NCBI GenBank assembly: GCA_013407085.1
Contig: JACCGJ010016141.1
Coordinates: 1 to 64,000 of the forward strand
Direction: 5' to 3'
DNA: 64,000 nucleotides
From: Atriophallophorus winterbourni
Lineage: Eukaryota > Platyhelminthes > Trematoda > Plagiorchiida > Microphallidae
Made by a program: the position numbers and the translations under genes. The notes below the pieces were generated by a model. That model searched no databases and was not told the DNA's origin. It worked only from the letters and a program-made list of their open reading frames with translations. Positions 1-64,000 of the stretch are shown one piece after another (position 1 is the stretch's first letter; the number at the start of each line of letters is the position of its first letter).

Positions 1-198
1 CACCAGGAGTGTCAATATACTAGGCTTATAACACAACTAAAATCAAATCGCTGCTATTTCCTGCATTATATATCTACGGTTTTGTATCGATTTGAATATG
101 AACATGCGATTTGGCAACTGGTCAGATATTGGATGATTATTGATTTGAAAGGAACTAATAAATTTTTGATAACAACAGCCTCGATAAAGTATTGTATT
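1..198. other. AT-rich sequence, nothing recognised
   Basis: No coding frame, RNA gene or repeat was recognised at the left edge of the window. Confidence 0.5.
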
Positions 199-402
199 TG
201 CTGATATCAAACTTGCCCCTTACACTTCACAACCGGTTTCTGACCGTTTGCAGTTGTCAAGTGGAGTCTGAGAGATTACGTTCACTGAGTATGTACCCAG
301 TCGAAAAGTAGAACATTCTCACAGCCACCGTTCAAAGGGGTTCGTGCAACAAACAGCGATGATCAACTGAAGAAGCACCTAGTGATTCTCGTTCAAGCAC
401 TC
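199..402 (-). mobile_element. Degenerate copy of the hammerhead-bearing short repeat
   Basis: Read on the - strand, this aligns by eye with the repeat seen best at 44511-44835 and 48486-49141. Shared words are CAGAAACCGG (complement of 231-244), the GTTCA..CTGA block around 280 and the GATTCT..CAAGCACTC block near 380-402. The ribozyme core CTGATGA is mutated here (CTTGACA), so this copy should be dead. No target duplication was identified. Confidence 0.55.
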
Positions 403-1214
403 AATTCTCTGAAAATAAATTACCTAATCATGTTTATATGTTATCGGAAACTTGCAAAAAGTTGACTTTATAATATTCCCATCTGATGATGTTAAAATTC
501 ACTCTCAGTCAACGAACAAACGTAGTTTGACATCAAGTATATTTTACATTGAACATCAGTAAACAATGAGACATTATTAGCTTTGATAGGCAGAATATAA
601 ATCACTGGCTAAAGGCGAGTAGTTTATATATTCCAAAGTTGATCGAAAATAAATCGCAAACTGGTAAAAATTGTGTTACACTTAACTTGTTGAACTTGAC
701 CATGTGTGCCGATTACAAGCACTGCTTGTATTGGTCCTTAACAAACCAACTCTTACGTTTAAATATTAAATAGTTGTATGGATACATTTTCATGAACGCG
801 ATTCCAGTTGTCTGCGATAGTAACAGTTTTCTATTTTAATGAAGCTAGTTTTAGTGAGCAGTCCTTTGAAATAACTCTGTCTGATATTACTGCCTGCCTA
901 ACGGCTTCATGCAATTACTTAAAACCTGTAATTCTATACGGTAACATCCGCTTTCTGTGCATTTCGTTCAGCATTATTCTTGATTCTGTCATCGGATTGA
1001 AGCCAACTGTCTAGGCATATCCCGAGCATTTTTGGTGTGCAAATCAACGTTACATTAAGAACTCCGTTTGCAGTATCGACTTAGCCAGACTCGTGATTCG
1101 ACTATCACCGTTCCAAATCAAGAATTATCCTAGCTTCAGTAAGCAAACATAGGATTTATAAATATACAACCATCAACACGAAGCATATCTATGTATAAAT
1201 ATTTATGACCATAC
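403..1214. other. Non-coding, nothing recognised
   Basis: No supported gene. The short frame at 808-1014 starts at a TTG, has no recognisable domain and lies in AT-rich sequence. Confidence 0.45.
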
Positions 1215-1685
1215 GCTTTGGGAAGAACGTGATCTTTCCCCTGGTCACCATAGAAGCACTGTCGGAAGCGTCATCTTCACGCTGGGAAGGTGCGGATAAT
1301 TTCCTCGTTTGCTGAACAACATTCGAATGTCGCCGTTTGGCTGAGTGCTGCCTATCTCTCTGAGCGCTGCGAGAGAAAGACTACCTCCCAAATTGGAGTA
1401 TTAAGTCATTCGAAATTGTTAAATCTGTGATGTGCTACTACTGGCCCAGTCTTAAGTTCGACAGAATACAACCGTTACTGAACTGGCGTATTGACCGAAT
1501 GAATGAATATCACAAAGTATGTATAGTGAACGATAATCACAATATGCACTTACGATCGATCTTGATTGATGCTTGATCGATAGTTCGTTCACTGTCTATA
1601 CTACAGAAATACAGTGGAGCACGAGATTGTCGGCGCTCGCGAGGTACATACATGGTAGAGGTTGACCGAAGGTGGGCAACAATAT
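1215..1685 (+). mobile_element. Decayed RTE-like 3' end, interrupted by about 200 bp
   Basis: From about 1215 to 1430 the sequence follows the 3' coding end of the intact RTE-like element at 57.5-60.8 kb, including its zinc-finger part (AGCGCTGCGAGAGA and TTAAGTCATTC near 1360-1425). The characteristic 3' tail (GTACAT..CATGG..GACCGAAGG..CAACAA) resumes at about 1645-1683. The 200 bp between (about 1432-1640) have no counterpart in the intact copy and look like a later insertion. The protein frame is broken throughout. Confidence 0.6.
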
Positions 1686-1929
1686 GTATATAAAATTTGG
1701 TAAAATATACCGAATGTATAAGTGGTGTTCAAAATTATGTGCCACACGCGGATGGATATGACCCGCTGCCTAGTTAAGCAATTTGTATTCACATCAACCT
1801 TGAAAGAAACATGCATTCAATCAGGTTTTATGATTAAATAGAGTGAACATCAGGAAGAGAGCTTTATTATTGCTTTGAATGAATTGAACAAGTTTCACTT
1901 GGTACTCGTAGCAATATCGTCAGTAGTGC
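1686..1929. other. Non-coding spacer
   Basis: Nothing recognised between the RTE relic and the Penelope-type hammerhead. Confidence 0.4.
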
Positions 1930-1991
1930 CAAGTTTGAGACAAAATGCTCATGTATATGAAGCCCAAAACCATGGATAGCCAGCCTTCGAA

Positions 1992-2046
1992 AGAAGTTTC
2001 GCTGAAGATGTCATCTAGTTTGATGACGAAACGTCCGCAATCAACC
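1992..2046 (+). ncRNA. Penelope-type hammerhead ribozyme motif
   Basis: The core reads CTGAAGA (2002-2008), then a perfect 6-bp hairpin GTCATC/GATGAC with a 6-nt loop (2010-2027), then GAAA (2028-2031), a minimal stem III C-G and the cleavage triplet GTC (2033-2035). One extra T at 2009 sits between the core and stem II. Flanks TTTCG and CGCAA can form a short stem I with one mismatch. A GAAAC-GTC end with almost no stem III is the arrangement known from Penelope-like retroelements and some metazoan retrozymes. No Penelope protein remains next to it. Whether it still cleaves is unknown. Confidence 0.6.
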
Positions 2047-2137
2047 ATACCAGCTCGTAGAACATCTATGAACTACAGCCAGCCTTCATCCTGAAAGAGT
2101 GATAATTCCGAATTTAGAAATGCTACCAATTAGGGGC

Positions 2138-2430
2138 TTAAGCTAACCACGAGAGGTGTCGGTTAATCTGCACCCAATTCCTATGCCAATTTGGATTAAA
2201 TGTCGAAAAATGAATCCGTTTCAGTTGTCGATGTTCCTGCATCCACAAAACTTGACCAAACCAGCGTAGTATGTGACGGTTTATATGCTTCTTTAAATCA
2301 ATATTACTGCTGAAGAATTTATTAAAAATCGCATCGTTTTCAATGTAACCGAACGTGTCAGTTTCGAAAATTTTACGAAGAAAGTGACTACATAATACTG
2401 TGAGATCTCGTATGTGCACTTTGCACAAGT
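2138..2430 (-). pseudogene. C-terminal relic of a non-LTR retrotransposon protein
   Basis: The - strand frame holds the motif HILRWFGQVLWMQEHR followed by LKRIHFS and W..NW. This resembles the 'LRWLGHVLRM..RLPKR' block that follows the reverse transcriptase in RTE-like elements. The match is to the general family pattern; it does not align closely with the RTE copy at 57.5 kb, so a second family is likely. Only about 95 residues survive and there is no catalytic region. Confidence 0.4.
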
Positions 2431-2885
2431 CCCAAGATTCACAGACAATTTAATTTAGGAGTGGGCAACTGACAAAATCACTTTTTTCTATTTTGAAGCA
2501 CCACCTGCCCAATCCCATTGGTAACTGAGTGACGTTGTGATACGTTTCAGCCTGCAGCAAGTTTTCGCATCATTTCGTTAAAAATTCTGTCCTTTCATTC
2601 GCCAAAAAATAGGCGTGATGTTCGCAGGGGGGTTAGTTTATGACACGCGCCGTCATTCGTGTGTTCGTTTGTTTGTATGCCAATGACTTTGGCACACACG
2701 ACCGCACCATATTTCATCCAATCAAACTCTCTCACCAACCCGAAAACTAAATCGTGGCACGCGAATGTAATCATTACGCACGCTTAAATTCCCCGTGCAA
2801 TGTTAAATTTTTTCGAAATTGCTCCGATAGAAAAATTGATCCCCAGTAAATAAATGAAGTCCACTTGCGCGGCCAATCAATATTC
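2431..2885. other. Upstream region of the LIM-homeobox gene
   Basis: This holds the sequence just 5' of the chosen start codon. An in-frame TAA at 2847-2849 limits how far the first coding exon can extend. A possible acceptor-like CCCCAG ends at 2846, so a 5' untranslated exon further upstream is possible. I could not identify a TATA box or initiator with confidence. Confidence 0.4.
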
Positions 2886-3277
2886 ATGGGATTATCTACT
2901 GAATTTTTGACGACACGATTTGTTCGACAAACGGAAATGCTGGAAAACAATCCTCGTTCTGGTTCGGCGATCAATGATGGCTTTGAGAAATGTGCCATGC
3001 TTGGCCAAGTGGTATCGATTACAAACGGGGGCAGAAATGTGTTCAACCTCACCTCTCCGAATCATGATTCGTCGTTGTTTGTACGAACATTGCACAATAA
3101 ACAAGATTGTCTTCTATGTACCGAATGCCGTGAACCGATAATCGATCAATTTTGCTGCAGTATTGAACATCAATACTGGCATCAAAGTTGCTTGAGGTGT
3201 GTAATTTGCAGCAAGCCTCTTTCTATCAGGTGCTATGCACGCGATGGCCGCTTGTTTTGCCGGGATGACTTTATGCG
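2886..3277 (+). CDS. lim1: lim1 exon 1: N-terminus and LIM domain 1
   Basis: The first ATG after the in-frame stop at 2847 is at 2886; a second ATG at 2937 could also serve. About 77 residues precede the zinc finger pair. The zinc ligands are C78, C81, H99, C102, C105, C108, C125 and D128. The exon ends in ATG-CG before the donor GTAAGT at 3278, splitting the Arg codon that joins LIM1 to LIM2. The reading ..DFMR then RFYGPKC matches the DFFRRFGTKC pattern of Lhx1/5 across the same junction. Confidence 0.88.
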
Positions 3278-6200
3278 GTAAGTATAAGTTTGCATTTTGC
3301 AAAGTTTCTTTGCACATTTTGTCTATTAATAAAGAAAAAATAAGAGAAATGCTATGTTGACAAATATATCTTGAGGCTAAGCGATAAATTAGCCTTGAAA
3401 ACATGACGTTCTGTATTCTGAGAATTTCAAGTTAAACGCCACTCAGTCGGTTTTAATTTCTCTTGAGTGACAAAAGCAGAACGTAGAAAACATTCGCACG
3501 GAACGGTGCCATGTGTCTCTAATTTACCATATTATATTTCCTTCATTTCAACAAGATATTCAGGCTTGAACATCAACTTCATTTGTTTTTGAGTTTGTAT
3601 AAATTCTAGTGGTTAACTGCAGTAGGTTTGCAATATGATGTCGTAAGAACTTTATGTCTTAGATTGTCACTGCCACTTATGACAGTATATAGTAAGATGA
3701 TGAAGTTTATAGAAAAATGTCATGCAATGAAGTGGAAGAATACGAAATATATCCCAGAGAGAAATTGTCCTGAAGCATTGAAATTGGCTCATAGCCTAAT
3801 GACATTCCGACGATGTTGAACAAAACTGACAGAAATTAAGCGAAACTCATAATAGTCTTGAGTCCATAGATAATTTCTCAAAATTGTATTTTGTGTAATA
3901 GAAAAGCATAAAGTAAAGGTATGCCACAAGCTTTGAGGTTTATGAGAACCGAAATTAATATACATGGAATGCATGAGTTTGTTAGAGCCAGATGCTAGAT
4001 ATAAATATGGATGTTGCTGAGTGTTTAGCGATAGCAGACAGGTCTGAAACACCTTCACAATATTTCACTTTTAGAGTTTTTCAGGTTAAATTAATAGGAG
4101 TATTTCTAAATATGTATTGCAAAAGGCACCGCATTATATTCGTTGACCCTAACCAATATAAAACGTGCGTGCGCACATAAACGGCTCAGTAATTAATTAA
4201 TTGTTATTCTACATTTGCTTTCAGCTTATAGATGCTTCTCACCGAGAACTTTTTGCATAAACATCAAGCACCTACTGCCAATATTATTTAGAATAATTAC
4301 ATCTCGGCCACTAACCAATTAAAGAATTATTAAAATGGCAGAGACTAGTATTGCGACAACGCTAAATTGTACATGATACTGCGTCTCTAAAAACAATACA
4401 AAAGAACCAATGGGAATGGAAATAACAAATCAAAATCCGGGAACATTGATCGATCAATGGTTGATCGAAGCACGCGAAATCCAATTATTTCGGTTGATTT
4501 ATTTCCTCCTAAATTCAACGCGCATTGTTGACAGGCATTTCGAAATAGCCAGGTCGGTGATGGTGACGCAAAATACATCGGATTCACTCGTTCGAAAAGA
4601 TTTCCCATTTCACTCCTGGAGGAAATATTCCATAGCAAGGGATAACTTGAATGTCTTCACGCGATCGTCAGCTAGGTCAGTTATTTTTAGGTGACGATAA
4701 AGCGTTCGATTATTACACCACTATTTTACCACCATGAGCATAGTGTAAAGCGTCGTTTGCAAGCTGAGGAGGAGCAGATACAACTCTTGGCAGCTGAACA
4801 CAGATCACACCGCCGGCGTGCAACTGACGCCAGATGACCGAGTTCTGCTTGTCGTTGTCATCGCTGCGGGTGAGATTGTTCCTCCCGAATCGGACTGTTA
4901 AGTCATTCATAAATCTGTAGAACATGAAAATTCATACGATTGTAATGTACATCCCTGGTCGACATTGACCGAAGGAGGCCAACAACAACAATTTACATGT
5001 GAAGGAGCACACGGGTTATCTCACGACTCTATTCTTATCAACTAAATCTGAGCGGCGCACAACAACTGAATAATTTGAGCCGGTCCAATAATACCAATAA
5101 GTGAATTGTTTCCCGTTTTTTGCCCATGAACAGAATGGTGAAGCTTTGTTCGGATGAAACAGATAATTACATAACTCTATATTTTATGTGAGTGTGATAT
5201 TCGGTTAAATGTTTAACGAATGTGATAACTGATGGCAACAGAAGGATATCAGACCTCTCTCAGAAAATTTCACACTATAAGCAAACAGGTGAGCATAATC
5301 GCGTTTACTAGGAGTGAGGAAACGGAATGCAGAAGCGATAAGTTTCCACACAATCGGGGCTCTATGTGGCTGTTAGGTATGCATAGTAAAGAGTGACAAC
5401 AAATAGATTTTCATAACAGGAACTAATATTTCATCGTTTCAATAATTGATATACATTTGCAAACCTCAGCACTGGGGGACACAGATCCCAATGGTGATCC
5501 CTATGCTTTCTGAAGTGTTTCGTAGGAAATTAACATTGAATCAGTTCACGTTAGAATATTTGTACAATCACGGAAGTCAAATGTTGGTCAAAGACTTGTT
5601 CTAAAGATATTTTCTCATCAGATCACAGTCACCAATTTTTCTTGATCCGATCCCTGACTTCATTAACGCGAAACGATGGAGATGCATGATTGGACCCACT
5701 GATGTGGTGCAAGACTGTTTTAGACATTTATTCGGATGATATCTTTACTTCTTTCAAAACCGAATATGACGACAGTTCAAGATGAATACAGTCATCCTGA
5801 AACCGTGAAACTCTTTATTGAATACCACACAAGCAGATCAACCCTCTCTGCAACCACGAGCCTGTAACTGCGACAAAGAAGTTCACATTTGAACCAAATG
5901 AGGAGGTTGATTAGATGGATATATAAAATGCATTATACAATTAACTTGTAATTTATGGTAATAAAGGTGTATTTAAATTGGATACATTTCAATAAATTTA
6001 ACATTATATTCATCACATTAGTGACATGGGCAAAATAACTTATACTCAAACTATCGAATGAGTGTGTGTGTGTGCGTGATAGATGCGTTTTACAAATGCG
6101 AGCCATACTTGCAACCTACCTAGACCGTTATCATTTGCATCAGACTGTCACACCGCATAAGACAAATCGACCAATCATCTTGCTCTAGTCTACGTGACTT

Positions 6201-9200
6201 GATACCACCTACGTTTTCTATAGGCTGCTTGGCGATAAGTTCAAAACAGAAGTGCTATTTTGTTATGTTCCATTGTCCTGAACATCACCCCTGGTCTAAC
6301 GAAATTTCAGTTCCAGTTGCGAAACGTTAGCAAAACACCTCCCTCACTGATAGCTTTCTATCCAGTATTGATATAAGATCGATTCCTAACGTATTCCAAT
6401 ATATTACTCGGTCACACTCTATTTCCAACTATTTCATAAATTCAATTTAAAATTAATAAATTGTAATGAGGTTATCATAATAATGCCATCTGGTTTATTT
6501 ATGCATAATCTATAAATTACTACTGATGACCAGCTATGAGTCACCTCTTATTGCAACTTCCTTCTTGATAATCAACAGTTGTGTCAGGCTTTCCTTTCCA
6601 ACATTTCTAATGAAAATGTCACTTGTCTTTTGTTTCAATTATATTGCTACTTACAAGTCATGTTTCATAAACTACCGATAAGTCATAATCAAACGAATTC
6701 AAGCGAATCCCAGAAAATTGGCATTTGATTATTTGATGTATCAATCTGAATAACAATGGCGTTGAAGTCTAACTTTGTTTACCAATGTTCACCGAACCTA
6801 AATTTACTGTTTTCTCCTGATTGCAGCAAAAAACAGAAACGATTGTCGAGCGTATGTGTATGGGATGTGAGCTCTCCTAAAACTGTTCGATTCCATTGAT
6901 TGCATCTGTCGAGTTAGATCCAATTTATGGATCGGTCACCTGAAGGTTGGATGTACCAATCAGATGAACAGTGGCCTTCAAGTCTAATGCTGATCACCAC
7001 TTTTTCACTGTGTCATGACTCGCTAAAACTGCTTTTTACACTCGCCACCCGATGAGATCATACCGCAGGAAAACGGCTGTAGAGCGTTAGCGCTGGGGAT
7101 GTGAACGCAACTCGGGGTTCATTTTGTTTGGTAATATAAAAATCAAATTCTTCAGATTTTAGATTTGTTAATAGGTAACTAAAGGGTTTTCTCACGATAG
7201 ATGAAATTCAATCGTTCTTGGCTTAACCACCCTTTCAGTGAACCAAAGTTATGCTCTTGCACCCGCCACTACGAATATACCCGACATTCAACATGCGACT
7301 TCACCCGGAAAGATTGCACTCTATTAAAGTTTGGTAGCGATCAGTAGAACGATCATCAAGAGTGGAATATATGTGAGCATTTCGTTCAAACATAAGTGAA
7401 CAGTTTCACAAGTAGTCAAGCGGTAGGCATATCCGCTAACGTGAAGTCCAATGTAGCGCTTTGAGTAATGCAGCTATCTTAAAAGGATAGTTTTGTTAGA
7501 AAGATATATACGAACATATAACAGTGATGCATCTGGTCATCAAACGAAGGCTTTTTAAACAGCGCACTAAAAATGCTATCTGGAAAGCTGTATCCAATAA
7601 ACCAAAAAAGAGATCGTGCTCAAGAAAAATGACCGATCATACTCACACACGGAATGGATTCTTCTCGGAAATTAAGCATGAGTTTGGTAATTCACACATC
7701 ACCTTGAATATAATCTAACTATACATCTTCTAATTCCTGCGGTTATATTCCAAGATATTTGAGCGACAGAAAATTAAAATTATAAAGACGAATACGTGCG
7801 GTTTTAAAACTTGTTTAAAGAGATGCTACAAGTCTGGATATTAGAAGCGTTGATCGGGTAGACGTAGCTCTTGGACTCGCAGTTTAATACAACGTTTGAG
7901 CAGCACATTTTAGCAGCTTCCTCCCAAAAAACTATGAGTATGATCGTTCCCTTTGAACACCTTCAAGTGAGATGTCAGACTAGCGTGTGTGATTGCGATT
8001 TGCTTGTTGACTTGACTAGGTCAACAGTAATAAACTCAAAACTGCTCAGATTACCGGCATGCCTGCTGCACCAAGTGGCATGAGAGGATCATTAATGTTT
8101 AATGGTTGCAATTCTGAGGTCTTTTTTAAATTCGCGCCAAACTAAGATGTATTCTCACACCGACACATTTTAGCTTTTATCTGGTTCTTCTGCGACGTGA
8201 CGGCAGGCTTTCTATTCGGAATCGTTCCGGACCACGCAGTAAAGTATTTCATCTGCTAATCGGTGACCTGTTTTAACTGACGATTTAGCGATCATTGCTC
8301 ACTACGAAGCTTATTGTCAGTCTCTAACGAACTTTCATCGTCAGAACTCAAGTCTGACAATCAGGATAAACACAAGTGAAGCTTGATCGAAGAAGTATAA
8401 ATACTGGAAACATCATAGTGTGAATTCTGCTGATAATTTCTCGTCATACACTGAGGTTAATGAGCAACTAGGCAGATCAGCTGTTATCTGGTCCAGGGTC
8501 TCTGGCGCAAAAGCACGCTCAACTGAATTATCTTTTTACAGTGGCAAAACCCAATTCATGAACGAATGTTAATGTCCTTCATTTAAAGAATGAACCGTAT
8601 CATGTTGAACCTATCGTAAATTGGCAGAACGACGAATGCAAGAGTGATCCTAACATTTACTCCAGAGAGTATTTGCACAGAAAGCTGGTTGAGTTATAAC
8701 TATAGGATGAGAAACAATCGGATACCAAAAGTTCAGCTCTACGGGAAATTAAAATCAGGAATTCGATCAATAGGAGATTGTAATTGATCAACAAATAGGT
8801 CTATTATAGGGCGATAAAATGTAGACTTAATCGTACAATTTGGAAAAAGATCATTATTGTTCGTTCATTTTGGAGGCATATTGTGAAGCGAGCGTCACCC
8901 ATAAGCTGTGAGAGAGCATATGCTGCTTTTGGAATCTGACCACGTGAAAACACTCAGAGCGGAGTCTTTAAAATGTAACAGATGTTGGTTTTGATGCATG
9001 GTCGGAGACAAACGAAGCATATTTTAACATACGTTCTCCATCAACACAACTTTTATTTTCTTTGAGACAAATAGGACATGTAGGGAAACTGTTTTCTAAG
9101 TTTTCGGTATCATTAAGCTATGCATGATATATTTCAATTTTAAAACTAATTTATTTTCCCCAACATAATCATTATTGAACTGGATGTAATGCTACTGAAT

Positions 9201-12200
9201 TTTAGTTAAACATATAACTCTCTCGCTTGGCTGGACGCGTTTAACATTTATGCTGTAGCACATTGTTTGAAACAAATATGTCAATTAAGATAAATAACTT
9301 TTGGAAATCGTAAGACACAATTTGATGTTTTGTGCCCTTCTGTAGATCATTCTGAGAAATGTGTGCTCGTTTCCGAAGCCCTTAGATTTCGGAAATTGCA
9401 AGAAATAAGCGTTCATCTATGCTTATGAGTATTATGCGCATATCATGCGTATTGACTGTTCTTTCATCGAGTTAATCAGCTATATCAAGCTTGTTTAATT
9501 TTAAAACTTCAAATCTAGAAAACGGACACCTAAGCGCAGTATTTTGAAAAAAATATACGGATTATTTTCGCACATACGTTCACTATGAACTATAAGACGG
9601 ATGCTTATCTAGGGTTGAGTTATAAAGAATCTTCACTGAACGCCATGATCATTTTCCTCTCTTAGATGTTTGTTGTAGGTATTTTATTTTGGTGCGATTG
9701 CAATCGTATACCGGATAGCATATTTGTCTCCAGGAAAATCCCGGGCTCTAATACCGACTGGGTTAAACATAGAGAAACACTCAACTGACCACGATTTCCC
9801 ACTGTCTCAGTGTAAAATTAGAATCGACGATCGTTGAATATACATTTACGACCAAGTTATATCACCCCTTATGCTTCGTTCCAGTGGAACCCACGTTGAA
9901 CACCGAGCCTCGTTGGCCTTAAAAGAAAATTATGGGGATTTAAAGATATGCATAGTTACTTCAATGCCCAATGACCACCGTAAACAACAGCCTCCTGGCT
10001 AGAAAGGCAAACGTGTACCCGCGATGCCTCTGCCGTTCCTGTCTTGGAACTAGGGCTCTATCTTTAGATTTTAACACGAAGCTGTATAAGTGGTTCGTCT
10101 TCCCTGCTGGACTGGATGCAGGGATGTCACAACTATTTTTGGCGCCAATTTCGCACTAAAGTAGTTCGGAGATCTGTATTGAGCACAGATGTCCTGCTGC
10201 GGTGTTCATATTTCATATCTACTCTGCCATCGCATAGGCATATGGTTATATTTGGTAGGTTTTCGACAAGCCAAGTCCAAAAAGAAAAAAAGAGTGGAAA
10301 GTTCGCTTTGAATGAATTATTGCGCTGAAACATTTTGTGCCGAGAATGAGAGTAAGTAGAAAACTGTTTGAATGCAACAAATTTGAAATATTGCCGGATA
10401 TCTCTGTGCAAGCCATAAATCATATTACTCATGAAAATTGAACACAACACCTGTATTCCTCACTGCAAACATACGGTAGGCCAATGTAATTTACGAATTC
10501 GTCTGAATTTCTTTTTTTGAAAAGTATCGAGCTATCGATAGATTTTCGTTAGCATTTAGATAAGCTGTTTAAGGTTAAGCCCAACCGAAGCTTGTAGAAT
10601 AATTCCGATTCAATTACGTTTCCTGTTCTAGAATTCACACTTGATGTTTGGAAATTTCCGTGTCAGAAGCTTAACTTTAACTAAAAACTGCCTCAACCGA
10701 TCGTTTGTAAATTCTATTTTCATTTTAATAACTAACTACAATACATAATCTGCGTTTATTCACAGAGAATCATTCTCGAAAACTGGATAATGTGTCTTAA
10801 GCCGGCGATCATACTACGGTATTTTCTCGTGCCATAAATTCCAGTTATAAAGGCTTATCATATCCATGCATGTTTCTGTCACAAGTAATATCAAATATTG
10901 ATATATTCTTGAACTGCCTATAAGTCTAATAACTTTCTGTTCGGTTGCATATTTATGCCTCATATCTTCGAATTACATTATGTGCTTTCACGTTGCAGGT
11001 TCTACGGTCCAAAATGTACTGGGTGTCATAAGGTCATACAGCCATCTGATTTGGTCCAATTCGCAAAATCATCGATTTTCCATGCAAAATGCTTCCGATG
11101 CACCATCTGTGAACGACAATTCACTCGAGGGGACCAGTGCTGTTTCGCACGCGGGGATCAGTTCATTATTTGCCACGAACATTATTTGGCCTCAATGCGA
11201 AATGATGCATCCCAAGAAATGGCTAATTCAACCACCGTTTCCAATTCTCCATTCTTGCCGAATGATGTACAACCATGCGTACCCACCGAGTCGTTCACTG
11301 CTGGTCAGCTCATTCCCATCCGAAATTCTCCGAATGCTGACCTGGCACAAAATATCCGGGTATCAACCACTGGGGCGGATTTTAACGGTGAGTATAGGCG
11401 GACGTTTTAGTTCTATTTTGATAAGTAGAAAACCAAATTCAAAATCCGAGTTCAGACTATACAAAATGACCTTCGATTTAACGAGCTTTGATATTGGTCA
11501 CTTTGATTCGCAAAGAGAAATACAGTAATTCATTGAAGCCTATCGAGTGTGCGCAGATGTGATTGAACTGGTTGTTTGTTTCAGCCTCTTAAAACAGCGG
11601 CTAATATGTTCAAAATTAATTATTATTTATCCGTTGTCTCAAGTCAAGCTGATCCTGATCATACTTTCCTAACCTGACAAGTTTAAACAGCACAAAAAAG
11701 ATGGTGGGGTGTTTGTGTGATGAAAATGCATGCTAAGTATTTACGGTTTTGCATTTCTTCGAAGCGCTCCGTTAACTCGCGTTCCGCGCTCCCGTACGCC
11801 CAATTGATCACACTCTCGGAAATGTTTATTTTACATGAAACGATTGCAATGTAAAGCAACTCCGAATTGCTAGTCTTATTTAAACCTTTGATCTACACTC
11901 TACCACTGGAATTCCGTTTCATCCTCGAGGCTGCAAATATTAGTTCTTCGGTCTTATTGATCGGACCGTGTACGTTGGGTCTAGACACAACATGTGTTTC
12001 GTTGCGTAATTGATGACATCAAAGCGAAGCTGCTCACCATTCGTCCGACCACCACTCAGTGACTGAGAGAAGAAGTTTCACACTCAAAATGTGATGCCTC
12101 GCGTCTGATGACCTGTGGTCAGCTCATGTGGAAAATGCAAATAAGATTCTGGATGCGGAAGAAATAGTTTGACGTTCTTAATTTACATTGGCCGGACTTT

Positions 12201-15200
12201 ATTTGAAACAATGTTAAAACTGCAATTGCCGGTAAACAAAGTTTGACTACTATGAAACGATTTTTAATTTGTTTTCGTGCAACTATTCCCTGGTTCGTAA
12301 ACAGAATCACACATGTTAATGTCAGTCGATGTAACCATTAACAATACATTCAATTGCTGATGCTAACAAAACTGCCCACTTGATGTTCATATTTTAATGA
12401 AGTATAATAGCATATTGGAAATATGTCATCATCAACCTAACAACAACATAATTTTCGATATCTTTCTCCATGATTTAACATCAATCTATACACAGAATAA
12501 ATTGTATAGATTAGGGATAAATCAAATAATCAAATTACGTACACGGAGTAGTTCAGTATGAACATATTAAGACGTTCACACGGTCAGAGTTGAAAATAAA
12601 ACCTAGTCTCAAGATTTCCATCTCATGCTGCAAATTTGGCTTCGATCGGTGACGCACAGCATACCTAACTGCGCTCTTTTATTCTCGGCGAAAGCTTCAA
12701 ATATCCATCAAGAAAGATGAATTCTACTTGTAAATTCATCTCACATTCACAGAAGAGGAAAATGATTTTGAAATTTCAATTTCAAATTGATGATCAACGT
12801 ACGTTTCTTACAAACAGTATCGACCGCCTAGTACCTCTTGACAAAACTTTTTTACATGAGTTCGAGACACTGGTACGCGTCCTGATCATTTAGCAGCAAT
12901 ATGAATACAGAAACATGTTGCAAGTTAATTTATCCATAATTTCAATTGTCGCAATAACGGCACATCTTGTAGAATAGTTCCATATCTGGTGCAGTGTATT
13001 GGATATCAGGATAATGGAGATCTGCGTTTAACGTGATTCATATGACAAACTTAAGTCGTGTCGCTTAGCATACGCATATTTAACGCCAAATTCACGTAAC
13101 TGATTTTTTTAGTTGTTATTTGGTTTAGTCATATTCGAGAAATGTCTAGATTTAATCAAATATATGAAAAACTGATTTCAGATGAAAGAAAGTTGGATCA
13201 TGTTAGCCACTGTGGGGCAGCATAGGGACGACCAACCTGTTCAATCACATGTAGATGTGGTTAACCCCGCAGTCCTGAAACAAAAATTATCATTTGCATG
13301 CATTTCCATCACACACCCGACGACCGGCGTCGTGCTGTCTACACTTAACAACTAAGATCACGTTCTGCATGCCTTGAAAGAGTGAACGAATGGAATGCGA
13401 TTTTAAGCCACTTTTGGATACGGTTAGCAGGACTATCCTGTTCAATCCTATGTGCCAAACACATTAAATGGGTTAAAACCCATTGTCATGAGCAAAAAAC
13501 TCACTTGCATGCACTTCCATCACACACATCCCACGATCCACATACCCTGAAACAATGGAAGAATTGTAAGTACCTTGCGCTTGGAAGCCAATGTTGGATA
13601 ATGTTACTAATAAACTGTCCAATATTTTGTGCCCAAACACGTGTAGTGAGTAAAACCCCTGAAATTGAAAAAATCCGTATTTGGCTTACAAGTTCAAAAC
13701 TAGTTTTCAATTAAAATAATACGAGAAAAAGATTTATTTCAACGTTAGCATCACTTCAAAGCACATCAGTCGAGTATGTCAATTAGATGGTATTGAGCCA
13801 ATATTTAAATTGAACAAATACAGATTTCCGTATTTATAATAATGCAATAATTTCTAAATCGAATACATACTTATTTTAGTTTTCATAGTTGGTTTTATTC
13901 GAGTGGTTCATTTCCATGAACAAATAGACAAATGAAACTAATCTACGAATCACTGCACCAAATTCTCGTCCAGATTTCACACATTTCTAAACCCGTTCCA
14001 ACGGAACGTTCCTTGCCCTTCGAAACGACTTAATTACTTGTCCGAATTCCCACCACAACATCCAACCCAACAATATCCCCAGGGATTCGCAACGTCACCC
14101 GCGACAACTGTTCTTCCAGTTGTCGCCACTTGGTGGGCGGTTCTCAGAGCTCCGTCGTTTACCTGTCCTCGCGTAAATGTTTTCCACACACGAGTCAAAA
14201 TGTTGTTAAATGTCAGGACATATTGTGGTGGAAGACCGTTTGCCGTTCGAGGTGACAACCGTGTTCACACCACATGAATGTGTTAGGACAGTGAACATCA
14301 TTGTTTTGTTGTTGCACTTAATATCACATGTGCAGGATGGGTGTAACTCAACAAGTTGTGTGAATACGCCAAGGGAAAGCAAATCTGAGTGATGCTAAGT
14401 TCCCCTTTGGGTTGCAATTTGTAAATGAGGAGCATCATATTTCATGCAGAATTTGTTGTAAATTCGTTTACATAGAAAGAAATTATAAGTAATTTGACAA
14501 ATGAATAATAGAATCCAGAACACCACTGGACAACATTTATACTTAAATTTGTAAAACAAATAGGTTTTTTGCATTCTACACCCATGATAAAATTTGCAAA
14601 CGCCAGATATTATGTAAAATGAACCATGACCTCGTATTTTACCCCTCTTTAAGTTGGCAGTAAGATTATTCCTTTCTTAACCCTCTGAAGGTGACGGGCT
14701 GCAAACGTTACATAACCATGTTATTGTATTCGGTGGTATGGGTGAGCTATTTGAGTTACTCGGTTAAAAACAAAGCGGCCAGTCATTCACAAAAATGTGT
14801 TTAAATCGTTTTCCGTACCAAAATAATAGAAAATAGATGAGGCAGATTTGCTCCAGTTCATTTAATCAAAAAATGTAATTTTGTTCGTGGTATGTGTATG
14901 TGATGCAAATGCATGCAAATGAGCTTTTATATTGTAATTTTGTTCTGTTTTGTCAATCGATTTCGGGCCAAACGGTAAACTTCAAGCCTTCACCATGTTT
15001 GGCACAGTTGACTGATCGAATTGCATATCATTCAATAGCGACTGACGTGGTCAATCTGTGCATGTTTCAGATGATGTGGTTTCTCCAACGGTTCTCCCGT
15101 AATTATCCCGAGACCCAGATTATTTTGGATTTGCGATTTCTGTTGTCAATCACGTCGGCGTGTCTTGCTCTTGTTTTGTGCCGGAGGTTGGGGCTGTGCA

Positions 15201-18200
15201 AATAAAATGATGGCTTAGCAGTGTTCGCCGATACAATTCACATCAAAACACTTTCACTTATAACGATTCATGCTAACAAGACGTGAGGCAAACACCGACG
15301 CTTCGTCCGTTGTGGCCTGATTAAGAATAGTAATTGGGAACCGAGTGCTAACAATTTCAAATTTTAGTTCTGCTTTAGATCTTATTTCCCTTAATTTTTC
15401 GCGTAAAAATCAATCACTATCGTAGATTTCATAATGTTCCATAACTAGAAAATTGCAACTTGAGACTCCTTAAGGTAAAACACAGCGCAGATGATCGTAA
15501 TCCATGTTATACTGTTCGAGTTTATGCTCAAAATGTATAGGCTTATGTGCTTTGGGTCGCGCAATAGAGCAACCATCGATTAAATATTTGACATCCAATC
15601 CTTGAAATCTACGAGCGCAGGTTGCCAGTTACATTGAGCTAATTTATCTCTTGACCAACAGCGAAAAGTTATCTCAGTTGTAGACAATGGAAGAAGAAAT
15701 CGCTAACGAGAAAAAATCAATATACACAAATTGTGTCCTTCGTGCATATAAAATCGGGAATATGTTTCTAATTTCCGCTTAAGGTCCATCAATGTGTTAC
15801 ACGTTCAGCCGTTTCTGCATGTCACCTTCAAAATTATTTAAGTGAGTAACTAAAACCTTGATAAATAAGTGCTCAGGCACAATCAAACGAGAATGAGCTT
15901 TATTAATTTCGTTGAATAAACCATGGTACCCATTTCGTGCTAACTCAAGGTGACAATTATTATTATCCTTCGAAATGATCTGAAAACTTTTAAAGGTATT
16001 GCGCCACTCCAACAAGAATTAATGAGGGTCCTTTTATAAAATCACTTGTATACAAATTGTATACAAATTTATTCACATTCGTTATTGAGACATGAAATAT
16101 TTTCTTCCACCATTAGGGCGCTAAAACTTTACTTACACAAGCATTGTTTTTATTCTTAAAGCAAACAAATATTTTAGTGCAATGGGTTAGGGCAGTTTTT
16201 GGTAACTTTCAATTTTTGACACAGAAGTTTCGTCAGACTTGGATGATAGTCAGGACATTATTACCCAAAACCTGCTCTAACCGATTGCACGCAAATTAGC
16301 TACATTGAAGTGTACTGACATTTCACTAAACGAAAACCCATCTAACTTTGTGCAAATTCTTTTTCGTTTATTACATGAATATCGTACATTAGTTGAAGTG
16401 CAAGTTTTCGCATAGTTAAACCTTTCTATTGATTAAACATTATCAATTAAGTCTTTGTTAACACATTCATCCTCCATTTAGGTAATAATTAATATCATCG
16501 TTGCGATATCTATTCTGCAAACAGTTTACCGACTTGGTTCAACTAAGATCAGTGTGATGCACAGCCATATAATATTGGCTAACTGGATGTTTGCGAGTCA
16601 CTATAGCGCTTCTCGAAGTTAGTGTATCGCGACTTGGGTCGTAAAATAGTCGATTCCATCGGAACACGGAAGTTGGTACAACCGCTTCAAGTTGGTTGGT
16701 CGGTTGTCAGGCCATAAATGTTTCGATCTAGCCTTTTATTTGCGCTTGTACTTTTGGAGCTACATTGGGTAAACGATTTTATGGGACTGGATGCACCGTG
16801 TCTGTTCGGCGTATGATCAAATGTCAACCATCATGCCAAAATCGTGTCTTTTGTTGCGGCGGAAACATCGAACGTCTGCGCAGAGGTTTGAAACGGTGCC
16901 CGTCCTGTGATTCTGTCGATGAACTGAAATGGCTTTTAGGCATCGATAGGCAACGATAATGAATGCTTCCCGGGACGGGTAAAGAAAACGTTTCGTGTTG
17001 TAATTTCTTCTGCAACTATAATGGTATGGAATTTTGTGATACGCATTTCGTTGATAACACGACCAAACACAATCAGAAGTTTTAAAAATAAAACATTTGA
17101 TGCTTTTTTAAAGCATTGTTTAAACTAACATATTATTTAACAATTTGTTGAATTTTTGTTAAACTTGTTGTAGGATGAAATAGAAATTAATAAAGGAAAA
17201 TCAGATGATCAATATATGCGGCGCTTATATCCACTCATTTTCACACCTTAACCGGTTTCTGATTGTCTGCCGAAGTACCAGGACACTGTCAAGTAACAGT
17301 ATTCACAGGCCTTGAGATAAATATAAAATATTGTTAAAATCATTTGCAAAAAGTCATTTAGACGTCAGCCGATTAATGGTATAAGAATGCAGCAATGCGT
17401 TTGCTGAACTTGACATAACATGAGACTTATATACAAAAAATGGTAGAAAACGGAGATACAAAATTTTAGAGTAACAAAAGTTTTTGATCTTAGGCTGAGA
17501 TTTATTTCCGCGAATTTTCATCCAGTCAATCAATATGCACGGTTAATAATAAATAATTCTAATATTGATGTTTTTGAATGAGCCATCAGGTTTTGAGACG
17601 CTATTAACTATCACACCTACTTTTCTCAGCGAATAATATGTATCATTATTTATCACGCATTATCACCTTCGTCTTTCAAATTTGATAGCCCCGACGAAAG
17701 AACGAACTATCAGTCACTCTTTACAAAGTGGCTCCGAGCAGTGGGGTGATTACGACTCCCCGATAAAACGACGCAGCCAAAGTGAAACTCATAACTATAT
17801 TGAATCGATGCAAGCGAATGAACAGATCTATTGTGAACACAAGGTATCTGAAACATCAGAGGACTTAAAAGGAGATTTCAATATGCTTATTGCAGATTCT
17901 ACTAGAATAAATTGTTCCGAAGATTGGGTGAGCAAATCGGAAGAAATTAACCATGATCAATCTCTCCGAATTAACAATGCATGCAAAACTATTGAGGTCC
18001 ACACTGCATTCAAAAATGAGAAACATCGTGACACAAATAATTTAAATGAGAATGACGGAGAAGATGTTTTTGCAACTTCTCACGTTTTCAGCCAATATAC
18101 CGGAAAAAATGATGATCAGTCATCGAATCCATTAACATTTATAACACAAAATCAAGATTCCCGGCTAGAGGAAGAAACGAATGGTTCATTCAGCTCCCAA

Positions 18201-21200
18201 TCACTCGCGCAATATTCTCCGTGTGAAATGCCACCCAGCGAAACATCTCAATTCCCGGTTAGTGAGGAAAGTGAAAATGGTACTGGACCGAGTCTTCCCG
18301 AGACAATGATCGGTGGAAACAAACTGTGCTTAACCCCAGGAGCTCCTGGTTTGGGCGGCGGAGCGAAAAGACGTGGACCAAGGACAACCATCAAAGCAAA
18401 ACAGCTTGAAACCTTGAAAGCGGCATTCACCGCTACACCAAAACCAACGCGACATGTCCGTGAGAGTCTTGCCCAAGAAACAGGTCTCTCAATGAGGGTA
18501 ATACAAGTAGGTTTCATAATGATATTTTATTTACATTTTATTTGTGTAAAACATGAGTGATTTCCCTGTCAACCGTTTGTTATAATTGATAATATTTTAG
18601 CGAACTAAAATCATTATACATGCTGGTAAATGAGCTGCACATTTGTATGAAGGAATTCCGCGTAAAAAATGTTGATTCGATTTATGTATCTATTTATCCA
18701 ACGAAATAATCAGAAATTTTAAATATTTTTCTTTCATTTTATGGTGTTTGTTTAAATCACGTTTACCAAAGAAACCAACAGAATAGGCTGCGTTGAAACG
18801 AGACGTAGATTTCACATTTTTAATTCCCAATCATGTGATATCGTCTTCTGCTTAATCCACCACAGTTTATGCAAATCAACCACCATTTCGAAATTCTCTT
18901 CACTGCTCCACACAGTTCAAAATCAGCTCGGTCATGCTTGAGCACTAGCATTCATTATACAACTGCTCACTCTGTTACCAACTGGACTCATTTTGTCTAC
19001 GTACGTGACGCGCGTGTGCCTATGTGTGTTTGTGGCAAGGATAGTATTCCCTGCTCATGGTTTCTGATGGGAAAATTTCACTGGGACTTTTCCGCTCCCT
19101 TCTAGTTTCACGCAGGCACAACCTTCACACTGGACAGGCCATTTAATTGGCGATGCTTGATATCGCTTGGCAACACTGGCATACGTTTCACCGATGATTC
19201 GCGTTTGATAGATGGGAGAAGTTTCATGGGCCGATGCTCATAAACGAATGTGTCCGAGTCCCAATAGACCCCTGATTTCCAGACAAAATCTTGCTATTTT
19301 TCAATAGAACATTTATTGGGATAATTTTTGAAAAGAGAAAGTTAGCATGAACAAACATCATTGAGATGGATTAAATTGGATCAATATCAACACAACATCT
19401 TGCATACCTTGGCGTGAGTAAGTTGCTTGCGAGCAGTTGAGTACACTGAGAAAGCTTCTTGATTCTGTGATTCTGTATTCAAAACTGTGGTTCGGTTTAC
19501 TGACACAATTTACGAATGTCTCCATAGTTTAACTTAGTTTTTTACTGTTCCACTGTTTCACTAAGCATGATCTGACCATGTACAACTGATTATGGCAAAC
19601 AAGCTGCAATCGGTTGTCTGTCGCTATAAAAACAAGAGAGTGGTTTATATTAAAATCCAAATTTGCATAGAACCTTTATGATTGTGGTTTGCGTGAATTG
19701 ATGCCTCTAGGAATTTAATATGAATCCACTGCTTTCATTTGCAAAGTCATCAGTTTCAACATATTGCATGTTTTGAACACAAAAATATCGTCACAGTTCA
19801 TTTTACAAGTCATTTCGCTGTATATAATCATATTTTCATTTGTTAATAAAAACATAACAAAATAAAAGCAGATATGGGGTAAAATATTGAATATATTTGC
19901 TCTATTAGACTGATTCAATTCAATATAATTTTAATGTTCTAAAAACCATATAGCTTAAAAATAATTACAGAATATTACGGGAACTACAAGTAATATAACA
20001 GATAAAAACGGAATTTCGTTGTTTACTGAGCAGTTCAAGAATCATGAAAAATTCAGGGGGCCGAAATTGTTTTCGTTTGCACATCTTGATGACGCATATA
20101 GATCCTTGGGTCAGGATCAAAGACGTCCAGATTCCGCTTGAACATGTTTTGATTTGGGGAGTTTTCAATATAATCGGGTAGATTGTTCCAAGTAAAACAA
20201 ACTCGCAATATAAAAATGTCCTCTAGAGTTGGGTCGCGAGTGAGGAACAGTTAGAGTCAATGTTTGAGCCCTTGTCTTATGCAAACCCGGTAGATTAAAT
20301 AAGCATTGTAGTGGAAGTGGTTGCTGTGGTAGTCAAGGTTTTGTAGACCAAAAATAAAACACTTTCGGAGACGACGATGTGGGCAATCGAATGAGCTCAG
20401 GGTTGTGATTTGCTGATTGTATGGTTGAGTCCGGCGACAAGTTTAGTCGCTCAATTATATTATATTATTTGCAAACTCGCAACATATTTTTAAGCCGTTG
20501 AAACAATGCTCGTACTGCATATTCCATCGTGGGTCTGATGTACGTATTTGTTTGTTTTGAAAACCTCCCAAAACATCTCTTCAGGAATGACAATTACTGT
20601 GATGTTTTCAAGTAGATTGAGTTGCAGTGTCTCGACATCCCAATAATTTTGCTAATCAACACACCTAAGTCGTTTTGTTGCATGGTCCATGAGTGGCTGT
20701 ACGCAACAAGAGAATATTGGAACACGACATATTTATCAAGGTTTAGTATGTGACACTTTTGAAAATTTATGAAAAGGCGATGTTTTAGGTACAAAAATTA
20801 GAGATTTTCGTAATCTTTCTGGAGCAGCCGACCGATAGTTTTACGTGTCAATCAAACTGTCTGTTATAATAAGTGGATAGAGCACAAGATTGATAAGCTT
20901 AAAGTCTCATGTTTCACATTATTATCGTAACTGTCTCAGTTTAGGTTATCTGTCGTCTAAATCACATCCATATAATGCCAAAAGAGTTCTTTTCTTCGAA
21001 AATTAAATATAAAATTTTAAACAAAAAATTCTCATGGAACGTAACCACACGTGACAAAGCATGCCTAATTCTTATCACTTCTCAAGATATAGCGAAACGT
21101 TTTGCATGCAAATGTCAGTTCAACCGCATTTATGTGATTATGCTAAATGCATGTTTTTAAATAAAAATATCCCATAGATTGTTTAAACTGAGCTGGAAAA

Positions 21201-24200
21201 TCTATCCACCGAAAATGCTTCACGCACACAACCTATGCACTTCACCCGAGGGCAGGACACCTCAGGACTGAGGAGGCGCTTGTTTTCAAATTAGATAAGC
21301 TTTTCATCCTAATTGAATAATATTATCATCATATTCGCATAGCTCACAATCAACTTGGTTAGAAAACACAAGCTGAAATCTGATTATTTTCAGAGATTTG
21401 TCAAGCACGTGAATGAATTGGATCGATTATAAATGCTGACAGAGTTGACGACGAAATTATGCATTACTGGATGCATTTACTAATGGTATTTGTCTTTGGT
21501 ATGAGACCCTACTCGTTTAGGAATTCTCGTGAGACAACTGAACAATTTCCGCTTATTAAATATACATAAATACAGAATATATATATATATATAACTGTAA
21601 AGTCAAAACAATAAATCGCTTATCAGTATAGTTATAAAGACATGTTCTCAAATATGGCCTTTTATATTCAAAGTTATGGGTAGAATGTTTCATTAAGTTT
21701 GGATTATCCACAAACCTATTTTAGTCTCTCTAATTATCAATGAAACTGACGTTCCAAATCAGGGTGTGTGATGCATGAGAGAGATATCAGACTTAGAGTG
21801 CGTTTCAGATACGTAATGAAATTTCGTAACAGCTGTATGCTGCTTATCCCACACTTTAATCATAAATGCCGTAAATATGTTTATTCAGTGCGTTTTTAAC
21901 GGGGAATTCTTTCTACGTAAACTCCACTATTTAAACTTTATTTATATTTAAACTAGACGATTATGTGAATTAATCCTGATGGTGGCTCGGCTTACCCTGC
22001 ATTACCTCATGAGGACTATTTCGTAACAATTTTGGCTTGTATATTTTGAATCTAGATCTCCACCCTCCAATGAAATGTGGCTTAATTAAAACCTGATTCA
22101 AAACATTAATAAAAATCAAAGCCCTTCGCGCCGGATATGTCAAAATCCAGAATATCATGGAAATATATATCTGGCTATAAAGACCAGTAACATTTCTGCA
22201 ATTGACACAACCTTTGCCTTGATTCATCTAACTTGTAAATTCAATCCATCACTTGATTAATTCTGGTCAAGATTTCATTTTTTCCTGTTTGGCTAGGTCA
22301 CTCATGATGAGAAATCTTGTCCGAGCTGCGTATTTTTGATGCTTCATTCATTTACGGTTGGTTGAATGTAATGAGATGATAAGCCTGTTTTGTCCTGCTT
22401 ATCAGGAGGAAAACATGCAGCCGCCCGGGGTACACACACGCACTCAAAGAGCATTCTCAAATATATTGTGTTCGCTTAGCCATCGCGCAAAACAAATCCT
22501 TTAAATCCTTCGATGACGCTTTTCACGTGGTCTAGTTGTTGATTTTTTCACGTAGCCGTGTTCTCGGCGAAGGAACGGCATCTCAACAAATGCTCATACA
22601 CAATGAGATTATTCCGAGCTGTGAGGATTATCAAAGTTTCTCATCGTGCCATGAAATATGGGTTGTGAATCAGCGTTGTCCAAAGTAAATTTCACACAGT
22701 AAACGATAGATCAATATATTTGGTACAACAAATTCAATGTTTAATTTCGTTAAGCAATTCTATTAGGCACATCTAATTTTTTAAACATTCCTAATTTACA
22801 CAAATAAAATATAATTGCTTGTATTGCATTAAATTAGGCGTCAACCATCTTATCAGTAAGTAGGATATAATAATTTGTCTGAATGATCACTATATTTTGT
22901 ACTCTATATAATATATTACTCGTGATATTAATAAACTTGTTCTTTCGAAATTATTTTATTTAGAACAATCAAAAAATAATAAGCAGCTTTAAAGTTAACT
23001 ATTTTAGATTGCTACTAATTCCTCGCCGTAATATGAATAGCTATGTTATGATTTCCGTTCTTGTAAAACAAGATCTGGAATGATATTTTGTAAATTAGAC
23101 TGAGGGAACCTTGCAAAAACATTTGCTGTAATCAAGTTTGATTGCCCCATTTATGTGTTTGCTGTGAGCAGCGTTGCTTCGCGGAACAATCCACAAGAAA
23201 TGAAGCTTATTTCAATAAGTATCAACGTTTTACTAGTTTTCTTAAGACTGAAAGCTAACAAAAAATTAATCAAGCACATTTATTTAAAAATTGCGTTCAA
23301 GGTTTGGTTTCAAAATCGTAGAAGCAAAGAGCGTCGAATGAAGCAACTCAATGCGCTCGGGCCGCGTAGAGGATTTTACCGCAATCCACGACGACTGAGA
23401 GGTATACGACCCGGAATTTTACCTTCAGATCTCATCAATGAATCGACTGTAGATCTTTTGAACAATCCGGCATATCACGGCTATTTGATGGAAACTAATC
23501 CTGTAAGTTATTTTGATCTCTATATTTTGGTGCTCAAATTTCCATCCTTTGCACACAACTACTGGTTTCTGGCTGTTTGCCGTCCTCCGGTGGAGACAGT
23601 TAGATCAGGTTCAGTGATCTCATTTAGCCGAGAGAACAAAGCAAATTTTAACAACACATATTACACAGCAATTTAATGGCATTACGATACCCAAAAATCT
23701 TTCATTGCGTTATACCGTACACGATCGAAAATGAGCGTTATACAAACGCTGCTATCAGATGTCAAAATGATCCAATCTTCATTCCAAATTTAGAAATTAT
23801 AAATCATAAAGAATGGGACCGATTACTTTCCATTTCTCAAAAACCAGATACGAATATATCAACGCATGGTAAGCGCGAGGGATTTGATCAAGTGTTAGAG
23901 AGCGATCCTTCTCTGTGCACTTCTGCATGAATCCAAAATAATTAGAATGTATACAATGTTCTACAAAGCATATATTATTGTTGGCCTCCGTCGGTCGATG
24001 TCGACCATGGATATACATCAAAATCGCATGAATTTCATGTTTTACAGCTTTTTGAATGACTAAACAGCCCGATTCGGGAGGAACAATCTCTCCCGCAGCG
24101 CTTGCAATTATACGCAGAACTCTGTTGTATTGCATCAGTTGCGGCAGCGTGATCTGCGTTCAGCAGACAAGAGCTGTATTTGCTCCTCCCTGGCTTGCAG

Positions 24201-27200
24201 ACGCCGCTTTACACAATGCCTCCAAAGTGAGCGGTCAAGAGCAAGTTCTTCCCAGCTTGCGGAGTCAGTGTCAAGAGCTTTCATATCTCTTTTGCGAACG
24301 TCTTTGTACCGCAAGTGCGGTCTGCCCAATGGTCGACTTCCTAATTGCAACTCACCGTAGAGTAGATCTTTCGGAATACGACCATTTTCCATTCTATAGA
24401 CATGACCAAGCCACCGCAGGCGGCGCTGACGTAATAGGGTGAACATGCTCTGTAGACCAGCTTTTGAAAGCACTTCAGCGTTAGTCACTCTGTCCATCCA
24501 CGATATGTTCAAGATACGACGGATGCTTCGTAGATGGAAAGCATTCAGCTTCCGTTCGTGTCTTGCGTGGGTGGTCCAGGTTTCACTGCCGTATAGTAAA
24601 GCATTTAGTACGCACGCGCTGTATACCATCATCTTTGTCTTTACAGTCAGCTTGCGGTTACCCCAACACGAGAGTTCAATCGGGACAAATGACAGCTGCT
24701 CTGCCAATCCGCTTATCAATCTCCGTGTCTAGCGCGAGGTTATCCGCAATGGTTGAACCAAGATATGTGAAATGATGTACTGGTTCGAGCTGACAGTTTC
24801 CAACACTGATGATTGGTGGCGATACAGTCCCTTGACCAAGGACTTTGGTCTTGCTCATGCTGATTGTTAGACCAAAGTCTTTGCATGCCGACGAAAAACA
24901 GTCCATTAGCGACTGTAGATTCTCTTGGGAGTTAGCAATCAAGGCTGCATCGTCGGCAAACAGCAGGTCACGGATTAGCCCATCCCGTTCTTTTGTTTGT
25001 GTTCTCAACCCGTTCATGTTGAAGAGCTTGCCATCACTTCGCGTGCACAGGTAAATACCTTCTGTCCTCGTCTTAAAAGCGTGCTTTAGAAGCAGAGCAA
25101 AGAAAATGTCGAACAGCGTGGGATCAAAAACACACCCTTGTTTGACGCCCAGTAGAATTTAAAAGGCTTCTGAGCTTAAACCCTCAAAATGGAATGAGCC
25201 CTTAATACCTGAGTGGAACAAAATAACAAGCTTGAGCAGTATTGGGGGGCAGCCTATCAAAACAAGCATATTGGAAAGACCCTCCCTGCTGTCGTAGTCG
25301 AATGACTTCATTAAATTTATAAAACAGCGTATAATGGCATACGCTGTTCCCGACACTTTTCTTGAAGTTGTCTCATGGAGAAGATCATATCAACGGTTGA
25401 TCTTCCCTTGCAGAAACCACATTGAGATTCGGAGTAACTTCTATCAGCTAAAACTTGCAGCCGGATCTGTAGACTTTAGCAAACAATTTGCCTACAACAT
25501 TCAGAAGGGAGATTCCACTGTAATTGTTGCAGTCGCCTCTGTCACCCTTATTCTTAAATAGCGTGATGATCTTTGTGTCTCGCATCTCTTGGAGGACACC
25601 CCCCTCCTGTCAGCGCAGAAGAAGCAAATGGTGAAGAGGTTGTAATGATGCTGCTCTACCGCATTTGATGAGTTAAGGTGGAATTCTGTCGTCACCAGGC
25701 GCCTTCTCATTCGCTAAGCGGTCGATTGCCATATTGAGCTCATCAAGAGTAGGAGGGGTATCTAGATATTCAATGGTCGACAACCGCTCGACATTTTCAA
25801 GTGCATGCGGTAGAACCGTACTGTCTCTAGAGTAGAGGGAGGAGAAGTGCTCTACCCATCTTTCCATCTGTTGAGTTTTGTCGACAATCGGCTTACCAGA
25901 TAAAGACTTAATGGGAGCCGTTTTAAGTTTATTTAGGCTAATGGCTCTCTTGATCTCATCATACATACCGTGAAAATGTCCGGTATCCGCAGCTTTTTGG
26001 ATATTGAGGCTAACTTCAGTCCAATAGTCGTTTGCAATCGCCGGTTGGACCTTATTTCTAGCTGCTCTTAGAAAACGTATGTTTTCATCTGTTGGCATAC
26101 CTTTGAACCTCAAGAATGCTGACCGTTTCTCATCCAATAGAGCAGTCATCTCAGAAGCATATAGCATCACTTAAATAATTGATTGTATTAATAAAGTATT
26201 TATAAGTATAGAGAATTGGAAAACGAATGATTTGATAAAACTCTTCAATTTCATATTAGATTGGCTCGATGTTCGATTTTTCTAGAGGAAAAAGACATAA
26301 ACCAACTAAAAATAAAAAAGTTTAGGTAAGAGAAATATATAACCAGCGCAAATTGATGTCTGTCAAGTATCATTGCCACAGATTAGCGGGTTTATCAATC
26401 CGGCGCGGCATGTCATCAACAATATTTTTCTAGAGTGTTGTGTTCAAAAGAGTACAATTTTGATATTCCAATCTCAATACTAAATTCATCTAAAGGTTCT
26501 CCAAGTTGTTCTACGTAACATTTGAACTGAAACATGCCGAATCATAAACAATATTACAATAATCGATAATACGCAATAACGGCGAAAACGAAAAAAATCC
26601 AGCTGCCAAAGTCTTGATCTTGATTCTGCAGTGAATAATTTCGATCAACACTGCATATAAATCTATATGACGTATTTGAATGGCTACTTTTTGAGTTTAT
26701 ATATACAATGAGGCTTTACGGGTTTATATTTACTTCTGCGATGCTGGCTGCCCGGCAAAGTAGAATTTTTTCTTTTACAAACTGCGCGATTTTCGTTAAA
26801 AAGTTATTAGCATTCACACAGCCTCTTTTCATATTTTTGTTGTAGCCTTGAAGTTATGAGCACTATGGTAGCGTATTTTGCGATTCCGGTTTAAGAACAA
26901 GGGCTTTTTAGGGTCACTAAATGGGCCTTAGTTAAGCGTGTATTTTACGAAAGCGACCGACATTCCTATCGTGGGTTTAAGAGTGGCAACTGATGAGTTA
27001 TAGTTTAAAACAGTATGACAATATCTGTAGGCCAACTTGAATATTCTACAAAATATTTAAAAAACCTTGTCAGCTATGCAATGCCCATTTGATAATTGAT
27101 GATTCTACAATTGTTTAAAAATAATCAGACAGAATAAACTTTGAATGTAACCATCAAAATCGTTTGGTCAGCTCAGCCACAAAAGTTGGATTTTGGCTAC

Positions 27201-28510
27201 GGGAATTATTATCCTAATGAAATAATAAAACTTCTAAATGTGTAAGCTTAATGCTTAGTGACTTAATACGTTACACTAACAGGCACATGGATTATATATA
27301 TTTGTTTCAACAGTATACTTAACCTAAACCCATATAATCGATGTGGTTTAGTACCTGTACTTGATTTTTATGCGAAAATAAGAAGGACGCAAGTCTTCCC
27401 GTCACCCCATTTTCATTAAAGCAAGTTTTGGTTTTTATCCCAATAAAAGAAAATTAGAAGAAAGGAGCTTTATTAGTTTGAACAAATTTTCAGCGATTAG
27501 AATTAATGTAACCAAACAATTGATTCGTATAAAATAAGCAAATAAAATAGAGGAGAAAAATTCAAATTTCCAGTAACATTGAAATCCGAAACATCTTTTT
27601 CGTTTACTAGCGGAATCAAGCATTGTGAGGAATTTTACGCAATTTCAGCTTGCACAATATTGTAAATGTGTGTTGTATAAGCGTTCAATTAAATTTTCTA
27701 TAACCGGCGCAAAAAACGAAAAGTTAACGATAAATAAAGTGCACAGCATTTGAAGCATGCTAGGTACGACATATCCATCATTTACAGAGCAAAATGTTTA
27801 AATATTTTGAAAATAAAGGGTTAATTTATGACTGCAAAAATAAAAAAATGCGTGCAAGTAGTTAATTTTGAGCCCGGCCGACTTATTGATGATTTCCAAA
27901 TTGAAGTTGACTAAAATATTAATATTTTCTCGATCGATAACCGTTTAGTAATCATGGATGCTATTCGAAGAATTTCAAAAAGTATGCCGTTTCAATTTAT
28001 ACATTTTTCTTTTAGGAACTTTTCAATGTCTTGGCCGCGAACGCTGCGCAGGCTTCATTCACATCTATTTCCGGTGGTGTGGTACACCCGCCTTTGAGCA
28101 TACATTTGAACAATGAATCCAGTTTGTCGAATGAATTACGTCACACAAACGCGGATTTGAATAGAGCTCCGCCTTTCATCTCACCTTACGTTTCTCCAAT
28201 GCCTTTCCATCCCCCATCATTTTGTCCGACATCTTTCTTCAATAGGCCTGGAGATTTGAAGACCGATGTTCGTTTTTCTATTCCCTCATACATGTCTAAT
28301 TCGCATTCACTTTGTAGAGTGCAATTTCCCAACTTATCCTCACCTGTGAACAATCCCCACGTACACGAAATGACTACAGCACAAATTTCAGGATTAAGTG
28401 ACTCCACAAATATGCTCCATACACAAGCCTTATTCCAAAATATCACCCATGTTCCTCAAACACCATTCGCTGCACGTTCGACATTATGCAGCGCTACACC
28501 AATGCCATAA
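2886..28510 (+). CDS. lim1: LIM-homeobox transcription factor, Lim1 (Lhx1/Lhx5) class, five-exon model
   Basis: Nuclear DNA-binding factor; in animals this class patterns neurons and axial tissue and binds LDB/Chip cofactors through its LIM domains. Coding exons are 2886-3277, 10999-11387, 17689-18506, 23302-23502 and 28016-28510, summing to 2295 nt (764 residues). Every junction is GT-AG and the phases fit (2, 1, 0, 0). LIM1 spans C78-D128 (C-x2-C-x17-H-x2-C-x2-C-x2-C-x16-C-x2-D). LIM2 spans C137-H192 and ends in His rather than Asp. An unusually long polar linker runs 193-487. The homeodomain is 488-547 with Gln at homeodomain position 50 and is followed by the Lim1-specific basic block [13 protein letters not shown]. 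The class is secure from the homeodomain and its tail. The start codon and any 5' exon are less certain. Confidence 0.9.
4733..4992 (+). mobile_element. 5'-truncated RTE-like 3' end
   Basis: Starting at AGTGTAAAGCGTCG this follows the last ~60 codons and the 3' tail of the element at 57.5-60.8 kb (GGAGGAGCAGATACA, then CTCCCGAATCGGACTGTTAAG, then GACCGAAGGAGG and a CAA-rich end). The frame is broken by small indels. It is a short dead-on-arrival insertion in intron 1 in the same orientation as the gene. Confidence 0.85.
6771..6874 (+). mobile_element. Degenerate hammerhead-bearing repeat fragment
   Basis: Matches, on the + strand, the order of blocks in the monomer at 48693-48941: AACTTTGTTTACC, TTCACCGAACCT, TTACTGTTTTCTCCTGAT, AACAGAAAC, then GGGATGTGAGC. 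The ribozyme core is damaged (CTGATTG), so cleavage is not expected. Confidence 0.5.
10999..11387 (+). CDS. lim1: lim1 exon 2: LIM domain 2 and start of linker
   Basis: Acceptor CGTTGCAG ends at 10998. The exon encodes [10 protein letters not shown] and onward, with zinc ligands C137, C140, H159, C162, C165, C168, C189 and H192. Then comes a polar Ser/Asn/Pro-rich stretch with no domain. The donor GTGAGT starts at 11388, leaving one G that joins CC of exon 3 to make an Ala codon. The frame would otherwise run 23 nt into the intron to a stop at 11408-11410. Confidence 0.88.
13193..13690 (+). repeat. Diverged tandem repeat, about 2.5 units of 180-221 bp
   Basis: The landmark TTGGAT..GTTA recurs at 13193, 13414 and 13594, giving spacings of 221 and 180. 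Within units, GTTCAATC, GTGCC.AACAC, TTGCATGCA and TTCCATCACACAC recur in the same order. Copies are well diverged. The frame 13382-13714 merely reads through the array and has no recognisable domain. Confidence 0.6.
14101..14126. repeat. Perfect 10-bp inverted repeat (hairpin)
   Basis: GCGACAACTG and CAGTTGTCGC are exact reverse complements separated by TTCTTC. It lies in a locally GC-richer, C-rich stretch (about 14040-14270) of intron 2. Function is unknown; it could be a structured RNA, a regulatory site or a transposon end. Confidence 0.6.
16185..16300 (-). mobile_element. Degenerate Penelope-type terminal repeat with hammerhead relic
   Basis: On the - strand the order is TCTGACGA (16237-16230), a stem II region, GAAA (16210-16207), then GTTACCAAAAACTGCCCTAA. 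This parallels the copies at 36.1 kb and 41.6 kb. The stem III/cleavage block is GAAAGTTA rather than GAAACGTTA, so activity is doubtful. No coding part is attached. Confidence 0.6.
16765..16959 (+). other. Unrecognised Cys-rich short frame in intron 2
   Basis: A 64-codon frame (it begins at a TTG) includes C-x3-C, CC and RCPSCDS motifs and is locally less AT-rich than its surroundings. I do not recognise a family, and there is no ATG or splice context I trust. It could be an old transposon fragment or chance; I do not claim a gene. Confidence 0.2.
17221..17312 (-). mobile_element. Degraded hammerhead-bearing repeat fragment
   Basis: The - strand contains CAGAAACCGGTTAAGGTGTG, following the CAGAAACCGGTAGTGGTGTG landmark of the family. 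The CTGATGA box has decayed. About 90 bp are recognisable. Confidence 0.5.
17689..18506 (+). CDS. lim1: lim1 exon 3: linker and first three quarters of the homeodomain
   Basis: The acceptor AG is at 17687-17688; one G carried from exon 2 plus CC gives Ala, and the frame stays open for 818 nt. Residues 262-486 are rich in Glu, Asp, Ser, Asn and Thr, with no domain I recognise. Just before the homeodomain there is [17 protein letters not shown], close to the Lhx1/5 motif. The homeodomain starts at residue 488 and helix 3 is cut at MRVIQ by the donor GTAGGT (18507). The intron position inside helix 3 is conserved in LIM-homeobox genes. Confidence 0.9.
18507..23301 (+). other. lim1: lim1 intron 3 (4.8 kb)
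   Basis: Phase 0 intron with donor GTAGGT and acceptor TTCAAG. It contains one CR1-like fragment (20030-20800) and a short (AT)n run near 21577-21593. I recognised nothing in 18600-20000 or 20810-23290. Confidence 0.75.
20030..20800 (-). pseudogene. CR1-like reverse transcriptase C-terminal fragment
   Basis: The - strand reads, with frameshifts, [15 protein letters not shown], then [11 protein letters not shown], then [12 protein letters not shown] and [12 protein letters not shown]. These are the post-catalytic blocks of CR1 ORF2 (N.KKC..LHLG; EKDLGV; PTMEYA; FF.VR..F.WN.LP). The catalytic palm is missing. It lies antisense to lim1 in intron 3. Confidence 0.7.
23302..23502 (+). CDS. lim1: lim1 exon 4: end of homeodomain and Lim1-specific basic tail
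   Basis: The acceptor AAG precedes GTT at 23302, and [16 protein letters not shown] completes homeodomain helix 3 (residues 534-549). [18 protein letters not shown] follows, which parallels SALGARRHAFFRSPRRMR of Lhx1/Lhx5 and is the best evidence for the subfamily. The donor GTAAGT starts at 23503. Length is 201 nt, so the frame is preserved. Confidence 0.92.
23529..23672 (-). mobile_element. Hammerhead-bearing repeat copy with mutated core
   Basis: The - strand carries the CAAACAGCCAGAAACC landmark, with AGTAGTTGTGTG following and CTGTCTCCAC before. The core box is CGGAGGA instead of CTGATGA, and the stem III palindrome has a G to A change (ACCAGT), so this copy is probably inactive. It begins 26 bp inside the exon 4 donor. 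Confidence 0.65.
23974..26155 (-). mobile_element. 5'-truncated RTE-like element, antisense in intron 4
   Basis: The 3' tail is at the left (complement of CATGG..GACCGACGGAGG with an AAC/AAT-rich end) and homology stops at codons for ASEMTA. The flanks carry the 7-bp direct repeat AGCATAT (23967-23973 and 26156-26162), a plausible target duplication. Frames at 24135-24719, 24676-25017 and 25673-26170 together cover the pre-RT region, FADDAA palm, YLGST block and [20 protein letters not shown]. Frameshifts separate them, and the upstream palm and fingers are broken near 25150-25560. Confidence 0.9.
28016..28510 (+). CDS. lim1: lim1 exon 5: C-terminal activation-type region
   Basis: The acceptor TTTTAG ends at 28015; GAA-CTT-TTC continues the frame for 164 codons to TAA at 28508-28510. 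The product is rich in Pro, Ser, Asn and His with no folded domain, as is usual for the tails of Lim1-class proteins. Primary sequence here is not recognisably conserved, so exon assignment rests on splice signals and frame. Confidence 0.78.
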   Translation, partial: ELFNVLAANAAQASFTSISGGVVHPPLSIHLNNESSLSNELRHTNADLNRAPPFISPYVSPMPFHPPSFCPTSFFNRPGDLKTDVRFSIPSYMSNSHSLCRVQFPNLSSPVNNPHVHEMTTAQISGLSDSTNMLHTQALFQNITHVPQTPFAARSTLCSATPMP

Positions 28511-28920
28511 AAATGAAAGGTCCCTGGAACCTTCGAAACAACATTCGGAACCAGTCTTTCGGTTGAACTCACAATTTCTTGATGCCAAAACTGTGAAAGA
28601 ATAACTGCTTAAACGGTCAATGAACTTTATGATTTTGTACAGCCACATGAGGAACCATACATTATTGTCAGTATATTCATAACCTAAATTGACGTAATTA
28701 TCTCAGTGGCTTACTAGCCTGCAGTGGGGAATGCTGTAGTTTGTCTGGCACCAGAAATATCAGAATTGTTATTAGTCACAATGTTACATGATCAGAAATC
28801 ATCGGCTTTCTGATTAACTTATCTCCGTTTAACACACTTTGTATCAAGTATATTTCATGATCAAACACATCAGATGAGACACCTGAATAGTTTTTAGATT
28901 CGTCAATAAGTGATATTTAA

Positions 28921-28926
28921 AATAAA
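28921..28926 (+). promoter_or_regulatory. lim1: Candidate polyadenylation signal of lim1
   Basis: This is the first AATAAA I see downstream of the lim1 stop, implying a 3' UTR of a little over 400 nt. It precedes the SINE at 29057, so the transcript would end before it. Confidence 0.4.
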
Positions 28927-29044
28927 CTAGAAATACATCAAGGTATTGAGAAAAATATTTACTTACGTTTACATTTGACCTACACTCTGAGTCCAAAATA
29001 GTAACGATAGGTAATCAGGCGATGGCGAAGAACGCATTCAAAAA

Positions 29045-29270
29045 ACTATTAAAGTAGGGTGGACGGTAGCCCAGGTCGTTAAGGCATGGGACTACAATGG
29101 TGATGGTCGGGGGTTCGAACAGCACCCGAAGTTAAGGATATGTACTGCTGATGAGTTCAAATAAGAGCGAAACTCGAGTCCAGTGCTTCCATTATGGACC
29201 GTCGTGATCAACGTTGTGAATAATTCGATGGGCTTGGCACGGATGGGTAGTCACAAATACTATTAAAGTA
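29045..29270 (+). mobile_element. tRNA-derived SINE with 12-bp target duplication
   Basis: The element occupies about 29057-29258 between perfect copies of ACTATTAAAGTA (29045-29056 and 29259-29270). Its first ~70 bp are tRNA-like, with an A-box-like GGTAGCCCAGGTCG and a B box GGGTTCGAAC, the internal promoter of RNA polymerase III. The remaining ~130 bp are a tRNA-unrelated body ending near GGGTAGTCACAA. It codes for nothing. Perfect duplications suggest a fairly recent insertion. SINEs depend on a partner LINE, but I could not match its tail to the LINEs in this window. Confidence 0.8.
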
Positions 29271-32200
29271 CTTATAAAGCTTATCACATATCTAAGTGAT
29301 GGAAATCAATTTGTACATATCATACATCTGCAACATATATGATCGCCTAATGCAGTACTATGCTTGTTAATATCAGAAATTTCATTTCGCCATCATTTGC
29401 AATTCTCGATTTTCGAATTGACAGCGCTAAACACGATTGATTGTTTGATGTAATAAACAAATTTGTATGCTTACCTAGAATGAAATTATTTCCAAGAAAA
29501 ATCGCAAAATATTGTTCAAGCCAACAAATTGTTATTTTAAACCTTTACTTAAAAGCCATTGACATAATAAATATTTGAAAATCCTCATTCATGCTGTGAA
29601 CTGAGGAAAAGTGAGGGTCACACAAAAGTAGTTTCACAATCATGAGAATAATTACTTGTGTTTATATAAATCGAAAATGTTGCTTCTAAAAGTTTAGTAT
29701 TATTCCAGGCATTGATTCATCCATTATCTCTGCGACACTAGAATAATTACTACATGTAGTGTCCCTTTCTCTTCGTCATACTGATAAGTTCAATATTGAT
29801 GACGCGATCGAACTAATCGTTTTAGCTAGTACAATTCATTTAGATATATGTTTCTCTTGACTAGCTAGCATCGAGTACCCGTCAGGTGTTTGCGACTGGA
29901 TTGCACTCGACCGCAAAGCACAGCATGTTTGCCGAGGTATACGTGTCGATGCGACTGATAGCGCACCACAGGATTCGGTTGACAAATATGTCACATCAAC
30001 TATTCTTACATAGACGATGTTTGGACATCATCACTTTCCGCGTCTCGTGTTGAACACGATCGAACATGTAGGAGGAGATTGACAGGCAGCACAAGCGTTC
30101 GAAAAAAACGAGTCGGCGCTACCATGATATCGAGAACGCCAAACAACAATTGTGTGTGACTGTTGTCCGGTGGATGTGACACATGCTAGGTGATGTATTG
30201 TGACTAAAATTCGGCGTGATTACTAACGGTATCAAGGAGAGGGGTAAAACTCAGATAACTGACAATTGCAAAGGGATAATAGAGAAATTCAATTGTTAGC
30301 AAATTGAAGAATACACAAAGCTTTAGTCGAAATAATAGCACATCTAAAATCATCAGTCACACACATTCGAGTTTTAATTTTGAAATAAATCTTGGCGTAT
30401 GAAGATGAAAAGACGATACTACTTGTTTGGGGGCATCAACTGTAAGTACGCTACTCCATAAATTTTATGCTTTATCATTTGAAGGACCCAGCAATGAAAG
30501 CTTCATTGAGAATTAAAATATCGGAGTTTCTATTATCGTGCTTACATTCGGAACTAATGTTGATTTGACTTTGTACAACGAATCACGGTTTTTTGGCTGC
30601 AAGTGATTTCGCGGTAGTATTATGTGGTATAGGTAGTGTATAGGCGTGCCACCACCTAATCCAGGATCATTTTGCAAACCAAATATTTCTTTAAAATTTT
30701 ATTATGATTTTTGGAAAGTTGGAGAGTTCAAGAGTAATAATCAGTGTCAGAGAATTGAGACCGTTATTGACGAAACGTACGTCTCAAATTATAATAAACA
30801 ACAACGGAATTCTTGAAGTATCTAATCTGCAGAGCTCGTCATGCCCGGTTTATACAGCAAATTTTGTTGAAACTCTTGTCAGTTCCCTTCGTGTTTAAAC
30901 ATTGTGCGAACGGTTCTCAAAATCGAACGGTGAGTTTTAAATTTGGTGGGAGAATCACTTAAATTTTACCAATAATTACAAAAAATCTTATACTGGAGCA
31001 TGAACCAATTTAAAAAAATATTTCTAGTAATAAACAAAAGGTATTAACGATCCTGACATGAAAGTCTGCCTCGAACACGAGCAAGCATTACGGCATCTGA
31101 ATAGCTTGCGAAGGCTGAAATTATCCGTTTTTGCTCACTTTGCTTCAACCAATTGGAAAGGTAAAGAAGTGTGAGTGACTCATAAAACAAGTAAGATGTG
31201 ATGTTAGAATTTTAAACCAAGATTAGAAAATTGATGTCAAACAAACGAAGTCACACAAACATTAAATTTCCAAATTGATTCCAAGTCAAGAGTTGATGCA
31301 GCTCGTAAATGATCAATGCATCGTTTTCGAACACATTTCTCAATTTATTTCAGCTAAACGTTTCGAAATTTATAACCTCATCGACTTCAAATCAAGATTT
31401 TAATTAATACGACTCGACAATTTAAATAACTTGTAAACTAATCAAGTTTGCTGATGAATTACCGAATAAATTTAACTCAGTTTCCAAATTTATTGTCTCT
31501 GCGTTTATTTTAATTTGCAAATCATCATTACACAATTTTCGAGGGTTCAGTGTATTATCATAACAAGAAACCGCTTCCCAAATACAATAGATATGCCGTG
31601 GTTGAGCTGGCAATGCGATATCGCTAGATGGGTAGTGGATTGCATCAGGTAGAATAGAGCTAGACAAAGAAAATCGTTTATTTATGCACTAAAAGAGCAA
31701 ATGAACAAAGTCGAATATTCAGCACACATCATAACGTGTCCATTTTACACGATCGCTCATTTAAAAATAGCACCATGAACCAGTCGGTGAAGATTAAAAC
31801 ACACTATAGAAAAACAGGTGGTTTGAGATATTACATTAAATTTCTAGCAGTGTTGATCGTACAGTATCGCTCAAATTTGAACGAAAATGGACTCCGTTAA
31901 TTGTCAGCTGATTCGATAAATTTGTGACCAGTTCACTTGTCTTAGCCCCGGAAAATATTTTGCATTGAACAAAAATTCGAAACTTCTCAGTTTTCACGTT
32001 CTTCACATCTCAACTTGTCGGTACTGTGGGAGAGACTGCGTGTCCACTGCCAACTTGGATGAACATAAACGACCATTTCAAACGAAAAAATCCCTGGTAA
32101 TCGTGTGTTTTTTGCCAGTCCATAAATCAGCGAATGTTTTCACGGGAAAATACGGGGAAACGTTGTTGAATCGACTTAAACGTTTTTGGACTGCGCCGTC

Positions 32201-35200
32201 AAATTTGATTTATTATGACTTCAGAAATGGTGGCTAGAAGTAAGTGTAAAATTTCAAACGGGTCTTTCTGAATTGCGTATTCCGTTGATTATTATTGCAT
32301 TAGATTTTGCAAACCTGCGGTAAATTGTCGCCTCAGTAATATTCATATGAATTTTTAATTATAACAAATTATAATTTTTGATTTTATATTTGGCTCGATT
32401 AATAAAAATACTTATCGTTCAGTGAATGCGATTATAATTTCACACGATTAGCAAATTTACCATCATCTTTCGCATAAAATCACGATAATATTTATTTCCT
32501 TTTACGTAACAAGAGACCAATTTACAATACATTGTTTCCAGTCCTAATGATATTAAACTCACCCTGTCAAGATTGAAATTGTTGCCTCATTAGGGCTTCA
32601 TTAAACACTACGCTTTCAAGAAGCCGAGCATATTGTCCATTGAAATATTGAAATCATGTCAACACACTGTATGAGACTGCGTTTTCTGAAAATTTTCGAG
32701 ATTTTTGCGATATTTTCATTACATTCTAGAATGCACTCATGAAAGTATTGTTCATAAACCATTTGCTATGACTAATTTCGTGGTTTACTTTTCGCAGCAG
32801 TAACACGTGATAAATTTTGCTGAAAACGTCTCCCTAGGCGTAAAAAGAAATGATTGCTAAAGGTGCAAAATAAAAGCGCAAATAATGAAACTATCTCATG
32901 TGGTTGGAAACCATATGATTTATTTCCGGCGAACTGAACTTCAGTTAATCCTTGTCCACATGAGACTCAGTGGCATTAGGCGACAACATACTGATAAAAC
33001 GTGTGTATAATTCTCAGATAAAAAAGTATGATCACATTGACCAATGGCATGATTATAGATAAAAAAAGAAAAAAAGACTGTTTTTCTCAAAAAATTCAAA
33101 ATTTCATCTTCAGAATAGTGTTAAAAATACACACAAGAGAAATATTTGCAAAATCTACTCATGACATTAGGGAGATAAATTAGACCGGAATTGTTCAATG
33201 AACAGTTCCTTTTGACAAGTTAAGATGAAGCAAAAAGGATAAAAGACCACCAATATGGAGCCATTCTAGAAGGCAGAATGCTGGATGTTGATATAGTCTT
33301 TGAGGAAGATTCACTTTTATGAAGTTGTTCATTCCCGGAACATAGCAGATGAACATTACAGAATGTAAAGTAATATACTTGAGAATATGAAGTGAGAAAT
33401 TAGAGTGAAACGGCTTAAAAAGCCGAGAGAACGAGGGCGAAAAGTATAACAAAACATTCGAACTATAGTGAGTGGAGAATTTAGGTAATGGGTTCATGTG
33501 AAGTTGTCGGATATTGTGACATCTAGATACTTGACTCATTTCTATCTAGTCGCATCTGTGTACTTAATCGTAGATAAAATAATACTAATTCACGTTGATT
33601 CGCGACATTCAGCACGCAGATTAGTGAAGGAAATTTCAGCACATTTTTGAGATTTAAATATAGACCTCTCATTCCTGATCAGATAATATGTTAAGCTAAG
33701 CAGCAGAGACCAAATTTGAAGGGTCTTTTCTGGCTACCTCACATCCAATGACTAGGAAATCTGCATATTTCAAAGTGAAAGTTGATGGCGACTGCGGAAT
33801 CGCAGCCAGGTATGCTGAAAAGAAGAAGGGACATAGGATAACTACTCGGAGAAAGCTTTTATCAGCCGGGAGCAAGACAGCGCGTAGTTTATCGATTTAA
33901 ACGCATTGAGATCTATAAAAAAGTATCCACATATCCATTTGATTATTTTGGCTGGTATGTCTCACGTATTTCGAGTAGGTCCGTCAGTTGGACACGATTG
34001 ACAGAGCCGAACGTGTTCGTGTAATCAAGATGACACACTTTGACGACTAATGATTTACCTTCAAGCGCTTACAAAATTCTGGAAGTTAGAGACAACGACA
34101 TGAAATCACTCTAAATCCGTTTATATCGTTCGAGTCCATTTAATAAAAAAATGGCTGTTTATTCTGACAGACGGAATATTTATAAAGGACCTCTCATTTT
34201 GCGTTACAACTTTGTTAGAAAGTTCTTGAAATCTTCAACGATCAGAGCTGCCAGAGGACCACTAAATTGCTACTGAAATGTTCAGAATGGAGATGTATCT
34301 TTATGAATTAAGTGAAAATAATTCGTTTTTATGCAACTAGATTGAACTTTTTTTAAAATTTTCCCACAGATGATTGCAAAAATCATGTGCTTTACACAAA
34401 ACTGGTTCTTATTCAATTTTTAAGGTAGTCACACAATTTCATAAAATCAAATTAGATTATTTCTAAAATTAAATTAACGGCCACATTCAGGGGATATTTG
34501 CGTATCTCATCCTAAAAATCTGCACTCAATATTTCAAAGAATGTATCAAAGTAAAAATAAGATTTTATTCGGCATTACACAAAAATGATACGGGTTCATA
34601 GAATAAACTTGTCACTACAATGACGATGAATCAGTTCCCCTGTTCGGGTTACGCAGTTTCACTAACCAAAAGACAAATGTTATCAAACAAGCGTACAAAG
34701 TGACAAATTGTCTTCATTCCCCATTCCCAAACCGTACACATTCCCAATCGCTCAAAGACGTACGCACACATGTTGTCGGGTGCACCGCTCTTGCCAACAT
34801 ACTGTCAAACTGTCATCAAGCTGGGAAAAGACAATGAGATGTTTGAATGTTTGGGCCAACATTGTAACAGTTGGTATCATATATTACCCTTCCAAAGTAT
34901 TTGTCTGCCATGGAAAGCCGACAAAATTGTTAGGTTTAGCATACGTGTGATTATCAGCTTTAGTGTCTGAACGTCTTTTATTTGGGCTTAACGCCTTGGA
35001 CGAGAGTTGCACACGGTTCAAACAATCACAATATCAGATTTATGAGGTAACACAAATTTAAACCAGTGTAGACGGCACCAAAATTATAAAAAAGCATACA
35101 ATCTCCTTTTCAACAAAATTTATCAACAATAATATATTCTCAGGATTCGTTGTCTAGCAGAAAGTAATTTGAATGTGATTACAATGTGTCTCTTCAACTA

Positions 35201-35980
35201 TACAAACGGGTTACAACTGTTATAATAGTTTAGTTAATGTATAAAAACGTTTCATCATTATGATTTTCAGCAAATCAGAAGAGGTCTTAAAAATTCTTGC
35301 AAGATTGAGCTGTGAATTCGCGGTTATAAGCCGAGAAAAGGTCATCAAACTTCACTTCGGGGAATGCAATAAATTAATCAAATTAACTTACTCTAACGGT
35401 GCACATATAATGCACAAGAGCTGTTTTGCCTGAAGAACATCCTGCTTTATTTGGCGCCAAAATATTTTCATTTATTCAACGACAAAATAATTGAGAAATT
35501 TTATTTTTCCTTACCTGGCTCAATACATGGTTAACCAATGAACAACTGATTCCGGAGTAAAGGCTGGCCTGGCAACTTGTTATTTTATATTCAGACGTAT
35601 TCATTATTTCTTTTTTATTTTGGTGTAAAATTAATTTAATTGCTTGAAATTCGTATAACGGAATAAAGCCATTTTCTTCCTCTTCATAACTAGATGGATA
35701 CCTAGTACCAGTAGTTGTAAGAAATATGGCTATCCGCATGTTCATTGAGTAAAATCATATAACTTCTGGTTGTCTTAGCATCTTTGCCCTATTCCAACCA
35801 ACATTGCAGGCGTATGATACGCCGTTTGTGATGCCCGATTCGGCATAAATGATCTCTCACACAACTTTCAAATCGATAGGCAGTGCGATATAAGTGACCT
35901 AGACAAGATCTCAAATCAGCACTCGCAAACATCGTACCGTCTCAACCCCACCAAAAATTCGAATCGTCCAAATGGCCATA
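29271..35980. other. Intergenic region, no supported gene
   Basis: AT-rich with no supported host gene. A locally GC-richer stretch at 29870-30190 contains a 50-codon open frame without ATG. A frame at 31965-32237 (ATTG context, TTG start) contains CRYCGRDC followed by L..H, which faintly resembles the zinc finger at the end of the RTE protein. I do not recognise either well enough to call it. Other short frames have no domains. Confidence 0.5.
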
Positions 35981-36044
35981 CTCATTTGCGAGGTGTCAAG
36001 TGAAAATATGGCAGCATTAAGCAATCGATTGGTATATGTTTGGG

Positions 36045-36165
36045 ACCGATCGTGTATTCATAATGCAAGGAAATTTGAGTGCAATCGGTTAGAGTAGTTT
36101 TTGGGTAACGTTTCACTTCTGCCACAGAAGCTTCGTCAGACCAAGGGAGATAGTCAAGACAGGGA
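36045..36165 (-). ncRNA. Penelope terminal repeat with hammerhead ribozyme
   Basis: On the - strand: CTGACGA (36139-36133), a stem II hairpin formed by A(G)CTTCT/AGAAGT, GAAA (36114-36111), then C-G-T-T with predicted cleavage after the U at 36107. Flanking GGT and ACC pair as the start of stem I. It is the 3' terminal repeat of the Penelope-like element whose endonuclease lies just upstream on the same strand. Roughly 85 bp around it recur inverted at about 41580-41670. Confidence 0.7.
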
Positions 36166-36439
36166 ACATGAGTAAGTAGTAGACAACCCACCACCACTTA
36201 TTTGACTTTACCGCTAAACAGCCTATATTACGCTTACGGTGTGTCACGTCTCGCGGGAATGACCAGGATCAGTGGTCCATTTTCCTCACAGTGTGTATCC
36301 ACGTCAATCTGATACAAGTGAACACGGTCAAGCTCAGTTGACACAACGGCCCACGTATATAAAAGTACATAACTAACGGTGCTACGGCTATTTTTGAAGA
36401 AAAACAAAAATCTAATTAACTAGTAGGTATAAGGTGAAT

Positions 36440-36809
36440 AAAAACGACTTACTTTCACATCAGTGCCGAGCGCCATATTGTCGAGATTTCCCCCCACCCA
36501 CCTTATTGACCGCCAGTCAACATGCCTTGGCAATTTCGACCGCCTCCGCATGTAGGTGTTCGCTATACGGTTTAATACCGCGTCTCAATATTGCCACATT
36601 ATCTAGATCGACGCTGTGGCCCGTATCTTAAACGTGCTCCGCCAAAGCGGAATCACGAATAAGGGATTGATATTCCTTCGCACCCCGGGGCTGTCTCCGG
36701 ACACGCTTTCCGTGTTCTTCGATTCTAGTGTGAATTTCCCTGGATGTCTGCCCTATGTAAACACCAGAACAGTTCTTACAGTTGATTTTGAGGATGCTGT
36801 TCGTAACGC
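36440..36809 (-). pseudogene. Penelope-like GIY-YIG endonuclease, 3' coding part
   Basis: The - strand translation runs INCKNCSGVYIGQTSR, then RIEEHGKRV, SALAEHV, TGHSVDLDNVAILRRG and HAEAVEIAKA, ending near AVNKV. This is the GIY-YIG nuclease of Penelope-like retroelements, including the Cys pair just before YIG and the later SALAEH..GH histidines. Two in-frame stops (after AEHV and AKAC) make it a pseudogene. Its upstream part lies beyond the CR1 insertion, at 41417-41540. Confidence 0.85.
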
Positions 36810-36923
36810 TAGATTCAAGGATTCAAAAATTTATGGTTAAAAATGTTAATACTTTACAGCACCACATGATTACGGTATGAATAAAACATGAAAATTACAA
36901 TAGTATAAAAGCAATAGAGAATA

Positions 36924-38695
36924 TCAAATGTAAAGCTCACTAATGATGTTCGTTTGCAAGTGCAAGTCCAATTTCGCTTTAAAAATCGCCAGGCAAGTAG
37001 AGTCCACCACATGCTGGGGTAGGGATTTCCAAAGAAATATAGCTCGTACGGCGAAAAAATGGCGCCGACAATCAATACGAGATCTTTGAAAGTAAAGGGA
37101 TAAGGTGTGTCCGCGTGTCACTTTTCCATCACATACATCAAGCAAGTGTTTTAGTGGATGTCCTTCGGTAGACACAATTCTATAGGTCAGAAGAATATCG
37201 CGTCGTATCCTCCTTTGGGTAAAGTCACATAGACCCAGACGTCGCAGTCTTTCGGTATACGGAACATTGCGAAGACCCATCACTAACTTTGTTGCTCTAT
37301 GATAGATTTTATCGAAGAGAGCAATATCTTTTCGCAGCAAAGGAGCCCAGACCTCGACCGCATACTCCATCGTAGGGTGAAGGTAGACATTCATTATCCT
37401 CGGTAACGTTACCAGAGAGAATCTTCCAAATATTCTTCGAACGATACCTAACAATCTGTTGGCCCGTCAATATATATTCTGGCAGTGCACTGTGCTCTTC
37501 AGGTTTCCACTAATTCACACTCCATGATCTTTTTCTAACGAGCTCCATGCTAGGTTTTCAGTTTTCAATCGATATGTCAAAGGAACATTCTTGCCAAGAT
37601 GGAGCATTTTACATTTCTGTATGTTGAAGGACATGTCATTCACGGCCGCCCAATTCGACACGCTGTCCAAATCCATTTGGAGTTTCTCACAATCCTCTGC
37701 AGAACTAATAGGCGTCCAAATTTTCATATCAGCCGCGAACAGGACCATTATAGACGATATGAGATGGGGTCAAATCGTTTATGTACAACAGGAAGAGGAG
37801 CGGTCCTAACACAGATCCTTGTGGGACTCCACTGGTGGATTTGAACGTTTGTGATAGCACTCCGTTAACTTTAACTCTGGCGTCGCGATCTGACAGATAC
37901 TCGCAAAACCATGAGAGGAGTGGTTCATATATTCCTGAACGCAGCAGTTTTTGAAAAAGCAGATGATGATTGACTCTGTCAAAAGCTTTCGAAATGTCTA
38001 GGTAACAGACGTGGATGCAAGACCTTCTATCCAACTCCTTCGTCCAGTCGTCTAAGCTATGAAAAGATTTGTGAGACAGGATCGGTGATATCGTAATCCA
38101 TGCTGTGCTGGCGAAAATAAATTAAGCGATTTAAAGTGTGCAACCATTCTTTTCGAGAATATACTTTCCATGACCTTAGCAATAACAGGTAAAAGTGTGA
38201 TGGGACGATACTTTGCAGCGTCAGATCAGTAGCCGCCTTTAAAGATAGGTGTTATCACTCCGGACTTCCAATCTTTTGGTACCACCAAGCAATGAATATT
38301 TAAACAGGCTGGAGATCTTTTCACAAACCGGAGCACATCCGGTGTAATGCCATCCGCTCCAGGGGATTTTCTTACATTTAGTTTCAGTAAATGACTTGCG
38401 ACAATCACTGGATTTATTGAAATATCGCACAATGTTTCGATTCCTGTTTCGTTTGAATACTCAGAACGTTCCACTAAAACCTTTGGCACGAACACTTTAG
38501 AATAGTAAATTGCCAGAGCATTTGCGGTTTCCAACGCTTTTTCAGTGAGTTTTCACCATTATGGATGGGAAAAATATCTGGTTTGAATTTTGCTTTCGCG
38601 TTCATTATTTTGTATAGTAACTTAGGGTTTCGTTCCATTTTTGACAGAAGCATCAATTGGTGCGCTTCCTTATCCTCTCGAATCAGTGCAGTCAC
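36924..38695 (-). pseudogene. CR1 ORF2, reverse transcriptase part
   Basis: Pieces in order on the - strand: SKMERNPKLLYKIMNAK, then RKSPGADGITPDVLRFV, VVPKDWKSGVITPIFKGG, YLDISKAFDRVNH (first catalytic Asp), GVPQGSVLGPLLFLLYINDL, VLFAADMKIW and PTMEYAVEVWAPLLRKDI through RRLGLCDFTQRR. The palm motif that should read FADD is FAAD, removing a catalytic aspartate, and several frameshifts and a stop separate the pieces. It cannot encode active enzyme. Confidence 0.88.
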
Positions 38696-38810
38696 TTTGT
38701 TGCGATCGTTTCGATAGATTGTTCTTCCGATGTCAACACCAAATTCAAGACAGAGGGGCGGTCAGAACCTCTCCTCCTTGTGCATTCGTGAACATGGTGT
38801 ATAACGGGAC

Positions 38811-39930
38811 TTAATCTAGTACTTCTCTAAATCGGTGTTCTAGCGTTTGTGTGGAGTGATCGTCCCTGAGATAAAGGGTGGACAGATTAAAATCACACAT
38901 AATAAGTGTAGTTGCTTGTTGTGTGTGAGTCAAGCGCTGAAGCACTTGGATTAACCTTTCGTTGTACGATTCCGTAGATGAAAGGGATGGGTAGACCACA
39001 CCAATAATGCAAACTTCACCAGACATCAGCGTTAAGTAACACCAAATTGTATCCTAGAGCGTGAATTCTGTCTTGTCTATTGGATGGCACTGCAGTCGAT
39101 TATGGTAATAAAGAGCAACACCACCACCACTCCTCTCTCGATCGTTTCTTATCAAATTCATATTTGGAATTGATATATCCGTTTCAATCAATTGGGAAGA
39201 ATACCATGTTTCTGTAATGGCGATAATGTCAGGTGAGTAGCGCGAACATATCTCGGTTAGTTCAGCTAATTTGTTTGGAAGGCTTTGTGCATTTGTATAT
39301 AAACATCTTATAAAGTTTGTGATATTCAAATCATAAAAAGTTATCAATGGTCTGACTCGGTTAGAGTCGGAGTGCTCAAGTTTTTTGGAAGCAATCACTT
39401 GACATTCAAGCTGATCCTCATCACTAGGCGTTTGTGGGTCGGTACTATCCGTTTGCTTGCTTTCGGCTTTTACCCTGGGCAAGTTGAACTTGACGTTTTG
39501 GGGTAGGTTTCTTCTATTAGCTTTCCATTCACGTTTGATAGTATCAGTCATTTCGGTTGTCAAGATGGTTAGCTTTAAAGGGTTAGGACCTTGCCCTTTA
39601 TAGTTGGGAGACCGCGGTATTATAAATACATCCACAAGTATGGCATTTTTAATACGAATTGTTTCGGATAGACATTTCCACTGTTTGAGATCTTGCTCAG
39701 ACTTTTCTTGAGATGGAACGTCAGCAGCATCTTCCGGAACACTTAGAATTACAGCAGTTCTTGGATTACTTTCTTCTCGAGATTTCTGCGACAATTTTCG
39801 CTCCCAACATGGTAAGTCTGCATGGATACGACATGTAGTCTCTGGATCACCTCCAAGAAGGTAAGTATTTAAGAGCACTTTTTCCACGTCCTCCGCAGAT
39901 TGCAGCGTTATTCTTAAAAGGCGAGGATCA
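38811..39930 (-). pseudogene. CR1 ORF1 3' part and AP-endonuclease relic
   Basis: One open stretch (39887-39054 and its upstream continuation to about 39925) encodes a hydrophilic ORF1-like segment that runs into LYTNAQSLPNKLAEL and IIAITETWYSS, the first endonuclease motifs with the catalytic Asn and Glu. After a stop, CIIGVVYPS and LIMCDFN follow, where CDFN stands for the usual GDFN. The distal endonuclease, including the SDH box, is missing or unrecognisable near 38700-38810. Confidence 0.75.
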
Positions 39931-40283
39931 TCCTTGTGTGCTAAAGCCCAATGACCTTACTAGAACACGAACACATTCAAAGGCTTTAAGCATTCCGCAT
40001 TCTCGATTGGATATACGTCGTAATTTCTTCTCCGTAAGAATTTGTTCCACTTGGAACTATTTGCCTGAAGAAATCACACGATCAGAATCTGTTGAGGTTT
40101 TCGCTTCCAAACTCGATGAGTTTATGACGAACCATGCGGTATGCGAATGTCCCTATTGATTTTTGAGATATTTTATATTTTTTTAATATATTTTTATATG
40201 TTCCATATACCTTGTCATCCTATGGTTATTGTTAAGCTTAATGCTTTTTTACCATACAATTTTCTGAGTTCTGAGTTCTGAGT
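39921..40283 (+). mobile_element. 3' end of a second CR1 family, nested in CR1 ORF1
   Basis: A + strand frame (39938-40159) encodes TRTHSKALSIPHSRLDIRR, then FFSVRICSTWNYLPEEI, and SVEVFASKLDEFM, the extreme C-terminus of a CR1-like ORF2. It is followed by ~75 bp and a (TTCTGAG)3 tail (about 40258-40280), the short 3' microsatellite typical of CR1 elements. It interrupts the - strand ORF1. Limits are approximate and I did not find a clear target duplication. Confidence 0.75.
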
Positions 40284-40923
40284 TCCGATGAAGGAGTAAC
40301 TGCGGCCAGTCTCATCTGACTACAGAGTTTATACCACTCAGCTAAGTCATGTTTTTGTTTTGCTTCGAACCGCGTTTCCTGCGACTCAGTCACGTTTGTG
40401 CGTATAACACTAAGGTTTACACCCGCGGATTTTGTTTTATAATTTGAGTCAGTCATTTTAGTAGTGGTTTTTCTGAGTCCTTTCTCGTTTCCGTTAAGTC
40501 GAGGAGTCACTGATCCCAACGAACGCTTCCACGTTTTAGTCACCATCTGCGCGGTTATCTGGGCAAATATTGGCCTGTTCGAGTATGATGGATTTTCTAC
40601 CGGCTCTTCGACAGTAACCTCTAAGTCGGGCAACAATGGTGCCTTAATGACCTTGTTTATCAATTCATTCAGTTTTTGCATACTGGATTCCAGTCCATTT
40701 AGACGCATCTCAATTTCATTCTCTGCGATTTTCGCCTCCGAGAATGACGCTGTCTTATGGCCTTGCAAACGTAACAAACACAGGGATAAACATCTCCATT
40801 TATAATCGATACTAAATCTGAGGTTAGCGATTTGTCGCATTTAGCATGAACTTTCGACAAACAATCGTAACACGTGACAGACTTCGACTTAGGACTTACC
40901 GACTTTTGGCAAAAAATACACAT
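40284..40923 (-). pseudogene. CR1 ORF1, N-terminal zinc-finger and coiled-coil part
   Basis: Starts at an ATG (complement of 40921-40923) with CIFCQKSV, then CYDCLSKVHAKC and CVCYVCK: a C-x2-C..C-x2-C-x4-H-x2-C..C-x2-C pattern like a PHD-type finger, as in CR1 ORF1. A frameshift near 40740-40770 moves to the frame with ENEIEMRLNGLESSMQKL, which looks like a coiled coil. The frame ends in the nested insertion. Confidence 0.75.
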
Positions 40924-41416
40924 GCAGCTCGGTGCGCTTTTATCCTTTTCGGGGTCATTCGTTCAAGGTTGCGTGCAGTACTGTTCAGTGGTGTGTGCAC
41001 AGGCAGTGGTTCTGTCGAGCGATCGATGATGAATATCTTGAGCGCGATGAAAAGTGTTGTTCACTAATAAGAACATTATCAGAATTGATTCCGACAATAC
41101 GCTTTGGTAGTTGATCGCACGATCTTGAATATATAACCAGTCGACGGCGAAGAATAAGATTTTTCCAATGACGTTAATCCCTTTGAGGACTTGAAGAGTG
41201 TTAACAGGGTTGCACGCGTAGATCCAATATGGGAAAATCACGAGAAATCCAAATTTGCTCGTATTATCGAATACCGCTACGAGAGTGGTATATTCAGAAA
41301 GCTGACTTGGAGCGGAGTCCAACAAGGTATATTATATCCACGTCCGTGTAAGTATAAGGATAGTATATGCTGATAATCAGGAGCTCAAAAAATGCAACCG
41401 CACGGCATGAACTTGA

Positions 41417-41545
41417 CGTAACGCATTGATAAAGGTGTCTTATCCTTGAGGTGCATTAGAACCGAACGGATAGTTTTCCCTTTCTTATAAGTTACGCGTA
41501 TGGCCGCCTGGTTTAAGATTTTGCGTATTGCTTCAAATGTGCATT
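41417..41545 (-). pseudogene. Penelope-like element, RT-endonuclease connector
   Basis: The - strand encodes NQAAIRVTYKKGKTIRSVL, then MHLKDKTPLSMR. In Penelope-like proteins this R..L..KD..P block lies between the reverse transcriptase and the GIY-YIG nuclease. It is thus the missing upstream neighbour of 36440-36809, separated from it by the CR1 insertion. The reverse transcriptase itself is absent; sequence beyond about 41560 switches to an inverted terminal repeat. Confidence 0.7.
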
Positions 41546-41564
41546 TTAAATACAGTATAAAAAC

Positions 41565-41700
41565 TGTATCCCGTGACTATCCCCATTGGTCTGACGAAGC
41601 TTGTGTGTCAGAAGTGAAACGTTACCCAAAAACTACTTTAACCGATTGCACTCAAATTTCCTTGCATTATTGCAGCATTAAATTCCATTTTTTTCACAAA
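41565..41700 (+). ncRNA. Inverted Penelope terminal repeat with hammerhead ribozyme
   Basis: CTGACGA (41591-41597), stem II with A(G)CTT/GAAGT, GAAA (41616-41619), C-G, then GTT with predicted cleavage after 41623. GAAACGTTACCC and the following AAAACTACT..AACCGATTGCA match the 36.1-kb copy almost exactly but in opposite orientation. An inverted partial terminal repeat at the 5' end is typical of Penelope-like insertions. Confidence 0.7.
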
Positions 41701-43059
41701 AATGTTGTTCTACTAAATTACAGTAAAATGGAACGATTATTACTGAGTTTGAGAGTGGGGACTAAAGTAATCTTCAGCAACAGTTACATTGAATGAAGAA
41801 CGTCAAGAATACACAGGAAGAGAATAAAGGATTTCGTAGGTATTACACGTCACGTTCCACAATACAAGTGTAAAAATAGAAATGTAGCTGATCAACATCA
41901 CTATGAGAACGACGCATACATTGACTGCTCAACACAAAAGCTTGAAAAATTAGTTCAAATGACTTTCATCTCTGAAAAATTAATAATAACATTCACCAAC
42001 AAATCAATATGTAGAAAGCAGCTTAAAGACCACTTCAGGCAAACTCAGTGTTTATTTATCAATTGAATTGTTCCTGTATCGCAGGATACATTGGCAAAGC
42101 GAATGTCTGAACAGCAACAAATTTTGTCAAGCAAATGTTGTTTTAATAAGGTTCATTGTTCAATTTCAGCTTTATGGTTGACTTTGAAAATCGAGTAAAA
42201 CTTAAGGAGGTGTTCTTATTTGCCTACCCGGTTTCTCTCAACCTTCATTACGAGTTACCTGGCAAATCTTGTCAACAGCCGAGGAGATTGCAATCAAAAT
42301 CTTATGTTCAAATTTATGCATCCAAAAACGACTAGTTCGCAATGTTTCTTGGCCTTGGCCAAATTCTGTATCTTCCAAACTATTTAACACCACGAGACAT
42401 TGATTTATGTTTAATGGTTGATGTCGATCTGATCATTTTCATTTCCGTAAGCTTTTGTATTAGAGCTTGATGTGAAATATAGAAAATTAAATTCTTTGCT
42501 ATAGCAAATTGTTTTTTTTACAAACATGGGGATATTTATTCAAACGTCAATGAAGATATATGAATCATTTACTCGAGAATACATAAGATGCTTCATGCTC
42601 AAATAAAGTAATTCTTTCTGCATATCTGCTACTTGTTTTAATCTGAACGTATGGATTATGGGTCGAAATATGTTTGTTGCTAACAAAGATCGTTTTATTT
42701 TGCAACAAAATTTTCACTGTATTTTACATGATTGAACACTTTGGACATCATTCACACCTACTATTCCCGAATATTCGAACACATATTTCGGATTTTCCAG
42801 CCACTAGCCTAGTTTTTAAAACTCTAGCTAACGTTAGCGTGAAAACCTGGAAAAGTTACGATGTTTAGAATATAAATGTCGCTCCTTCATTTATAGGTCT
42901 TATTTTCAATGCAATGTTTAATTTTTCATTACAAGAATATTCTGTTTTGATTTGATCAGTAAGCGAAAATATTTATCTAAACCTCAACTATCATTGAACC
43001 CGAATGTACGTCGAAGAAAGATATCTTTATCAGGTTGTGCGGAAATGTGAAAAACAACA
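41701..43059. other. Intergenic, nothing recognised
   Basis: AT-rich; no domain or repeat I can name. The frame at 42674-42868 is unrecognised. Confidence 0.4.
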
Positions 43060-43655
43060 TGCATTTTGAGGCCAACTATAAGCATGCACGAAACGTACTC
43101 GGCTTACTCGGACGAATTTTCGGACGCTTCCCGCTGAAATCACTCAATACATGGATACACTAATATGGGGACTATACAGCGCAAGCTTGGGTACCATGGT
43201 TTAAACAAGATATCTCGCTGCTCAAAAGGATTCGCTATTAAATAACTAAAATGTTTACCGGATTGTATAATAACCCCTTTGAGCAGTGAATGGCTAGACT
43301 CGGACTGTGCACTCTCGAGCCTGAGCGAATAAGAACAGAACTTATCTTGGGATGCCGAATAATCCATACGACGTTCCTCCTTCTCAGAAACCCATTTTAT
43401 GTTGGTTGCAGTTTCCCCAGAACCCGATTACAACCTATTCAGTGCTTTTATGCGTATGGTTTCTATTGGTAGTTTACATCCAGAAATTGTTCTCATCAGT
43501 GCCACTATTCACGCCCTTCGATATTTTCAAAACTGGAATTACTATTACTCCTTCTTAGAACGACAATGATGCCAAATAGCAAGTATGACTTATTTACATA
43601 CTCTGGCATTGTACGGCTATTTGCTTTTTTCACCATAAATCTTGAATCCTTAATC
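43060..43655 (+). pseudogene. CR1-like 3' fragment
   Basis: The + strand reads VLGLLGRIFGRFPLKSL, then AQAWVPWFKQDISLLKRI and MARLGLCTLEPERIRTELI with stops and frameshifts, paralleling GIVRRIFGRFSLVTL, WAPLLRKDIALFDKI and RLGLCDFTQRRIRRD of the 36.8-kb CR1. It ends with CATAAATCTTGAATCC (about 43636-43651), the same 3' tail. It is the same CR1 family, 5'-truncated. Confidence 0.75.
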
Positions 43656-44510
43656 TCGCGTTTAACCTAGACCGTGGCATAACTATAAATGCTCGATTAT
43701 TCAAAAACATCGACTAACCAATTAATAGATGTTTGTTTATTTCATGTTTTAGAGCTTTCAAATTTGTGATTAGCTAATACCACCATACGCATCTCGAGTT
43801 CGCTTTGAGTATAATTATTCGCCTCTCGCATATTTCACTTCGAAAAAATCGATAGGATTTTGGCGAATAATGTTTATTTCTCCAACTGTGCAGTGAACTG
43901 GAATCAGCGGTTTAGCAAGAGGCAGTGTAATCTATCACGGTCTACTGACTGCTTCGAAGGTGTGGATATTGTTAATTCGTATTAGTTCGTCTCAATTGTC
44001 CGCGAATGTTTGTGGATATTTGCGCACAATGGATATTAACACTCATTTGTTTTGTGCGATAAATAAATGTCTCTTATGAAACACTGACTCATGCTGCTAA
44101 TGAAAATGCTGATTTTCAACTTGGTTTGATTTATTACTTGTATGCAACTGTTGTTGCATATACCAAATATTCTGTATAATAAATAAGACAGTAATAGTTT
44201 TGCATATATTTACCGTTCTTGATAAATATACTGAGTGAGTACTATATAGTGCAGAAATCAGTTCAAGTTACAGTCTATTTGTTGCTTGCTAATAGATTGA
44301 AATTGATTACTGAACTCGCAGTCTCATTGCTATTTTGCAGGAATACATCTGGCCAGTTTGAGTTTTCGCGATTTCTAACACGTGGTATTTTAATTTCATT
44401 ACGAAAAATTATCATTTAAATATTGAGAATCTGTTATTGATATATATATATCATTGATTTGCTTAAAATTGCGCTATTATTCACTGTTGAACTAAAATAA
44501 ATTTACCAAT
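43656..44510. other. Intergenic, nothing recognised
   Basis: AT-rich sequence without recognisable coding or repeat structure. Confidence 0.4.
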
Positions 44511-44835
44511 GTATTGTGGTGCTCACATCCTCATCCCTTGCACACCACTACCGGTTTCTGGCTGTTTGCCTTCATCAGGTAGAGACAGTAAGATCAGGTT
44601 CAGTGAGACTTGAAACAGTGGAAAAGCGGTAAACAAAGTTAAACGTGTATGTCACTGTTATTTAAGGTGCTTACAAATAACCACGCTGTTCAAATACAGA
44701 AACACAAAGTGATTCCTGGCGCATATAAATGACCAATATATTGTGGTGCTCATATCCCCGTGTCTTACACACCACATTGGTCTGTTATATGCGCCTCGAG
44801 CGCATGACCAGGAATCACCTTGTTATTCTGTATTT
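44511..44835 (-). mobile_element. Hammerhead-bearing repeat, about 1.3 tandem units of 227 bp
   Basis: TATTGTGGTGCT starts two units at 44512 and 44739. The first unit holds the best-preserved ribozyme core in the window: on the - strand CTGATGA (44578-44572), a GGC/GCC stem II with AAACA loop, GAAA (44558-44555), then the palindrome ACCGGT and A, with CTAC before and GTGG after pairing as stem I. The second unit switches orientation near 44778 into the CTCGAG..AGGAATCAC block. Not protein-coding. Confidence 0.75.
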
Positions 44836-47800
44836 AAAATAAATATAGTATCAAAAACTCAATATATTTCCTGTGCTTATATGGTAAATATTCTGAGTAT
44901 TATAAATATTCTCGTTATTCCATTTTATTACACCTAATTCTAAGAATTTGCAGGTTATCCACATATAAGTGTTCTTTATGAAACAATGGAGGATTCTACA
45001 ATTAAAATTTTCTATCTGAAAAGGATAAAACATAATTGATTTTCATCGAATAATTTCATGTTTTCTGCTGGAATAAATGTGCCATGTAGATTAATACATG
45101 TATTTAAATCAATTCTAGAATGGTTCCGCGATTGCTTAACAGAAACGATGTTTTCTCATAATTCTTATTCCAAATGAATATTCTGGTTTTGTTTTTTGAT
45201 TCATTTTAAGTCCAATAATCGTATTCTGTGTTTACAATGAATTCTCATCTTACGACCGTTTCCGTGTTATTCCGATTTATTTAGAGATGACGCTACGATC
45301 AGGATCTCCGTGCAATAAATCCTGTTACAAGCCACTACCACCGTTCAAATAATTCGGACCCATATACGTTTGACTCAGGCAAATAGAAAATAGTTAGAAA
45401 TTATCATTACTCAATATTACGCAGTATTCAATTAAAAAGAAACACTAAATTATTCGAATAGATCTGCATTTGAACTTAAATTTATGTAATATTCGCTACA
45501 ACATTTATATGCTCTTTTCAAATATATAATTTACTATTGAGCAATATCATTTAACTGGGAAATACCAAATGTGATTTGGTTCTCGTGAATGAGAACGAAA
45601 CGAATTGCTCTCCACGATATAAAATAATTAAGGCTACAGATTGTGATCAATAATCACTTCATATTATGTAACATTTTACAATCAACCTTTCACTTTAGCA
45701 ACGATTTGATAAGTGATAGCTGCAAACCTATATGTGACGCCAAAAGACTAATTTGTGGTGAATTGTCTTGAGCAGACCCGTGCTTATTGAGGCGAATATT
45801 TTCACTCTGGGGCCGTCAGACACCCCACAAGTGTTGCATCGACATTGATACGTGGCTGCATTAGACAACTCCTTACGTTGTCTCAAAATCAGTCAACATA
45901 CTACAGTTTCTCGCAAAGTTGGCAGCTGAGCACATAACGCCTGAGCAACCCCGTTTGTGAGGCCGGTTTGAGGGTTCGCGTTCGCCAACTTTCTGATGAC
46001 GCAAACTTCGACCTGTATTCCCATGGGGTGATTCGACAAAAGCAAGACCTCATGCCTCAGGGGGAAATTAGGAAACAAAGCGCGATACAAAAATAAAGAT
46101 TTGAGTTTCGTTCCAAAACGAGTGAGTTATTTTGATGTATTTACATACAAAAATATATTGACTATGCGTATTAGATGGAGACACGAATCAATCCCGTGAA
46201 ATCATTAACTATTTCATTATTTATATCATCAATGTGTAACAAAATGCATATGTACATTTTTAAAATCTGTATTGGATCGCAAATAATTGATTACTGAATC
46301 CCATTGTCGTTTTCAACACGATATAATCTTTTTTATTTATTAACTTTTAAAACGACCAGTTACATTGTGCAAAGATGCGTATGAATTTTGATTTCGTTTC
46401 CATGCATAGTTATTTTATTTGGTGTTCATACTAATGCGTAGATATCGTTATAGATAAGACCCAGAATTATTCTCCAACTGGGATCACATAAGTGGGAAGA
46501 AATTGGCCACATTAATTATTACATATTCGAGGAAAATTGCTCATTTGCTACTTCAAATATAGCTTTATGTGTGGAATAAGCCAAGTGTTAAAAATTGATG
46601 CAAGGTACCACCTAACACTATTTGGAACACTATTAGAACACTATTTTAGCAATAAACTGATGACAGCGATGATGGTTGATTTTCGATTGAAGTCAGAATC
46701 TATAATTGAGTAGTATATGAAATTCGACTGAAGCGCGTGATCCGTTTCAAGGTTAATGCCACTCACCAGGTATGCGTATTGGTGACATGACATTAGATTT
46801 GCCTTCCGACTGTTGGCTAAACCCTATGAACGCTTGAGTAATTTTAATAAACTCCATCCACATTTTATTTAAATGTTAATATTTTGCTAGCATTATTTTG
46901 AAGAAACGTCCAGCATTACGGGCACAGGTAGATTTTCGTATTCTGAAGTGCTAAACAATGCATTTACTATTCAGAATTCTAGTCTTTCATAATTCATCAC
47001 ATATCAGCACATATTTTGTAGGGAAGGAATGTATAATTAGAAATAATCAATTGAGTCATGTGCTGAGATGAATGTGAGCCATGATTGCCGGTGAACCATC
47101 GAACCCATTCACTTGAATGTGTGTAACCAGAGTGAATAATGTTCAAGGCAAATAGGTCAACTGAATTAGTTTTTCCTACGCGATTAGGCACTACTTGGAT
47201 TAAGTTCGACCATTTTTGGTAAGGCTGATTGTACTTGCTAAAATGAAGGGATGTAACATTATATTCCCTGTTATCATCATCGCTTTGGGTATGACGAAGC
47301 ATGTGCATTAAAATCACAGTGTCGAACTTAAATGGATTAAATAGTTTTCTCAGAAATATACTTCAAGTGCATGTTATGAAATATATTTTCTAAAAGATTT
47401 CGACCTGTATGCTGTTAAGCATTCCCACAATTTCATCCTTGTTAAATAGCGGATTGTCAAGACATTCAATGTAAGGTCTATTTACGTATAGGCATTTGCT
47501 TCAAAATAATCAAAATAACCCTGTCGTAAGTACAACTCCTATTAGTATTTCGAAAACAGAAACAAAATATGCTGAATGAAGCAAATGTGTTCGCATAATG
47601 TCTTCCATTCAGATCATATATAAAGATACATCAGAAGCAAGTGAATAGCTGTTCCACCACGGTCAAATAGATATGCGTTGCCTATATACTGACGGCCAAC
47701 AAATGTCCGAAGTAACCAAACGATTAATTTATAAATTGTAAACAAAGTTGATAGTCAAAATCTAGAATCTCACAGGCAGTAGATGATGAGAATGGAAGAT

Positions 47801-48485
47801 GAACTTGCGTTTCGTGAATGTTATTTTTATCCATCAGAAAATGCTTAGCAATCTCAGGTCAACTGCGACATAACGAAAACCAAAGAGGACTAGCCTGGTA
47901 GCGTTGTCGTTACAAAAGTTAATCCATTTTGACCAACGTGTTCGGACTATGAATGCGGGATTAATATAAATTCCTCATGAATATATACAAGAAAGCTGAA
48001 TTTAGTAGTATTGTCAACGAATAAGATGATGAAGAAGAAAATGACTTTATTCGTGCAAACGAATTTTCAGCAAATTAAATTAATTTCTCCACAAAGGCTA
48101 GAAAATTTGAAATGTATAAAATTACACAAGCCTGTTCCATGCAAAATAAAACATTATAAATACTGTACGTGGGTCAAAATATTGTCAGGTAACCCAGCCC
48201 TAGACAGACACGCAAATAAAGTTAAAAAATGAAGTTAGAAAATTGATAAAGAGTTCTCAACATCGGTTATCAAATTGTCAGACGCATCTTCAACTGTGAA
48301 ACAACCATGGATTCACCAAACAAGTATGGTAGCTGATAAGGGACAAGAGAGTTTCAGAATTTATTATTACTTAACTACGGAATAAAATATTGGATTCCAA
48401 ATGAGGAAACATATTTGCAGGCAAAAATGGTCTTGTTCAGTGGATGCGAACTATCAGAATAAAACAAAGATATACTTGAATGCCA
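44836..48485. other. Intergenic, nothing recognised
   Basis: About 3.6 kb of AT-rich sequence. Short frames (for example 46997-47317, 48011-48232) lack domains. A GC-richer patch near 45880-46060 is unrecognised. Confidence 0.4.
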
Positions 48486-48680
48486 CTGTTGCATAGGGTT
48501 CGTTCAACGAACCACGATGTTCAAACACAGAATCTTTTATTGATTTTTGGTCAAGCACTCATGTGCTTATGTATGACAAAAGTCATATGTTGCTCACATT
48601 CCCCGCACTTACACACCACTACGGGATTCTGGCTGTTTTTCGTCATCAGGTGCAGGCAGTAAGATTAGGTTCATTAAGCC
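48486..48680 (-). mobile_element. Inverted copy of the hammerhead-bearing repeat
   Basis: The - strand carries CTGATGA and CAGAATCCCGTAGTGG, a slightly mutated ribozyme core, then the GATTCT and GGTTCG blocks. It abuts the direct array that starts at 48681, forming an inverted junction. Confidence 0.75.
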
Positions 48681-49141
48681 TTCACACCGGTAGTGGTGCG
48701 TAAGTTTAGTAGTGCGTAAGTGTGTACAACACATTAATTTAGTCATCTATAAGCGCCTCGAGTGCTTGACCAAGAATCACTTTGTGATTCTGTGTCTGAA
48801 CATCGTGGTTCGTTGTACGAACCCTATATAACAGTTGGCATACAAGTATAATCTTGTTTACCTTTAATCCACTGTTTCAATGCTCACTGAACCTGATCTT
48901 ACTGTCTCCACCTGACGTCGGCAAACAGCCAGAAACCGGTAGTGGTGTGTAAGGGATGGGGATGTGAGCAACACATTACTTTGGTCATCCATAAGTGCCT
49001 CGAGTGCTTGACCAAGAATCACTTTGTGATTCTGTGTCTGAACATCGTGGTTTGTTGTACGAACCCTATATAACAGTTGGCATACATGTATAACTTTGTT
49101 TACCTTTAATCCACTGTTTCAAGGGTCACTGAACCTGATCC
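48681..49141 (+). repeat. Tandem array of the hammerhead-bearing repeat (about 1.8 units)
   Basis: CAAGAATCACTTTGTGATTC recurs at 48771 and 49013, a 242-bp period with very high identity over some 125 bp. The stretch between the two CCGGTA|GTGG sites (48693-48941) is one monomer of 249 bp. The second ribozyme site (48901-48950) has stem I CCAC/GTGG, GGC/GCC stem II, GAAA and the ACCGGTA end, but the core reads CTGACGT, with the invariant A9 changed. The monomer also holds the hairpin AGAATCAC/GTGATTCT. No coding capacity. Confidence 0.8.
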
Positions 49142-49540
49142 AATCGCTATGAGCATCTGCGGGTGTCGCATATCAGTATTAAATGCTTTTATTTTCAATA
49201 CCGTACAAATTACTTAACTCCTTTTCACATCAAAGTGTATGATATATGCAGGAAACATGTGTACAAATGAAGCTGATCAAAGCTGTTAAATAATTGTTTA
49301 ATATTCAATTCCAAAATTTTTTATGCGGCAAACACTAAAAAGTTACTACAATTATAGGTACCAGAAGGATTCTTGCGTCCTAAATGACGTTTTGCCTGTT
49401 TTGATTACGAATAATATATGCCTAGAATTTAAGAAACCTATTCCAGAATGTTATGTGTCATATACACATACTGCTCATGTTTCTGTAACAATCATAGCCT
49501 ATTATAATTCGCGCATTAACCCCGTCATCATACAGTAGTA

Positions 49541-49626
49541 GTATAAAAGTATCTTGAGCACGTGATCAGGAATATCTCTGTGATGCTGCAATTGAATTCT
49601 CAGTTCGCTGTTTGAACCCTATGCAC
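49541..49626 (+). mobile_element. Degenerate fragment of the hammerhead-bearing repeat
   Basis: TTGAGCACGTGATCAGGAAT, then CTCTGTGATGCTG, GTTCGCTGTTTGAACCCTAT follow the order CTTGACCAAGAATCAC, TGTGATTCTG, GTTCGTTGTACGAACCCTAT of the array at 48.7 kb. It contains no ribozyme core. Confidence 0.5.
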
Positions 49627-51061
49627 CAATGTCTTCAACCTAATAATTTATTAATAATATATTCAATTATACTCGACACAAATTTATCAATAAAACCGAA
49701 ATAAGTTTCTCAATCGTTATTAATTCAATTTATACCAACAAAAAGCTTTCTTTAAACACAATTTTAACCTTGGTTAACGCTGTCGAAAATGAAACAATAG
49801 GGGTGCAACAATATCGTCGATTTTGCTGCATCTCAGTCCACGCGATCACACCCGTACCACCAGCTAGACTACCCGAAGGCATTATTTTCCCACCTATTAC
49901 AAATCAGTCGTGCGTGTTGACGTTTCAATTTCGCTTGCCACTCTATGTGACGATAACTCTGACCTCGCTTATCATAGAACAGCTGGACGTGAGTTCAATC
50001 GCCCTCCCTCGAAATCCCATCCTCGATGCTTTTGGAGCAGAATGAGGGGAAGCAAGACGCTCAGTTGACCCGTGTATCCCATTTGAACCTCGCGTAATTT
50101 CACACACCAAGCTGAGGGTAAATTAATGAAACGATCACACGGTGAGAATTGTTTTCACATGTGAATGGTTTGTTGTATTTCCAATCTTCGTTTTGTCAAG
50201 CAGATGTTCGGATGGTTTGAAACAATAGGCAGCTGACGTTACTTTGCTACCTGCCGTCAAAACTGGCAGGAAAAGAACTGGTTTGCCATCAATAGCTGGA
50301 ATTCGACTGTGCAAAGGGTGTACGATATCGAAAAACTGATTAATATGAGCATCACTCAAATTTAAGTTTAGACTCATCAATTATAAAAAAGAAAATTTGT
50401 ATAATTTTTGAAAAATAAAAGCGTTACTTCCGGAGTGCCATTGGATAGAAATTTACGTTTTGTCAATCTATTAAATTCAATATCGGAATGCCCGTGATTC
50501 TATAGGCAGCAATATATACTACACATCTCTGTAAGTGCACCAGAATAATTTTTCGCTCTCCCATCACGGAATTTTTATGAATTAGTTTCACTCATGCGAT
50601 GAATGAAACAATAAAGTACTAGTTTAAATTACAATCAAAATTTCATTGAACCAACTTTTAATTTACATAGACCTACAATGAAATCCAAAATCGCAAAAAC
50701 GCTGATGACATCCAACTATAATTTCTACCACATTGGTTTTACGAGTTTTCGTAAATTTGTTTTACATTCTCGTTTTAAAAAGTAGCGAAACGTTAATTTT
50801 GTTTTAGATACACTTCTTGATTATATACCACAAAAGTTAATTAGCGTGGAGCAGGTTAACGAGTTTACCGTTTTCGGTGCAAAATTTGCGACAATGTTTC
50901 GTAAATTTGAATTATAAAAAATTAAGGCCCCTTGAATTGATCGAAGTGAGAAATTTTTCAAGGTAGTTAATGATATGTTTTAAACTTCAGGCTGTTGTTT
51001 TCTCATCCACATACTGAAATAAATATGTGTCTTGCATCCCAGATTTTTGAGACAATATAAG

Positions 51062-51098
<37 letters not shown>

Positions 51099-52080
51099 GA
51101 TAACAGAAATTGAGTATATTATTCCTACTAACTCACAAAGCTATTCAAACAATCAACCATTTATTTTCGGATTTTGTATTATTTAATATTCATATTTTAT
51201 TTTTTCTGACCAACTTTCAAATATGTGCGATTAGTTTAGCGCCGTCAATATTTACTGAATCACTATGCTTTTCTTTATTAGAATGGAGCGATCGCGATTT
51301 TGATACTAATATTTTAATCAATTATATTCTTCGTGCGTATCACTAGCATATATTTCTCTGCAAGCGTTTCTCTTATTGATCAAAATTGGCAGCATAAACT
51401 GAGCATTCCGATAAGCAGGCGTGAATAACTTGGGAAATGTCTAGGATCATCCTACTATTTACTAAAATTATGGTCATTAATTCGCCTTTCCGAAAATGAC
51501 TGCTAACTAATTAATTTGTCAAACGTTGAGAGTTACTGTCCAATGTTTCAACATCTTAGCGTCTAATTGGTTTACTTTTTTCGTCATTCAATAACGATTG
51601 TTGTGTGGATAATTTTAATGAGTTGGAAAAATGTTTTTTGATCAGTTTTGAAAAAATAATCTCGATAACACTACTCGGTAATCAGAGTAAAATTAATTGT
51701 TCCTGTCAGTACATCGAAAAGCATATATCGATGAAGAAACTTTTTATTTTTGTCTGCTTTTATTGTGATTTCGTTCAGATGAGTTTCAATTCTATGATAT
51801 TCGTAGAATAATAATCATTGCTAGTTCATTGAATCTAATCATAATTTATAGAATAAAGCTCACTGCATAATTTCCCAGAAGCAATTTGTTTAAAATAAAT
51901 GCAGCCAGCGATAAAACGCTTTGAAATAACATGGCAATCACTAGATATAAATATATCTAAAAGTCCAATAGAAGTAAATTATTTTTGCTGTTGTTTGGCA
52001 AGCTAGTTCGAAGAATTATGATATATTTTTTTCAAATTATGACTAGCAAGCTTATATTTTAAACTGCTACGTGAGGCTGA
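49627..52080. other. Intergenic, nothing recognised
   Basis: AT-rich. The frame 49770-50045 is locally GC-richer but shows no family I recognise. Confidence 0.4.
51064..51095. repeat. (TA)16 microsatellite
   Basis: An uninterrupted TA run of about 32 bp. Confidence 0.95.
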
Positions 52081-52084
52081 CTGC

Positions 52085-54372
52085 AACCTCAATAACAGCT
52101 TGCTTCGCGTAGGTGGAGGTCGTAATTTATGAAGGGGGTCAACCCATGAAAAGGAAAACCCTTATCAGAAACCTCTACTGCTTGTGGCTACATACAATCA
52201 TGGAAAAGGCATCAGGATTCAGCCTAAAGTAAAAATCCGGAGCCGAAGTCCCAATAGGCATTCCAAAGATGTATTCAACTTCGTCCTGCCAGCTCCAGCG
52301 ACGGCATCGTTGTTCAAATCTGTCAGCCTAGCTGTTACTTTGGTTCTGATGGTGCCGTAGAGAGGAAGCCCTCGCTGCATGGACACAGCTAGTTCTCCAT
52401 ATTGAACTGCCTTGCGTACATCTTAATACACCAATAGAGGATAAATTCGATTCGACTCCTATTGTAGCAGCAGATACCGGTTAAAGGCTCTGACTCAGCG
52501 CCTGAGACTTCTTTGACAGTAGTAAATATTTTCCGGTCTTATTTAACAGATACTGCCTGCTTCAAACTGGACAGCCCCTTATCAATAAGTTGCCTTCTTG
52601 CCACGGTCTGCTATCTTCATTGGGTGCATGGAAAATAGAAATCAACCGACAAACGGTCTTCATCTTTTCTTACCAGCAAAAGGAATTACAAAGCAACTCA
52701 GATCAGCTCCAAAACCAAAGATATGGAAAGTCCGGTCCATACTTTCAGGATTTCATGACGACGTCTCGAATATTAGAGGCGTAAGCGAATCAGCTGTGAT
52801 TAACAATGAGCTAAAATGGCTGAAGGTCGACGTGGCTCCGCTGGAAGAAACACGATTACTCGACACTGGTTTGCTAACCGGAAAAGATTACATATTGTCT
52901 GGAAAAAAACGGATTTGGATGATCCTCGACCTCATGGAGTTGGGTTTGCCTTGCGAAACAGAATTATAAAATCAGCATAATCGAGCCGCAACGGGAGTGA
53001 ACGAATTTGGACTCTTAATCTGAAGTGCATTACTGGTACCATTATGTTGATCAACGTTTATGTACCTACACTCTCTGCGACACCACCTGAAAAAGACGCT
53101 TTTTATCAAAACCTCACAACAGTCCTCAAAAACCTGCCACAAAAAACTGTGTAGTGGTATTGAGTGATTTCAATGCCAGGGTTTGTACAGATTACGAGTC
53201 TTGGCAAAACTGATCTGGAATTTTCTGAATAAGTAAAACCAATGAAAATGTACAACGCATTTAAGAACTATGAACACAGTTCAGTTATTGTGTAAATAGC
53301 AAATTCTTTCATACAATGCCAAGACGTCAAACAAGGGTGTGTTCTTGCTCACACGCTTTTCGGCATTTTCTTTACTCTGATTCTGAAGCACGTTTTGAAA
53401 CGACAACAGGAGACGTTTACCAACGCACGCGAAGTAATGGCAATTTTTTAAACCTGACTGTTTTTCCTCGGCATGCAAAGACTTTGGCTAACTATCAGCT
53501 TGAGCAAGACCGAAATCCTTGGTTAAGGGACTGTATCGCGCCCAATCATCACTGTTGGAAACTGTCAGCTTGAAAGAGTACATCATTTCGTATATCTTGG
53601 TTCAACCATAGCGGATAACCTCTCGCAGAGATTATTAAGCGGATTAACAGAGTAGCTCTTATTTTGTCCTGATTAAGCTCTCGTGTTGGGGGTAACCGCA
53701 AGTTGATTGTAAAAAAAGATGATGGTATACAGTGCATGCGTACTAAATGCTTTGCTGTACGGTAGTGAAACCTTAACCATCCACGTAAAACGCGAACTAA
53801 AGCTGAATGCTTCACATCTACGAAGCATCCGTCTTATCTTGAACATATTGTGGATAGACAAATTGACTAATTCGGAAGTGCGTTCAAAAGCTGATCTACA
53901 TAGTTTGTTCAGAGTACCAAGACAGCGCCGCAAAAGGAGGCTTGGTAACGTCTAGAGAATGGAAAAAGATCGTATTTGGAAAGATCGAATCTTTGGTGAG
54001 TTAAAATCAGCAAGTCGACCATTGGGCAAACCACTTGTGATACCAAGACATTTGCAAAAGTGATATGAAATCCCTTGGCATTGACCCCGCGAGTTGTGAA
54101 TAATTTGCTCTTGAGGGCTTACTTTGGATGCATTGTGTAAAACGTCGTCTGCAATCTGGGGAGGAGCAAATACAGCTCTTGGCTGCTGAACGCAAATCTT
54201 ACCACCGGCATAAAACTGACGCGATCGACTGTTTATAGTTTATCGCGGATGAGATTGTTCTTCCTGAATCGATCTGCTTATTCATTAGAAAATATGTTGA
54301 TCAAGAAAATACAAGCAATTGTCTTGTACATCCAAGGTGTCTTCGCCCAAATGGAGGCAAACAACAATAAAA
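52085..54372 (+). mobile_element. Decayed RTE-like copy with 5' leader and internal deletion
   Basis: This copy extends about 500 bp further 5' than the intact one and so shows the element's leader (about 52085-52590, with GAGCCGAAGTCC and a GGAGGTCGTAATTTATGAAG start region). The endonuclease is recognisable (FHDDVSNIRGV; VDVAPLEETR; ERIWTLNLKCITGTI) but broken. Near 53306-53316 homology jumps from the endonuclease straight to the GVKQGCVLA block of the reverse transcriptase, a deletion of about 1.4 kb relative to 57.5-60.8 kb. The C-terminal part ([14 protein letters not shown] onward) and CAA-rich tail follow. Multiple stops. Confidence 0.85.
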
Positions 54373-55959
54373 ATTTTGATCAAGCTCTACTGCATAATAA
54401 AGTTACCGGGAAATACTCACTTTTGTCTAAGATTGCTTACCATGAGAATATATGAAACTAATTGTTATCAGTCTGAGGTGACGGTTAAACCTGAGTAGTA
54501 TGATTTCAAAAATTCAATATAATGCATAACGGACTGGACGCTTCAATGAAATGAAACATTGTTTGAATTTTTCGTGTTTTCTTGATTTAGAACTCCAGTG
54601 AAAATTCACACAGATATTCAGAGATACATTATTCGAATATTTAAGGACTCATGATTTTATGGCTGACAAAATGTTCCAGAGAACCGAAACTATTGCGTCA
54701 TGAATAAAATATGCGGAAAATTAATCAAAATTTTCGGTTCATGGCAATGATATATTGGCACGAAAATGAATATAAATATTTTTGTCAATCGATATCTTCT
54801 AAAAAACATTCATACTGCCAAATTGTTTAATTTAACGTATTTGTTGGAAATAAGACGCCAAAATGCGACGTCTAATAGAAATATTTGTTTTTTATTTCAA
54901 GGAAGATGTATATCAAACTCTCAACTATATTTGCATCACATGTGCAAATTCAAATAGTATAAAGAAATTTTGCTGTTTGATTTCAACAAAATATATATTT
55001 ATTAATCACACATTACGACACAGCAATTTTCGTTGTCTAGAAAAAAACTTGCAAAATCAAATTGGAATTCTAGCTAACACATATTACAGTGATGAGAAGA
55101 AAAGGCCTACAGCAATGAACAGCGAGGCATAGTGTATCGTAATTTATATTTTTCCATTGAAATTTGTGTTCGGAACTAATTTTATAAAATGTATAGATTT
55201 ATTTATCATCATCATTATTTATCATTGACTATGTTTGTTCGAATGATGCACGAATCTAAAAGTTTTTGATTTTTCGCACACGTTTAGTTTCATGTTAATA
55301 TTCTAAGTGATGCTTTAGGCAATGCATTCAGTCGAAATGTTTGTAATAAATGTATTTTAATCTATATAAAGTGCAAGAGTTGTTTGGTAAATGAAATTTA
55401 TGTATGGATAACCCTTACAATTAATTAATTGTTGTGTTACTTGCAATATGTCATTGCTTCTGGCGAGTTGATTTGTCGAATATTTTTACCATGAAGTATT
55501 GACACTGTCGATAACAAACTCAAAAGTAGTATAATTGGTTTAACTCGAAAGAATTCTTCCGCATTGTTAACGAAACCTCGGAGATAAAACGAATATTGAG
55601 CTACAAATCTATCAGTATTTTTTTATCAAGAAAATTTTTTTTTTCAAATTTTCATGAATTTGAATGTTTAAAACTCAAAAACATTTATGCAATGCTTTAA
55701 AAAATGTTTCAGTATCAGCTAGCTGTAAATAAAGCAGTACTAAACTAAGCATTTACATGAAATCATTGAAATATATAACACTTTGAAACGCGTTATTAGC
55801 TTTCGAAATCACAACAAAATATTTCCATCGCATCTCACCGATTAACAAATCTTTCCTCAGCAGGTGAAAATTATACGAATGAGTTCATGTTTTATAATTT
55901 AACATTTCAGAAGCTTTTAATTACACTTTGTTCCTGCAAAACAGTCTGTCTCTAAGAAT
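54373..55959. other. Intergenic, nothing recognised
   Basis: Strongly AT-rich; no feature supported. Confidence 0.4.
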
Positions 55960-56970
55960 CTGTGATCCACTAGTACGCGGTTGTGAGAAAACTTGGCAGA
56001 TCGTCAATTAAGAATGAGAGTGAACGTAGTGTCAACAAATAAGATTCAAAGCTACAGTAGAGTCTTACAAGGATCTTTGCTAGGTCTGATTTTTCTCCTT
56101 CACTTAAACGATTTGATCCACTCATAACATCAAAATGGTTCTGTTCACTGATGATATCAAAAACTGGACGTGAATGATTTCTGCTGCAAATTAAATATAT
56201 GGTCAACAAAGATGCTTCACCATGGCGAGATTTGACATTGGATACATCGATTTTAAATTGAAAAAATGTTATAGAGCTCTGTGGCAAAAGACCTTGGGAG
56301 ATAGCTTAGCGAAAACCTGAAGATTACTTTCCATTGAGGAAAAGTATCTCAACAATCCAACAGATTGTTTGGTATCTTTCGAGAATATTAGGAAGATTCA
56401 AGATGGTAATTTAGCGGCGGATAATGTACGCCTACGTTTACCTCAAGATAAAGAATGCGCTGCGATAAAATTAATAACATAGTGAACAAGTTCGTGATAT
56501 GTTTTAGCAATGTGCAGAAGATTGATATGTTAAAACGAAGTGGTTTATTTTGTCTTCACCTAAATTAGGATACGGTGCGATTTTATTTTTACGTTTATAA
56601 TTGTGTATACTGAACGACATTCACTGTGAAATATTTTCTATTGTGTTGGAAGAAGGTGACACGCCAACGCATCTTGTCCGTCTATATCCGGGGTTTCTGT
56701 ATCGAATCTCAACGCCATGTGTTGCAGTAATGCTTCATTTCATAAATTTCTGCCACAAGAATTAGTGGACATTTCTTGTACGGATTTATTTAAAGCAATA
56801 TTCGAACTATATATGAAAACAAACACCAATGGTTTGGCATATATTGAATAGAATCCACTCGTTATATACTCCCATTTTCACATTGCATACCGTAATCGCA
56901 TAATGATCTAAATTGTTAATTTTTAAAAATACCTATTTAAATCCGTGAATCCATGAATCTTTGAATCGTT
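55960..56970 (+). pseudogene. CR1-like 3' fragment
   Basis: The + strand holds MVLFTDDIKNWT (palm FADD read as FTDD), an NLK-KC like segment, and near 56640-56830 FHKFLPQELVDISCTDLFKA, the C-terminal F..LP..VV...S...FK block. It ends with AATCCGTGAATCCATGAATC (from 56939), a TGAATCC-type CR1 tail. Many stops. Confidence 0.7.
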
Positions 56971-57504
56971 CTTAAATGTTAGATTTTAAAATTCTATTTT
57001 AGTTTTAAAAATTTTGGCCGGAAATGATATCATATAAGGAAGGTGACTTTTACTACAACTAATGTAGTTGACAATTATCACAAGAATAAAGTTTTATGGT
57101 AAAATCCAACAGAATAATCTCTCAGTTTAAAATATCTAATAATTCTAATATTTGAAACTCGTTTCAGATGATTGGGGACTAGCGAGAATTTTCGTCCGTG
57201 TGAATATATATTGGTAAAATTGATCTAATGAAATTTGTAAACAGACGGCGTGTACATTTTGAGCACTATATCTAACTTATCGCAATTTAACAATCTACTA
57301 CTAAATAGTATTTAGTAGTCAAATGTCATTAGGTTATATTTTAGATACTCCACAGTTCTAACTACAAATCGTACGCATTTGTGGGACCGCGGTATTGTTT
57401 TTTAGGTAATGCAGTAATTCACAAAATCTAAATAAAATTGGTTTTTTCAGTATAAGAAATTATTTATGATAACATTATATACATTTATTCGGTGTTAATC
57501 GTCT
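56971..57504. other. Intergenic spacer
   Basis: AT-rich flank between a CR1 tail and the RTE element. Confidence 0.4.
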
Positions 57505-60500
57505 CGCCACGGTCTGCTATCCTCATTGGGTGCATGGGGATTAGGAATCAACCGACAAGCAGACTGTTATTTCCGCACCAGCGAAACCAACTACGAAAAA
57601 ACAAACGTCATTTCTGAAACTGGGAACCTGTAACGTCCGGTCCATGCTTCCTGGATTTCACGACGACGTCTCGAATATCAGAGGCGTAAGAAAATCTGCT
57701 GTTATTAACAACGAGTTAAAGAGATTAAAGGTCGACGTGGCAGCCCTACAAGAGACGCGATTACCAGACACTGGTAAGCTAACAGAAAGTGATTACACAT
57801 TCTTTTGGAAAGGAAGGGGTTCTGATGAGCCTCGACTGCATGGAGTTGGGTTTGCCGTTCGAAACGACCTTCTAAACGCAACAGAACCGAGCATCAGCGG
57901 GAGCGAACGGATTTGGACTCTAAATCTGAGGTGCATTACTGGTACCATTACGTTGGTAAACGTTTATGCGCCGACGCTCTCTGCGACGACTACTGAAAAA
58001 GACGCTTTTTATTACAACCTCGCAACAGTCCTGAAAAACGTGCCACAAAGAAACTGTGTAGTGGTATTGGGTGATTTCAATGCTAGAGTTGGTGCGGATT
58101 ACGAATCTTGGCAAAGCTGTCTCGGGAAATTCGGTGTAGGTAAAACTAATGAAAATGGACTACGCCTTTTAGAATTATGCACACAGTTCAGTCTCTGTGT
58201 TAGTAACACTTTCTTTCAAACAAAACCACAGCATAAGGTCTCTTGGAAACATCCTCGCTCTAAGCACTGGCACCAGCTTGATCTTATCCTTGTTAGGCGC
58301 ACTAATATAGGAAGCGTACTTTTCACCAGATCATATCAAAGCGCAGACTGTGACACTGATCATTCACTGGTTTGTGCAAAACTGAAGCTTTCCGACACGA
58401 GATTTCACCGCACCAAATTGTCTGGTAAGCCTAGGATTGACGTCACCCGCATGTGCGAACCTAATCTAGCTGCGCGATTCGCAAAAGCCTTCACAGCCGA
58501 GTTCAGCAAGACAACCCCACTTGAATCGGCTTCAGAAAACTGGGAATCGATTAAAAACAGCATATGCCGAGTCGCACTTTCCACTTTCGGTCCGAAGAAA
58601 GCTCGAACTAGCGACTGGTTCGAAGCAAAAGCTTCTGAGATGACTGCTGTGTTGGATGAGAAACGGTCAGAATTCTTGAGGTTCAAAGGTATGCCAATAG
58701 ATGAAAACTTACGACTTTCAAGAGCAGCCAGAAATAAGGTCCAACAGACTGCAAGGCGATGTGCAAATGACTACTGGACAGAAATTAGCCTTAGTATCCA
58801 AAAAGCTTCGGATACTGGAAATTTTCACGGCATGTATGATGGGATCAAGAGAGCCATTGGTCCAAACAAACATAAAATGGCTCCCATTAAGTCTGTATCT
58901 GGTGACCCGATTGTGGACAAAACTCAGCAGATGGAAAGATGGGTAGAGCACTTCTCCTCCCTCTACTCTAGGGACAGTACGGTTTTACCACATGTATTTG
59001 AAAATGTCGAGCGGTTGCCGACTATTGAATATCTAGATACTCCCCCTACTCTTGATGAGCTCAATAGAGCAATCGACCGCTTAGCGAATGGGAAGGCCCC
59101 TGGTGACGACGGAATTCCACCTGAGCTCATCAAATGCGGTAGAGCAGCATTATTACAACCGCTTCACCATTTGCTTCTTCAGTGCTGGCAGGAGGAGTGT
59201 GTCCCACAAGAGATGCGAGACACAAAGATCATCACGCTATTCAAGAATAAAGGAGATAGAGGCGACTGCAACAATTACAGAGGAATCTCCCTTCTGAATG
59301 TTGTAGGCAAATTGTTTGCTAAAGTCTCACAGATCCGGCTGCAAGTTTTAGCTGATAGAATTTACTCCGAATCTCAATGTGGCTTTCGCAAGGGAAGATC
59401 GACCGTTGACATGATCTTCTCCCTAAGACAACTTCAAGAAAAGTGTCGGGAACAGCGTATGCCATTATACGCTGTTTTTATTGATTTAACGAAGGCATTC
59501 GACTACGTCAGCAGGGAGGGTCTTTTCAAAATGCTTAATTTGATAGGCTGCCCACCAAGACTGCTGAAGCTCGTTATTTCGTTCCACTCAGGCATGAAGG
59601 GCTCAGTCCATTTTAACGGTTTCAGCTCAGAAGTCTTTGAAATTCGCCGAGGCGTCAAACAAGGGTGTGTTCTGGCTCCCACGCTGTTCGGCATTTTCTT
59701 TGCTCTACTTCTGAAGTACGCTTTCAGGACGAGAACAGAAGGTATTTACTTACGCACGCGAAATGATGGCAAGCTTTTCAACCTAAACCGGTTGAGAGCA
59801 CAAACCAAGGCACGAAATGTGCTAATCCGTGACCTGCTGTTTGCCGACGATGCAGCCTTTATTGCTCACTCCCAAGAGCACCTTCAGTCTCTAATGGACT
59901 GTTTTTCGTCGGCATGCAAAGACTTTGGTCTAACAATAAGCATGAGCAAGACCAAAGTCCTTAGCCAAGGGACTGTATCGCCTCCCATCATAACTGTTGG
60001 AAACTGTCAGCTTGAATCAGTACATCAGTTCACATACCTTGGTTCAACCATTGCGGATAACCTCTCGCTAGACACGGAGATTGATAAGCGGATTGGCAGA
60101 GCAGCTGTCATTCTGTCCCGTTTGAACTCTCGTGTTTGGGGTAACCGCAAGCTGACTGTAAAGACGAAAATGATGGTGTACAGCGCGTGCGTACTGAACG
60201 CTTTACTGTACGGCAGTGAAACCTGGACCACCCACGCAAGACACGAACGGAAGCTGAATGCTTTCCATCTACGAAGCATCCGTCGTATCTTGAACATATC
60301 GTGTATGGACAGAGTGACTAATGCTGAAGTGCTTTTAAAAGCTGGTCTACAGAGCATGTTCACTCTATTGCGACAGCGCCGCCTGCGCTGGCTTGGTCAT
60401 GTCTATAGAATGGAAAATGGTCGTATTCCGAAGGATCTACTCTATGGTGAGTTGCAACTAGGAAGTCGACCATTGGGCAGACCGCACTTGCGGTACAAAG

Positions 60501-60836
60501 ACGTTTGTAAAAGAGATATGAAAGCTCTTGGCATTGACCCGGCGAGTTTGGAAGAACTTGCTCTCGACCGCTCACATTGGAGGCACTGTGTAAAGCGTCG
60601 TCTGCATGCTGGGGAGGAGCAGATACAGCTCTTGGCAGCTGAACGCAGATCACGCCGCCGACGTGCAACTAACGCAATACAACCGAGTTCTGACTATCTT
60701 TGCCAGCGCTGCGGGAGAGATTGTTCCTCCCGAATCGGACTGTTTAGTCACTCAAAAAGCTGCAAAACTTGAACTTTCACGCGTTTGTGATGTACATCCA
60801 TGGTCGACATCGACCGAAGGAGGTCAACAACAACAA
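57505..60836 (+). mobile_element. RTE-like non-LTR retrotransposon with intact coding frame
   Basis: The element starts abruptly at about CGCCACGGTCTGC, 5'-truncated relative to the 52-kb copy, and ends with a short 3' UTR (64 bp) and an (AAC)n-type tail. It contains one open frame. Short 3' UTR, single EN-RT protein and simple-repeat tail fit RTE-like elements; exact clade needs a phylogeny. I see only a weak 5-bp candidate duplication (AATCG), so flanks are not proven. Confidence 0.9.
57644..60772 (+). CDS. RTE-like endonuclease-reverse transcriptase (1042+ residues, uninterrupted)
   Basis: Nicks target DNA and copies its own RNA there (target-primed reverse transcription). The AP endonuclease covers about residues 1-245: QETR with E37, GDFN at 143-146, TDH at 238-240. 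The reverse transcriptase follows at about 440-800: NYRGISLLN, QCGFRKGRST, YAVFIDLTKAFD, RRGVKQGCVLAPTLF, FADD at 733-736 and FTYLGSTIA. Then [10 protein letters not shown] and a C-terminal finger C1020-x2-C1023-x12-H1036-x3-C1040. All catalytic residues are present. The frame is open upstream to 57545 without ATG, and the endonuclease Asn in GTCNVRS lies just before the first ATG, so the true start is unclear. Confidence 0.92.
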   Translation: MLPGFHDDVSNIRGVRKSAVINNELKRLKVDVAALQETRLPDTGKLTESDYTFFWKGRGSDEPRLHGVGFAVRNDLLNATEPSISGSERIWTLNLRCITGTITLVNVYAPTLSATTTEKDAFYYNLATVLKNVPQRNCVVVLGDFNARVGADYESWQSCLGKFGVGKTNENGLRLLELCTQFSLCVSNTFFQTKPQHKVSWKHPRSKHWHQLDLILVRRTNIGSVLFTRSYQSADCDTDHSLVCAKLKLSDTRFHRTKLSGKPRIDVTRMCEPNLAARFAKAFTAEFSKTTPLESASENWESIKNSICRVALSTFGPKKARTSDWFEAKASEMTAVLDEKRSEFLRFKGMPIDENLRLSRAARNKVQQTARRCANDYWTEISLSIQKASDTGNFHGMYDGIKRAIGPNKHKMAPIKSVSGDPIVDKTQQMERWVEHFSSLYSRDSTVLPHVFENVERLPTIEYLDTPPTLDELNRAIDRLANGKAPGDDGIPPELIKCGRAALLQPLHHLLLQCWQEECVPQEMRDTKIITLFKNKGDRGDCNNYRGISLLNVVGKLFAKVSQIRLQVLADRIYSESQCGFRKGRSTVDMIFSLRQLQEKCREQRMPLYAVFIDLTKAFDYVSREGLFKMLNLIGCPPRLLKLVISFHSGMKGSVHFNGFSSEVFEIRRGVKQGCVLAPTLFGIFFALLLKYAFRTRTEGIYLRTRNDGKLFNLNRLRAQTKARNVLIRDLLFADDAAFIAHSQEHLQSLMDCFSSACKDFGLTISMSKTKVLSQGTVSPPIITVGNCQLESVHQFTYLGSTIADNLSLDTEIDKRIGRAAVILSRLNSRVWGNRKLTVKTKMMVYSACVLNALLYGSETWTTHARHERKLNAFHLRSIRRILNISCMDRVTNAEVLLKAGLQSMFTLLRQRRLRWLGHVYRMENGRIPKDLLYGELQLGSRPLGRPHLRYKDVCKRDMKALGIDPASLEELALDRSHWRHCVKRRLHAGEEQIQLLAAERRSRRRRATNAIQPSSDYLCQRCGRDCSSRIGLFSHSKSCKT

Positions 60837-61049
60837 TCGACATCCAGTTGAATCTGGCTCGGGCTTGCACAGTGTTAAACAAGGTCAATGAAGCAAGCAT
60901 TTCTCTGATTATAAAGCACGATCAATTTCTGAGAAAAATTCTCGTTTATCTTCGTACAATATTTTCATTCGCTTAAGTAATCCACGTGTATATATTAGTA
61001 GATTTATTCAAAATTAAAAGATAAAGTTCGATTTTATTATTAATGGTTC
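60837..61049. other. Spacer with a short duplicated segment
   Basis: About 70 bp at 60984-61055 (GTATA.ATTA..AGATTTATTCAAA..) resemble 62813-62885. Nothing else recognised. Confidence 0.4.
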
Positions 61050-61290
61050 AGAGAACACGAGAGATGTCGACGTCTGGGTCTATGTGACTTTACCGAAAGG
61101 AGGATGCGGCGTGATGTTGTTATGATCAATCGAATTGTGTCTACCGAATATCGTTCATGAGCGTTGTATTTGATATACTTTACTCGTTTTATACTAATTT
61201 ATTTTTGAGATTTCCATACATATCGTTAAGTACTTACTTTCCAACCATAGTTCCTTGAATCATTGAATCCCCGAATCCATGAAAATTTTG
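61050..61290 (+). pseudogene. CR1-like 3' fragment
   Basis: The + strand encodes RRLGLCDFTERRMRRDVVM, then RIVSTEYRS, nearly the same block as in the 36.8-kb CR1, and ends with CCTTGAATCATTGAATCC (61252-61269), the CR1 tail. An internal deletion removes most of the region between. Confidence 0.8.
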
Positions 61291-62160
61291 TAAGTATAAA
61301 TAATGAGAGGACTACGTAAGGTAACTCAAGTCAAAATAACATATTCTGTCTTAAATTCCATTACGCTATTTGCAGTGCATTCAAACGAAAAGTAACTACG
61401 TCATCTCTCGGGCGTCACTAATCGATTGCACCCAAACTCTTCTCGTGGTAAACCGGTAAAACGCTAATTAATTTCGCCAATATTTGGAACGCGTTTATTA
61501 CACACAGGACAATGATACCCACATTCATATAGGCGAATCGAATTAATACGACACTGTTCTCAATATGTCAGTACAGCTTGTCAAATGTTTCAAAACTGTC
61601 AATTTATTTCGTGATAACTTTAGATAATTCATTACCCTACCACTTTAGGGACTTTGAAAAACATTTTCGATTTGAATATCGCGAAAGTGACTGACGTTGA
61701 CCATCTGCTAATGATTAAGAGGATGTAGCTCGATCCGTTATAATGCGATTATTTGAAACCTAGATTTTTGCGTGTCTTTCAATGCTTTTCTAACACATTT
61801 CGACATTTCACGGTTGTGTGCAGAACAGGATGATGTTGTTCTACAAATCACCGTAAAGCACCTTCACAATATGTATACAGTATACAACCACATGCTTGGA
61901 TCAAGAATTATAGACTGATCAATCGTGATTTCGAGAATTAAATTTGATCAATTTAATGTCCTAGAAACATAGCTCCTAGCTTTCTTGAAATATTTTCCAA
62001 ACAACCTCTAGTAATTTGCTAATGGTATCACATAATGATGGGCCAATCCACTTATTCGAACAAATCTGTTAGGTTTTAATCGTCCAAAAAGCAATTACTT
62101 TACAGTAACCATATATTAAAAATATAGGGAAAGCATAAAAACAACACAAATGTTTTATCA
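61291..62160. other. Intergenic, nothing recognised
   Basis: AT-rich; no feature supported. Confidence 0.4.
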
Positions 62161-62815
62161 ATATGAAAAGTCAGCATGTGTACTCAGGTGCGAGGTTGAA
62201 TTTGGTCAACATATATTTGTCAATTTCAGCCTTGAACATTTTCAGGATTGATGAACAAAAGATATGTGGGGGCAGAGAGTTCCATATAAAACAAACTCGG
62301 ACAGCAGAGCAAAACCTCTGACAATTTGATCTCAAGTGTGGAATAATTAACTTGTAGACCTGCGATCTGCTTCCACGTGCTTCTTGCCAATGAAAAATGT
62401 GTTCAAGAGTGTGATTCACTGTATGCATTTTTGTAGCGCGGTGGTATACGCGTTGCAGCAAGGTCTTGTCCTTCTGTAAACATGGGGACCATGCTCGAAC
62501 AGCGTACTACATTGTTAGACTGATATAGGTATTAATTATTCGTGGGAGTATCTGATTTGTTAAACTACCGAAGATCCTTCTGTGTAGTGTTGAGCTTTGG
62601 CAGGACTTTTTCTATACCACAGAACACTGCCGTGAAGACTTCAAGTTAATGCTGATCCACGCACACAGGTCTTTCTCTTCCGTAACCCATGATAGTTGTT
62701 GACATCCCAGAGAGTATGTGAATTCGAATGATTTATCGACGTTTAACATTTTATAATTTTTGATGTTGAATTTTAAATAGTTTCGCAAGGACTATTTATG
62801 AAGTGCTTCGAGCTA
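62161..62815 (-). pseudogene. CR1-like C-terminal fragment (third family)
   Basis: The - strand encodes, with breaks, a NIKKC-like segment, KDKTLLQRVYHRATKM, then RSQVYKLIIPHLRSN and FCSAVRVCFIWNSLPPHI. These are CR1 ORF2 C-terminal blocks; the wording differs from the 36.8-kb family. The stretch 62596-62815 is repeated at 63171-63390. Confidence 0.8.
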
Positions 62816-63170
62816 ATCATCGTGTATTTATTAACAGATTTATTCAAAGTTAAATGACAAAGTTTATTAATAATGGTTAACAGAACAATTTTAAGTTTAA
62901 AAACATTGTCTGATGATTCAGAGTAACTCGTGTTAGAACAATTTGAATGTTTGAACATCATCCACATTGTTTTTTTCATTTTCGTTTGTGTGTGTTGAAA
63001 GTATTATGTGAACTTCCGAAAACAATGTCCTGCGATCTAGTAAAGTGGTAATTCCAATCGTTTCACATTTTATTTCTTATTGGTTGTCATAACAATTGCG
63101 TTTGTGTCACAGCAGGTTTGCATTTATTTGCACCAATCTTTCTTGATAAAAGTAAATAATATCATCGGCA
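62816..63170. other. Spacer between two CR1 pieces
   Basis: About 355 bp with no CR1 similarity that I see; the left 70 bp resemble 60984-61055. Confidence 0.4.
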
Positions 63171-64000
63171 GAACTTTTTGTATACCACAGAACATTGCCG
63201 TAAAGACTTCAAGTTAATGCTATTCCACACACACATGTCTTTCTCTTACGTAACCCTGAAATTTTGCTGATATCCCAGAGATTATGTGAATTCGATTGAT
63301 TTACCGACGTTTAACTTTTTACATTTTTGGATGTTGAATAGTAGACAGTTTCGCAAGGACCAGTTCTGCAGTGCTTCGAGATCTTTTTGTAGAATTTGGC
63401 AATCTTCTATTGTGCGTACGCCAGTTCAGACTTTGATGTCATCCGCAAATAAAATGATGTTGCTGCGTACGATTTCAGGTATATCGTTTGCGAACACGAG
63501 GAAGAGTATTGGTCTCAAGACTGAGCATTGAGGTACGCCACATTTAACTTTTACTGGACTGTATAGTGTCCCATCAACCTAACTCTGATGATGCTACTAG
63601 TCAATTAATCCTGTATCCCGGACAATATTCTGCCGCCCACTCCGAGCTGCTTCAATTTCTGGAGCAGTATACTGTGGTTATCACGGTCAAAAGCTTTGGA
63701 CATATCCAAGTAACACACATGGATAGGGTATCCATTATCTACGGCTCGAGTCCAGTTATCAAGAATTATCAGAATATTGGTAAGTCAGGACTGTATTGTC
63801 CTGAATCTGTGCTGTGCGATGGAAAGTAGCTTATTTTGCTCACAATTTGTGATAAGTTCCTCAGCTACAAATCGTTCGAGAACTTTGAAGACCACTGGCA
63901 ACAACGTTACTGGTCTGTAGTTAGACACATCGGATCGGTTCCCTCCTTTGTATATCGGAGTGATTAATCTACTTTTCCAGTCAGTATTAACCTTGCTACA
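63171..64000 (-). pseudogene. CR1-like reverse transcriptase, running off the window
   Basis: On the - strand: LITPIYKGGNRSDVSNYRP, VTLLPVVFKVLERF, then IHVCYLDMSKAFDRDNHSI, a GVPQ.SVL.PILFL block, and NIILFADDIKV with the palm aspartates intact. Stops and frameshifts occur (for example after FADDIKV). The left end repeats the sequence of 62596-62815. The N-terminal part lies beyond the right edge. Confidence 0.82.

Follow-up and report, generated by a model that had tools for sequence, protein, structure and literature searches.

Penelope-like elements (PLEs) keep a minimal, dimer-type hammerhead near their start codon. Minimal type I hammerheads located in pseudo-LTRs (pLTRs) are found in the Penelope/Poseidon clade, of which Perere-10 is a flatworm member. 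Among the inserts described in PMC3846280, PLEs display direct pLTRs, an adjacent inverted pLTR and palindromes at the inverted junctions; duplications of 8, 9 and 10 bp are given for three instances and none for others, and a rotifer PLE associates a 218-bp pLTR with a 31-bp tail, with up to 22 codons contained in the pLTR and tail. In the green-anole PLE, as presented in the relevant parts of PMC11167929, the start codon precedes the cut by 26 nt, and reverse transcription begins internally at a stem-loop, 111-118 nt into the ORF. According to the same parts of that source, hammerhead mutants of this element still insert, insertion does not need cleavage in vitro, and no RNA-seq reads end at the cut. 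Penelope-type elements retain a hammerhead that is crippled and dimer-dependent, and the in vivo activity and role of PLE dimer-type hammerheads are termed “still a mystery” in a passage of PMC7761336. A second group of hammerhead carriers, the metazoan retrozymes, is characterized in sections of PMC7229834 as non-coding tandem units of 170-400 nt with low GC, with examples in Acropora, Mytilus and the axolotl.

The repeat family and its copies

The 64,000-nt stretch of fluke DNA analysed here (the window) harbors a non-coding repeat unit of 242-249 nt (~245 nt) with a GC content of 42-44%. The window contains one head-to-tail tandem and two head-to-head inverted junctions. The tandem, at 48686-49141 on the + strand, is formed by a first unit (48686..48934) starting at ACCGGTAGTGG and an incomplete second unit (48935..49141). 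Its period is 249 nt when counted from 48686 to 48935 and 242 by direct-repeat detection, because the first unit exceeds the second by 7 nt near its start. A core with a changed A9 spans the unit junction (48912-48945).

The first-pass annotation had proposed eight loci sharing this unit. A BLAST search of 48681-49141 against the window supports seven of them: 199/402 (E 5e-17), 6771, which is a tandem pair (4e-6 and 1e-6), 17221 (E 0.002), 23529 (E 3e-26), and 44511, 48486 and 48681. The eighth, 49541, is weak when taken alone (E 0.29), and it corresponds to a match devoid of the motif (copy J, 49547..49622, +). An extra weak copy missing from the initial list is located at 19466-19617.

The hammerhead-like motif is covered by nine copies, A to I. 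Copy B, described below, lies around 44511. Copy C (48462..48687, -) is, by sequence alignment, the inverted arm placed head-to-head with the tandem; its core keeps CTGATGA, has GAAT instead of GAAA, and stems II and III are broken. Copy D (23523..23617, -) is 5'-truncated and carries a U4 to G change. Copy E (186..433, -) is a full but diverged monomer in which C3 is changed to U and G8 to A together. Copies F and G form a decayed tandem dimer (6732..7111, +), copy H (17204..17315, -) is decayed and 5'-truncated, and copy I (19466..19617, +) is decayed. Exact-pattern searches yielded no match in a viral-contig and a genome-contig collection, neither of which is expected to hold fluke DNA.

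A hammerhead-like motif in decay

The best hammerhead-like core belongs to copy B and is found where the first-pass annotation had placed it, at 44549..44578 of the - strand (read from 44578 to 44549): CTGATGA-A-GGC-AAACA-GCC-A-GAAACCGGTA, preceded by CTAC and followed by GTGG, thus comprising CTGATGA, the GGC/GCC stem, GAAA, ACCGGT and A. The description “best core” is apt, as this is the sole copy of nine with CUGANGA and GAAA both intact; the majority consensus of the copies, in one alignment, has CTGATGA and GAAA. The caveat that stem II closes with a mismatch extends to every copy of the window in which the pair can be read: pair 10.1-11.1 is standard in none of the eight copies with letters on both sides. 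Copies A, C, D, E and H have C.A at this place, copy B has A.A, copy G has G.G and copy I has U.U; copy F has a gap there. A natural U.U mismatch at the stem II closing pair, the best of the mismatches, is recorded in part of PMC3088659.

The earlier reading as a self-cleaving, circular-RNA retroelement family is only partly upheld. A type I hammerhead of the dimer type, its stem III being the palindrome A-CCGG-U, can be traced on the consensus, but no textbook-intact ribozyme was seen among the copies, and Rfam returned no hammerhead match in the repeat in searches of 161 nt and 686 nt at E up to 10. A descriptor tolerating a mismatched first stem II pair matches at 44578 and at an SMalpha site at 29148, whereas the strict version retains 29148 only in the window. 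With the tolerant descriptor, 150 windows generated by a first-order Markov model gave a single match (0.007 per window), a rate that is not a clean p-value since the descriptor was shaped after the motif seen. The core pattern with up to 3 mismatches occurs at 3 places in the window and in none of 100 shuffles.

An extended stem I can be drawn at 44537..44592 (-), pairing CUUAC..CUAC with GUGG..GCAAG across an internal loop with one A.C mismatch; it was read from the sequence by hand and differs from the monomer minimum-energy fold. That fold is not a hammerhead for copy B, in which CUACC pairs with GGUAG, nor for copy A, in which stem I forms but the core CUG pairs with CGG, and the fold energies of both are ordinary (z -0.5 for B, +0.1 for A). 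RNAalifold over the repeat copies gave no structure. Among the nine decayed copies, 72.8% of 151 stem-pair cells are paired, as compared to 27-43% in slid versions, and pair shuffles match the five observed values in 20, 130, 82, 46 and 35 cases of 500. A hand-mixed, consensus-like 59-mer folds as a dimer into a complete double-hammerhead, in which ACCGGU and stem I pair between the two molecules, stem II forms and the core is unpaired; for copy B's own dimer this arrangement was not returned.

These results bear on the prosaic alternative that the family is an ordinary interspersed repeat, i.e. a fossil non-coding transposon, whose letters are common through copy kinship and whose hammerhead resemblance arose by chance. 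The single intact core, the lack of a standard 10.1-11.1 pair, the negative Rfam, monomer and RNAalifold results and the ambiguous pair counts, which some shuffles reach, count in its favour. The fold z-scores of the core, the monomer folds, RNAalifold and the pair shuffles lend no support to the ribozyme. The motif region, too, is more conserved than the rest of the unit in just six of eight copies counting gaps and five of eight ignoring them, and is therefore not clearly the better preserved part. This alternative nevertheless appears unlikely: random sequence seldom yields a match to the tolerant descriptor; a single frame accommodates stems I, Ib and II together with the A-CCGG-U stem III; and neither inverted junction is more than 7 nt away from the predicted cut. 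The motif is plausibly an ancestral dimer-type hammerhead, mostly decayed here, and the ribozyme is probably inactive or very weak in the copies of the window.

Insertion anatomy and a possible Penelope connection

Direct and head-to-head inverted units occur together at 44503-44834 and 48462-49141, without an ORF between the direct units. The first of these, insert B, is bordered by flush, exact 10-bp target-site duplications, TAAAATAAAT, at 44493..44502 and 44835..44844; when 5000 random pairs of AT-rich flanks were compared, 0.6% of them did equally well. From its arrangement, a direct arm followed by a head-to-head inverted arm between flush duplications, it looks like the product of a single event. 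The direct arm (44503..44775, -) comprises a slightly deleted unit together with ~46 nt, as delineated by alignment (unit position 1..44); its first base, 44775, directly follows the predicted cut site. The inverted arm (44776..44834, +), identified by inverted repeat and alignment, aligns over 44777-44838, its last 4 bases overlapping the duplication. At copy D a 7-bp repeat, TGATCTC, is present twice: the left occurrence is at 23514-23520, and the right one, at 23615-23621, overlaps the apparent end of the element. Besides the 10 bp at B and the 7 bp at D, six of the eight loci have no convincing duplication. A DNA transposon of the MITE type was discarded, as the ends of insert B are not mutual terminal inverted repeats.

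The second head-to-head junction, in the 48462-49141 locus, is 6-7 nt from the predicted cut. Both junctions are thus within 7 nt of it and one is exactly there (0.0036 and 0.0005 under a uniform null, post hoc). Because its start lies 7 nt upstream of the cut, the direct arm at 48686 was not made from a cut 5' end. The 3' ends of the copies are also clustered, five of nine falling 31-48 nt past the cut (p about 0.01 under a uniform null, post hoc); measured from the position of the core's AUG, their distance is 58-75 nt (19-25 codons). In copy B this AUG occupies core positions 6-8, 27 nt upstream of the predicted cut.

Several features are shared with PLEs: the unit of ~245 nt; direct tandem and head-to-head inverted copies; the 10-bp duplication of insert B; the dimer-type hammerhead-like core, which in some copies includes an AUG; the clustered internal 3' ends. 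Conversely, every copy in which the first stem II pair can be read has a mismatch there, the core is mostly decayed, no PLE ORF has been seen with the repeat, and the 3' ends, 58-75 nt from the AUG, are nearer the cut than the 111-118 nt given for the anole element in that portion of PMC11167929. With regard to the protein, scans of 20 of the 23 ORFs of at least 75 codons near the copies, and of 10 of the 21 ORFs listed in the window, revealed no PLE domain and no ORF combining a reverse transcriptase with GIY-YIG. The sole RVT_1 match in these 10 is a LINE with a different endonuclease. Five of the 10 matched no family, and LIM, homeodomain or LINE domains were assigned to the other five; the ORFs near the copies yielded a weak match to ERF (E 0.0098).

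Such an anatomy has to be weighed against that of a metazoan non-LTR retrozyme, in which dimer-type hammerheads would release monomers that are ligated to give ~245-nt circular RNAs, reverse transcribed probably by PLE enzymes. The size, tandem layout and GC content match the descriptions found in PMC7229834, as does a stem III reduced to one pair with a palindromic tetraloop, like that of axolotl HHR_Amex1; the weak base of stem II recalls HHR_Amex2 in the same descriptions. Folded as a circle, the natural 249-nt unit is also stabler than its shuffled versions (z -2.6; -1.8 for the reverse strand). Unlike retrozymes, the repeat has head-to-head inverted arms at both main loci and no intact hammerhead besides the mismatched one of copy B. 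In insert B, the direct arm also runs past one uncut site before stopping at the cut site, an arrangement that agrees better with a linear cut template than with a circle. A retrozyme is possible but doubtful; the anatomy in this one window leans to a linear rather than circular template for copy B, and to a Penelope pLTR derivative rather than a retrozyme.

Our preferred explanation, advanced tentatively, is that of an old retroelement family, non-coding and non-autonomous, which a PLE of a schistosome-like fluke either gave rise to or mobilised, with a worn dimer-type hammerhead and a unit equivalent to a pLTR plus tail. The Penelope-type insertion style combined with the worn hammerhead-like motif makes an old non-coding PLE derivative most likely, rather than a new kind of element. 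Of the retroelement family proposed in the first-pass annotation, the dispersed and tandem, non-coding, retroelement-like character holds for the copies of the window, and its mention of Penelope agrees with the insertion anatomy.

Mobilization of such a PLE derivative may proceed as follows. The tandem would be transcribed, and neighbouring motifs would pair via the self-complementary ACCGGU and be cut at GUA^GUGG. Reverse transcription would start inside the RNA, ~40-50 nt past the downstream cut and near the foot of a possible stem-loop, as the shared 3' ends suggest, and could run back to the ribozyme-made 5' end, as one junction suggests. The cDNA end might then fold back and prime the inverted arm, which would account for the head-to-head junctions, before the product enters AT-rich target DNA and leaves a ~10-bp duplication, as seen for copy B. 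The more specific proposal that head-to-head genomic junctions mark the cut, reverse transcription stopping at the ribozyme-made 5' end and the cDNA snapping back, is a long shot. If true, dimer-type PLE hammerheads would gain a direct job in making the 5' end of the insert. An accumulation of junctions at the predicted cut across fluke genomes would turn the genome into a record of ribozyme use, readable by counting junctions in existing assemblies.

SMalpha and the schistosome W elements

The window also contains an SMalpha-type hammerhead, detected by Rfam at 29142-29186 with a score of 36.5 (threshold 34). The schistosome-like character of the DNA is suggested mainly by this SMalpha-type SINE. 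A search for related loci gave no relative; a protein search brought up homeodomain proteins among the 120 of 1451 matches listed, that of Schistosoma margrebowiei being 94% identical over 16% of the query; and among the 120 of 1094 matches listed for the LINE, no name was that of a fluke. The type I hammerhead idea is common to the repeat and to the SMalpha SINE of schistosomes (Rfam RF00163; W36.2 in the pertinent part of PMC8490949). The SINE ribozyme is, however, Rfam-detectable, whereas the 249-nt repeat has no Rfam hammerhead match; RF00163 was set aside for the unit, short pieces giving no match at E up to 10. BLAST of the repeat unit against the window does not list the SMalpha-like place.

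The repeat could in principle be part of a known schistosome hammerhead-bearing W-element family (W25.2, W26.2 or W27.2) or another catalogued repeat; in that part of PMC8490949, four hammerhead-bearing families have tens of thousands of autosomal fragments each. Such membership is highly improbable given the monomer sizes reported there, 399-428 bp for W25.2, W26.2 and W27.2 and 332-335 for W36.2 (SMalpha) against ~245 here, a separation made by length. By eye, the SMalpha SINE displays a tRNA-like head.

Hammerhead-like motif of a dispersed repeat

The hammerhead-like motif reported by the first-pass annotation is present in the sequence as described, and it is part of a dispersed non-coding repeat whose tandem unit measures 242-249 nt (48686 to 48935). 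This repeat is a real, old retroelement family, all inference on it being drawn from one 64-kb window. Of eight loci proposed at first pass, BLAST with 48681-49141 as query recovers seven clearly and the one at 49541 weakly; an additional weak copy, absent from that list, lies at 19466-19617 (copy I). Nine copies, lettered A to I, cover the motif, among them copy A (48884-48984); copy J (49547-49622) is without it.

A single frame accommodates CUGAUGA, GAAA, a stem II GGC/GCC with loop AAACA, a stem III A-CCGG-U, the cleavage triplet GUA and a stem I GUGG/CCAC. Stem I can be extended past a small internal loop into GUAAG/CUUAC; in natural type I hammerheads, stem I likewise continues across an internal loop. 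Stem III resembles that of one axolotl dimer-type hammerhead, in which a single pair is capped by a palindromic tetraloop (excerpts of PMC7229834), and A15.1-U16.1 is retained in 7/9 copies. A 59-mer mixed by hand to resemble the consensus adopts, as a dimer, the complete arrangement of a double hammerhead: ACCGGU/ACCGGU and stem I with its extension are intermolecular, stem II is formed and the core is unpaired. Folded as a circle, the 249-nt unit shows moderate stability (z of -2.6, against -1.8 for the reverse strand).

The dimer fold of copy B itself (core 44578-44549, - strand) does not yield the double-hammerhead arrangement. Both core strands are intact in this copy only (one of nine): A9 is altered in copy A, copy C (48462-48687, -) has GAAU and broken stems, U4 is altered in copy D (23523-23617, -), and the cores of copies F to I are worn. 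The first stem II pair, 10.1-11.1, is standard in none of the eight copies with letters on both sides, and is C.A in five. A U.U mismatch at this position exists in nature (PMC3088659), also in the axolotl HHR_Amex2 (PMC7229834); the excerpts of these two papers contain no natural precedent for C.A. The monomer RNA folds of copies B and A are not hammerheads and have unremarkable energies (z -0.5 and +0.1): CUACC pairs with GGUAG in B, while A has stem I but pairs the core CUG with CGG.

The type I hammerhead assignment was not borne out by an Rfam search, which detects no hammerhead in the 249-nt repeat and does detect one elsewhere in the window. RNAalifold predicts zero structure. In a pair-count test, 20, 130, 82, 46 and 35 of 500 shuffles equal or exceed the five observed measures; paired cells reach 72.8% vs 27-43% in slid controls, with a structure drawn from the consensus itself. 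The motif region is conserved above the rest in 6/8 copies with gaps counted and 5/8 ignoring gaps, which is not decisive. A fossil repeat whose hammerhead resemblance arose by chance is considered rather unlikely. The family probably derives from a Penelope element, as a non-coding form whose dimer-type hammerhead has decayed.

Copy E (186-433, -), otherwise decayed, carries C3 to U and G8 to A jointly, a covariation reported in nature (excerpts of PMC3088659); such a double transition in a decayed copy is also easy by chance.

Insertion junctions and Penelope-like elements

Copy B is the clearest insertion locus. Its direct arm (44775 to 44503, -) holds a single unit, shortened by a small deletion, and about 46 nt more; a head-to-head inverted arm (44776-44834) lies upstream of it on the - strand reading. 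A duplication, TAAAATAAAT, stands flush with both insert ends (44493-44502 and 44835-44844); among 5000 random AT-rich flank pairs, 0.6% share a stretch at least this long. The direct arm starts with GTGGTG, the first base past the predicted cut (GUA^GUGG), and the adjoining base is without unit continuity. Since the hexamer GTGGTG/CACCAC is common to both arms, the inverted arm could have originated by snap-back of a cDNA end CACCAC onto GTGGTG.

Penelope-like elements (PLEs) carry two direct pseudo-LTRs (pLTRs) and one head-to-head inverted, with palindromes at the inverted junction; three instances are quoted with duplications of 8, 9 and 10 bp, others with none, and the flatworm Perere clade is nearest to the rotifer elements (excerpts of PMC3846280). 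The junction of inverted copy C with the direct tandem (48686-49141, +) falls within ACCGGT and precedes the predicted cut by 6-7 nt; the tandem's direct arm therefore ran past the cut site. For two random junctions, the probability that neither lies more than 7 nt from the cut is 0.0036, and 0.0005 if one of them must in addition coincide with it, values calculated post hoc for uniformly distributed junctions. These junctions are an intriguing, testable detail of the family. At copy D, the ends show a 7-bp repeat partly overlapping the element, equalled by 2% of random pairs; flanking duplications at the six remaining loci tested do not rise above chance.

Among nine 3' ends compared (B, C, D, E, G, H, I, J and the tandem), five (B, D, E, G, H) lie 31-48 nt beyond the predicted cut (p 0.01, post hoc), and four of the nine fall within 12 nt (p 0.037). 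In copies B, C and G (3/8 copies examined) the core has an AUG at positions 6-8; the predicted cut is 27 nt downstream of it in B, and the clustered 3' ends are 58-75 nt from this position. In an anole element, the ORF begins at stem II, the hammerhead cut falls 26 nt after the start codon, and reverse transcription starts internally, 111-118 nt into the ORF (excerpts of PMC11167929). The clustered 3' ends of the repeat are nearer the AUG position than those of the anole element and approximate the 22 codons of the rotifer. There the pLTR measures 218 bp and its tail 31 bp, and at most 22 codons of the ORF lie inside the two (excerpts of PMC3846280). The reading frame of B is short and interrupted, and coding is therefore not claimed. 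Position 11.1 is A in copies A to E and H; speculatively, it would pair with the U of an anole-like start codon, an idea of ancestry.

No PLE protein was found among 20 of 23 nearby ORFs of at least 75 codons, nor among 10 of 21 ORFs of a separate list covering the window only. A serious rival, though a less probable one, is that the repeat is a non-LTR retrozyme with a PLE as its mobiliser.

Other elements in the window

The positive control for the Rfam search is a type I hammerhead at 29142-29186 (36.5 bits, threshold 34), enclosed in a SINE at about 29060-29240 (+, bounds by eye) with a tRNA-like head, judged by eye, which resembles SMalpha. Excerpts of PMC8490949 support this naming. SMalpha is a known schistosome element, and the first-pass annotation leaves it unmentioned.

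An uninterrupted LINE ORF of 1042 aa (57644-60772, +) encodes endonuclease and reverse-transcriptase domains and may have inserted recently; the best protein among the matches listed is 65% identical. Broken pieces with translations resembling it by eye occur at 24135-26170 (-) and 52598-52969 (+). Fragments of another LINE family may lie at 39054-39887 (-), with an endonuclease/exonuclease/phosphatase match in Pfam, and at 36924-37454 (-), with zero Pfam matches. The arms of a hairpin at 43216-43287 (-), each about 12-16 nt long, are near-perfect (ACUGCUCAAAGG.../...UUUGAGCAG); the hairpin scores 21 bits against mir-8186 in Rfam, far under the threshold of 80.

The ORFs at 2865-3281, 10955-11410 and 17682-18560 (+) encode, in that order, LIM, LIM and homeodomain segments and are probably exons of one Lhx1/5-like gene. 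Among the matches listed, a Schistosoma margrebowiei protein shares 94% identity with the homeodomain part across 16% of the query. These exons and the SMalpha-like SINE jointly suggest that the host is a schistosome-like fluke. Copies F/G (6732-7111, +) and H (17204-17315, -) of the repeat are situated between these ORFs.
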